Below, one piece after another: positions 1-36,394 of a DNA stretch of 36,394 bases. A program made the position numbers and the translations under genes. The stretch spans positions 1 through 36,394 of the forward strand of contig WHTT01000065.1 of NCBI GenBank assembly GCA_009377605.1, written 5' to 3'. How positions within the stretch are numbered: the first letter of the stretch is position 1; each line of letters starts with the position of its first letter. Origin of the DNA: Luteitalea sp. GTDB lineage: Bacteria > Acidobacteriota > Vicinamibacteria > Vicinamibacterales > Vicinamibacteraceae. Under the pieces are notes generated by a model, which was given only the letters and a program-made list of their open reading frames with translations, did not search any database and was not told where the DNA came from.

Positions 1-533
1 CCCTGCTCCCAGACGAACCATGCCGACGTGACGCTGTCGGTCTGCCCACGCCCCTTGAAGTCGTGCCGAGGCATCACGATCACCGTCCGCGGCGGATTTG
101 CCGACAGGAACCGCTGGCGCGCCGCAGTCGGCTCGAGCCACGACAGCCGGAGGATGGTGGCGAAGCACGGCAGCGTCTGCACGGCCAGCGGCACAATGGC
201 GTCCGCCAGATCGAACGGCACGTTCGTCACACCCCAATACGGGCGGTTATGCGTCCGCCCGGCAATGTCGCGCCAGTACTCCGAGCGCGCGGCATCGAGA
301 TGCGTGTCGGTCGGCGTGGCTGGGTCGAGATCGTTGCTCTCGATGAAGCCCGTCGCGGACGGACGCTCCGCCGCCAGCACCTTGACGATCGCCAACTGCC
401 CCGCGCACGGCTCGAGCACGTCGAACGGATGCACGCGCCGCAGGAGTGCCCGCGTCATCCAGGCCGGCGTCGGGTAGTAGTCGAACGCGCGCCGCACGGA
501 CGGGTCTAGCTCGAGCAGCGGCCGTTGTGTCAT
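1..533 (-). CDS. Phage DNA methyltransferase, 3' end cut by the window edge
   Basis: An open frame of 177 codons starts with ATG at 533 and runs off the left edge. It resembles small phage adenine-type DNA methyltransferases: YYPTP near residues 19-23, a SAM-site-like VLEPCAGQLAIV (residues 39-50), a motif IV-like TNVPFDLA (103-110), and a SAWFVWE tail motif. Two positions deviate from the family as I know it: EPCAGxG is EPCAGQL here, and NPPF/NPPY is NVPF. It may therefore be altered in activity. The start overlaps the HNH stop by 4 bases (ATGA), so translation is coupled. The missing C-terminus is probably the 28-residue fragment at 36308-36394. The likely role is host-mimicking DNA modification; target specificity is unknown. 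Confidence 0.75.
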   Translation of the reverse strand, partial: MTQRPLLELDPSVRRAFDYYPTPAWMTRALLRRVHPFDVLEPCAGQLAIVKVLAAERPSATGFIESNDLDPATPTDTHLDAARSEYWRDIAGRTHNRPYWGVTNVPFDLADAIVPLAVQTLPCFATILRLSWLEPTAARQRFLSANPPRTVIVMPRHDFKGRGQTDSVTSAWFVWEQ

Positions 534-1036
534 GACGCCCGCCGCCCCCCGCGCAGAACCGTGATCGACGTGTTGCGCATGCGCCTGCGGACTTGGGCTT
601 GGGCGTCTGTCAGACGCTTGCACTCGCGGCACCCGCGACCGTTGTCTCGGCGGTACACAGTGGCACCCGTCAATTCGTGGCCACGATCACAATGTGTCTT
701 CCGAGCATTCTTGGCCGGCTGACTGTCTCCGCGTAGCACGTTGATTCTGTTCGTCACCGGCTCTAAGTGCGCCGGATTCACGCACGCACGATTGCGGCAG
801 AGATGATCAATGGTCAGACCGTCTGGGATACGCTCACGCAGCAACTCCCAACTAATGCGGTGTGCCCATGAGGACTTGCACGCAACTCCAAACACGCCGT
901 ATCCGTCCGCGCGACAACGGGTCCATATCCAGCAGCCGCTGGCGTCGTCCTTGGACACATATGACCAGAACCGGCGAACGGCGTCAGGCGTGAGTAGATC
1001 GACGTACGACGGGCGAGTAGACTGGTGATCAGTCAT
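530..1036 (-). CDS. HNH endonuclease
   Basis: 168-residue HNH nuclease. The core reads CWIW (35-38), AHRISWEL, TIDHLCRNRACVNPAHLEPV (75-94; Asp77-His78 and His90 are the expected metal and catalytic residues), followed by a second Cys/His knuckle (Cys116, His120, Cys136, Cys139). This layout is common in phage HNH proteins, both free-standing homing-type nucleases and DNA-processing enzymes. I chose the ATG at 1036 because it overlaps the previous stop by 4 bases (ATGA) like neighbouring genes; an ATG at 1066 would add 10 residues. It lies directly before the methyltransferase, but nothing shows that the two form a restriction-modification pair. Confidence 0.85.
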   Translation of the reverse strand: MTDHQSTRPSYVDLLTPDAVRRFWSYVSKDDASGCWIWTRCRADGYGVFGVACKSSWAHRISWELLRERIPDGLTIDHLCRNRACVNPAHLEPVTNRINVLRGDSQPAKNARKTHCDRGHELTGATVYRRDNGRGCRECKRLTDAQAQVRRRMRNTSITVLRGGRRAS

Positions 1037-1194
1037 GACCGTGCGGACTCTTTCGTCGTCGTCCATCCCGGTGTTTCAGCGTGGCAGCTCGTACACCGCA
1101 ACGCGATCCGCGTCCGGTCGAACGTCAGCACTTGGTCATGCCCGCGCAGTCCACAGATGAAGTGCCGGAGACGATCTACCAGCCTGACGGACAT
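1033..1194 (-). CDS. Small Zn-ribbon protein (53 aa)
   Basis: Basic 53-residue protein with the core FICGLRGH followed by LRCTSCHAETPGW. Short phage proteins with a HDxxL...LRCxxCxxETPGW pattern recur in siphovirus and podovirus early regions, but have no assigned function that I know. The ATG at 1194 is preceded by GGAG on the minus strand at a usable distance. It sits between the two HNH genes in the tightly packed early operon. One CxxC pair plus an upstream Cys/His could hold one zinc; a nucleic-acid or protein-binding accessory role is inference. Confidence 0.7.
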   Translation of the reverse strand: MSVRLVDRLRHFICGLRGHDQVLTFDRTRIALRCTSCHAETPGWTTTKESARS

Positions 1195-1262
1195 GCTCGT
1201 TTTCTCCAATTCCGCTCCACTCGCCACTGCTGATACCGTCGCCAGAGGGAGAGCAGGGTCAT
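1176..1262 (-). CDS. Possible 28-aa microprotein
   Basis: A 28-codon frame rich in Arg and Trp (MTLLSLWRRYQQW at its start). Its ATG overlaps the stop of the upstream gene in an ATGA junction, and its end overlaps the next start. The position fills what would otherwise be a 65-base gap in a very compact operon, which is the main argument for it. It has no recognised domain, and so short a frame can occur by chance in GC-rich DNA. Confidence 0.3.
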   Translation of the reverse strand: MTLLSLWRRYQQWRVERNWRKRACPSGW

Positions 1263-1627
1263 GCGCGCCTCCGGATCTCGACTCGCTGATACCGATCCGT
1301 CCAGTGCGGGCGCTGACCGCCCACCCTGAGCAGCTTCCGCCCGCCGACGCCCCCGGTGATGTCCAAGTGGCACTGATCGCAAACGTGCTGCTTGTGCTCC
1401 TTGAGCGCCGACAGCCCTTTACCGCGCGTCCCTCGGCCGCTGAGCATGTGGTGCACCTGCGTGGCCGCACGATCGCAGCGATACTCGATGGCCCCGGTCG
1501 CCCCGAACCACCGCACCTCGCACCACCCCTCGCTGCGATCCCGCGCCTGCGCGCTCCCGGCCTTATCCGCGCCGGGTGGGGTCGGCGTCTTGGCGAAGGC
1601 GTGATAGGCGCGCTCAGGGTCCGCCAC
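1259..1627 (-). CDS. HNH-like nuclease fold protein (122 aa)
   Basis: 122-residue protein with CEVRWFGATGAI, then YRCDRAATQVHHMLSGRG, then HVCDQCHLDITGG. The HH in a QVHH context followed by CxxCH is typical of the HNH/McrA-type beta-beta-alpha-metal fold, with Cys pairs holding a structural zinc. It is therefore a second, shorter HNH-type protein in the same operon, unrelated in sequence to the one at 530-1036. It is flanked by very small genes and overlaps the 37-residue membrane protein upstream by 14 bases. Whether it is an active nuclease cannot be seen. Confidence 0.7.
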   Translation of the reverse strand: MADPERAYHAFAKTPTPPGADKAGSAQARDRSEGWCEVRWFGATGAIEYRCDRAATQVHHMLSGRGTRGKGLSALKEHKQHVCDQCHLDITGGVGGRKLLRVGGQRPHWTDRYQRVEIRRRA

Positions 1628-1727
1628 GGTCCTCTCCCTTCCACAAATAGAGATCCAGGACCACCAACCCCAGGATCAGCAGGGGCAACCACCACAGCTC
1701 CCGCCACAGGGCCAGCAGGGTGGGCAT
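1614..1727 (-). CDS. Small single-pass membrane protein (37 aa)
   Basis: A 37-codon frame starting directly after the TAG of the upstream gene (TAGATG). It encodes MPTLLALWRELWW, a strongly hydrophobic stretch LPLLILGLVVLDLYLW (about residues 14-29), and a short charged tail KGEDRGGP, giving one predicted membrane helix. It ends inside the next gene (14-base overlap). Small membrane peptides in phage early operons can act on host membrane targets or exclude other phages; here that is inference only. The junction and the composition make it more convincing than chance. Confidence 0.55.
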   Translation of the reverse strand: MPTLLALWRELWWLPLLILGLVVLDLYLWKGEDRGGP

Positions 1728-2015
1728 CTACGCTGCCCTCCGTCGGCGCGCCTGTGCCTCGTCACGCAGCGTGCGCAGCCAGAGTCCGCGCAACCACCGC
1801 GTCACCTTGCCTGTGCCCTCGCACCAGCCACACGGTTCCCACGGGCCAGTGCCGTCATCGAGCAACACGTAGCGTTCGCCACCCGCGCCGCTGCAGGACT
1901 GGCACAGCAGGCCATGCGCCTCGACGTATGCGACGAACCGCCGATGATGCGCCTGCCTCTCATAAGAGAGCCGCGCGTAATCCGGCACGTCGTTGATGTG
2001 ATCGCGCCAGCCCAT
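1728..2015 (-). CDS. DnaJ-type zinc-finger protein (95 aa)
   Basis: 95 residues with two CxxCxGxG-like knuckles, CQSCSGAGG (38-46) and CGWCEGTGK (62-70), the repeat that binds one zinc in the DnaJ Cys-rich domain. The N-terminal third (YARLSYERQAHHRRFVAYVEAHG) is helical and the C-terminus is very basic (DEAQARRRRAA). There is no J domain, so it is not a co-chaperone; stand-alone knuckles of this kind occur in many phage accessory proteins. It follows the 67-residue gene directly and precedes the small membrane protein with no gap. Confidence 0.8.
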   Translation of the reverse strand: MGWRDHINDVPDYARLSYERQAHHRRFVAYVEAHGLLCQSCSGAGGERYVLLDDGTGPWEPCGWCEGTGKVTRWLRGLWLRTLRDEAQARRRRAA

Positions 2016-2219
2016 CTACTTCAGCCTCGACGCCTTGACCATCTGCTGGTCCCGTTCATACGCTGCGGCTTCGCCCCCACGGAAGGCTTCACCGTCAGGC
2101 TCGGGCGGCGAGCACTCTTCGCACCCGCCGTAGCGGACGCCGTACTCGCTCATGGGCAGTTCTTTGCCGTGGCGGAGGCAGTAGCACTTAGGGTCGAGAT
2201 CGTCAAAGTCCTCCGTCAT
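2016..2219 (-). CDS. Small Cys-containing protein (67 aa)
   Basis: 67 residues, acidic at the start (MTEDFDDLDPK), then CYCLRHG and CEECSPPEPDGEAF, giving CxC plus CxxC that could bind one zinc. The ATG overlaps the previous stop by one base (TAATG). No recognised family. It belongs to a run of five consecutive small Cys-rich genes between the exonuclease and the HNH genes. Confidence 0.65.
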   Translation of the reverse strand: MTEDFDDLDPKCYCLRHGKELPMSEYGVRYGGCEECSPPEPDGEAFRGGEAAAYERDQQMVKASRLK

Positions 2220-2401
2220 TACGCGCTCCTCGTGATGGCCGCCAGCGCGGCCTGTCGTGCGCGCCGCTCGAGGCAGTACCAGCAGATGCACTCCGGATCG
2301 CACGGTTCCTGCGGATAGGCGCCGCAGTCGGGGCAGAGTTCGGAATCCGGGTCCGGCCCAAACTCGCGCTCGTCGTCGCCATTGAACCAGGGCGCGTCCA
2401 C
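2219..2401 (-). CDS. Small zinc-ribbon protein (60 aa)
   Basis: 60 residues with an acidic N-terminus (MDAPWFNGDDEREFGPDPDS), then CPDCGAYPQEPCDPECICWYC: CxxCG followed by a closely packed Cys cluster that could hold one or two zincs. The C-terminus is helical and Ala-rich. It starts just after the TAG of the 47-residue gene (2402) and ends in a TAATG junction with the next one. No function is known to me. Confidence 0.7.
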   Translation of the reverse strand: MDAPWFNGDDEREFGPDPDSELCPDCGAYPQEPCDPECICWYCLERRARQAALAAITRSA

Positions 2402-2545
2402 CTACGCCGCCCCCGGAAAGCTCACGACCTGCGGCCGGCGCACCCGATACCGGCCACAGCACCGGCACTGCAGCCCGAGCTTGACCAGCATCCACGAGCG
2501 GTGCGGGCAGCGGCGGGCCAGCGCAAAACGCAGCACGCGGGCCAT
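2402..2545 (-). CDS. Basic Zn-ribbon microprotein (47 aa)
   Basis: 47 residues, strongly basic: ARRCPHRSWMLVKLGLQCRCCGRYR contains CPH and CxCC metal ligands with an aromatic/hydrophobic core between. The ATG at 2545 lies in a TGATG junction with the exonuclease stop, so the two are probably co-translated. A nucleic-acid-binding accessory to the exonuclease is possible but only inferred from position. Confidence 0.65.
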   Translation of the reverse strand: MARVLRFALARRCPHRSWMLVKLGLQCRCCGRYRVRRPQVVSFPGAA

Positions 2546-3231
2546 CACGCCACCTGCTCTGCGGCCACGCCGCGCAACACCCCCATGCGCCGCGCGAGCG
2601 CCAGCGTCACCTCGACATCCGACCGCACATGCGCGCAGACCTCCGCCCACTTCCCCGCCGCGATGAGCGCCGGCACGTCCGCCCCGCTGATCGCGTCGTC
2701 CAGCGGAATCCCGAACCGCTTGGCGTAGAACTTCAGCCCGCGGAACTTGATCGCCCCGTTGAACGACAGGAGCTGCATCAGGTCGATCACGCTCGGATGG
2801 CGGTACTTGTCGATCTGAATGGCCGGCGCCGGCACGCCCAGGTAGAGCGAGCGCCGCAAGAGCACGGGCAGGTCGTACCCGAGAATGTTGTAGCCGACGA
2901 TGGACGTCTGACCCTGCACCTGTCGCCAGACCTCCGCGAGCATCGTGCGCTCCTGCGCCTCGCTGTCAGCCGTTATGACACCAACCTTGCCCGTCTCCGG
3001 GTCCGCGATGCCGACGGCGACGACGCGGGCCAGATCCGGGTCGAGCGCGCACTTGCCGAGCGCGGCCTGCTGCGCCTCCGCGATGTAGGCGGCGATCTTG
3101 GCCGGATCCTTGTAATTGGACGGCGCCTCGATCGGCTCCATGAACTCTGCCGCGCTGTCGATGCCGGTCGCTTCGATGTCCAGCACGCGGTAGCGCGGGT
3201 CGTACTGTTCGGATGCGTAGTTCTGGCTCAT
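2545..3231 (-). CDS. DnaQ-like 3'-5' exonuclease
   Basis: 228-residue RNase H-fold exonuclease of the DEDD superfamily. Motif I is VLDIEATGID (Asp18, Glu20), motif II IVGYNILGYDLPVL (Asn115, Asp120), motif III HVRSDVEVT (Asp205). The family usually has Tyr four residues before the last Asp (DEDDy); here it is His201, which leaves a slightly unusual ligand set. The similarity is to proofreading-type exonucleases (the PolB-exo2-like family), but no polymerase lies in the window. With the SSB-like gene just upstream it probably forms a small recombination or repair module. The early operon position fits replication-stage expression. Confidence 0.85.
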   Translation of the reverse strand: MSQNYASEQYDPRYRVLDIEATGIDSAAEFMEPIEAPSNYKDPAKIAAYIAEAQQAALGKCALDPDLARVVAVGIADPETGKVGVITADSEAQERTMLAEVWRQVQGQTSIVGYNILGYDLPVLLRRSLYLGVPAPAIQIDKYRHPSVIDLMQLLSFNGAIKFRGLKFYAKRFGIPLDDAISGADVPALIAAGKWAEVCAHVRSDVEVTLALARRMGVLRGVAAEQVA

Positions 3232-3244
3232 GGCGTCCTTCCGA

Positions 3245-3631
3245 TCAGAACGGAATTGACTCGTCGTCCATCGCGGCGGCGTACTCCGGTTCCGGCTGCG
3301 GCTTCGGATGCGCGGGGAGCTTAGCCGGTGCCTTCACGCGGATGGCCTCCACCGTCTCGCCCTGGAAATCCACTTCCGTGGCGAATAGCCGGACCTGCAC
3401 ACCGTGCCAGTCGTCGGTGTCGTGGCTGCCGGCGATCTCCGCGATCTTTTTGGAGTTGGTCTTGTTCAGGACCATCCCCTTCTGCTTGCCGGCGAAGTAG
3501 ACGACCGGCTTCATCTCCTTGCTGCGGCCGACCGGCTCCAGCTCCACGCGATCGATGGCGACGACCGGCTGCGCCTCGCCGAGATCGGAAGCCTTCAGGT
3601 AGTTGCTGGGGAATGCGTCGTTGATGTTCAC
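3245..3631 (-). CDS. SSB-like phage protein (128 aa)
   Basis: The N-terminus MNINDAFPSNYLKASDL, followed by a beta-rich body (VVAIDRVELEPVG, PVVYFAGKQKGMVLNKTN, DTDDWHGVQVRLFATEV, VEAIRVKAP), matches a widespread phage family that I know only as hypothetical. The body ends in a Pro-rich linker and an acidic tip, DDESIPF, which closely resembles the C-terminal tip (DDDIPF) of bacterial SSB. I infer an OB-fold ssDNA-binding protein whose tip recruits partner proteins. Its downstream partner in the operon is the DEDD exonuclease, 13 bases away. Start chosen at the ATG at 3631. Confidence 0.7.
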   Translation of the reverse strand: MNINDAFPSNYLKASDLGEAQPVVAIDRVELEPVGRSKEMKPVVYFAGKQKGMVLNKTNSKKIAEIAGSHDTDDWHGVQVRLFATEVDFQGETVEAIRVKAPAKLPAHPKPQPEPEYAAAMDDESIPF

Positions 3632-3640
3632 GGTCTGCTC

Positions 3641-3886
3641 CTAGCGGCCCTCCGGCCAGATGATGTTGAGCGCGAGCGCCGACAGGTGCAGATAGTGGTT
3701 CTGCTCGATGTCGGTCAGCTCCGGCCACGTCTTGAAGTCGCCGGTCAATTTGCCCGTCCTCAGACGGCGCACATTGAACAACCAGGTGGCGAGCATCTGG
3801 TCCGCGATCTGCTGCCGGAAATCCACGTCCGGCATGTGCTGGTAGTTCACTTCCGCGTGGTTGGGTGCCATACTCTCTTCGGGCAT
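3641..3886 (-). CDS. Hypothetical early protein (81 aa)
   Basis: 81 residues, well-formed and Trp/Leu-containing (QQIADQMLATWLFNVRRL, LHLSALALNIIWPEGR at the end), probably all-helical. A good ribosome site (GAGGAGG about 7 bases before the ATG at 3886) supports the start. It precedes the SSB-like gene by 9 bases. Not recognised. The 84 bases upstream (3887-3970) hold only that ribosome site; I see no promoter or hairpin there. Confidence 0.65.
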   Translation of the reverse strand: MPEESMAPNHAEVNYQHMPDVDFRQQIADQMLATWLFNVRRLRTGKLTGDFKTWPELTDIEQNHYLHLSALALNIIWPEGR

Positions 3887-3970
3887 CAGCGGTCCTCCTC
3901 GTGTGTGTCGCTGGTGGTCCTGGGGGCGGCAGGAGATAGGCCTGCTTGCCCCAACTTCTCTCTCTCGTCC

Positions 3971-4225
3971 TTACGTCTCCTGCAGCACGGCTTCGAGGCG
4001 AGCACCGGACTCCACCTCACACAACTGCTCGGCCTGTTCCGCACACGCGATTAACTGCGCGGCGATCTGCCGTGCCTGCGCCGCGGCTGCTCGCGCGCCT
4101 CCAGAGAGATAGAAAACCGCGTCGACGCCACCCGCCTCTTGACTGAGCCAGATAAGGCCATCGCGGTGCTGCACGACGGGCATGGCGTGGTGAAACGAAA
4201 TCTGCTGCCGTAATTGAGTGCTCAC
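3971..4225 (-). CDS. Hypothetical early protein (84 aa)
   Basis: 84 residues: a short beta-like start (ISFHHAMPVVQHRDGLIWLSQEAGG) followed by a long Ala/Gln-rich amphipathic helix (ARAAAAQARQIAAQLIACA). The ATG overlaps the last base of the HTH gene upstream (4225). Not recognised; the helix could mediate oligomerisation. Confidence 0.6.
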   Translation of the reverse strand: MSTQLRQQISFHHAMPVVQHRDGLIWLSQEAGGVDAVFYLSGGARAAAAQARQIAAQLIACAEQAEQLCEVESGARLEAVLQET

Positions 4226-4680
4226 TAGCTCACCTTCCTTTCACGCGACTGCGTCAGTTCTGCCTTGAGCGGCGGCCCCGCCTTGGCCGGCAGCGTCGAC
4301 GCCTTCAGCGCATCGAACACACCGAGTAAGCCCGCAACGAAATGCCGCACCGCGTCATCCCCACGAGACGGCATCACGACGATCCGCCCGCGCTCCGTCG
4401 CCTCGCGACTGTGGTATTCCGCCTTGACGTCCTCAGGTAGCGCGTCGAAGAACTCCAGGCCGAGCGGCTTCTCCCCGTTCAAGACCCGCGAGATGTAGGC
4501 CCTGTAGTCCTCGGATTTCCCCATCGCGACGGCGAGCGCTTCCAGCGTCCAGCCGAGATCGGAGACGCACTGCCGGACCAATTCGCGGCGCTGGTCAACA
4601 GCTGTTGTCCTCACGACCGAGACGCGAACATCAGAAGTTGCCTGACGACGCGCGGGGCTGTCTGCGACGATGCTTGACAT
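4225..4680 (-). CDS. Helix-turn-helix protein (151 aa)
   Basis: The central region LGWTLEALAVAMGKSEDY followed by ISRVLNGEKPLGLEFFDALP has the spacing of a Cro/XRE-like HTH; phage proteins with this RVLNGEKPL...LPxDV pattern are common and usually annotated only as DNA-binding. The C-terminal half (GDDAVRHFVAGLLGVFDAL) is helical and may dimerise. I start at the ATG at 4680; the frame stays open to 4773, but that extension would run through the preceding gene. A possible regulator of early-to-late switching or replication, by inference from position. Confidence 0.65.
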   Translation of the reverse strand: MSSIVADSPARRQATSDVRVSVVRTTAVDQRRELVRQCVSDLGWTLEALAVAMGKSEDYRAYISRVLNGEKPLGLEFFDALPEDVKAEYHSREATERGRIVVMPSRGDDAVRHFVAGLLGVFDALKASTLPAKAGPPLKAELTQSRERKVS

Positions 4681-4684
4681 GCAG

Positions 4685-4924
4685 TTAAGGCTTCCCTTCC
4701 CACCGCTGCCCACCGAGCAGCATCCGTGCGACCGCCGCGCCAAACTTGGCGGCGTGCCCGTCGTGCCGGCCATCCAACACCGCCGCTTTCAGGTTGGCGA
4801 TCTCCAGCGTGAGATCGTCAGCCCCTGCCTCACCTGTTCGGTTGATCAGCTTTTGGCTGCTGTTCAGGCTGTCGTGGCCGCCAAGCGGGAGCGCGTCAGG
4901 GCCGAGCGTGCGATCAGAAGTCAT
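4685..4924 (-). CDS. Hypothetical early protein (79 aa)
   Basis: 79 residues. The second half (DDLTLEIANLKAAVLDG...AKFGAAVARMLLGGQRWEG) looks like one long amphipathic helix. The ATG at 4924 overlaps the end of the winged-helix gene by 11 bases. No motif recognised; it may be a small partner of one of the flanking DNA-binding proteins. Confidence 0.55.
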   Translation of the reverse strand: MTSDRTLGPDALPLGGHDSLNSSQKLINRTGEAGADDLTLEIANLKAAVLDGRHDGHAAKFGAAVARMLLGGQRWEGKP

Positions 4925-5225
4925 GGGTAGCCTCCTGCTGGCTGGCGACGTACACCGCGCACGCCTCACGGCGCTCGTCGGTCTTCCTGATGTCGCCACG
5001 CAGTTCCAAGGCGTTGAAGCGCGCCGCGACCGATGCGCGGGCGATCGTCAGGCTCGCGCTCGCTTCCTTCTGCGTGCACCCGTGGTTCCCGGTCCAGCGG
5101 ATGAAATGCAGCACCGCCTCGCCTTGCTTGCCGACGAAGCGCGCGGCACCGACCGCCGCATCACGGCTCGTGGCGCTGCCGCTCTGAAAGGGCAATTCCT
5201 GATTCGCGGAATCGAGCCACGGCAT
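4914..5225 (-). CDS. Winged-helix DNA-binding protein (103 aa)
   Basis: TSRDAAVGAARFVGKQGEAV, then CTQKEASASLTIARASVAAR, then ALELRGDIRKTDERREA, follow the pattern of a small phage family with an N-terminal SRxAA segment and a winged helix: the HTH is QKEASASLTIARASVAARF (about 52-70) and the wing is LRGDIRKTDERR. Such proteins often sit beside exonuclease or recombination genes, as here. Start taken at the ATG at 5225, two bases after the upstream stop; a longer frame reaches 5273 but overlaps the Zn-finger gene. Probably a sequence-specific early regulator. Confidence 0.7.
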   Translation of the reverse strand: MPWLDSANQELPFQSGSATSRDAAVGAARFVGKQGEAVLHFIRWTGNHGCTQKEASASLTIARASVAARFNALELRGDIRKTDERREACAVYVASQQEATHDF

Positions 5226-5227
5226 GG

Positions 5228-5413
5228 CTACGCCGCCTTCCCGCGCTTGGCCGCGCGCATCGGCCGCTCCCACTCACGGCGGCAGTCGTCGCAGATGCCG
5301 TGTGAGAGTCCACGCGCATCGAGCGGTCGATCCACGAGTACCTGTTGTGGCCGGCCATTCGCCACGCACCACGCGCAGAGCGTGCGGATGGGGTCGGCGT
5401 GCATGTCGTTCAT
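5228..5413 (-). CDS. Small zinc-finger protein (61 aa)
   Basis: 61 residues with CAWC (13-16) and CDDCRREWE (41-49), separated by a short beta hairpin (PQQVLVDRPL): a classic two-knuckle zinc ribbon with a basic tail (RAAKRGKAA). This CxWC...LSHGICxxC arrangement also occurs in signalling proteins with Zn ribbons. The start at 5413 makes an ATGA overlap with the secreted-protein gene. Function unknown. Confidence 0.65.
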   Translation of the reverse strand: MNDMHADPIRTLCAWCVANGRPQQVLVDRPLDARGLSHGICDDCRREWERPMRAAKRGKAA

Positions 5414-5988
5414 CGGCAGTACCCAGGCTGTTTCCACGCCACGGGTTCAGGCTGACCGAACAGCCACGCACCGTCGTGCCGGAGCACGAAGACTTTCGTC
5501 ATGGCCCGGTCACTATCCGGGTCGTTCCCGTTCCGAATATGCACGGTCACTTCTCCGCTCAGATCACGCGGATTACATCGTGCCCGTTCGTCCTGCTTCC
5601 CTTGAATCAGCACCATTTCTTCCTGCACGCCATCCGGTCGGAGACGCCCAAAGGACAGCGCACCCAGGGACCCCCCGGCGATGGACGCCATCCGCACCTT
5701 GGGCGGATCGTCCACCGTGGAAATGATGGAGACTTCGTTGTTCGTGATCTCGACGTAGCCCCAGGCCAACGGGATGATGCGCGTCTGCGCCTCGGCACCA
5801 GCCGCTGAGGCGAGAATCAGCAGTGCGCTGACGACCGGCGCGAACAGAAGTGAATTGTGGTAGGAATACGGACGTGCGCGAGGACGTGCGCGCCCGAGCC
5901 TTACGGCACGCGACCTAATCTGCCCAACTTGGCGTTCTGCCAAGCCAGACACGATCGTTGAAGATACATTATGTAAACCTTTGCGCAT
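5410..5988 (-). CDS. Exported protein with signal peptide, start uncertain
   Basis: The mature part begins after a hydrophobic segment, SLLFAPVVSALLILASAAGAEAQ, whose AxA-type end looks like a signal-peptidase cut site. A roughly 125-residue beta-rich domain follows (VEITNNEVSIISTVDD, GEVTVHIRNGND, KVFVLRHDGAWLFG). Frames begin at 6030 or 5988, which put about 46-60 very basic residues before the hydrophobic core; that is long for a signal peptide, so a non-ATG start nearer 5860 is possible. The frame crosses a 12-base tandem repeat (about 5870-5892). Directly downstream of the Cro-like gene, it could act in the envelope (exclusion, conversion). Not recognised. Confidence 0.5.
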   Translation of the reverse strand: MRKGLHNVSSTIVSGLAERQVGQIRSRAVRLGRARPRARPYSYHNSLLFAPVVSALLILASAAGAEAQTRIIPLAWGYVEITNNEVSIISTVDDPPKVRMASIAGGSLGALSFGRLRPDGVQEEMVLIQGKQDERARCNPRDLSGEVTVHIRNGNDPDSDRAMTKVFVLRHDGAWLFGQPEPVAWKQPGYCR

Positions 5989-6004
5989 GGTCGTTTGCAC
6001 CTTG

Positions 6005-6256
6005 TTAAGACGCGCGTGTTCGACTATCACGAGGCATGGTCACGGCAGATTCGTCAAGATCGTTTGCCGTCCACGCCTCAACGGGAATCCCCGTCAGGCG
6101 CTCAAGGTGAATCGCGTTCTTGAGTCCCGGCGATCGCGCGCCACTCAGGAGTTGTGAGATGAACGGCTGATCGTATTCGAGATACCTGGCCGCATCGGCT
6201 TGGTTGAAACCACGACGCCGTAACCAATCCTTGAATTGTTCTGGCCCTGAGTGCAT
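6005..6256 (-). CDS. Cro-like HTH regulator
   Basis: 83 residues. The HTH is FKDWLRRRGFNQADAARYL, followed by the recognition helix region QPFISQLLSGARSPGLK and then AIHLERLTGIPVEAW, typical of XRE/Cro repressors. It is the first gene of the leftward early operon and faces the larger CI-like gene across 109 bases, the classic temperate switch layout. A perfect inverted repeat overlaps its start codon (6253-6266). No clear Shine-Dalgarno is visible. It probably represses the repressor promoter and tunes early transcription. Confidence 0.85.
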   Translation of the reverse strand: MHSGPEQFKDWLRRRGFNQADAARYLEYDQPFISQLLSGARSPGLKNAIHLERLTGIPVEAWTANDLDESAVTMPRDSRTRAS

Positions 6257-6266
6257 GGACCCATGC
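6253..6266. promoter_or_regulatory. Inverted repeat over the Cro-like start codon
   Basis: GCATGG-AC-CCATGC is a perfect 6-base inverted repeat with a 2-base centre, and it includes the start codon of the Cro-like gene. It could be an operator half-site pair or could affect translation initiation. Only one copy was noticed. Confidence 0.35.
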
Positions 6267-6365
6267 TACGCGCGTTTAGCAAAAAGGCAATAGTAAACCG
6301 ACATACAAGTTACTCATAGGTGTCTGATTTGCCATGTGCTCTCGTGATAGGTCTATTAAAGGCGT
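6257..6365. promoter_or_regulatory. Divergent switch region between cro-like and cI-like genes
   Basis: 109 AT-richer bases between two divergent HTH genes, where the operators should lie. Visible elements: an imperfect 25-base dyad bounded by GACA and TGTC (6300-6324), two related words GGCAAT (6286-6291) and TTGCCA (6329-6334) in inverse orientation, and a -10-like TACTAT for the leftward promoter (complement of 6290-6295) with no convincing -35. The dyad matches at only 6 of 12 positions per half, so I do not claim it as the operator. Confidence 0.5.
6329..6357 (+). promoter_or_regulatory. Candidate promoter of the repressor gene
   Basis: TTGCCA (6329-6334), 17 bases, then TCTATT (6352-6357). 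Transcription should begin around 6364, only a few bases before the ATG at 6366, so the message would be leaderless or nearly so, as for lambda cI made from pRM. AAAGG lies only 3 bases before the ATG, too close for a normal ribosome site. Confidence 0.45.
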
Positions 6366-6938
6366 ATGAAGGCTAGTTATCTCCTGAAGCGCAATATCCG
6401 TACGCTGCTCTCTGCGCGGGGGCAAACGGCGCACGACTTGGCAGTTTGGTGCCGCAAAACCGATCCGTGGGTGAGCAAGATCCTGAGCGACAAGCCGCCG
6501 CCTCCAGGTGAGAAGGAGCGGGGCATCCCGCTCAAGTACCTGGATCGCATTGCCGACTTCTTCGGCATCGCCACCTACCAGCTCTTTCAGCCGGGGATTT
6601 CGCCGTTGACGGAACGGCGGGGCGGAAAGGATCGACGCGGCGGGCGGGACCGGCGGATCAGCGGCCGCCAGCAGGAGATCGTCGCGACCCCGATCCGCGC
6701 CCTGACGCTAACCGCAGATGACGAGGCGATGCTCGCGGAGTTGCACGCGCTGAGCTACGAGCAGTATCAGCATGTGAAGGCGTGGATCGCCGTCGCGCGC
6801 TTCGGGCCGCACAGCGAGCGAAATAGAACACCTCCCGACGCGCCGCTACTGGCAGCGCCGCCACCATCGAGGCAAGCGCCGCGCACTCGCGCTGTACGGC
6901 CACAGACGCCGCGCGCCGCGAAACGCATGGAGCCGTAG
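6366..6938 (+). CDS. CI-like repressor without peptidase domain
   Basis: 190 residues. The N-terminus carries an XRE-type HTH (LLKRNIRTLLSARGQTAHDL, AVWCRKTDPWVSKILSD, then IPLKYLDRIADFFGI). A highly basic linker follows, ERRGGKDRRGGRDRR (about 84-98), then a helical segment (LTADDEAMLAELHALSYEQ...VKAWIAVARF) and a Pro/Arg-rich tail. There is no LexA/CI-type Ser-Lys peptidase domain, so RecA-stimulated self-cleavage is not expected; induction must work another way. It faces the Cro-like gene and heads the rightward lysogeny block that ends at 7883. Confidence 0.8.
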   Translation: MKASYLLKRNIRTLLSARGQTAHDLAVWCRKTDPWVSKILSDKPPPPGEKERGIPLKYLDRIADFFGIATYQLFQPGISPLTERRGGKDRRGGRDRRISGRQQEIVATPIRALTLTADDEAMLAELHALSYEQYQHVKAWIAVARFGPHSERNRTPPDAPLLAAPPPSRQAPRTRAVRPQTPRAAKRMEP

Positions 6939-7096
6939 CTGTCTCAGTACACATGGAAACATAGCGCATGGTGTGACCCCTTGGGGAAGTTACAGGGAAC
7001 AGATGGATGAGCAGTCAGACACAGCCGGTCTCGTGCCAGTCACCACATCCGTAATGTAACGCCCGCTGCTGCATTCAGTTGCACACTCTCGTGACG

Positions 7097-7114
7097 GATC
7101 GGGTAGGTCCGATC
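7097..7114 (+). repeat. Short hairpin downstream of the repressor gene
   Basis: GATCGG-GTAGGT-CCGATC forms a 6-base stem in the 243-base space between the repressor and the 94-residue gene. It has no following T tract. Apart from an unconvincing 18-codon frame at 7003-7059, I see nothing else in 6939-7181. Confidence 0.3.
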
Positions 7115-7181
7115 ACGCTTCTGTGCCGTATCCGGCCTCGACGGTATAGCCTGCCCGGCTGAGCTGTGGTAGCGTGCCGGC

Positions 7182-7466
7182 ATGGCGACCATTGACACTT
7201 GGCTCCAGGATTATTGGTGCCTCTCAGGCCCACGCGGCTTGGTCCGCTGTGAACTCTGGAGCACCTGGCACGGTCTGGAGATGCGCATCTATATCGGGGG
7301 TGCCAGTCGCGGCGCAGAATACATCGAACGGTCCCCCGATCACGATCTGCTGGCGCTGACGACCTGGGCGGATCACCAGCGGGCGCGCTTCCGCGCGATG
7401 GGGTATGTACCCACTACGGTCCCTGACCGCCCGCGTGGCATGACCGCGATCAGTGAGGCCCGCTGA
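7182..7466 (+). CDS. Hypothetical protein of the lysogeny block (94 aa)
   Basis: 94 residues, Trp-rich: MATIDTWLQDYWCLSGPRGL, then LWSTWHGLEMRIYIGG and LLALTTWADHQRARFRAMG. The look is of a small globular alpha/beta protein with no signal peptide or membrane segment. It is the second gene in the rightward block, so it is probably expressed in the lysogen; superinfection immunity or host fitness are the usual roles of such genes, but nothing in the sequence decides. Its stop codon lies inside a 20-base repeat that recurs at 7919. No good ribosome site is visible. Confidence 0.6.
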   Translation: MATIDTWLQDYWCLSGPRGLVRCELWSTWHGLEMRIYIGGASRGAEYIERSPDHDLLALTTWADHQRARFRAMGYVPTTVPDRPRGMTAISEAR

Positions 7467-7475
7467 TCGGCTCCC
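7456..7475 (+). repeat. 20-base direct repeat, copy 1
   Basis: AGGCCCGCTGATCGGCTCCC, identical to 7919-7938. This copy includes the TGA stop of the 94-residue gene and can also pair locally (CGATCAG 7447-7453 with CTGATCG 7463-7469). Confidence 0.85.
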
Positions 7476-7587
7476 GCGCGTGTCGCTCCTGACCTACAGG
7501 ATACGGTTGCGGTGTGCTGAGCTGATGTAGGATCGCCGAACGCGCTGCGCTCAGGGCTACCAAACGCTTCATCTCGTGCCTCCAGGC

Positions 7588-7628
7588 GAACGGAACACCG
7601 TTCTCCGCGCGACGGAAACCGTCCGTCG
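7588..7628 (+). promoter_or_regulatory. Tandem hairpins before the 47-aa gene
   Basis: GAACGG-AACA-CCGTTC (7588-7603) is a perfect stem with a tetraloop. It is followed by GACGG-AAA-CCGTC (7611-7623), which can instead pair as CGACGG (7610-7615) with CCGTCG (7623-7628). The ribosome site AGGAGG begins at 7632. Mutually exclusive stems just before a ribosome site suggest attenuation or translational control; no ligand or leader peptide is evident. Confidence 0.4.
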
Positions 7629-7646
7629 GCTAGGAGGTGAGTGTGG

Positions 7647-7790
7647 ATGGATAACCCTGATAAGGACGTCCCTGCGGGCTACCACGTCATTTACGTGAAG
7701 TGGATCACCCGCAAGGGCGTTCGCGTTTACCCGCCGAGGGGACTGAAGGCTTGGAGGCTTGTGGTCCCTGAAACGCGGTCGAGCAGCTAA
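7647..7790 (+). CDS. Small basic protein of the lysogeny block (47 aa)
   Basis: 47 residues: MDNPDKDVPAGYHVIYVKW, then ITRKGVRVYPPRGLKAWRLV and a short tail. It has the strict beta-strand and basic pattern of a folded small domain. Start set by an excellent AGGAGG (7632-7637) nine bases before the ATG at 7647; an in-frame GTG at 7641 lies too close. It is the last gene of the rightward block, followed by the strong terminator at 7844. A DNA- or RNA-binding role is possible from its basic character. Confidence 0.7.
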   Translation: MDNPDKDVPAGYHVIYVKWITRKGVRVYPPRGLKAWRLVVPETRSSS

Positions 7791-7843
7791 CAGCGAATAC
7801 TAGCCTCTTTTTACTGAAAAGTACAGAGAAAGCTAGGGCGAAC

Positions 7844-7883
7844 CGGCCGGGGCGTCACCGTGGCGCTCCGGCCGTTAGTTTTT
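7844..7883 (+). terminator. Rho-independent terminator of the lysogeny block
   Basis: The CGGCCGG (7844-7850) / CCGGCCG (7868-7874) stem is extended by a G-T pair and GCG/CGC, followed by TTAGTTTTT. The T tract lies only on the rightward side, so it ends transcripts from the repressor block and protects against reading into the lysis genes. Confidence 0.85.
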
Positions 7884-7918
7884 ATCGGCTCGGCCAAACT
7901 GACCCACTACCGGAACAT

Positions 7919-7938
7919 AGGCCCGCTGATCGGCTCCC
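7919..7938 (+). repeat. 20-base direct repeat, copy 2
   Basis: Identical to 7456-7475. Here it forms the left arm of the long hairpin at 7920-7992, with its first 12 paired bases mirrored at 7981-7992. Confidence 0.85.
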
Positions 7939-7992
7939 TCTTCGCGTAGGGGTGGTGAATGCGAAGAGGCCCTGCGGAGCGATCAGCGGGCC
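7920..7992. terminator. Long three-part stem-loop at the end of the late operon
   Basis: Arms 7920-7931 and 7981-7992 pair perfectly (12 bp). A 1-base bulge is followed by GCTCC/GGAGC (7933-7937 with 7976-7980) and CTCTTCGC/GCGAAGAG (7938-7945 with 7961-7968), with a 7-base bulge on one side and a 15-base loop: 25 bp of stem in all. It starts 4 bases after the stop of the last leftward gene, so a late-operon terminator or 3' end stabiliser is the natural reading. Neither side has a T tract, so it is not a standard rho-independent terminator. Confidence 0.6.
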
Positions 7993-7996
7993 GTCT

Positions 7997-8146
7997 CTAG
8001 CGCGGGTGGACGATCACGCCATCCTTGATCAGCACGGCCGTTGAACACGTCCGGCAGTAGCACCAGATGGCGCCTTTGTCGTCCGCGCGGATGGCTTCGA
8101 GCGAGGAAGCCGAATCACAGCATGGGCAATCTGGAAGCTCTTTCAC
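7997..8146 (-). CDS. Zinc-ribbon microprotein (49 aa, GTG start)
   Basis: 49 residues: MKELPDCPCCDSASSLEAIR at the start and WCYCRTCSTAVLIKDG near the end, giving two paired knuckles (CPCC and CRTC), a standard zinc ribbon. The GTG start overlaps the previous stop (GTGA), as for its neighbours. It is the last gene of the late and lysis operon. Role unknown; it is not an expected part of a lysis set. Confidence 0.7.
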   Translation of the reverse strand: MKELPDCPCCDSASSLEAIRADDKGAIWCYCRTCSTAVLIKDGVIVHPR

Positions 8147-8415
8147 CGCTGCGGCACAACGTGCACCGGCTGATTCGTCAGCAACCGGATCACGATGTTG
8201 CCCACCCCCACGACCGTGGCGGCCACGCCGGGCGGCAGCGGCAGCACGCCGGAGAGTTCCACGGCGGCGGTGACCACGTTGAACCAGAATGTTTTCGAAG
8301 AGAGAAGACTCTTAGACACGCGCTGTTCCTTTTCATAAGAGGCTGTCCCCTGCTCAAGCAGAGAAAACAGCCGGTTGGCTTTCACGAAGATTTTCAGGAG
8401 GCGGATCGGATTCAC
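8143..8415 (-). CDS. Holin-like membrane protein (90 aa, GTG start)
   Basis: 90 residues. After a basic amphipathic N-terminus (NPIRLLKIFVKANRLFSLL) and a polar linker comes SKTFWFNVVTAAVELSGVLP and then a second hydrophobic stretch, GVAATVVGVGNIVIRLL, ending in TNQPV. The SKTFW...RLLTxxPV pattern is known from phage holin-like proteins. One or two membrane helices (about 43-60 and 63-79) fit a pore-former that times endolysin release. The GTG start gives a GTGA overlap with the gene before. The lysozyme is two genes upstream. Confidence 0.65.
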   Translation of the reverse strand: MNPIRLLKIFVKANRLFSLLEQGTASYEKEQRVSKSLLSSKTFWFNVVTAAVELSGVLPLPPGVAATVVGVGNIVIRLLTNQPVHVVPQR

Positions 8416-8606
8416 GGCATGTTCTCCAGCCAGTGGTCGACATCCACCCGCACCCGTGGCGCGTTGAACGGCATCAGGTCCGACTCCCGGACCAGCACCG
8501 TCCACCCCTGCGCCAGCGCACGGGCTTCGCAGTCCACGGGGATCCGCATCGTGATCGGGGTCTCGGGATTCTCGCCCCAACTGACGAAGAGGAAGCGTGG
8601 CGCCAT
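8412..8606 (-). CDS. Hypothetical protein in the lysis block (64 aa)
   Basis: 64 residues, MAPRFLFVSWGENPETPITM and then ALAQGWTVLVRESDLMPF, looking like a small alpha/beta cytoplasmic protein without membrane segments. It sits between the lysozyme and the holin-like gene; its start lies one base after the lysozyme stop and its end overlaps the next GTG. No recognised family. Confidence 0.6.
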   Translation of the reverse strand: MAPRFLFVSWGENPETPITMRIPVDCEARALAQGWTVLVRESDLMPFNAPRVRVDVDHWLENMP

Positions 8607-8607
8607 C

Positions 8608-9039
8608 TCATGCCGCCTGTCCCGTCCGGAGCATCGCCACCAGCCGCGTCACCCGGGAGCGTTGGACCTGCGTGGCCCAGTCGCTATCGACCATCTGCGC
8701 GGCCGCCTCCCCGTAGTCGCCAGCCTCCAGCGCCGTCAGCATCTTGCGGAAGCCCCGGAAGCGGCTCGGCCCCAGGTTGAAGCGCAGATCGAGCAGCGCT
8801 CGCTGGCGGATCGAATCGAGCTTCGAAAACCACGCGAAGTGGTCTGCGAGATCCGCTTCGCACTCGTCGATGTCTTCCGTGACCAGCAGGGTGATCGCGG
8901 CGTCCGACAGGTCCCGGTCTTCGAGGTTCCGCCCGATACCCACGGTGAGCTTGCCAGCGGTGCAGCGGTATGGACGGCGCTTCAGCCCTTCATGGAGCAC
9001 CAGCTGCGAGACCAGCGCATCACGTTCCTGTAGCGTCAC
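8608..9039 (-). CDS. Endolysin, T4-type lysozyme (GH24)
   Basis: 143 residues, a muramidase cutting the MurNAc-GlcNAc bond of peptidoglycan. LVLHEGLKRRPYRCTAGKLT gives the E-x8-(D/C)-x5-T catalytic arrangement: Glu17, Cys26, Thr32. Cys replaces the usual Asp, a substitution known to be tolerated in this family. VGIGRNL, ALLDLRFNLG and FRKMLTALEAGDYGEAA are further family landmarks. There is no signal peptide or SAR helix, so it needs the holin for release. The GTG start at 9039 overlaps the previous stop (GTGA). Confidence 0.9.
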   Translation of the reverse strand: MTLQERDALVSQLVLHEGLKRRPYRCTAGKLTVGIGRNLEDRDLSDAAITLLVTEDIDECEADLADHFAWFSKLDSIRQRALLDLRFNLGPSRFRGFRKMLTALEAGDYGEAAAQMVDSDWATQVQRSRVTRLVAMLRTGQAA

Positions 9040-9212
9040 GCCGCCCCCAGCAGCGCCCGCAGCGCCTGCGCATGCGTCAACATCCGGCCGAGATCCGTCC
9101 GCACCTGTCGCCAGTCCGGCTGGACCATGAGGTCTGGATCGATGTGCCGGGCGATCAGTTCCTCGATGCGTGCCACCGAGGCGAGCGCGATCACGCGGTG
9201 CATGGGGGTCAC
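9036..9212 (-). CDS. Hypothetical protein in the lysis block (58 aa, GTG start)
   Basis: 58 residues, mostly helical: RVIALASVARIEELIARHID, then a Trp-containing turn and RTDLGRMLTHAQALRALLG. A GTG at 9212 gives the GTGA overlap seen throughout this block; an ATG at 9203 is the alternative. Not recognised. Its place before the lysozyme suggests a lysis accessory or simply a late small gene. Confidence 0.55.
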   Translation of the reverse strand: MTPMHRVIALASVARIEELIARHIDPDLMVQPDWRQVRTDLGRMLTHAQALRALLGAA

Positions 9213-9394
9213 TGGTCCCCGCGCGACAAGAAGAGCACTTGATCGATCTTTTGCCTGATGTACCTGATGTCGTCCTTCACGTCGCGGATCTCGCGGTCGT
9301 GGCCGTTCAGCCGGCCGTGGAGCGAGAACAGCCAGCCCAGTGCGCCGACCCCGATGGCCACGATGGCCATGACCGCTGCTGCCTGTTCAATCAC
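9209..9394 (-). CDS. Membrane-anchored coiled-coil protein of the lysis block (61 aa)
   Basis: 61 residues with a membrane helix at about 5-24 (AAAVMAIVAIGVGALGWLFS) followed by a charged heptad-like segment (RLNGHDREIRDVKDDIRYIR) and a short tail. Such helix-plus-coil proteins next to endolysins are often accessory holins or spanin-like components; no lipobox is visible. GTG start at 9394, with GGGAGA six bases upstream. It is the first gene of the lysis block; the rightward promoter at 9386 lies over its 5' end. Confidence 0.6.
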   Translation of the reverse strand: MIEQAAAVMAIVAIGVGALGWLFSLHGRLNGHDREIRDVKDDIRYIRQKIDQVLFLSRGDQ

Positions 9395-9414
9395 CTGGTC
9401 TCCCGTGGTATTCT
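9386..9414 (+). promoter_or_regulatory. Candidate sigma-70 promoter of the rightward moron cassette
   Basis: TTCAAT (9386-9391), 17 bases, then TATTCT (9409-9414) preceded by TGG, an extended -10. Transcription should start near 9421. It points against the late operon and lies within the start of a lysis gene, so the two transcription units collide. Confidence 0.5.
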
Positions 9415-9423
9415 TCGCCCTTC

Positions 9424-9501
9424 ATGGCCGTCCCGGTCTTCGTACTCCTGGCTGCCGCGGGCCCGTTCCTGGTGCTTCCCTGCTGTGCCCCCCGCGACTG
9501 A
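9424..9501 (+). CDS. Possible hydrophobic leader peptide (25 aa)
   Basis: A 25-codon frame from an ATG three bases downstream of the predicted transcript start: MAVPVFVLLAAAGPFLVLPC then CAPRD. It is nearly all hydrophobic with a terminal Cys pair. It overlaps the GTG start of the methyltransferase by 17 bases in another frame, so it could be a coupled leader or a membrane peptide. No ribosome site, hence leaderless if translated. Confidence 0.3.
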   Translation: MAVPVFVLLAAAGPFLVLPCCAPRD

Positions 9502-10261
9502 CCCGTCCATCCGTCCTGACGCCTGTCCGGCCTGCGCGGCCATCAGCGTGACCACCGCGCCGGACTGGCCATTAGCCGGTCGCCTGGTCGCGTATCGCTG
9601 CGACTCATGCGACCTGCTGTTCTCGTGGCCACAGCCCACGCCTGAGCACCTCGCCGACTTCTACAGTCCGACCGGCGGATGGGGACAGACGCATGCCGAC
9701 CGATTCGAGGCCGCGACACACAAAACCAAGGGCGCGGCCGGCCGCGCGCTGATCGCACGCATCGACGCCCTCGTGCCAGACACCGCTCGGCGCGTGCTCG
9801 ACTTCGGCTGCGGCACCGGCCGCTGGCTGAATGCCTTTGCTGATGCGGGGTGGCAGACGTGGGGCATCGAGCCCGCCACCGATGTGGCCTTTGCGCGGCA
9901 CGCCCGCGTGGACGCGATTCCCGATGACGGCCGCTTCGAATGCGTCCTCGCCTACCATGTGCTTGAGCATCTGCCCCGGCCGCTGGACGCGCTCCGGCAG
10001 TTCGCTGCCGCGCTGCGGCCTGGTGGCGTGTGCGTCGTCAGCGTGCCGCGACTTGACACCGTGGACGTCCATCAGGACCGTACCTATTGCCTGAATGGGC
10101 GCGCCCATCTGGTGGCGTACTCCGAAGCCTGTCTCCGCGATCTGTTTCAGCGTGCCGGCTTCACCCGCGTGATCGACGCGCACGACCTGGACGGGTTGTT
10201 CACTCAGGGGCGCCCAGTACGGATGCGCCTGATCGCGCAGCGCGAGGGCCATCGTGCGTGA
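9485..10261 (+). CDS. Zn-ribbon class I SAM methyltransferase
   Basis: 258 residues from a GTG at 9485. CPAC (14-17) and YRCDSCDLLFSWPQPTP (CxxC at 39-42) form an N-terminal zinc ribbon, then DFYSP. Next come SAM motif I VLDFGCGTGRWL (104-115), an acidic residue ending strand 2 (GIEP, Glu129), and AYHVLEHLPRPLDAL with LRPGGVCVVSVPR. The same architecture occurs in bacterial small-molecule or sugar methyltransferases (Methyltransf_23-like), not in DNA methylases, since there is no NPPY. It is oriented against the late operon, has its own promoter and terminator, and so looks like a moron expressed in the lysogen. Substrate unknown; surface or secondary-metabolite modification is only a guess. 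The exact start is uncertain. Confidence 0.8.
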   Translation: MPPATDPSIRPDACPACAAISVTTAPDWPLAGRLVAYRCDSCDLLFSWPQPTPEHLADFYSPTGGWGQTHADRFEAATHKTKGAAGRALIARIDALVPDTARRVLDFGCGTGRWLNAFADAGWQTWGIEPATDVAFARHARVDAIPDDGRFECVLAYHVLEHLPRPLDALRQFAAALRPGGVCVVSVPRLDTVDVHQDRTYCLNGRAHLVAYSEACLRDLFQRAGFTRVIDAHDLDGLFTQGRPVRMRLIAQREGHRA

Positions 10262-10265
10262 TTGG

Positions 10266-10297
10266 CAGATGGCGCTGATCGTCATCTGATTTCTATT
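10266..10297 (+). terminator. Terminator after the moron methyltransferase
   Basis: CAGATGGCG-CTGAT-CGTCATCTG gives a 9-bp stem with one G-T pair, followed by the T-rich ATTTCTATT. It begins 5 bases after the methyltransferase stop. Confidence 0.6.
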
Positions 10298-10403
10298 AGC
10301 CACGGCGTTTATCTGGCCAATGAACTTGCAGTGGATATGAGCCTGACTTGCTGTTGCGCCAATACTCCGCCATCCTTGACTCCCGTGTTACCCTTGGCCT
10401 GTG

Positions 10404-10550
10404 ATGCCGCTGGCCGAACTGATTGCCGACGTGCGCGAGATGACACTTTTTGAACTCCTTGAAGCCGCCGTCGCTTATGGTGTCGCCGCACTCATAAGCG
10501 CCTTGGTGTTCGGGGCCGTGCTGTTCGGCATGTGGTCATTCCTGCGCTAG
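10404..10550 (+). CDS. Small membrane protein (48 aa)
   Basis: 48 residues: an acidic amphipathic N-terminus (MPLAELIADVREMTLFELLE), then AAVAYGVAALISALVFGAVL and FGMWSFLR, one clear membrane helix with a basic end. It is separate from the methyltransferase (its own frame after the terminator); TTGACT lies at 10377-10382 but no good -10 follows. The end overlaps the convergent late gene by 15 bases. It could be an exclusion or conversion protein of the cassette. Confidence 0.55.
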   Translation: MPLAELIADVREMTLFELLEAAVAYGVAALISALVFGAVLFGMWSFLR

Positions 10551-11678
10551 TAGTCCTAGCAGCGCCGCCCGCAGCATCTGCGGCGTATAGTGGCCGGCGC
10601 CCTTGAGACCAACGCCAAGCGCTGTCAGGCCGCCGGGCGTTGTCAGCATTGAACCAGCCGCCGCCCCACCGACGGCCGGCAGTAGGCCACCCACTGACCC
10701 CAGTACTGCGCCCGTGCCGGCAGCACCACCAAGACGCGACAGAATATGGCCCGTCTCAGAGGCGTGTTCCGCGCCGCGCGCCACGCCCATCAACGACCGC
10801 GTGCGCGCGTTCACCGGACCGACCGTCGGCACGATCTCTTCGATGCCTTCGCGCAATCCGCGCGCCTGCGCTTCGTTCGTCAGCGCCTCCATGCTGTTGA
10901 TGGTCGCGCCGCGGTCCCGCGCTTTGTAGGCCGTCTCCGCGAGATCCTGCGCTTCGCGCTTCAGCGTCTGGGCTTTAGTCAACGGGAGGCCGCCCTTGTT
11001 ACGCTTGGCGAAGGTCGCGGCGCGTTGGGCGAGTGCCGGCGTCTCGTCTGGCAACCCCAGCGCAGCCTGGTTCTTCATCTTGTCGCGCACTGGCCGGAGC
11101 GACTGGACGACGCGCCGCGGTTGTACGGGCGCGGCGCCGCCCTGCTCCGCGACGGCCAGCATGTCGTCGGCCTGCGCCCGCGATTCAGAGGTGAGCCGGG
11201 CGGCCTTCTTCGCGCCACGACGCGTCAGCGAGATCCCTTCTCTGAACCCGGTCTGCGCCATGTTCGGATGCTGCTGCTTCAGCGTTCTTGGGAGCAGGGC
11301 TACGCCGCCCTTGTACGCGCCCTTGCCTGCGGCTGTGAACACCTTACCGGCCGCTGGAGGCCCGACGGCCGTGGCGAGTGTGTAGGCCGGATTCTCGACC
11401 GCTTCTCGCCCAGCCGAGCCCATGCCGGTCATGCCGGCGATCACGTTACCGCCCCACTTGAGCACGTCGCGGATGTTGTCTCCCGTGGTCGGCTCCGCCG
11501 GTTGCGGGTCGCCAGCCATCGTGCTCTGCGGCATCATCCCGGCCGTGGCATCCGCTGGGAGCTGTGTCGGCTGCTGCCGCTCGTCGTACCGCGCGACGAG
11601 CGCGCGGATCTGGTCGTCGCCCAGACCTTTCGCCCGCGCGCCTGACACAATGCGGCGGATGTCATCTTCGCGCGGCAT
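10536..11678 (-). CDS. Internal virion (ejection-type) protein, 380 aa
   Basis: 380 residues. A short N-terminal helical domain (DDIRRIVSGARAKGLGDDQI) and a Pro-rich linker lead to a long basic helical body (KAQTLKREAQDLAETAYKAR). The C-terminus is glycine/alanine-rich and hydrophobic (GTGAVLGSVGGLLPAVGGAA). This composition and the place after the tail genes match podovirus internal or ejection proteins, which enter the cell envelope ahead of DNA. It is the last virion gene before the rightward cassette. Sequence identity to a named family is not claimed. Confidence 0.6.
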   Translation of the reverse strand: MPREDDIRRIVSGARAKGLGDDQIRALVARYDERQQPTQLPADATAGMMPQSTMAGDPQPAEPTTGDNIRDVLKWGGNVIAGMTGMGSAGREAVENPAYTLATAVGPPAAGKVFTAAGKGAYKGGVALLPRTLKQQHPNMAQTGFREGISLTRRGAKKAARLTSESRAQADDMLAVAEQGGAAPVQPRRVVQSLRPVRDKMKNQAALGLPDETPALAQRAATFAKRNKGGLPLTKAQTLKREAQDLAETAYKARDRGATINSMEALTNEAQARGLREGIEEIVPTVGPVNARTRSLMGVARGAEHASETGHILSRLGGAAGTGAVLGSVGGLLPAVGGAAAGSMLTTPGGLTALGVGLKGAGHYTPQMLRAALLGLLAQE

Positions 11679-12823
11679 TAGCGCCCTCCCAGTAGTTCGT
11701 TGAGCAGGGCGTCCGTTTCGTCGCCGCCGCCGCCACCACCAGCCGCGTCCAATTGCGCGCCAGCCGATGGCTGGAGAATCTTGTCGAACTTCTCCCGCAG
11801 GGTGACGAGTTCCTGCTGTGCCTCCGCCTCCGGCAACCGCTGGGTCAGCCGCGTTGCGGCCGACAGGATGATGTCGAGTTCCGCCCGATTGAGCTGGCCG
11901 AATCCCGTCGCGCCCGTCTGGGACTGGTCCTTCATCTCCCGAATGAGATCCACCACGCGCTGCCCGACGATTTGCCGGAGGGAGGCGTTCGCAGACACGG
12001 TGCCTTCACGCACGCCAAGATCGCGCGACCACACGGGCGTCATCTCGCCAAACAACGCCCGCGACCCCGGCGTCAGTGCGCCTTCTTCCGTCAGGAGGTC
12101 GTCAATCGCCGACCGCATGGTCTGCGCCTGCGCGCGGATGGGTTCCATGCGCGTCTGTTCGTACTGCGCGAGCAACGCGGGGTCACTCGCCATGCCGTGC
12201 ATGACGGTGCCGCGCTGCGTCGGGGTGCCTTCAGGCAGCTGTCCGGATCGCGCGGTCATCGCTGCCAACGCACGCATCCCCGGATCGCCTTGCGCCGCGC
12301 CTCCGGCGCTAGGCCGCGCCGCCTGCGTCTGCCGCGACTGCGCGCCTTGCGCCCCGATCTGTGCCAGCCGCTGCTGATGTAAGCGCGTGTCGCGCGCCTC
12401 CTGCTCGCGTGTGCCCTTCTCCGGATCGAGCACGTCCATCGGAATATCCACGCCCTCACCAGCAGCCATTAGTTGCGCCGTGCGCGGGTCCGCCGTCCTC
12501 TGCTGCAGCCCTTCGATCGTCATGCGCCGCACGGCGCGCTCGTTGCCGACCTGACGGCGATCCGCCGCGTCCACGTCGTCGAGGCGGCCCTGGCGCGCAG
12601 CCTGCCCCGCGCGGTACTCCTCGTCGGCGGCGAACTGATCCTCTTGCAGCGTGAGTCCACGATTCGCCCGTTGCCCGGCTGCGGCCTGCAGATCGAGCTG
12701 CTGTCCCGCGCGCTGGTTCTCGATCTGGCGCTGTTCCTCCAGCAGCCGTTGCGTGATCAGCTGCTTCAGCGCATCCGCGCCCGCCGCCGCCCCCATCGAG
12801 CGCCCGAAGCCCAGACCGGCCAT
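11678..12823 (-). CDS. Internal virion/structural protein, coiled coil (381 aa)
   Basis: 381 residues from the ATG at 12823, which overlaps the upstream stop by one base (TAATG). The Gln/Arg-rich N-terminal part (LITQRLLEEQRQIENQRAGQ) reads as a long coiled coil. A second region (LNRAELDIILSAATRLTQRL, PEAEAQQELVTLREKF) resembles helical internal virion proteins of P22- and T7-like phages in style. The end is Gly-rich. Likely part of the DNA ejection apparatus; assigned by position and composition. Confidence 0.6.
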   Translation of the reverse strand: MAGLGFGRSMGAAAGADALKQLITQRLLEEQRQIENQRAGQQLDLQAAAGQRANRGLTLQEDQFAADEEYRAGQAARQGRLDDVDAADRRQVGNERAVRRMTIEGLQQRTADPRTAQLMAAGEGVDIPMDVLDPEKGTREQEARDTRLHQQRLAQIGAQGAQSRQTQAARPSAGGAAQGDPGMRALAAMTARSGQLPEGTPTQRGTVMHGMASDPALLAQYEQTRMEPIRAQAQTMRSAIDDLLTEEGALTPGSRALFGEMTPVWSRDLGVREGTVSANASLRQIVGQRVVDLIREMKDQSQTGATGFGQLNRAELDIILSAATRLTQRLPEAEAQQELVTLREKFDKILQPSAGAQLDAAGGGGGGDETDALLNELLGGR

Positions 12824-13620
12824 TACTGCACCCCCCGCAGGCGCGGATCGATCAGGCCCGCCAGTAGGCGCGGGTCGGCGGTGTTCGGGAGCGGGGCCTG
12901 GAGACCTGGCTGGCGGTTGATCTGGCCCGCCGTCAACTCCGGCCGCTGCCACGGTTGCAGATACCGCTGATCGGGCAGGCTCTCCTGACGATCTTGCTGA
13001 CGACCCTTGAGCCCTTCACCCACCGCGCCGATGATGTTGCCGATGGTGCCGACCGTGCCCATCGTTTTCTCCATGCCGCCCGCGTCTGGGATCGGCGTGA
13101 GGCTTGGGGCGTCGATCAGATAATCGCTCGCCGTGCTGCCGGCCAGGCGGCGCTTCACGGCGTCCTGCACCAAGTTCTGGCCGATCCCGCGCGTCTCTGC
13201 ACCGAACAGGGACGGCCTTAACCCTCCGCTGATCTGGCCCATCGGGATGCCAGAGGGGGCGCTGATGTTGACGTCTTGGACGTTGGCCAGCGCATCGCCG
13301 TACGCGGCCTGCTTGGCGTCCTGCGTCGGCGCCGATCTAGCCATGTCCTCAGCCGTGAACCGCGCGTTCTGCTGCGTGCCGTAGATGTCCGCCGCGGTAC
13401 GATCGCGTGACAGGTTTAAGAGGGCTTCCGTTTCGCGGCCCTGCGCCTGTCCTGCCGCGGTATTGCCGGCGACGTTGCCGACCGAGCCGAGCACATCACC
13501 AGCCTTCCCGATCCCGCTCAGGATCTTCGCGCCCGTGCCCGCGGCCCCGGCGCCGAGCGCCAACGCTGACGCCCCGCCTGTGAACGGAATCGCGGCAATC
13601 GGCGCCGCGACACTCAACAC
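12823..13620 (-). CDS. Internal virion/structural protein with hydrophobic start (265 aa)
   Basis: 265 residues with an Ala/Gly-rich hydrophobic N-terminus (IAAIPFTGGASALALGAGAA), then a helical middle and a Pro/Gln-rich end. The first usable start here is a GTG at 13620, but it sits directly against GGGAAGG. Upstream the frame stays open and reads GFWSGLGKV behind an ideal GGGAGGG, with ACG exactly 7 bases away at 13647. The true start may be that ACG, or a mutated ATG. A membrane-active ejection protein is likely from composition and location. Confidence 0.6.
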   Translation of the reverse strand: MLSVAAPIAAIPFTGGASALALGAGAAGTGAKILSGIGKAGDVLGSVGNVAGNTAAGQAQGRETEALLNLSRDRTAADIYGTQQNARFTAEDMARSAPTQDAKQAAYGDALANVQDVNISAPSGIPMGQISGGLRPSLFGAETRGIGQNLVQDAVKRRLAGSTASDYLIDAPSLTPIPDAGGMEKTMGTVGTIGNIIGAVGEGLKGRQQDRQESLPDQRYLQPWQRPELTAGQINRQPGLQAPLPNTADPRLLAGLIDPRLRGVQ

Positions 13621-13651
13621 CTTCCCAAGCCCACTCCAGAATCCCGTATAG

Positions 13652-13957
13652 CTACCCTCCCAACTTCCGCATCAGGGCTTCTCGAATCAGCTGCGGCGAC
13701 ACCATCGGCGGACCTGACTTCGCGAGGCCGCCGGCCATCTCCATGCCGGGTATCGGGACGGGCTGCATCCGCGTGGCGCCGAACGAGGGCGCAAGCCCCC
13801 CGGCCGCGCCCACAAGGCCAGGCAGCGCAGCGCCGACGCCCGCCATCGGCTGTGGCGCAGGGGCCGGCGCGATGCCTTCGCGAATAGGCGGGGGCTGTAA
13901 CTGGCCGCCCTGCCGCTTCATCCGCTCCATCGTCGATTCCCCGTCGATTAGTGCCAT
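13652..13957 (-). CDS. Pro/Gly-rich small virion-region protein (101 aa)
   Basis: 101 residues, low complexity: Pro-rich (LQPPPIREGIAPAPAPQP), Gly/Ala-rich (GLVGAAGGLAPSFGATRM), and a short helical end (VSPQLIREALMRKLGG) that resembles a docking helix. It sits between two internal virion candidates. Function unknown; a scaffold- or linker-like virion part is possible. Confidence 0.55.
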   Translation of the reverse strand: MALIDGESTMERMKRQGGQLQPPPIREGIAPAPAPQPMAGVGAALPGLVGAAGGLAPSFGATRMQPVPIPGMEMAGGLAKSGPPMVSPQLIREALMRKLGG

Positions 13958-13966
13958 GTCGTCTCC

Positions 13967-14887
13967 TTAGAAAAACGGCAGCGTGGAGTCCCGATTGGCC
14001 TGATACTGCAAGGCCGTGTAGTTGAACCCGAGGCGTTCCCGCTCGATCTCCGCCTGCAGGTTCGCGAGCTGCAGCTGCAGCGCCCGCGCGCTGTCCGCGT
14101 CCCCAATCCCGATGGCCAGATTCAGCCCTTGCATCAGCCGGTCGCGATCGGATTCGAGCTGCTGGAGCAGGAGGCCGCCTTCGTACGCGCCCTGCGCTTC
14201 GCCCTGGCGCTGCGCGATCCCCGCCACGTCTCCGCGAAAGGCCTTCGCGCCGAACCCGCCGGAGTCGTCGTACGCGCGCCGCTCGGCCGCCTCAGCTCGC
14301 TGCTGATCCGCGCTGCGCTGGAGGGCCACGCGGTTGGCCTGCACGGCGGGCGCGAGGGCTGGATCACTCAGGCTCGACGTGCGATTGCCCTGTGCGATGA
14401 TCTCCATCAGCTGCTGGATGACGAGCTCGCGCAGCGGGTCATTCTGCGGCTGCGATGTGCCGCCGCCGCTGGTATTGCCCCCCAGGTAGCCGCTGTACGC
14501 AGACTGCAGGTCGTTACTCCCGCCGCCGCTCTGGCCGCCGGCCAACGCGGACACTAGCCGATGGGCATCGCCGGGATTGCGCGCGAGAAAGTCCTCCGCG
14601 TCCGCATCTGAAATCCCTGCCGCCCGCGCCGCCGCTCTGGCGGCATCGGATTGCGATTGCGTCAGGCTGCTGCCCTCGCGGATGGTTTCGCCGATGCCGT
14701 CGATATAGCCGCCGCTGCCAGACTGCACGTAGGGCTTGGACGGGTCGGCGGTCGGATTTGCGCGGTTGATCTCTCCTGCGCGACCCGTCGCGTTCGGGTT
14801 CGGCCCCGGCTGCGGCGTCATCGTCGGCCTATCGAGATACGGGACCGGTGGTTCGTCGTTGATGTCGTCGATGTATTTACGCGCCAT
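13967..14887 (-). CDS. Virion-associated protein, disordered and coiled coil (306 aa)
   Basis: 306 residues. The N-terminal third is Pro/Gly/Ser-rich (NPNATGRAGEINRANPTA, GGNTSGGG), with ISDADAEDFLARNPGDAHRL in the middle. The last third is helical and Gln-rich (QLESDRDRLMQGLNLAIG, RALQLQLANLQAEIERE). This head-tail-region composition is common among structural proteins of metagenomic podoviruses. Located after the nozzle and fibre-like genes. Confidence 0.55.
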   Translation of the reverse strand: MARKYIDDINDEPPVPYLDRPTMTPQPGPNPNATGRAGEINRANPTADPSKPYVQSGSGGYIDGIGETIREGSSLTQSQSDAARAAARAAGISDADAEDFLARNPGDAHRLVSALAGGQSGGGSNDLQSAYSGYLGGNTSGGGTSQPQNDPLRELVIQQLMEIIAQGNRTSSLSDPALAPAVQANRVALQRSADQQRAEAAERRAYDDSGGFGAKAFRGDVAGIAQRQGEAQGAYEGGLLLQQLESDRDRLMQGLNLAIGIGDADSARALQLQLANLQAEIERERLGFNYTALQYQANRDSTLPFF

Positions 14888-14899
14888 GTCTTCGCGCTC

Positions 14900-15763
14900 C
14901 TACAGGTTCTGGTATTCGACGATCTCTACGATCATCGTTCGCGTTTGGGTGTCACTGCCGGTGATCCGTAAGTTTGTGTTGCTGGTGAGACGCGCCGTCT
15001 GCGGCGCCGCGAACGCGTTCTCCGCGGCCGAGGACTCGGAGTACGACGAACATCGGACGATCACCGCCTTGGTGTAATCAGCCAGCGTCGTCCCCAAGGC
15101 ATAGTTCTGCGTGACGCCGCCGCCACTCGCGAACGTCACATCCATCCGTTGGACCGATCGCACCTGAGTCACTGGCCCACCCTCCACGCGCCATATCTCT
15201 GATCCACTGTCGTAATATCCAAGCGCGACCCCGCCAGTGCGCAGCACGAAGTCCTGGCCGCCACTGACCGCGATGCGATTGCCGGCCACCGAGCTTCCAG
15301 AGTTGTGCGCCAGCGTGAGCGTGAAGTTGCCACGATTGACGAGGTACAGGAAGCGCCGCCGCGCCAACAGCGCGCCTCGCGAGATGCCCGTGATCGTGCG
15401 GGCCGCATCGCTTTCGAGTTCCAGAATGACGGCCTCTTCGATGCCGTCCGGCGCGTAGTTGTTCTGGTTCGCGGTGATCGGCGCAGCTCTGAGTACAGCC
15501 CCGCCCCCGAGCGGCGCCGCCCCGCCATCGCCTTCAAAGGCCCACGGGCCCCCAAGAAACCGCAGCCCCGCGCGCATTTCGAGCAAGGCATCAGACCGAT
15601 CGCGCGCTTGGTCGAGGGAGAGCGCGGTGATGTGCGTGTGCGCGCCGAAGGCGTCGTGCTCCTGCGTGATCATCGCTTCGGCTTCCACAAAGCCGTCTTC
15701 GATGTTCCGCTGCTCGGCGTACGGTTCGCGCGGCCCTGATCCGCCCTGATAGCTAATCGGCAT
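14900..15763 (-). CDS. Tail-associated beta-rich protein (287 aa)
   Basis: 287 residues. The N-terminal part (EQRNIEDGFVEAEAMITQEH, LSLDQARDRSDALLEM) is helical; the rest is beta-rich with phage-fibre-like text (RRRFLYLVNRGNFTLTLAHN, SGSSVAGNRIAVSGGQDFVL, SGSEIWRVEGG). The middle portion with NRIAVSGGQDFVL resembles receptor-binding or fibre-tip beta domains. The start overlaps the nozzle stop by one base (TGATG). Likely a tail or fibre component; the exact role is uncertain. Confidence 0.55.
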   Translation of the reverse strand: MPISYQGGSGPREPYAEQRNIEDGFVEAEAMITQEHDAFGAHTHITALSLDQARDRSDALLEMRAGLRFLGGPWAFEGDGGAAPLGGGAVLRAAPITANQNNYAPDGIEEAVILELESDAARTITGISRGALLARRRFLYLVNRGNFTLTLAHNSGSSVAGNRIAVSGGQDFVLRTGGVALGYYDSGSEIWRVEGGPVTQVRSVQRMDVTFASGGGVTQNYALGTTLADYTKAVIVRCSSYSESSAAENAFAAPQTARLTSNTNLRITGSDTQTRTMIVEIVEYQNL

Positions 15764-17730
15764 CAGACCACCACCGGTTCGCGCTGCTCATAGGGCAGGC
15801 TGATCGCGTCAATCGTCCACGCCGACGCCACGGCGGAGGCGTCCCCGATGCGAATGGCAACGGCTTTGGCATCGGCGGTGAACCCGGCTTCAATGGCCTT
15901 CGCGATGCGCGTTTCCGTCTCGGCGTCCGATACGGCGCTCATCGTCACGTCGGCCGTCCGTGTCTCCGCGCCGTAGTCGCGGATGAAGGACGCCCGCAGG
16001 GTGTGACTGCCGACACTCCCGAGCACGATCGGGTTGTCCGTCTGGCACAGGTGATGGAGTTGGCCGAAGTGCCGATCGGGCAGCTCCACGTACGCCTGGA
16101 ACGCCGTCCCCGCGTCATCGGTATCTGCGGTGTCACACTTCCAGAGCCGCGTCACCGCGCCGTGTTGACCGATGTAGGGCTTTAGATCGCGGCTCATCGT
16201 GGCGCCGATGGTGTTGCTGAACATGAAGGAGCAGCGCGCCTTCGCACTCTCGCCCGTGTGCTGCGCCCAGCCATCCCGCACCACGCCTGCCTCAATCACG
16301 CGCCCGAGGCGTTCGTCGAAGACGATCTTGACGTTCGGCTCGTTGTTCGCGCCCGTCGAGAGCCACCACCAAATCTGATGTTTGTCGGCGTGCCGGACGC
16401 CATGCCCTACCACCGTGGACGCGGCGAGATTCACCGTGTCCCAGATGTCCTGCACGTCCCACACGATCTTTTGTAGCCCGTAGACGGGGCTGTAGCGTAC
16501 GGGTCCCTGCGCGGAGATCCACGCCACGATCGGGCGCCCCGCATCGTCTTCGCCCTTCACGACGGTCTGTTGCCGGATGCTCCCGACCACTTCGGACACC
16601 AGCTTGCGGCGATACGGGTCCGCTTCGATGCCGGTCGGAATCAGGCGCCAGGTCTGATTGTTCTTCAGCACCAGCACCATGTTTTCGATCGGGCCGCCGA
16701 ACCCGGTGATGAAGCCGCCGTCCCGTTCGTTGAACGGGATTTCGTTGTCGGTCGGTAGCCGCTCGTCGTCGTAGTACCCCGCCGAAGTTGTGCCGAGCAC
16801 GGGCGAGAAAAACACCGTATTCGGCGGCGTGCCGCTTTCCCAGCCACCCGCCCAGAGCATCCGGTTGTTGTCCGCGATGGCGTACTTGAAGCTGGAGGGC
16901 GTCGTGTAGTCGCCGGCCGTCGGCTCTAGGTCGCCACTGCTGTAGCCGCTCGGGTCAGCGCTGTCGTCGGTAATGGTCGTTCCGACTACCGTCGTCGCCA
17001 ACAGGAAGAACGGCCCAGCCTCGGCCGCCGCGCCGTACAACTCCCAATGCGTCTCACCTTCGTTGAGGGCATCCGCCTTGGTGACGCGCGCCGCCGTGCC
17101 CGTGCCGCTAGGGGTGAACATCACGGCATCCGTGGCTTCCGAGCGCAGGACGGTGGTGCCGCCGACTTGGACGGTGTACCGCTGCTTGTACCACCGCGCC
17201 GTGGCCGCATAGGTGCCAGACCCCGTATTCGCGATGTCACCGCTCGTAAAGCCGGTCGGCGGATCCAGGCCCGCCCGCCGCAACGCGCTCGTGCTGATCG
17301 CGGGGTCGAAAATCTGGTAGCGGTCCTGCGCGGTGTCCCCGAAGATGTGCAGCTTGCCGTTGAAGCTCACAAACCAGACATCTTGCGGCCGGCTGGTGAT
17401 GTTGTCCTTCCACGTCGGGTTGCTCCACGTTCCCGCCGCGTTGCGCGCGATGACCGGCGTGGCCGCGTCATCCACCAGCCACATCTCTGCGGCCGTCTCT
17501 GAGGCGCTGGGCACATGGCGTGCGCCCGCGCTCACGATGCCGGTCAGGCCCGCGCTGCTCAGGCTGACGCTGGCCGCGCCCCCGCGCTTCCGCGCAAAGG
17601 AGGCGCGGAAGAAATCGACGTTCAGCGCCTCTTTCACCTTGTAGTCGGGAATCTGAATAGGGGCGGACGTCGAGCCATCCCGCCCCCGCAGGCCCATCCA
17701 CTGGAGATACTTCCGCTGGGCGCCCGCCAT
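15763..17730 (-). CDS. Tail nozzle/tubular protein B-like (655 aa)
   Basis: 655 residues of mostly beta structure with repeated blades (MWLVDDAATPVIARNAAGTW, VWFVSFNGKLHIFGD, MLWAGGWESGTPPNTVFFSP, VAWISAQGPVRYSP). The start (IQIPDYKVKEALNVDFFRAS, FARKRGG) is characteristic of podovirus tail-tube nozzle proteins such as T7 gp12 and its relatives, which form the tube end and are often beta-propeller-like. It lies immediately after the small 81-residue gene and adaptor, as expected for an adaptor-nozzle pair. Confidence 0.75.
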   Translation of the reverse strand: MAGAQRKYLQWMGLRGRDGSTSAPIQIPDYKVKEALNVDFFRASFARKRGGAASVSLSSAGLTGIVSAGARHVPSASETAAEMWLVDDAATPVIARNAAGTWSNPTWKDNITSRPQDVWFVSFNGKLHIFGDTAQDRYQIFDPAISTSALRRAGLDPPTGFTSGDIANTGSGTYAATARWYKQRYTVQVGGTTVLRSEATDAVMFTPSGTGTAARVTKADALNEGETHWELYGAAAEAGPFFLLATTVVGTTITDDSADPSGYSSGDLEPTAGDYTTPSSFKYAIADNNRMLWAGGWESGTPPNTVFFSPVLGTTSAGYYDDERLPTDNEIPFNERDGGFITGFGGPIENMVLVLKNNQTWRLIPTGIEADPYRRKLVSEVVGSIRQQTVVKGEDDAGRPIVAWISAQGPVRYSPVYGLQKIVWDVQDIWDTVNLAASTVVGHGVRHADKHQIWWWLSTGANNEPNVKIVFDERLGRVIEAGVVRDGWAQHTGESAKARCSFMFSNTIGATMSRDLKPYIGQHGAVTRLWKCDTADTDDAGTAFQAYVELPDRHFGQLHHLCQTDNPIVLGSVGSHTLRASFIRDYGAETRTADVTMSAVSDAETETRIAKAIEAGFTADAKAVAIRIGDASAVASAWTIDAISLPYEQREPVVV

Positions 17731-17975
17731 CAGAGTCCCAACGCCTCGTCCACCGTCGCGCGGGCGCTGGCCGGTGCGGTACGGTAGGCGTCCGCCACCA
17801 GCTGCAGCCGTGCTTCGATGAACTCCGCGACGATCGGCTGGAGCATGGCGTCGATGGCGTGATCCACAAACGCCGCGTTGTCGGAGAAGTCGCCGCCCGC
17901 CTCAGTGGCCTTCAGGCGCTTCGCCGTAATCGCCGCTTCCTGCACCGGTCCGGTGGTCTTGGTGTACGTCGCCAT
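17730..17975 (-). CDS. Small helical head-tail region protein (81 aa)
   Basis: 81 residues, all-helical by composition (QEAAITAKRLKATEAGGDFS, ARLQLVADAYRTAPASARAT). I use the ATG at 17975, which overlaps the adaptor stop in a TGATG junction; a start 12 bases earlier lies inside the adaptor gene. Similar short helical genes sit between adaptor and nozzle genes in many podoviruses. Function unknown. Confidence 0.6.
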   Translation of the reverse strand: MATYTKTTGPVQEAAITAKRLKATEAGGDFSDNAAFVDHAIDAMLQPIVAEFIEARLQLVADAYRTAPASARATVDEALGL

Positions 17976-18949
17976 CAGGGCAGCCACACGTCAGCCGGAT
18001 ACCAGCCGCCTAGATTGCTGAAGCCGATCGATGCGCCCTGCGGAATCCACCGCTGTGAGGGCGGGAACTGCACATACGCCCGCGCCTTGCGCCAGCCCGT
18101 TTCCCAGTCCCGCTCCGCAAGGGCGCGGCGCGCCTCGTCGTCGCCTTTCTCGTACTCGTCCATGCGCGCCCCAGCCGCGATGACGTAGTGGAACTCCTCC
18201 GGCACCAGCGGCGTATCGTTGGCCTGCGCGAGATCGGGGATCTGTGTGGTGAAGTCCACGTTGTAGGTGATGACGCTGGCCGGCGTGGGCCAGAGCAGCA
18301 CGATGAAGTACTTCCCTGCCACCTGCCCGATAGGAATGGCGCCGAGCTCCGTCCCAGCCCCGCTGTCCTCGTGGAGCGTGATCCGACCGACCGCCGCCGC
18401 GCTGACGAAGAACTTCGTCACCTGCTCGGCATCGGTGATGGCGGCCCCGAGACTCACCGCCGTCAGGCCCGTCATCGTGACGCTGAGGGTTCGCGGCATC
18501 TGGCCTGTCCGCACGACTTCGACGTAGCAGGTGCCAGTGTCGCTCGCGCTCGTGCTCTTGACGAACAGTTCCGAGGCATCGGCCGGCTGCGTCGCCACCG
18601 GCTGATAGCCGACCGGCACGAACACCTCCGGCGTCCCGTCCTCGTTGATGGCGTTCGGGTCCACATTGCGGAGCCACTCCAGCGACCGCTCGGTCAGCGG
18701 GATCTGGTTCGTCGTCTCGTAGACGGTGTTAATGCGACTAACGGCCGGCCCGAAGGCGTACCGCTGCTGCGAGGCGACGGAGTCCAGCGTGGTCTGGAAG
18801 TCCGCCACCTGCCCGTTACCCATCAGCGACCGCAGTCGGCGGTACCGCTGGTTGATAAAGCGGCGTATCCGTGCCTGCGTCACCGTGTCCGGCGTGAGGC
18901 TCTTGCCGAGCCGTGAATAGATGTCCGTTTCGATCTCAAGTAGGGTCAT
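17975..18949 (-). CDS. Head-tail adaptor (tubular protein A-like)
   Basis: 324 residues. The N-terminus (IETDIYSRLGKSLTPDTVTQ, RIRRFINQRYRRLRSL) and C-terminus (FHYVIAAGARMDEYEKGDDE, RRALAERDWETGWRKA) are the helical bundle of podovirus adaptor proteins (gp11 of T7, gp4 of P22 and the SU10-type adaptor family). Between them lies a beta-rich insertion (TGTCYVEVVRTGQMPRTLSV, AAITDAEQVTKFFVSAAAVG) resembling an Ig-like module. It bridges the portal ring and the tail nozzle. It overlaps the tailspike stop by 4 bases (ATGA). Confidence 0.8.
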   Translation of the reverse strand: MTLLEIETDIYSRLGKSLTPDTVTQARIRRFINQRYRRLRSLMGNGQVADFQTTLDSVASQQRYAFGPAVSRINTVYETTNQIPLTERSLEWLRNVDPNAINEDGTPEVFVPVGYQPVATQPADASELFVKSTSASDTGTCYVEVVRTGQMPRTLSVTMTGLTAVSLGAAITDAEQVTKFFVSAAAVGRITLHEDSGAGTELGAIPIGQVAGKYFIVLLWPTPASVITYNVDFTTQIPDLAQANDTPLVPEEFHYVIAAGARMDEYEKGDDEARRALAERDWETGWRKARAYVQFPPSQRWIPQGASIGFSNLGGWYPADVWLP

Positions 18950-21435
18950 GCTGCCACCCCCTTGATGACAGCGAAGTTAATGACAACAGCCTCACCTAGC
19001 GCCCCGCCTGACCGGTTTTCGATCGTGATACGAAACGATCCCGCAGACACGGCATTGGGGAGCAAGCGGTATGAATCATTCGACGCCCCAGAGCCGACCG
19101 ACAGGAGGATGACGTCCGTTGCAGCAACCGCAGAATTTGTCACCGAAAACCCTACGCCGACCCCAGAGGCCACGCTCGCGTTGTGTGACGTGATCTGTCC
19201 AGTGACGGTGTTGATCGTGACGCCAGTGGCCTTCGAGGTCAGTTGCGTGACGGTGCTCCCCGCGCCGGTGGCATACCCGATCCCGGCCGTGGCACTCGAA
19301 GACTTCACGCTGCTCGTGAACGCCGCAGCGCCTGTCGCGCCATCGATCGTCAGATCCGCACCGCCGTCCGCCCCCAGCACCTCGAACTTGGAGTTGGCGA
19401 CATTCCCGACCGTGAGACTTACACGACCCGGCGAGCTGGCATCCTCGTTGCCGTACGCCCGAAGCATCGCGCCACGGTCCTGTGTCGCCGCACCACCACC
19501 CACTACCGCCACGTAGGAGCTGTCGGCCCCATCGCTCGTGTTCGCCCGGAACACCCCCGGTGTCGCGGTGTGGATCAGATCGCCGCTGAGGGTGAGATTT
19601 GATCCGTCATAGATATTCACGCCCGCAAACGGCGCCCATGTCCCCGGCGCGCCACTGCTGGTGCAGACCCACCCGACGGCTTCCCCACTCGTGGGGGTGG
19701 CATTCCAACACACATCCCCGGCCCGGAACGTGGCCGTCATGGACGCCGCGGCGGGGTCTTGCGTGCCATACAACCACCGCCGGCCAGTCCCATAGAGCGG
19801 CGTGGTCGGGTTTAGGTCGGCGGAGACCTGCAGATCGGCGAGATGCGACACGCCGGGGGCGTAGTGCTGCAGCACCCCCGTCGAGAACGTCATCGGCTTG
19901 GTCGTAAAGTTGTCGTTCTGTCGAAGGAACGCGCGCAGGTCCGTCGTCAGGCGCACCGCGTTGAGATACAACGTGGGCTCCGCGACCGTAAATCGGAACA
20001 CATTGCCCGTCAGCAGGACCTGCGGATTCGCCACGGTCGCCTTCGTCGAATCCGTCAGGTGGAGAAGGTAGCGATACCGGTTATTGTCCGCCCCCGCTTC
20101 CGCGTTGAGCACCCCATCGACCACGCTATTCCCGACGACTTCCGTATCGTGCGTCACCGCGCCGAAGATCGACGTCCAATTCGCCTCGTGGATGACGTTG
20201 TGGCGAATCCACCCATGGGAGTCTAGGAAATAGATCCCATAGGCGCCGGTGCCCTGGATGTAATTGCCTTCGATCACCACATCACGGTTGTCACCGACCG
20301 CGATGCCATAGTCCGTCCCCACCGCCGTGATGTGGTTTCCACGAATGGTGACGCGGTCAAAGAAACACCCGGTCGATCCGGCCGTGGTATCGACCGAGAT
20401 GCCAGTTTGTCCACACGCGTGCAGTAGATTCCCTTCCACCACGTCGTCCGCGACCACCACGTCCGTGCCGTTGATCTGGTTCTTGATCCCAATGAAGGCG
20501 ATGTCACGGATCACATTCCCCGACACGACCGTCTCGCCCGCACTATTCAAGTAGATCGCGTGCTGCCCTGGAATGTCATGAACATGATTGCTGCTGATGA
20601 CCGCGCTGCTCGCCTCGCCCACCGCGACCCCAAAGCAGTGCCCAGAGATGTCGTTATCGGTGATGACGATATTGTCGTTCTGCGTCGTGGTCCAGGACCC
20701 CACCGCGACATCCGCGTTGTTGTCGCCTGCCTGGATCCCCCCGGCCGCGCCGATGCCCACGATGGTGTTGTTGTAGACCTGCAGTCCGTCCATCGTGCCT
20801 TGCCACCGAATCGCCCCGCCGGCATGGTTCGTCATGCGGCACTGGCCGATCTGGATGCGGGCGCAATTCAGCATGTAGACGGCCGCGACCCCGTTAAAGC
20901 TCGTGTTCGCCCCGTTGTGTTCGGTCCCGAGCCCCACGAACTGCAGCCCACGGATGTCAATATCCGACACGCCGCTGAGCGCGATCGTTTTCGCGAACGC
21001 GGCGGTCTGCTGCAGCACCGCGTTGGCTCCAAAGAGCCGCGACCCAGACGTAATCCCTGTCAGGCTCCCTGACACCAGATAGGTGCCCTGTGGAAAGAAG
21101 ACGGCCTGACTCGCTGCCGCGGTGATCGCCGCTTGGATCGCCGCCGTGTCGTCGGTCACCCCATCCCCGACCGCCCCATGGAACACCACGTTGACGGCGT
21201 CCTGAATCTGGGTGGCCTCCCATCCATCAAGGGTGACCGCATTCACGTCCACCAGGTTAAGCCCAGAAAACGCTGGTGGCACCGACAACGTCATGACGCC
21301 GCTGTCATCGATCTGCAAGCCGCAGAGCAGGAAGCGCAACCAGCCAGCGATCAGTGTCTTGTTAACGTCGTTGCCGCCACTCGCGCCGAGCAGTTGCCGG
21401 AGAAACGCGGCTTCGGCTTGTACTGGATAATCCAT
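18946..21435 (-). CDS. Tailspike with right-handed beta-helix (829 aa)
   Basis: 829 residues. The N-terminal ~80 form an attachment domain. GDGVTDDTAAIQAAI (90-104) and VFFPQGTYLVSGSL are the signature start of pectate-lyase-3-like beta-helices. Many parallel coils follow (ITDNDISGHCFGVAVG, ISSNHVHDIPGQHAIYLN, GNYIQGTGAYGIYF) to about residue 460. The end (SKATGVTINTVTGQITSHNA, ASNDSYRLLPNAVSAGSFRI, ALGEAVVINFAVIKGV) matches a C-terminal domain seen on several unrelated phage spikes. Likely binds and depolymerises host polysaccharide and determines host range. It is adjacent to the adaptor gene. Confidence 0.85.
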   Translation of the reverse strand: MDYPVQAEAAFLRQLLGASGGNDVNKTLIAGWLRFLLCGLQIDDSGVMTLSVPPAFSGLNLVDVNAVTLDGWEATQIQDAVNVVFHGAVGDGVTDDTAAIQAAITAAASQAVFFPQGTYLVSGSLTGITSGSRLFGANAVLQQTAAFAKTIALSGVSDIDIRGLQFVGLGTEHNGANTSFNGVAAVYMLNCARIQIGQCRMTNHAGGAIRWQGTMDGLQVYNNTIVGIGAAGGIQAGDNNADVAVGSWTTTQNDNIVITDNDISGHCFGVAVGEASSAVISSNHVHDIPGQHAIYLNSAGETVVSGNVIRDIAFIGIKNQINGTDVVVADDVVEGNLLHACGQTGISVDTTAGSTGCFFDRVTIRGNHITAVGTDYGIAVGDNRDVVIEGNYIQGTGAYGIYFLDSHGWIRHNVIHEANWTSIFGAVTHDTEVVGNSVVDGVLNAEAGADNNRYRYLLHLTDSTKATVANPQVLLTGNVFRFTVAEPTLYLNAVRLTTDLRAFLRQNDNFTTKPMTFSTGVLQHYAPGVSHLADLQVSADLNPTTPLYGTGRRWLYGTQDPAAASMTATFRAGDVCWNATPTSGEAVGWVCTSSGAPGTWAPFAGVNIYDGSNLTLSGDLIHTATPGVFRANTSDGADSSYVAVVGGGAATQDRGAMLRAYGNEDASSPGRVSLTVGNVANSKFEVLGADGGADLTIDGATGAAAFTSSVKSSSATAGIGYATGAGSTVTQLTSKATGVTINTVTGQITSHNASVASGVGVGFSVTNSAVAATDVILLSVGSGASNDSYRLLPNAVSAGSFRITIENRSGGALGEAVVINFAVIKGVAA

Positions 21436-21789
21436 TTACGCCTCGGCCTCCTGCCGATACACCACTCGGCCGTCCGGCCCGCTGATCGTCCTGAGCCGCG
21501 CGCCGTCGAGATGCGACGGCACCCGATCCGCCGTCAGCTCCCCGCGCCGCACTTCCCGCCCGCGCACGTCCTCGATGACGTAGGCGATCGGTCCACCAAG
21601 ACCGACGGGCGGCGTCATCTGCTGATAGGTCAGGGGATCGCCCTGTATCCGCTCGTACCGCTGGCCCTGGTGCGTCACCTCGCGCGGGGTATAGGCGTCT
21701 CCATGCGGCACCGTCACGACGCCACAGGGCCGGCCGTGCGCATCGAGCAGGGCGACAGGCCGCGGCGCGACGAGGGTCAGGCGGGCCAT
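21436..21789 (-). CDS. Hypothetical virion-region protein (117 aa)
   Basis: 117 residues, beta-rich, with ARLTLVAPRPVALLDAHGRP, VPHGDAYTPREVTHQGQRYE and YVIEDVRGREVRRGELTADR. The text looks like a small beta-barrel. It lies directly before the tailspike (no gap), so a spike chaperone or base-attachment protein is possible. Not recognised. Confidence 0.55.
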   Translation of the reverse strand: MARLTLVAPRPVALLDAHGRPCGVVTVPHGDAYTPREVTHQGQRYERIQGDPLTYQQMTPPVGLGGPIAYVIEDVRGREVRRGELTADRVPSHLDGARLRTISGPDGRVVYRQEAEA

Positions 21790-21975
21790 CTATTCCGCCT
21801 CATGGGCGTTCGCCGCCGCGATCAGGGCGAGGAACCGTGCCGTCGCCGTGCCGGTGCGCTGCGCCTGGTCGTACGTCAGCAGCGTCATGAAGTCCGCCCC
21901 GTCGGGAAACGGATTCTCCGCGCCAGCGTAGGTCGCCTCCAGATACACCAGCATTCGCCCGTTCAGACTTGACAT
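21790..21975 (-). CDS. Small virion-region protein (61 aa)
   Basis: 61 residues: MSSLNGRMLVYLEATYAGAE, NPFPDGADFMTLLTYDQAQR, then an Ala-rich helix. The ATG at 21975 has GGAGCGGGG upstream; the frame extends to 22056 through the hairpin spacer, which I do not take as coding. Not recognised; between the capsid genes and the tail genes. Confidence 0.55.
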   Translation of the reverse strand: MSSLNGRMLVYLEATYAGAENPFPDGADFMTLLTYDQAQRTGTATARFLALIAAANAHEAE

Positions 21976-21991
21976 CCCCGCTCCTGCCCAA

Positions 21992-22086
21992 CCGTCCGAC
22001 CGTGCGCGCCGTCTGATGCTGGGGTGCGCGGTGTGGGTGGACACACCGGACCGCACCAGCGGGCAACGACGCGCACGACCGGACGG
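21992..22086 (-). promoter_or_regulatory. Large nested stem-loop after the 227-aa gene
   Basis: Outer arms 21992-22008 and 22070-22086 pair over 17 bp, with two positions that are A-C mismatches as rightward RNA but G-U pairs as leftward RNA. Inside are GCTGG/CCAGC (22018-22022 with 22056-22060), TGCG/CGCA (22025-22028 with 22052-22055) and GGTGTG/CACACC (22030-22035 with 22042-22047). The structure begins directly after the stop codon at 22087 and has no T tract, so RNA stabilisation or processing is as likely as termination. Confidence 0.7.
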
Positions 22087-22770
22087 TCAGGCGATCAGCG
22101 CCTCCAGTTCGGCGTTCTTCGCTTCCAGTTCCTCGATCCGCTTCCGCAGGTCCGTGGTCGTCGTCGGTTGCCCGTTCAACGCTAAGAGGATGTCCACCAG
22201 CGACGGGAGACTCAGCTTGTCGTCGTCGCTCGACAACGGCACGCCCACATGCAGTTCGGCGCCGCTGCCGATGTCCCGCACTTCCGCTTTGAACTTCCCG
22301 GCGCGGCAGGTCTTCGTGATGCGGTTGAACAGATCGACTTCGTCTGGCGTCAGGTCGTCTTCGCGCATCTTCGCGCCGATGATCACTTCGCGGTCGCCCT
22401 GGAAATCGAGCTTCCCGAAGTAGGTCGGCCGCGACAGCTTCGCCTTCGGCTTGGCCTTCTCCCCTTCGGGATGCGTGAAGGGTGAAACTTCGTTGTAGTC
22501 GGGGTTGTGCTTCACCAGCGCCGAGCGCATAGCGGTGGCGTTGGTCTGCCCGACCTTCTCCAAGAGGGGCTGGAGCGCCGCCGTCTGCGCGGCCGTCATG
22601 CTGCCCATCAGGGCCTGCAGGTCCGCGAGACTCAAGCCGCTGATGGCCGGCGGGGCGGCCTCAGGGGTCGCCGGGGTGGTGTCTGCTGGTGCTGTGCTCA
22701 CCTGTGCCTCTGCTTTCTTGTGCGCGGCCTCGTACGCCTCGCGCGTGTGCTTGCCTGTGCCAAATGCCAT
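22087..22770 (-). CDS. Capsid-module accessory protein (227 aa)
   Basis: 227 residues. The N-terminus is helical (HTREAYEAAHKKAEAQ), then a Pro/Ala/Thr-rich linker. A middle domain (HPEGEKAKPKAKLSRPTYFG, DREVIIGAKMREDDLTPDEV, ALVKHNPDYNEVSPF) has the look of a virion protein. The end is a leucine-zipper-like coil (LRKRIEELEAKNAELEALIA). It follows the decoration-like gene. Possible roles are scaffold-like, decoration or head completion; position and composition only. Confidence 0.55.
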   Translation of the reverse strand: MAFGTGKHTREAYEAAHKKAEAQVSTAPADTTPATPEAAPPAISGLSLADLQALMGSMTAAQTAALQPLLEKVGQTNATAMRSALVKHNPDYNEVSPFTHPEGEKAKPKAKLSRPTYFGKLDFQGDREVIIGAKMREDDLTPDEVDLFNRITKTCRAGKFKAEVRDIGSGAELHVGVPLSSDDDKLSLPSLVDILLALNGQPTTTTDLRKRIEELEAKNAELEALIA

Positions 22771-22790
22771 GCGTCACCTCGGGTGAGGGT

Positions 22791-22812
22791 GGGGCGGACT
22801 CCCCGCCGCCCC
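22791..22812 (-). repeat. GC-rich hairpin before the 227-aa gene
   Basis: GGGGCGG (22791-22797) and CCGCCCC (22806-22812), an exact 7-bp stem with an 8-base loop in the 54-base spacer after the decoration-like gene. No T tract on either side. Confidence 0.55.
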
Positions 22813-22824
22813 TCGGGATACGGG

Positions 22825-23550
22825 TTAATCCAGAGTCAAGAAGCAGAAATTATTTTTCCCGCTCACCCCGACCTGCGCCATCCGGCCGAGGATGCGGACG
22901 TTGATTTCCGCCGCCACCGCCGCGACATCGACGGCGCCCGCCGTGGTCGCGGAGCTGACCACGCCGACCCCGACACCCGGCGTGCCGTTGACGAGGACCG
23001 AGGCTGGGCCGTACGTCTGCAGCCAGCCGTACTCGCCAGACGCGATGATGCACGGCGAGACGCCGACGGCCGGAGCCGTCACCGTCGTCGCCGCCACGAT
23101 CACGTTCTTGTACGGGTTAGCGATCAGGCCCACCCGCGACGACGTCGTGAGCGCGACCTGGATCGGGTCCACCAGCGTCAGCGTGAACGCCGTAGAGGCC
23201 GTGATCGCGCCGTGCCCGGACACCTGGTAGGTGTACCCGTTGCCCGGCGTGGTATCGACCTGCATGTACCCTTCGGCATACAGGTTCGCGGCACCGCCCG
23301 TCGCGCCCGGCGTGTACACGAAGGACTTCGCGCCGCTGTCCACGGCTGGTGGCGTGTTCGCCAGATGGTTGGCCAGCGGCGCCGCCGACTGATACAGACT
23401 GCCGGCCACGGTCGTCGCGCCCGCCTGCGCGTACCGGAACCGACGGCCGTCTTTCGTGAACCCACGCGTACCGAGCGGGTGCAGCTGCGTGGCGCTGGAC
23501 GTGAACGCGTCCTGGCCCAGAACAATGGGCATTCCAACGAGATTGGGCAT
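22825..23550 (-). CDS. Capsid decoration/minor head protein (241 aa)
   Basis: 241 residues, beta-rich, small residues dominant: PNLVGMPIVLGQDAFTSS, TKDGRRFRYAQAGATTVAGS, GATGGAANLYAEGYMQVDTT, then GKNNFCFLTLD. Proteins with this text directly after the major capsid gene are regularly found in podovirus-like genomes and are thought to decorate or cement the capsid. It starts after the structured spacer at 23551-23621 with a good AAAGGA ribosome site. Confidence 0.65.
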   Translation of the reverse strand: MPNLVGMPIVLGQDAFTSSATQLHPLGTRGFTKDGRRFRYAQAGATTVAGSLYQSAAPLANHLANTPPAVDSGAKSFVYTPGATGGAANLYAEGYMQVDTTPGNGYTYQVSGHGAITASTAFTLTLVDPIQVALTTSSRVGLIANPYKNVIVAATTVTAPAVGVSPCIIASGEYGWLQTYGPASVLVNGTPGVGVGVVSSATTAGAVDVAAVAAEINVRILGRMAQVGVSGKNNFCFLTLD

Positions 23551-23574
23551 TGCGTTTCCTTTTCGTTAGTGGGT

Positions 23575-23610
23575 GGCGCGGAACGCTGGAGGAGTCCAGC
23601 GCCCCGCGCC
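23575..23610 (-). promoter_or_regulatory. 15-bp stem-loop just after the coat gene
   Basis: GGCGCGG (23575-23581) pairs with CCGCGCC (23604-23610) and CGCTGG (23584-23589) with CCAGCG (23596-23601). The two positions between are A-C mismatches on the plus strand but G-U pairs in the leftward transcript, and the loop is 6 bases. It begins 12 bases after the coat stop codon. No T tract follows, so it probably stabilises or processes the coat mRNA rather than ending it. Confidence 0.65.
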
Positions 23611-23621
23611 GTTCCCCTCGA

Positions 23622-24602
23622 TCAGCTAATGTCGAACACGACGCCCAGGCGCCGTGAGTTATTGGTGGCGAGGTTCCCTATGGTGAACAGCCGCGACACG
23701 ACCGCGAGCTGGTTCGCTGGCTCGACGCGCGGCTTGAGCTTCATCCACGCGCCCTTGAGATAGACGAACTTCAGGAACTTCGGATTGACCAAGTACGCCG
23801 AGTCCGACGGCGAGCAATCCTCGTCGTAGAACACTTCGGCATCCTTGAACATGAACGCGGCGTTCTTGAACCCGACCGAGAACCCGCGCGGTGTCGCACT
23901 CGGCTTCTCATACCGCTCGACCGCCACGACCGTCCCCTCCAGCCCCTCCATCACCGTCCGCGAGGTGATGACGGCGGTGGGCGTCTCCGTGAGGCCGCCG
24001 CGCGAGCACTGGTTGTAGACACTCGTCAGCGCCGACCGCAGGTTGTCGAAGTCCGCGGAGGTCTGGCCGCCGTCGGCCGCCTTATTGCGCCAGAAACTGA
24101 ACGTGGCGCGGTTGATCCCGCCAACCGTGCCGGTGGTGGGCGTCTCGGAGATGATCTTCGTCAGCCCCTCGATGTCCTTCCCGCCGTTGCCAGCGCCATC
24201 AGAAAAGCACTGGCGATTCATCGTCGCCATGTGCGAGTTCCGCGCGTTCTCCATCTTCGACGCCGTCAGGTCGATCTTGCCTTCGCCCGCCGCCCGCAGT
24301 TCCTCGAGATCCGAGAACACGACGGTGCCGGCGTTGATCTTCCAGTCATAGCGCGCGGCGTCGAACACGTCGATACGCGTGGTATCGAGTGTTTCCAGCT
24401 CGCCGTACGACTTGAACGTCGAGTTCTCGTTGTATTCGAGCGTGAACTCGAAGAGTCGGCCGCCAGCGGCGGATTCCTTGAATCCGTCCTTCCCCAGCGC
24501 CTTAAACAGCGCGAACGATGTGAAGATGTTGTCATTCGGCTTCGTGCCGATGACCTTTTCCCAGACGGTCGCGGCGACTTGCCCAAGATTTACGTCTGCC
24601 AT
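23622..24602 (-). CDS. Major capsid protein
   Basis: 326 residues. Landmarks: NLGQVAATVWEKVIGTKPND at the start, LFEFTLEYNENSTFKSYGEL, DAARYDWKINAGTVVFSDLE, NPKFLKFVYLKGAWMKLKPR, and the end VVSRLFTIGNLATNNSRRLG. These match a coat family widespread in podovirus-like phages with the HK97 fold (P/E-loop and A-domain text). The neighbours support it: the scaffold gene ends 20 bases upstream and a decoration-like gene follows. The ribosome site is AGAGGGAG. Its own downstream hairpin (23575-23610) suggests strong expression. Confidence 0.85.
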   Translation of the reverse strand: MADVNLGQVAATVWEKVIGTKPNDNIFTSFALFKALGKDGFKESAAGGRLFEFTLEYNENSTFKSYGELETLDTTRIDVFDAARYDWKINAGTVVFSDLEELRAAGEGKIDLTASKMENARNSHMATMNRQCFSDGAGNGGKDIEGLTKIISETPTTGTVGGINRATFSFWRNKAADGGQTSADFDNLRSALTSVYNQCSRGGLTETPTAVITSRTVMEGLEGTVVAVERYEKPSATPRGFSVGFKNAAFMFKDAEVFYDEDCSPSDSAYLVNPKFLKFVYLKGAWMKLKPRVEPANQLAVVSRLFTIGNLATNNSRRLGVVFDIS

Positions 24603-24622
24603 AGCTCCCTCTACTCAGCCGC

Positions 24623-25627
24623 CTACCGCGCGCCCAGCCGCGCCAGCTCCTGGCGCAGTCCGTCCGCAAAGGAGCTGTAGCCGGATTCGGCGGCGCTCCC
24701 GCTGTCGTTGGGGCGAATGGTGGCGGCGGTGGATTTGTCCTTGAGTTGCTGCACCACGGCCGATCGCGCACGGGTATCGAGGCTGGGCAGGATGTCGGTG
24801 GACAGGACGTGACTCCACGCGCGGTGGACGTCCCAGCCCTTCTCCGTCATCAGCTTCAGCACGTCTGCCTGCTTCTCCGTGAACTGCGGGTTGGCCCGAA
24901 GCTCCGTGAGAATCTGGTCGGCGTGCTGATCCGCCTGCTGCCAGTCCGCCGCCGCGCGTTCGCGCTGCTGACGGGTGGCGAAGTCCTGCCGCAGCGGGTC
25001 GATCTGCTGCGCGAACTTCTGTTCGAGCTGGCGTGCCTGCCACTGGAACACCCGTTCCTGTTGCGCCGCCGAATAGAACGGCGTCCCGGTGGCGTCCTGA
25101 TAGTCAGGCTCCGGTCGGGCGTCGTCGTTCGTCTCCTGCGCCGCCGCGGCCTGCGCCCGCATCCCGAGCACACGCGCCGCATGGGAGCGGAGCGCCGGGA
25201 TCGCGTCGGGCTTGAGCTGCGTGATGCGCTCGGTCAACTGCTGAAAGAACGCGACGGGATCGCTCTCGGCAAACTGCAACGCCGCGAGCTGTTCGTCCGT
25301 GACCTTCAGTCGATGTCCGTGCTGCTGCTGGAACTGCTGTTCCGCCTCGGCTCGTGCTTTCGTCCGCGCGTTCTCCAGAATCTGCGGCCACTTCTCCTGT
25401 GGCGGCTCGTTCGGCTTCGGCGCGGCCGGATCGGTCGGTGGTGCGGTGGATGCGGTCGGCTCCGTCGCCGTCTCGATCGCAGGCTCGGCTATCGCGCCGG
25501 CGGGCTGGTCTGCGGAAGACGTCTCGGGATCCGTGGTGGCGGGTTGCGATTCCGCCGCCGACACTTCCGCGCGCATGGCGTCTCCGAAGGAGGCGGGGGC
25601 GCTGGATGTCTCGGTTGTCTCGCTCAT
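24623..25627 (-). CDS. Scaffolding protein (334 aa)
   Basis: 334 residues, acidic and disordered at the start (SETTETSSAPASFGDAMRAE, many Thr/Glu/Pro), followed by long Gln-rich helices (EQQFQQQHGHRLKVTDEQLA, QARQLEQKFAQQIDPLRQDF) and a short helical C-terminus (FADGLRQELARLGAR) of the kind that docks on coat. This composition just before the coat gene is typical of internal scaffolds. I choose the ATG at 25627, with AGGAG about 11 bases away; an in-frame GTG at 25636 is closer to it. The longer frame to 25753 runs through the terminator and is unlikely. Confidence 0.75.
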   Translation of the reverse strand: MSETTETSSAPASFGDAMRAEVSAAESQPATTDPETSSADQPAGAIAEPAIETATEPTASTAPPTDPAAPKPNEPPQEKWPQILENARTKARAEAEQQFQQQHGHRLKVTDEQLAALQFAESDPVAFFQQLTERITQLKPDAIPALRSHAARVLGMRAQAAAAQETNDDARPEPDYQDATGTPFYSAAQQERVFQWQARQLEQKFAQQIDPLRQDFATRQQRERAAADWQQADQHADQILTELRANPQFTEKQADVLKLMTEKGWDVHRAWSHVLSTDILPSLDTRARSAVVQQLKDKSTAATIRPNDSGSAAESGYSSFADGLRQELARLGAR

Positions 25628-25694
25628 GTGATTCACTGCTCCTGTGCGCCGATCTCGCTCGGTGCGGGCGATTGCCGTCTCTCTCGCTGGACGG

Positions 25695-25711
25695 CCCGCG
25701 AAGAACGCGGG
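25695..25711 (-). repeat. Second hairpin following the internal terminator
   Basis: CCCGCG-AAGAA-CGCGGG, a perfect 6-bp stem directly after the T tract of the terminator at 25713-25760 in the leftward direction. The remaining spacer (25628-25694) holds the scaffold ribosome site; I see no sigma-70 promoter there. Confidence 0.6.
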
Positions 25712-25712
25712 G

Positions 25713-25760
25713 AAAAGAAAAAGGGCCTTGGACGGCGCGGTTACGCGCGTCACAAGGCCC
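25713..25760 (-). terminator. Internal rho-independent terminator before the scaffold gene
   Basis: The leftward transcript reads GGGCCTTG (25760-25753), inner arms GACG-CGCG with CGCG-CGTC, then CAAGGCCC (25730-25723), and TTTTTCTTTT. The stem is 8 bp plus about 8 bp inside with a 1-base bulge. It lies between the Cys-rich 172-residue gene (stop 25861) and the scaffold gene. Confidence 0.85.
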
Positions 25761-25860
25761 CTTCCTTGTTCCCCTTTGTCGGTGTCGCGCGCCGGAGGGG
25801 TCCGGCGTGTTCAGCCACGGGGATCAGCCGTGGCCTAGCGATCCGTTCAAACTCGTTACG

Positions 25861-26379
25861 TCAAATCGTCAATCCTTTGTGCCGTCTCCGCGTGCAGCGG
25901 CACTCCACCACGATCTCGCCGGGCGTCACGAACGCCCGTATCCCCGGTGCGTCTTCCCGTGCCTCGCACGCGTCGCACCAGAGCACTTCCTGCAGCCCGT
26001 GCCGCGAGAGGAACTGCTGATACTCACGGAGCAACAGCGCGTCCCGGTTCGGCATCTCGACGTGCGCCACGCCGATACTCAACGGCGACGGCTCCGGCAC
26101 GTCGCGCAGCTCGAAGCTCGCCCGCGTCAGCCCCTGATGGAACAGGAACCGATGCGGACACTTGAGGCCGATCTGATGCGGCTCGATGAACGCTTCAAGC
26201 GGCACCTGTGGCCCGCAATCTCCACACACCAGCTCCCGCGACAAGTGGTGACGACGGAGCCAGTTGCGATACCGCACCAATAGGGACGCCTCCGGCTCCG
26301 TGAGCAGGATCGTCGGGACGGTCTGCGGCTCGCCGTCTGGCGTGTCAAAGGTCGCCGTCGTCTGCTGTCCCAGGTCCAT
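25861..26379 (-). CDS. Two-repeat Cys-rich protein (172 aa)
   Basis: 172 residues built of two related halves. Residues 30-85 (ASLLVRYRNWLRRHHLSREL, then CGDC at 52-55 and CPH at 74) and 112-171 (ALLLREYQQFLSRHGLQEVL, then CDAC at 135-138 and CRC at 160-162) align from helix to the closing HQGLT/HKGLT. Each half has a helix, a CxxC, an acidic stretch and a further Cys, suggesting one zinc per half. Function unknown; it sits between the FmdB-like gene and the internal terminator. It may be a head-completion or DNA-binding virion protein. Confidence 0.6.
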   Translation of the reverse strand: MDLGQQTTATFDTPDGEPQTVPTILLTEPEASLLVRYRNWLRRHHLSRELVCGDCGPQVPLEAFIEPHQIGLKCPHRFLFHQGLTRASFELRDVPEPSPLSIGVAHVEMPNRDALLLREYQQFLSRHGLQEVLWCDACEAREDAPGIRAFVTPGEIVVECRCTRRRHKGLTI

Positions 26380-26691
26380 CTACGTCCACCTCGACGTATG
26401 TACCGATTTATCGCTCCCGCGCGCCCCGACGTGCCGCACCGACTCCACTAACCCGCGATCCCGCATGATCCGCTTCCGTTCGCTCCAGCTCTCCACCTTC
26501 ACCGGCCGCGACCCCAAATTCTCCAGCACGAGCCCGCCTGGAATCGAATCCGGCCGCATACTCACCCGCGCCGTCGGCAGCTTCTCGACTGGCGCCCCGC
26601 ACGCGCGGCAGGGATACAGCCGATCCGCAGTCCATGCGAAGACTTCGACTTCCGCCTCACAAGCCGTGCAGCGCACGTCGTAGAGCGGCAT
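26380..26691 (-). CDS. FmdB-like zinc ribbon protein (103 aa)
   Basis: 103 residues. MPLYDVRCTACEAEVEVFAW, then YPCRACGAPVEKLPTARVSM is the FmdB/CxxC_CxxC_SSSS regulatory ribbon: CxxC at 8-11 and CxxCG at 28-32. A common phage gene with this fold lies next to portal genes. The tail (SWSERKRIMRDRGLVESVRH) is a basic helix. It overlaps the portal stop by one base. Role in phages unknown. Confidence 0.7.
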   Translation of the reverse strand: MPLYDVRCTACEAEVEVFAWTADRLYPCRACGAPVEKLPTARVSMRPDSIPGGLVLENLGSRPVKVESWSERKRIMRDRGLVESVRHVGARGSDKSVHTSRWT

Positions 26692-28745
26692 TAGGCCGCC
26701 GCCCCGCCGTTGGCGATCATGCCGCTCAGGTCGGTCTGGTGCTTACTCAAGGTCTCCTGTGGCGCCTGCATCCCGCCGTGCTCCGTCTGGAGCGGCGCCG
26801 GCTCCGGTCCAGGCACCGGGGCATCCCCAACCGGCGCACCCAGCGTCTGCGCCTTCTGATGCAGTTGCAGGCCCAACTGGATGGCCTCAGCCGGCAACTG
26901 GATGCCCTGCTGCTCGAGCGCCGCCTTGATCACTGGGAACTGCGGCGCGGCGGGATTCAGATCCTCGCCCTTCACCGACAGATTCGACTTCAACTCCGGC
27001 TTCTTCTCCGGCAGCTCCGCGATGACCAGCTTGTCCGCGTCCATGTCCGACATCGACAGCGCCCAGCGCAGCAACTCCACCCGGTTCACGTTCGGATCGT
27101 TCGCCAGCAGCGAGTAGCGATCCCACAGCCGTTTCATGTCGATCGCGGAGTCCTGCCGGATCGCGCTGTTCGCCTTCGCGCTGTAGACGAACTCCGCGCC
27201 CTCCACCGTCGATCGATCCCACGCTTCCAGCCGCGTGATCCCGTCCGGGCCGGCGACTTCCAGGTAATCCTCGTCATCGGCAAACAGCTGGATGAGCGCT
27301 CCGAGCTTTTCGACCGCCCCGAGGAACCAATCGAGCACCCGGCCTTGGGACCATGCCATCCGCACGTCCGCGTTGCTCTGGATGATGCTGGCTTCCGTCG
27401 CCGTGTCGGACCCTTCGCCGCGGTTGCCGCGCTGGGCCGGCGAGAACGCCCAGACGTCATCAATGTCGCCCTGCGTGACGCGGTTGAACTCGAAGTTCTC
27501 CCGCGGGAACTGCGCGCGCGCAATCTCGCCAATGATCTCGTCGCCGTTGCCATCGGTGGGGATGACCTCTTGCACTTCCCCCTTGACAATCCGGTTGACC
27601 AGTTCAACATCAGCGCGGTTCTTGTCGGCCCAGCGCATCGAGTTGTTGCGCTCCCGCTGCTGGACCATCTGCGTCCGGCCCTTGCTCAACTCGTCGACCT
27701 GCGCCCGCGACATACTCACGTCGCTGGTCGGATACGCTGAGTCCGGCGTGTAGTAGAGCGCGCCGATATGCACCGGATAACCCTTCATGCCGAGCAGCCG
27801 CCCATCTGGCAACTGACGTTGATAGGGTGAGTCCGCATGCTTCAGCGGCTCGTCTACGCCGTCAATCAGCACCAGGCACCGCATCAGCTCCGGGTGCTTG
27901 ACCGCCTTGTCAAAGAGCGCGGCCCGGTACCAGAGCTCCGTGCCCTTGACTTTCGGCCGCGCCTCACCCGTCGTGCCGTCCTTCTGCGCGTCGGGGTCCA
28001 ATGACTGCTGCTGATCGACGTCGGTCCCGCTCTTGACGAGCGCCGGATCAATACCGAACCGCCGCGCCAGCATCTGCGCGTCCAGTTCAAACTCGAAGCC
28101 CAGATAGGCGGCGCGGTCGTAATCGCTGCCCTTGAAGTCCCCCGGGATGACCACCGACCCCGGCGACACTCGTTCCAGGAAGTACCGCTCATGGATGATG
28201 TTCGGCACCGACTCAATGATCGGCTGCATCGCCACCGGGTTCAGCCCGAGCACGTCCCCCACGTTCGGCATCGGCTGTTGACCGACCACCACCGGCTTTT
28301 CGCCGTCCTGCGTCGGCTCATACCCGATCTTGGCGATCATCAGCCCGGTCAACTCGACGTCGGTCAGCACTTCATGCATCAGCGCTTTCGCGTTGACGCC
28401 ATGCCGCCCGAGCGTGTGATTCACCTTCGCCTGGAACACCGGCACGGCCTGCTGAAACTCCGGCCGCCGCGGCGTCAGGTGAATCTCCGGCACCCGGAAG
28501 AACAGCTGCGCCTTCTTCTGCTCGGTGTTGCTGAAATCCTTCGGCACGACGACGGTATGCCCGCTGGGCGTGCTCTTCAGCGTCCGCGCCAGATACCGCT
28601 CGACGTTGATCTTCCACTCCTCGTCGCGATAGCGGTTGCGCTTGTCCGTCGCCGTCTTGAGATGCGCGCGCCAGAACGCGAGGCTCCCCACGCCCTCAGG
28701 GGGCAGTGGGAGGTTCTGCACGTCAGGGCCACCGTAGGACGCCAT
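26691..28745 (-). CDS. Portal protein (684 aa)
   Basis: 684 residues, the length and order expected for a P22-like portal. KDFSNTEQKKAQLFFRVPEI (near the N-terminus) and PVFQAKVNHTLGRHGVNAKA are typical of the wing; KPVVVGQQPMPNVGDVLGLN and RYFLERVSPGSVVIPGDFKG of the clip side; QREVNNSMRWADK-like text (QRERNNSMRWADKNRADVEL) and VWAFSPAQRGNRGEGSDTAT of the crown side; long helices complete the barrel. It forms the dodecameric DNA gate that binds terminase and the adaptor. It lies one small gene downstream of the large terminase. Confidence 0.85.
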   Translation of the reverse strand: MASYGGPDVQNLPLPPEGVGSLAFWRAHLKTATDKRNRYRDEEWKINVERYLARTLKSTPSGHTVVVPKDFSNTEQKKAQLFFRVPEIHLTPRRPEFQQAVPVFQAKVNHTLGRHGVNAKALMHEVLTDVELTGLMIAKIGYEPTQDGEKPVVVGQQPMPNVGDVLGLNPVAMQPIIESVPNIIHERYFLERVSPGSVVIPGDFKGSDYDRAAYLGFEFELDAQMLARRFGIDPALVKSGTDVDQQQSLDPDAQKDGTTGEARPKVKGTELWYRAALFDKAVKHPELMRCLVLIDGVDEPLKHADSPYQRQLPDGRLLGMKGYPVHIGALYYTPDSAYPTSDVSMSRAQVDELSKGRTQMVQQRERNNSMRWADKNRADVELVNRIVKGEVQEVIPTDGNGDEIIGEIARAQFPRENFEFNRVTQGDIDDVWAFSPAQRGNRGEGSDTATEASIIQSNADVRMAWSQGRVLDWFLGAVEKLGALIQLFADDEDYLEVAGPDGITRLEAWDRSTVEGAEFVYSAKANSAIRQDSAIDMKRLWDRYSLLANDPNVNRVELLRWALSMSDMDADKLVIAELPEKKPELKSNLSVKGEDLNPAAPQFPVIKAALEQQGIQLPAEAIQLGLQLHQKAQTLGAPVGDAPVPGPEPAPLQTEHGGMQAPQETLSKHQTDLSGMIANGGAAA

Positions 28746-29069
28746 CTAGTACCGCACCCCTCGTGCTGCCCATTCCTTGCGGCGCTGCTCGGCCTCAGCC
28801 GTGGCGCTGTAGCCGAACTCGTCCATCATCGGCATCCGGGCGTTGTCGCCGGCTTTTAGAGGGTCCGCCTCTGGCGTGAGCGGCGGCATGTCGTTGGTAA
28901 TAGCCGATAGCCGACATACGATCGTGCCGTCCTCCTCTACGCTCTCCGCCGCGAATGCGAGGGTGTACAGCGCGCCGTTTGCCAACTCGATCGGCATCTC
29001 AACGCCAGCGCCACCGCGGACGTCCACGAGGACACTTCCGAACGGCTTGAAGACCAGCCGCGCAAACAT
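28746..29069 (-). CDS. Hypothetical head-region protein (107 aa)
   Basis: 107 residues: a beta-rich first half (RLVFKPFGSVLVDVRGG, ELANGALYTLAFAAESVEED, GTIVCRLSAITNDMPPL) and a helical, charged end. It sits between the terminase and portal genes, touching both without a gap. No family recognised. Confidence 0.55.
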   Translation of the reverse strand: MFARLVFKPFGSVLVDVRGGAGVEMPIELANGALYTLAFAAESVEEDGTIVCRLSAITNDMPPLTPEADPLKAGDNARMPMMDEFGYSATAEAEQRRKEWAARGVRY

Positions 29070-30623
29070 CTACGCCACCCTCCGCGCCACGTTCCCCGCG
29101 CCCAAGACCGCCCCTTGCGAGAGCGCCCCGATGGCCTCCGCGAGCAACGCTCCACCCGTGCCGGGGGCGGGGACCCTCCGCGACTCGCGCGCCCGCGTCG
29201 GGCTCGGCCGGCTCACCGCCCAGTACCGCGTGCCGTCTCCCGGGTGATCATCCTTCGTCGTGTCCACGTCGTCGGGGTTGTGCGGGTCCTGCACCAGCGC
29301 CGGCACCGACCGCCACCAATACCGGCAGCCCGGGTCCACCGTGAGCCACGGCCGCCCATCCGGCGCCTCCCGCAGCAACTCGTGCATCCGCATCCACCCG
29401 TTGAAGCGATCGTTGTCCGCCGCGCGCATCGGCACCCCGCGCCGCGTCAACGTCTCCATGATCGATTCCCCGCGCCCGGCCCCCGTCTTCTGCTTCATCG
29501 CCGGATCGCCCGAGACGTACCGGAGCTTCTTGATACCAAGCTCTTTCGTGATGCGCGTGATCGCCGTCGCGACCTCGTCGGCGTTCTGTCCCTGAAACTT
29601 GTATTCCCGTGCGAGGTGGTAATGCCCGTCCGCCAGATGCGCGAACCACCCGCACCAGCCCGGCGCGTTGTAGCCCCAATCCATCCCGCAGGACCACTCG
29701 ATCCCGGGCGCAATCTCCAGCGTCACCGCATGGAACGGCACGCCGTCTCGCTCCGCTCGTAATTCCCCGAAGAACTGGCCGTCAAAGACGTTCCAGTCGC
29801 CGTACAGCAACTGCCGCCGCCGGGCATCGGGCAGGTTCTCCAGCGTGTCCCGATAGTCCGGGTCGATATACGGGTTGTCGTCCAGCCGCGCCTCGATAAA
29901 CGCCCAATCGTCAGGCCGATACCGCGGGTACTTCTGCGGGTCCGGCTGCTTGTCGACAAAGAAGTCCTTCACCCACAGCGCCCCGCGCCCGCCCGGATTA
30001 CTCGCCGCCCACACCTTCGCGCCCCCGCGCGCCAACACCGCCGGCTTCGACGTCCTGGCCCGCGTCATGATTTCCAGCGCCGGCTCCTCGTCAAACGTCA
30101 CCAGCTCGTCGAAGATGATCCGGTCGTACTCCGTGGACAGGTAGTTCTGCGCGTCCGCCACCGTCTCGCAATGTCCCGCCTGAATCAGCGAGCCATTCCG
30201 GAACCGCATGACCTTCTTGGAATCCAGATACTCCGTCCCAATCTGCGGCGCGTCCTTCGCGAATTCCCGCAGATGCGTGTCCTCGAGCTGCTTGTAGGTC
30301 CGGCGCAACAGCAAGCAGGTCAGCCCCGGAATATGCTCGCAGTCCTGATACGCCGCCTCCCGGAGCTCCTTGCTTTTCCCAGGTCCCGCCGCCCCACCCG
30401 CCAGCGTGTGCTTGAACGTCTGCTGCGCCTCGTGCGCGACCGTCTGCTTCGGGGTGGGCACATACCGCCAGCCCACCTGCTTCTTCGCCTTCCGGTCGTA
30501 CAGCGCCGCCGCAAACCGCGCCTGCCGCTTCCGGCACCCCTCCGCCGACGGATGCCCGCACCACCAGACGCCCTCCAGCTGCACCAACGCCGAGCCGCAC
30601 CAGCAACAAGTGGCCGTGCTCAT
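29070..30623 (-). CDS. Terminase large subunit
   Basis: 517 residues. An N-terminal Cys knuckle (CCWCG, then WWCGHPSAEGC, residues 6-30) precedes the ATPase: Walker A GGAAGPGKS (76-84), Walker B RIIFDEL (168-174), motif III WAASNPGG (205-212). The nuclease domain carries GMDWGY (313-318, Asp315), SGDPAM (371-376, Asp373) and TTKDDHPGDGTRYW with the third acidic cluster near 459-463. All are the expected residues of headful or cos motors. The added zinc-like N-terminus is not usual. The start at 30623 overlaps the Endo VII-like stop by 4 bases. Confidence 0.9.
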   Translation of the reverse strand: MSTATCCWCGSALVQLEGVWWCGHPSAEGCRKRQARFAAALYDRKAKKQVGWRYVPTPKQTVAHEAQQTFKHTLAGGAAGPGKSKELREAAYQDCEHIPGLTCLLLRRTYKQLEDTHLREFAKDAPQIGTEYLDSKKVMRFRNGSLIQAGHCETVADAQNYLSTEYDRIIFDELVTFDEEPALEIMTRARTSKPAVLARGGAKVWAASNPGGRGALWVKDFFVDKQPDPQKYPRYRPDDWAFIEARLDDNPYIDPDYRDTLENLPDARRRQLLYGDWNVFDGQFFGELRAERDGVPFHAVTLEIAPGIEWSCGMDWGYNAPGWCGWFAHLADGHYHLAREYKFQGQNADEVATAITRITKELGIKKLRYVSGDPAMKQKTGAGRGESIMETLTRRGVPMRAADNDRFNGWMRMHELLREAPDGRPWLTVDPGCRYWWRSVPALVQDPHNPDDVDTTKDDHPGDGTRYWAVSRPSPTRARESRRVPAPGTGGALLAEAIGALSQGAVLGAGNVARRVA

Positions 30624-31060
30624 CGGGCCGATACTCCACGCTGGAGCGCAGTCACTTTCTCTAACGATTTCGCAGATTCGGCAGAGACCGAAACGGGGGA
30701 AAACTGCGTGTGGCTAATAGCCCCCACCCGCCCCCTAGGGTCCCCCGCCGACTCGCGCGCCGAGTTGCCCCCTCCAGGCCCCGCATCTGCTAACCGTCGC
30801 CGGGCGCGGCGCGCACGATCCTGGTGGAAATCATTAAGGTTATGGCGTAAATACGTGAGTGCGCTGGCGTGCTTGCCCTGATGCTCTTCGATGTACATCG
30901 CGGCACGGTAGAGCGCACCTGCGTTGTCCTTGAACAAGCCGAGGCCGAGATTACAGCGCTTACACAGCCAGTCCCGATGCGCGCCCGTCGTGTGGTCGTG
31001 GTCATACTGCGGGCTATCCGTGACGTGGCGGCAGATCGGACAGGTAACCGTAAGCGTCAT
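30620..31060 (-). CDS. Endonuclease VII-type HNH nuclease
   Basis: 146 residues. CPIC (7-10), QYDHDHTTGAHRDWLCKRCN (18-37) and LGLFKDNAGALYRAAMYIEEH are the recombination-endonuclease-VII family: Cys pairs on zinc, DHDH metal site, then a helix with an Asn ligand. Such HNH proteins next to the terminase are needed in several phages for cutting or debranching concatemers during packaging. The C-terminal half (from about 76) is Gly/Ser/Arg-rich and disordered. It overlaps both neighbours by 1-4 bases, so it is co-translated with terminase. Confidence 0.85.
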   Translation of the reverse strand: MTLTVTCPICRHVTDSPQYDHDHTTGAHRDWLCKRCNLGLGLFKDNAGALYRAAMYIEEHQGKHASALTYLRHNLNDFHQDRARRARRRLADAGPGGGNSARESAGDPRGRVGAISHTQFSPVSVSAESAKSLEKVTALQRGVSAR

Positions 31061-31614
31061 TATGCGAACCTGGGAGGCGAAACACCCCCAATTGGCGTGG
31101 CCTTCGCCTCCACCAATTCGCCACTTACAGCCGTGTCCGCAGAAAGCGAAACCGGATTAGCGTTTCCAGGACTAGGCGAAGGTCCGGCCATGGTGACGTC
31201 GATCGCGGATAGGGTCGGCGGCTGCAGTGGCGCGGCCTCACTCCCGAGCAACACCACGAGGCTATTCCCGCCCTGCGCGGCGTCTTCCCGCACCACATCG
31301 AGCTTACCGAGCGCCTTGAGGGCTACGCCAGCATCCTTCGTGTTCACAACGGTTTGCGCGAGCCGGAGCGCGCCGCCTTCCAATCGCTTGCGGGCCAACT
31401 CACGGTGGTCCGTGTACTGCGACAGCGTGCGGCTGACCGTCGACACGTCGCAGCCGACGCCGGCAGCTATTTGGGACATGTTCTTCCCGGCGGCATCCAA
31501 GCTCAGAATCAGCGCAATTTCCTTTTGGGAGAGGCGCTTGCCGTGCTTGGCCGTGTCTGTGGCAGGCAACTGGGGGCCGTGCACTATGACGGCCTCTGTC
31601 TCACTCAGCGCCAT
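31060..31614 (-). CDS. Putative terminase small subunit (HTH protein, 184 aa)
   Basis: 184 residues. RLSQKEIALILSLDAAGKNM, SQIAAGVGCDVSTVSRTLSQ is a clear HTH of the resolvase/Trp-repressor-like sort, followed by a helical stretch (RLEGGALRLAQTVVNTKDAG) that fits the oligomerisation part of small terminases, and a Pro/Ser-rich end. Directly upstream of Endo VII-like nuclease and TerL, as expected for the packaging-site-recognition subunit. It could alternatively be a transcription factor. Confidence 0.65.
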   Translation of the reverse strand: MALSETEAVIVHGPQLPATDTAKHGKRLSQKEIALILSLDAAGKNMSQIAAGVGCDVSTVSRTLSQYTDHRELARKRLEGGALRLAQTVVNTKDAGVALKALGKLDVVREDAAQGGNSLVVLLGSEAAPLQPPTLSAIDVTMAGPSPSPGNANPVSLSADTAVSGELVEAKATPIGGVSPPRFA

Positions 31615-31646
31615 CTACCACCCCACCGCGATCGGCACGGGGCGCG

Positions 31647-31955
31647 TCACAGGAAGCTAATCTCCACGCCCAGTTGTTTGGCGATGGCGAGCACGGCCGC
31701 TTTCTTGGACTCCAGCTCACACTCCGGCTCATTGTTGCGGCGGTCGTACTCGCGCGCCCGCTCCAGCAGCCGCCGGAACTCCTCGATCTCGTCCTTCGTG
31801 ATGGCTGGCACAGGCGACTGGAATATCCTGGCGATGTCCTCAGGACTCCACGGCTGTTGCGGCGTCTGCGGCACCTGCTCATACGGCATCGTGTTCGGCA
31901 ACCGATCGCGCCATTTGTCGCCGTAGTGGTCCATGATCATGGAGACAGCACACAT
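31647..31955 (-). CDS. Conserved phage protein of unknown function (102 aa)
   Basis: 102 residues starting MCAVSMIMDHYGDKW, then a Pro-rich middle (NTMPYEQVPQTPQQPWSPED), then a helical ITKDEIEEFRRLLERAREYD. A widespread family with MCAxSMxxDY at the start, Trp/Pro-rich centre and FRxLLExAREYD is frequent near terminase genes; function unknown. TGATG overlap with the gene upstream. Confidence 0.7.
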   Translation of the reverse strand: MCAVSMIMDHYGDKWRDRLPNTMPYEQVPQTPQQPWSPEDIARIFQSPVPAITKDEIEEFRRLLERAREYDRRNNEPECELESKKAAVLAIAKQLGVEISFL

Positions 31956-32263
31956 CAGCGTGAGAGCCGCATTTCTTCGCCTTGATGCCGGATGATGGTC
32001 TTCAACGATTGCGTCAGGGCGATGACCAGCTTGGCCGTGTCGCTGGCTTCCCGCTTGCGGCGATACTCGGGTGTGGTTTCGGCGCGAATCTTGGCGCGGT
32101 TGGCCGCTTCTTCGGAGTCCAGGTGCGTCAGCAGCACCTCGTTGAAGGCGATCTCCGCGTCCGTCAGCTCCGCGTGGCAGTTACCGAGGATGGCCGTGAG
32201 TTTGGCGAGCAGGACGCAGGCCCGGTCCGGCGTCAGGTCGTAGTCACGGATTTCGACCTGCAT
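31955..32263 (-). CDS. Helical packaging-region protein (at least 102 aa), start uncertain
   Basis: From the ATG at 32263: MQVEIRDYDLTPDRACVLLA, KLTAILGNCHAELTDAEIAF, NEVLLTHLDSEEAANRAKIR and a basic helical end. All-helical. The frame stays open further upstream with an acceptable reading (LHTLAPAPAPRASIRDLVRE), so the true start may be a TTG or GTG as far as about 32325. No good ribosome site supports any of them. Not recognised; it is the gene before the conserved MCA-type protein. Confidence 0.6.
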   Translation of the reverse strand: MQVEIRDYDLTPDRACVLLAKLTAILGNCHAELTDAEIAFNEVLLTHLDSEEAANRAKIRAETTPEYRRKREASDTAKLVIALTQSLKTIIRHQGEEMRLSR

Positions 32264-32384
32264 CTCGCGCACAAGATCGCGGATGCTCGCGCGTGGAGCT
32301 GGCGCCGGGGCAAGCGTGTGAAGTTGGGCTGCCAAGGGGCAGCTTTGATTGTGGGGGCGTGGGGGAATGTTGGTACCCCCACAT
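32244..32384 (-). CDS. Possible 46-aa Pro/Ser-rich frame
   Basis: ATG at 32384, MWGYQHSPTPPQSKLPLGSP, then a shorter, less protein-like end. It overlaps the start region of the gene at 31955-32263 in another frame. The N-terminus looks protein-like but the end does not, so this may be a real microgene, a shifted N-terminus of the next gene, or chance. Confidence 0.25.
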   Translation of the reverse strand: MWGYQHSPTPPQSKLPLGSPTSHACPGASSTREHPRSCARDAGRNP

Positions 32385-32389
32385 GTGGG
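32378..32389. repeat. Perfect 12-base palindrome
   Basis: CCCACATGTGGG, containing the ATG of the possible 46-residue frame, just downstream of the 71-residue gene. A competing stem GTGGGGG (32359-32365) with CCCCCAC (32376-32382) is possible in the same stretch. Confidence 0.5.
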
Positions 32390-32394
32390 TATTT

Positions 32395-32610
32395 CTAGCG
32401 CGCCACGCGATAGCAGATGCCGAGCGGGCCAAAGACCAGCACGCGCCAGACCGAGCGGTCGTCGCAATGCGCGTACAGCCGATGCGGCGCATGGTCCGGT
32501 TTGCTGAAGCCGATGATGTGCGACGACAGCGGGATGCCGCCATTGTGGCTCTCCAGTCGCCAGCGGACGGCCGCGCTGATGCCGAGCACGCGCACCAGCC
32601 ACATCCTCAT
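32395..32610 (-). CDS. Hypothetical late-operon protein (71 aa)
   Basis: 71 residues, alternating hydrophobic and basic: MRMWLVRVLGISAAVRWRLE, IIGFSKPDHAPHRLYAHCDD, then RSVWRVLVFGPLGICYRVAR. Beta-rich; reads like a small barrel. It overlaps the upstream Zn-ribbon gene by 4 bases. No family recognised. Confidence 0.55.
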   Translation of the reverse strand: MRMWLVRVLGISAAVRWRLESHNGGIPLSSHIIGFSKPDHAPHRLYAHCDDRSVWRVLVFGPLGICYRVAR

Positions 32611-32822
32611 GCAATCCTCCGCTCAAAGACTTCCCGCGTCACCCAGCGCGCCCCGCACCCCGCAGACGCACATTCACGATAGCGCACATCGCCTTCCCCT
32701 TCGTACACCCGACTGAGCGCATACCCGCAGGCTGGGCAGGGGCCGCCCTTCTCCGTGCCTCGCCGGCAGGCTTGCCAGCCTTTGCGGCCTCTCCGGCGAT
32801 CAGCGGGGGCGGGATCAGGCAT
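32607..32822 (-). CDS. Zinc-ribbon protein (71 aa)
   Basis: 71 residues, basic start (PDPAPADRRRGRKGWQACRR), then CPACGYALSRVYEGEGDVRY, RECASAGCGARWVTREVFE: CxxC plus CxxxxC, a NrdR/Ogr-like ribbon with a Tyr/Arg-Cys core (YRECxxxxCGxRWxTxE). Ogr-like ribbons activate late phage promoters, so a late-gene activator is conceivable, but a start just behind the late promoter argues for a structural or packaging partner. Function undecided. Confidence 0.65.
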   Translation of the reverse strand: MPDPAPADRRRGRKGWQACRRGTEKGGPCPACGYALSRVYEGEGDVRYRECASAGCGARWVTREVFERRIA

Positions 32823-32825
32823 CCG

Positions 32826-33002
32826 TTAGTCCTCCCGCTCCCACTGGCGTTTCACGAGCTCAATGAGCTGTTGCTGCTGCGCCTCGGTCGAGACCGGCAC
32901 GCGGATCACCGGGCCTGCTGGCGGCGGGCTCTCCCGCTGGGGACAGGTGCGGTGATGCTCGGGGACGGGGAGGCCGTCGCATTTGCCACAACGGAAGGCC
33001 AT
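32826..33002 (-). CDS. First late-operon protein: Cys-rich 58 aa
   Basis: 58 residues: MAFRCGKCDGLPVPEHHRTC then a Pro-rich linker and a helix (STEAQQQQLIELVKRQWERE). The Cys/His set CxxC...HH..C suggests one zinc. The ATG at 33002 has AAGGGGGA upstream. It is the first gene after the leftward promoter at 33101-33130, about 90 bases downstream of its expected start. Nothing else coding is seen in 33003-33160 apart from the two promoters. Confidence 0.65.
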   Translation of the reverse strand: MAFRCGKCDGLPVPEHHRTCPQRESPPPAGPVIRVPVSTEAQQQQLIELVKRQWERED

Positions 33003-33100
33003 TAAGATCCCCCTTCGCGCGTGGACGAGAGTCGCTGATTCGCGGCGGGAGCAACGACCGCGTCACCCGTGGCGCCCCTCTCCACCGCCTGACGATTCGC

Positions 33101-33130
33101 ATTATTCCTAATACTTTGCCCTATTGACAA
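33101..33130 (-). promoter_or_regulatory. Leftward late promoter
   Basis: On the minus strand: TTGTCA (33130-33125), 18 bases, AATAAT (33106-33101), each 5 of 6 to the sigma-70 consensus, in an AT-rich island of a GC-rich genome. The start should be near 33094, giving a leader of about 90 bases before the first late gene at 33002. Its -35 box overlaps the rightward -35 box by 5 bases. Confidence 0.65.
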
Positions 33131-33153
33131 TATCTTATCGATAGATTTATTAT
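33124..33153 (+). promoter_or_regulatory. Rightward promoter of the two-gene cassette
   Basis: TTGACA (33124-33129, perfect), 18 bases, TATTAT (33148-33153). A TATCGATA palindrome (33136-33143) lies between the boxes and could be an operator. Start expected at about 33160, one base before an ATG, so the transcript should be leaderless. Confidence 0.7.
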
Positions 33154-33160
33154 CCTGTTC

Positions 33161-33361
33161 ATGAACAACATGACTTCGGCCCGCCGCGGGATGATTGAAC
33201 GCTTGGTGACAATCCAGAACGCGCCCGGCAACGAGCACATCGACATCCTGACGATTACCGGCTTCATGACCGACGAACAGGTCGCTGCGCACTTGGCCCG
33301 CTACGAAGCGCAAGAGCTGACCCGCGTCTTCAACCTGAAGGGCCGGCGACGTGCGGCGTAA
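33161..33361 (+). CDS. Rightward cassette protein 1 (66 aa)
   Basis: 66 residues: MNNMTSARRGMIERLVTIQN, then IDILTITGFMTDEQVAAHLA and a basic end (FNLKGRRRAA). The pattern is of a short helical or HTH-like DNA-binding protein, although no classic motif fits. It lies directly behind a strong, possibly leaderless rightward promoter that faces the late operon, an expected place for a small regulator. An inner ATG at 33170 (MTSARRG) is the alternative start. Confidence 0.6.
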   Translation: MNNMTSARRGMIERLVTIQNAPGNEHIDILTITGFMTDEQVAAHLARYEAQELTRVFNLKGRRRAA

Positions 33362-33512
33362 GAACCCGGCCGCTGTCGCCCTCGGCAAACGCACCAGCGC
33401 CCGCAAGAAGGCCTCGAGCGCCGCCAATGGGCGGCTCGGCGGTCGCCCCGTCAAACGCTGTCCTCACGGTCTACAGCCGTCACGATGTGTCTCCTGTCGA
33501 TCGGTGCGGTAA
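33351..33512 (+). CDS. Rightward cassette protein 2 (53 aa, GTG start)
   Basis: 53 residues, basic: RRKNPAAVALGKRTSARKKA, NGRLGGRPVKRCPHGLQPSR, CVSCRSVR. The KNPAAVALGK...RLGGRP words are a hallmark of short phage and bacterial proteins rich in Gly/Arg, of unknown function. The start is a GTG at 33351 with AAGGG 8 bases before; it overlaps the previous gene by 11 bases. CPH plus CVSC could bind zinc. The 65 bases that follow hold no convincing terminator. Confidence 0.55.
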   Translation: MRRKNPAAVALGKRTSARKKASSAANGRLGGRPVKRCPHGLQPSRCVSCRSVR

Positions 33513-33577
33513 GGCGGCGGTCCCCCTACAGGCTGTCTCCCCAGCGCGCGTAAAGTCTTCCTGTTCTTTCTCTCTCC

Positions 33578-33886
33578 TCATCGGGATCCGTCCGTCGTCG
33601 CCGCGGGGGATGTTTCAGCGAGGCAGCGTCCGTGCCTTGAGCACCACGTCGTCGTGATGCACGGCTCGCAGTACTCGTAGCGCCGCCCTGGCGGCGTCGA
33701 GGGGGCGGGCGGCGCCGGAGAGGACGACACGAAATACTCGGTGATGAAATCCGCGTAGTGCCGCAACTGCTCGACCATCTTCACGGGGTCGATCGACTTG
33801 TCCTTGTCGCTCTCGACGGTGTATGACCCGCCGCCATCGAGCGGGATCTTGATGAAGAAACGACCGCGAACGGGCTTTCGTGACAT
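33578..33886 (-). CDS. Hypothetical early protein (102 aa)
   Basis: 102 residues: a beta-rich first half (RGRFFIKIPLDGGGSYTVES, then DPVKMVEQLRHYADFITEYF), a Pro-rich linker (PAPPAPSTPPG), and a Cys/His cluster (CEPCITTTWCSRHGRC) that could hold zinc. The TAATG junction with the upstream gene supports coupling. It is the last gene of the leftward early operon if the contig is circular. Not recognised. Confidence 0.6.
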   Translation of the reverse strand: MSRKPVRGRFFIKIPLDGGGSYTVESDKDKSIDPVKMVEQLRHYADFITEYFVSSSPAPPAPSTPPGRRYEYCEPCITTTWCSRHGRCLAETSPAATTDGSR

Positions 33887-35061
33887 TAGTCCTCCTGCTG
33901 TGCGGGTGGCGTGCTGCCCACCTGAGACGCGAGGGCAACTTGGTTGTCGCCGCCAGCCAACAACACGCGAGCTTGCTGCATCGCCCTGCGGAGATCGCTG
34001 AGCCAGTCACCCTCGTGCCACGTCTCGCGGCCATCGAGGCGGCGCTTGATGTCGAGGTGATGGCGCGGGTGTAGCTCGTCGAGCAAATCGCGCCCATCAT
34101 GGCTACGCACCGCTGCGTCGATGCGCTTGAACACGTAGATCCACCCCTCGACTAGCCCGGCCAGAACTGCCACGCGCTCAGCGAGCGTTTTTGTCAACGC
34201 GGCCTTCTCCGGCGTGCGGCCCCCCGACGCCTGTCCAGCGAGGGCGGCAGAGAGGCGATTCGTCAACGCAATCGCGAGGTCAGTGAGTCCGCTGTCGTAG
34301 CCGAACGCGAATGAGTGCGTGTGTCCGACAGATAGCGCGTTCTTCAGTCGGATACGTTCCTCGTTTACCCACTCCCGCAGGTCGGGCGGCGTCGAGGGGC
34401 GCGAGACGTCGTTGTCACCGCCCCACTCGGATTCGTAGTTCGCTGGCGTCGAGGGGCGCGAGAGGGCGGCGAGCTTGTCGGCCCACTCAGCCACTTTCCC
34501 GCGAGGCACATGCGGGCTGTTGCCGTAGGTCCGCATCTCACGCTCCAACTCCGCGATCAGCGGCTCCGGCGCGAGGGGAGGCGGGGCCGGCTCAGATCTT
34601 ACAGCCGCGATCAGTGCGTCCAAGTTCGCCTGCGTCGGCGCGTCGAAGGCGCGGCGCTTCGCGGCCAGCACCGGGGTATCCACGAACGGCTGTTCTCCCG
34701 AGGGGGCGGCCTGCGCCGCTCCCGGCTGCGCCTGCAGGGCGGCGGCGAGTTCGTCAGCGTGGCGCTTCGCCATTTCCCATTTGGCGTGATGTCGCCCATA
34801 GAGCGACCCACCCATCGGCGCCTGCGCAGACGCCTGCCGCTTGTGATCCTCTTCTTCCTTCCGCCACTGCTCCACCAACTGCTCGACGGCGCGCGGCGTC
34901 TGCGAGAGGGCGGCGAGGGCTTTGCGCACAAGGTCGGGTTCGATCGATTCGACGCCCGATTCTGGGTCATCGACAAGACGCAGCGCGTCCAGCATTTCAG
35001 CGATCACCTGCTCTCGCGGCGTCTGCGGATCGGCAGGGGAGGGGATCATCGGGTTAGCCAT
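33886..35061 (-). CDS. Large hypothetical early protein with coiled coils (391 aa)
   Basis: 391 residues from the ATG at 35061 (five bases of overlap with the upstream stop). Long charged helices: EMLDALRLVDDPESGVESIE, AVEQLVEQWRKEEEDHKRQA, MAKRHADELAAALQAQPGAA, LIAELEREMRTYGN. Two LSRPSTP/VSRPSTP words come from a 19-base DNA repeat at 34388 and 34445. The C-terminal part (AERVAVLAGLVEGWIYVFKR, LDELHPRHHLDIKRRLDGRE) could be a small folded domain. No enzyme motif is visible. Confidence 0.6.
   Translation of the reverse strand: MANPMIPSPADPQTPREQVIAEMLDALRLVDDPESGVESIEPDLVRKALAALSQTPRAVEQLVEQWRKEEEDHKRQASAQAPMGGSLYGRHHAKWEMAKRHADELAAALQAQPGAAQAAPSGEQPFVDTPVLAAKRRAFDAPTQANLDALIAAVRSEPAPPPLAPEPLIAELEREMRTYGNSPHVPRGKVAEWADKLAALSRPSTPANYESEWGGDNDVSRPSTPPDLREWVNEERIRLKNALSVGHTHSFAFGYDSGLTDLAIALTNRLSAALAGQASGGRTPEKAALTKTLAERVAVLAGLVEGWIYVFKRIDAAVRSHDGRDLLDELHPRHHLDIKRRLDGRETWHEGDWLSDLRRAMQQARVLLAGGDNQVALASQVGSTPPAQQED
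34388..34406. repeat. 19-base direct repeat, copy 1
   Basis: GGCGTCGAGGGGCGCGAGA, identical to 34445-34463, 57 bases apart (a multiple of 3), within the 391-residue gene. It encodes the SRPSTP word. Confidence 0.8.
34445..34463. repeat. 19-base direct repeat, copy 2
   Basis: Identical to 34388-34406. In-frame duplication, probably from slippage or local gene conversion; the PSTPP word also appears in the neighbouring 102-residue protein. Confidence 0.8.
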
Positions 35062-35269
35062 CGGTCCTGTGCCTCCATTTCGTGAACGCATGCGGCGGCC
35101 AGAGGGTGTTCCTGTCCTCGGATTCCCAGTGTGGGAGCACGCCATCACGGCCCCAGATCGCGCGAGCACGGAGCACGCTTCGCCTATGCTGCACTTCGAC
35201 CACGACCTCGTTCGGCGGCTTGCCAGTCTCCCATTCCATCGGCTGTCCCTCTCTCGTGTCCGGGGTCAT
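35054..35269 (-). CDS. Hypothetical early protein (71 aa)
   Basis: 71 residues: METGKPPNEV-like text (MTPDTREGQPMEWETGKPPN, EVVVEVQHRRSVLRARAIWG), with WESEDRNTLWPPHAFTKW near the end. It resembles phage proteins with a PxxGxxVL...W.PR pattern sometimes called DUF551-like, with the ...VLVWxxxxxW.. core; this match is weak. The start at 35269 overlaps the upstream stop (ATGA). Confidence 0.5.
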   Translation of the reverse strand: MTPDTREGQPMEWETGKPPNEVVVEVQHRRSVLRARAIWGRDGVLPHWESEDRNTLWPPHAFTKWRHRTDG

Positions 35270-35466
35270 CGGCCCTCCCAATCCACGGCCGGTCGCGCGT
35301 GGCACACATGCACCGGAATAAATACCTCGCCGCACAACTCGCACCGGGGCGGCTGCGGATATGTCGCCTCGGTGAAGGCGACTTGCTCCTCGATATACGC
35401 CGCCTCGTTACAGTTCACGCAGCCGAGGCGATAGACGCGACAGCCGCAATCAGGACAGGTCTTCAT
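35266..35466 (-). CDS. Zinc-ribbon protein (66 aa)
   Basis: 66 residues with three Cys pairs: CPDCGCRVYRLGCVNC (4-19) and CELCGEVFIPVHVCH (42-55); EEQVAFTEATYPQPP between. Typical of phage multi-ribbon proteins seen in early operons. ATGA junctions with both neighbours. Function unknown. Confidence 0.65.
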   Translation of the reverse strand: MKTCPDCGCRVYRLGCVNCNEAAYIEEQVAFTEATYPQPPRCELCGEVFIPVHVCHARPAVDWEGR

Positions 35467-36311
35467 CGTGCCCCGCTCGTGAGGGTGGCGAGACCGCAGG
35501 TGCAGGGGCAGTGAATCTGGCCTTCGTGTTCCGTGAGCACACAGCAGCAGTCGTTGCACGTTCGGCCGTTGGTCGTAATCCAGTGCGATCGCAGGCGCTT
35601 TGCACATCCAGGTAGGTGCTGCACGAACTCGCGGAGCGTGGTGTTCTCCTGCTCGACCTTGCCTTTGCTCTCCAACGCCCATCGCCATTCACGTTCACAG
35701 TTCTGCCGTTGGAACCGTTCGACCGATAGTTCCTCCCGCAGCTGCGCGATCTCCTGCTGGCGCGTCTGGGCCTCGGCTTCGGCTTGCGTCCTCGCCAGAT
35801 ACTCCGCTTGCCAACTGTCGGCGAGGCGCTGGGTTTCCGCTTCGGCGGCGTCGGCGCGCTCGATGGCGTGCTCCAACTCAAGGGCCAGCTGGTCTAAGTC
35901 ACCTTTCCGATCTTCGATCTCCGCTCGCAGCGTCTGGGCCTCGGCCTGGAGTGCATCCCGCTCAAGGATGGCGCGTGCTGCTGCTTGAAATTCCAGCGTT
36001 TCCCATTCCGTAAACGGACGGTTTGGCCCCGTGGCGTTGAACTCGCGCCAATTTCCGCACGCACGCGCCATCACGCCCCACTGCGCCTCAAGCTCCACGC
36101 ACCGGCTCTTGACTGCCTGGGCCTCGGCCTGGAGCGTCCGCTCGTCCTCCAGCCGTGCGATCGCCTGCGCCTGGGACTGCTCACGGGCCGCGAGGGCGTT
36201 AGCAATCTCATACAGCCGGTGGCAGTCATAATCGCGCCCGTCGCCACTCACGGCGAGGCCATCCGCGATGCGCTTTAACTCTTGGCTCAGGTCGAGCGGA
36301 GGGGGGATCAT
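35463..36311 (-). CDS. Long coiled-coil protein with C-terminal Cys cluster (282 aa)
   Basis: 282 residues: LSQELKRIADGL at the start, followed by very long charged Ala/Glu/Gln-rich helices (ARLEDERTLQAEAQAVKSRC, IERADAAEAETQRLADSWQA, QQEIAQLREELSVERFQRQN). The end is CNDCCCVLTEHEGQIHCPCT plus CG, a dense Cys group that could bind zinc. Start at the ATG at 36311, with GGAGG five bases before. It overlaps the upstream and downstream genes by 4 bases. A SMC/KAP-like or adaptor role is not claimed. Confidence 0.6.
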   Translation of the reverse strand: MIPPPLDLSQELKRIADGLAVSGDGRDYDCHRLYEIANALAAREQSQAQAIARLEDERTLQAEAQAVKSRCVELEAQWGVMARACGNWREFNATGPNRPFTEWETLEFQAAARAILERDALQAEAQTLRAEIEDRKGDLDQLALELEHAIERADAAEAETQRLADSWQAEYLARTQAEAEAQTRQQEIAQLREELSVERFQRQNCEREWRWALESKGKVEQENTTLREFVQHLPGCAKRLRSHWITTNGRTCNDCCCVLTEHEGQIHCPCTCGLATLTSGAR

Positions 36312-36394
36312 CGGTCCTCCGCGATAATCATCAGCGGCGACGATGGGTCGCCTGTTGGCACCAGCCGCCACACATACCCCTCCGGACCGACATA
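36308..36394 (-). CDS. 5'-truncated gene end, probably the DNA methyltransferase C-terminus
   Basis: 28 codons enter from the right edge: YVGPEGYVWRLVPTGDPSSP then LMIIAEDR and TGA. Many phage DNA methyltransferases end in a WFVW...GxxGPxxxxW pattern; the left-edge gene stops at SAWFVWEQ plus two bases, and adding this piece would complete such an end. The two ends are one base short of an in-frame join, so a base is missing at the junction or the ends are not directly adjacent. It overlaps the next gene by 4 bases. Confidence 0.55.
   Translation of the reverse strand, partial: YVGPEGYVWRLVPTGDPSSPLMIIAEDR

What the first reader, a model, noticed from the sequence alone, without database searches (positions are those of the whole stretch)
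1..533. The two window edges look like one methyltransferase gene split by opening a circular map
The left-edge gene ends in SAWFVWEQ and the right-edge fragment begins YVGPEGYVWRLV. Together they give the usual end of phage DNA methyltransferases and a plausible length (about 206 residues). The join also turns the two leftward gene blocks (6256 to 1 and 36394 to 33578) into one early operon with the same overlap style. A strict join is one base short, so a base was lost or trimmed, or the reading is wrong. If right, the genome is about 36.4 kb and complete.
Basis: partly seen in the sequence, partly recalled or inferred. Interest (0 to 1): 0.75.

Follow-up and report, generated by a model that had tools for sequence, protein, structure and literature searches.

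The report
Circular phage map cut inside gene
The two ends of this contig are very probably the two halves of one DNA methyltransferase gene, so the contig is an essentially complete, undescribed phage genome of about 36.4 kb whose circular map was cut at a single missing base; this is useful bookkeeping rather than new biology.

Summary
The window is a whole contig of a 382-contig draft genome. Its left edge is a phage DNA methyltransferase (phrog_799) that runs off the contig. The right edge holds 28 codons that stop in an ATGA overlap with the next gene. With one missing base the join gives a 206-residue protein and scores best of three frames, raising phrog_799 from 92.8 to 99.2 bits. The tail fit alone is weak: 2245 of 57744 control tails score as well. 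The stronger evidence is one related IMG/VR phage, G101 (42,240 bp): 15 of 16 shared genes keep one circular order; G101 is continuous across the window's break, and the window across G101's. The other relatives do not test this. The ends share no overlap and I found no other contig of the genome that continues them. A simulation shows that one unresolved two-allele site in a circular genome gives this geometry: length N-1, no overlap, one base lost. The lost base would be the wobble position of a GGN glycine codon. Reads across the join were not available.

The parts
3..533 (-). DNA (adenine-type) methyltransferase, first 177 codons; positions 2-1 are the first two bases (GG) of codon 178
   Evidence: phrog_799 'DNA methyltransferase', 4.7e-26 in the longer reading 3-632, profile columns 208-365 of 458; 5.4e-26 for the 177 residues; aligned with 15 phage homologues
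36308..36394 (-). probable C-terminal tail of the same methyltransferase: 28 codons and TGA; its stop overlaps the ATG of the next gene (ATGA)
   Evidence: translation; one-base-gap join scores best; ATGA preceded by GGAGGA
530..1066 (-). HNH endonuclease; its TGA overlaps the methyltransferase ATG (ATGA)
   Evidence: PF13392 1.9e-11, phrog_826 2.6e-49; overlap
35463..36311 (-). next gene after the methyltransferase, function not assigned; start inferred
   Evidence: ORF; no Pfam or PHROG match at 0.001 for the longer reading of the frame; start placed from the GGAGGA-ATG context
2545..3231 (-). 3'-5' exonuclease (DNA_pol_B_exo2), early-side synteny anchor
   Evidence: PF10108 5.6e-16; 50% identical in G101
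6005..6256 (-). helix-turn-helix regulator, first gene of the leftward block
   Evidence: HTH_3 3.5e-6; homologue in G101, 9.9e-13
8608..9039 (-). phage lysozyme (endolysin), start uncertain; anchor at G101's own ends
   Evidence: PF00959 7.8e-11 in the stop-to-stop reading 8611-9276; 43% in G101, where a copy lies at each end of the record
29070..30623 (-). terminase large subunit, late-side anchor
   Evidence: PF03237 9.2e-7; phrog_979 7.1e-36; 39% in G101
23622..24602 (-). major capsid protein (podovirus type)
   Evidence: phrog_9953 2.6e-46; NF033394 3.1e-64, 217 bits against a cut-off of 80; 65% in G101
1..36394 (.). whole contig: a phage genome as a circular map opened inside the methyltransferase gene
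   Evidence: contig bounds; circular gene order with G101

Best explanation
The contig is the complete genome map of an uncultivated tailed phage with a podovirus-type capsid protein, about 36,395 bp, circular as assembled (in the particle the DNA is presumably linear and permuted or concatemer-derived; recalled, not tested). The map was opened inside an N6-adenine-type DNA methyltransferase gene. The ends abut with one base missing, the third base of a GGN glycine codon. The likeliest cause (about 0.5 by itself) is a single two-allele site that the assembler's graph left as an unresolved bubble: the main path then starts just after the site and ends just before it, and the short side branches fall below the contig length limit. 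Shown: the two reading-frame halves, the frame and tail fit, the reciprocal gene order with one relative, the absence of end overlap, and the graph geometry in simulation. Inferred: that reads cross the join, that exactly one base is missing, and that a polymorphism is the reason. The confidence given is for the circular map with the two gene halves joined, not for the cause.
For: The window equals the whole contig. Methyltransferase match stops at profile column 365 of 458. One-base-gap join 25.8 bits, against 21.6 (no gap) and 21.9 (two bases); control mean 22.8. Among gaps of 1, 4... 25 bases one base scores best, 24.6, next 22.2. phrog_799 rises from 92.8 to 99.2 bits, strict join 94.0. 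ATGA overlap at both ends of the joined gene. G101: 16 shared anchors at E below 1e-6 on the minus strands, 15 in one circular order; its exonuclease (31.1 kb) and terminase (19.3 kb) lie on one unbroken record although the window's ends fall between them, while its own ends lie at the lysozyme that the window carries inside. G101's ends repeat each other at 94-96% over about 0.6 kb. Simulation: main unitig 36394 of 36395, no overlap, at k of 21, 31, 55 and 99.
Against: No terminal overlap, whereas the CheckV paper (PMC8116208, passages seen) says that assemblers appear to leave an end repeat of k-mer length on circular templates. The tail fit alone is weak: 2245 of 57744 control tails (3.9%) reach it, and longer gaps were tested with residues that cannot score. 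None of 8 related viral records shows the methyltransferase (0 of 6; 0 of 2), though most are fragments. An exact junction search found 0 in viral contigs and 0 in the own genome. Gene order rests on G101 alone: G106 holds 13.6 kb upstream of its terminase without a credible match to the window's early genes (one match at 0.003 to a shadow ORF), and G104 carries a tail-spike end upstream of its terminase, where the window has the spike downstream, so order is not fixed in this group. G101 has 11.8 kb between exonuclease and terminase where the window would have 8.2 kb, leaving room for a missing piece. G101's end repeat is imperfect and may be a tandem copy.
Confidence: 0.85

Rival explanations
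1. The phage map is circular, but more than one base (up to a few kilobases) is missing at the break, and the right-edge fragment is the end of another gene.
For: Exonuclease-to-terminase distance is 11.8 kb in G101 against 8.2 kb here; the tail fit is reached by 3.9% of control tails.
Against: The one-base gap scores best of the nine lengths tested (with the caveat that unknown residues cannot score), and the frame agrees with the ATGA overlap.
Confidence: 0.1
2. The contig is a linear fragment (of a longer phage or an integrated prophage), and the methyltransferase halves match by chance.
For: No end overlap; the contig sits in a bacterial draft genome.
Against: Reciprocal circular order with G101; terminase, capsid, tail spike, lysozyme, regulator and exonuclease are all found; no other contig of the genome matched either end among the candidates scored (40 of 78, 40 of 74; very short overlaps would be missed).
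Confidence: 0.05
3. A rival for the cause only: circular with one base lost by end trimming or a consensus error, not by a polymorphism.
For: The assembler and any trimming step are unknown.
Against: It needs an exact trimming of a k-mer overlap plus one base, whereas a single bubble gives the geometry directly; and the site is a four-fold degenerate codon position, where variation is tolerated (general knowledge).
Confidence: 0.35

Closest known systems
IMGVR_UViG_3300032116_000449 (G101, uncultivated phage, 42,240 bp)
   Same: Capsid protein 65%, terminase 39%, the large protein after it (window 26691-28745) 41%, exonuclease 50%, lysozyme 43% identical; 15 of 16 anchors in the same circular order
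   Different: No methyltransferase match; 11.8 kb instead of 8.2 kb between exonuclease and terminase; record opened beside the lysozyme
phrog_799 phage DNA methyltransferases (for example Listeria phage LMSP-25, Staphylococcus phage vB_SepM_BE08, Salmonella phage PVP-SE1 gp152)
   Same: Same family over the left part; tails of LMSP-25 and BE08 share the WFxW/F-E-x-G-Y-x-G pattern and a Trp at the same distance
   Different: 27-34% identical to nine homologues; motif reads NVPF where 15 of 15 phage homologues read NPPF or NPPY
Bradyrhizobium phage ppBjS10J-1, Myxococcus phages Mx8 and Mx9, Stenotrophomonas phage BUCT555
   Same: Among the 12 phage records with a capsid match, the best-covered named ones (28-31% identity)
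   Different: Too distant to test the junction; only the ppBjS10J-1 annotation was looked at

Membership tests
phrog_799 DNA methyltransferase | Profile match over the catalytic part | tested here: met
   4.7e-26
phrog_799 DNA methyltransferase | Catalytic NPP(F/Y) motif (motif role recalled) | tested here: inconclusive
   Window reads NVPF; 15 of 15 phage homologues read NPPF or NPPY
phrog_799 DNA methyltransferase | C-terminal tail after WFVW(E/D) | tested here: inconclusive
   Fits only if one base is missing; 25.8 bits, a score reached by 2245 of 57744 control tails
Complete viral genome by terminal repeat (CheckV criterion) | Direct terminal repeat of at least 20 bp | tested here: not met
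   No exact end repeat of 6 bases or more; criterion seen in passages of PMC8116208
Complete circularly mapped phage genome | Reads or pairs joining the ends | not testable with these tools
   No reads available
Complete circularly mapped phage genome | Circular permutation against a related genome | tested here: met
   Against one relative, G101: 15 of 16 anchors in one circular order, breaks at different places; G104 and G106 do not confirm it
Caudoviricetes with podovirus-type capsid | Major capsid protein and terminase large subunit | tested here: met
   NF033394 3.1e-64; PF03237 and phrog_979

The most novel reading that the evidence does not exclude
The contig is a complete genome of an undescribed phage lineage, and its break marks a site that varied in the sequenced population: a synonymous polymorphism at the wobble base of a methyltransferase glycine codon. 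Contigs of this shape (ends that complete one gene with one base missing and no overlap) may be a general signature of complete circular genomes that end-repeat tests discard.
Probability: 0.42. Interest if true: 0.35.

Novelty: new member of a known kind. Interest (0 to 1): 0.22.

Why it matters
If right, an unplaced 36.4-kb contig of a draft bacterial genome becomes a complete genome of a phage lineage that I could match closely only to uncultivated fragments. The split-gene, one-base-short pattern would also be a simple test for complete circular genomes that have no terminal repeat. The biology (phage methyltransferase, early operon) is ordinary.

Tried and rejected
Terminase scans found no relative in viral contigs or genome contigs, and a capsid-alignment scan found none in genome contigs. 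Of 100 genomes related to the host, 3 matched the terminase: the window's own and two distant ones. The one other genome of the genus has no methyltransferase match (1 of 2 with its own). The first methyltransferase relative, L002, has a different tail. An exact junction search, 0-30 bases between the ends, found nothing in viral contigs or in the own genome. G107 (7.6 kb) and the other short relatives cover the late module only. G104 and G106 reach upstream of the terminase but give no early anchor there (81 early-side ORFs against 13.6 kb and 5.5 kb, E up to 0.05, two short matches at 0.003 and 0.022 that I take for chance); the second half, G101's early ORFs against the same stretches, did not run. 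The longest-ORF tiling of G101 is unreliable for strand, so I make no claim that its 19-31 kb stretch reads leftward throughout; that script crashed after printing the G101 table. In the anchor count only minus-to-minus matches were kept, and two ORFs nested in stronger anchors (23662-23907 and 28375-28695) were dropped. Control tails were those with no stop in the first 12 codons, and include stretches of the gene itself. Two paper searches were listings; passages of one paper from each listing were seen. I made no search for earlier reports of the one-base-short signature.

Full report
What was checked. The window is contig C65, bases 1-36394, of a 6.79 Mb draft genome in 382 contigs, 97.5% complete; whether that is an isolate or a metagenome bin is not told. 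Both edges are contig ends. On the minus strand the left-edge frame starts at ATG 533 and runs off at base 3 with two bases (GG) to spare, ending SAWFVWEQ. The right edge begins YVGPEGYVWRLVPTGDPSSPLMIIAEDR and stops. The ends share no exact repeat of 6 bases or more.

The methyltransferase. The left part matches phrog_799, DNA methyltransferase, at 4.7e-26, over profile columns 208-365 of 458, so the match stops short of the profile's end. I compared it with 15 genes from named phages and with the 80 loci kept from a scan of viral contigs. After removing duplicates there were 60 distinct tails. They are diverse, but one type reads WFVWE-x-G-Y-x-G-x-P-x-x-x-W-I, as in Listeria phage LMSP-25 and, nearly, Staphylococcus phage vB_SepM_BE08. 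With one missing base the window reads WFVWEQ-G-YVGPEGYVW, which puts Gly, Tyr, Gly and Trp at those positions. The first glycine follows from the join itself, because GGN is Gly whatever N is.

How strong is that? Against a profile of the 60 tails the one-base join scores 25.8 bits, no gap 21.6 and two bases 21.9. Of 57744 control tails from all over the window (each given the same left part and the glycine, no stop in the first 12 codons), 2245 (3.9%) reach 25.8; the control mean is 22.8. So the tail is favourable evidence, not proof. Gaps of 4 to 25 bases score lower than one base (22.2 or less against 24.6), but unknown residues cannot score, so that test leans towards the short gap. phrog_799 gives 92.8 bits without a tail, 94.0 for the strict join and 99.2 for the one-base join. 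The frame that gives this tail also ends in an ATGA overlap with the next gene, preceded by GGAGGA; an ATGA overlap also joins the HNH endonuclease to the start of the methyltransferase.

Gene order in a relative. A capsid protein scan found five uncultivated relatives at 60-68% identity, and an alignment scan two more, at 60% and 58%. One, G101, is 42,240 bp. Comparing ORFs gave 16 anchors at E below 1e-6 on the minus strands of both; 15 of 16 lie in one circular order, the exception being the HNH endonuclease, a mobile type of gene (recalled). In G101, exonuclease (31.1-31.7 kb) and terminase (17.6-19.3 kb) lie on one continuous record; in the window they lie on either side of the break. Conversely G101's own ends lie at a lysozyme gene, of which it has a copy at each end, and which the window carries inside at about 8608-9039 (PF00959). 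G101's end stretches are 94-96% identical over about 0.6 kb, consistent with a circular map with variation, or with a tandem copy there. Two records of one gene order broken at different places is what a circular map predicts.

Limits of that evidence. It rests on one relative. G106 holds 13.6 kb upstream of its terminase with no credible match to the window's early side, and G104 has the end of a tail spike upstream of its terminase, where the window has the spike downstream, so gene order is not fixed in the group. Order alone does not exclude a missing piece: the exonuclease-terminase distance is 11.8 kb in G101 and would be 8.2 kb here.

Other checks. Searches of the own genome with both ends found only the contig itself, among 40 of 78 and 40 of 74 candidates scored, and the junction pattern was absent. 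The junction was not seen elsewhere: none of 8 related viral records shows the methyltransferase (0 of 6; 0 of 2; most are fragments), and no viral contig has the exact join.

Why one base? The CheckV paper (PMC8116208; passages seen) reports that assemblers appear to break circular templates at random and leave a repeat of k-mer length. Here there is none. I simulated a circular random sequence of 36,395 bases with one two-allele site: at k of 21, 31, 55 and 99 the main unitig was 36,394 bases long, began just after the site, ended just before it, and had no end overlap. That is the observed geometry. The missing base would be the third base of a GGN glycine codon, a four-fold degenerate position, where a polymorphism is easily tolerated (general knowledge). 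That diversity within viral populations fragments assemblies is stated in PMC11443906 (passages seen). This cause is inference; trimming or a consensus error is the rival.

What the phage is. Capsid NF033394 (podovirus type, 3.1e-64), terminase, tail spike, endonuclease VII, lysozyme, exonuclease and an HTH regulator. Twelve phage records match the capsid, none above about 31% identity, so the lineage is undescribed by this measure, but of an ordinary kind.

Verdict. Observation confirmed; interpretation supported. Probably a complete, circularly mapped phage genome of about 36.4 kb, opened in a methyltransferase gene with one base missing. Low to modest interest.

Noticed in passing
window 6005-6256 (-) and 6366-6938 (+): Divergent gene pair with an HTH regulator on the left arm, upstream of the whole leftward block; it may be the control region of the phage. 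The right-hand gene has no family match.
   Followed up: partly
window 9170-10261 (+): Rightward SAM-dependent methyltransferase (Methyltransf_23, 1.2e-27) with what looks by eye like a cysteine-rich stretch before the domain; may be a cargo gene among leftward phage genes.
   Followed up: no
window 213-224 (-), methyltransferase residues 104-107: The motif reads NVPF instead of the NPPF or NPPY of 15 of 15 phage homologues; activity may be altered.
   Followed up: partly
G101 (L029 1-581; L031 1618-2240): The relative's two end stretches are 94-96% identical over about 0.6 kb including a lysozyme gene: divergent terminal overlap or a tandem duplication.
   Followed up: partly
L033 (G104) 11265-11645: End of a tail-spike homologue (58% over 127 residues) lies upstream of the terminase, unlike in the window: the spike module seems to move.
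   Followed up: no
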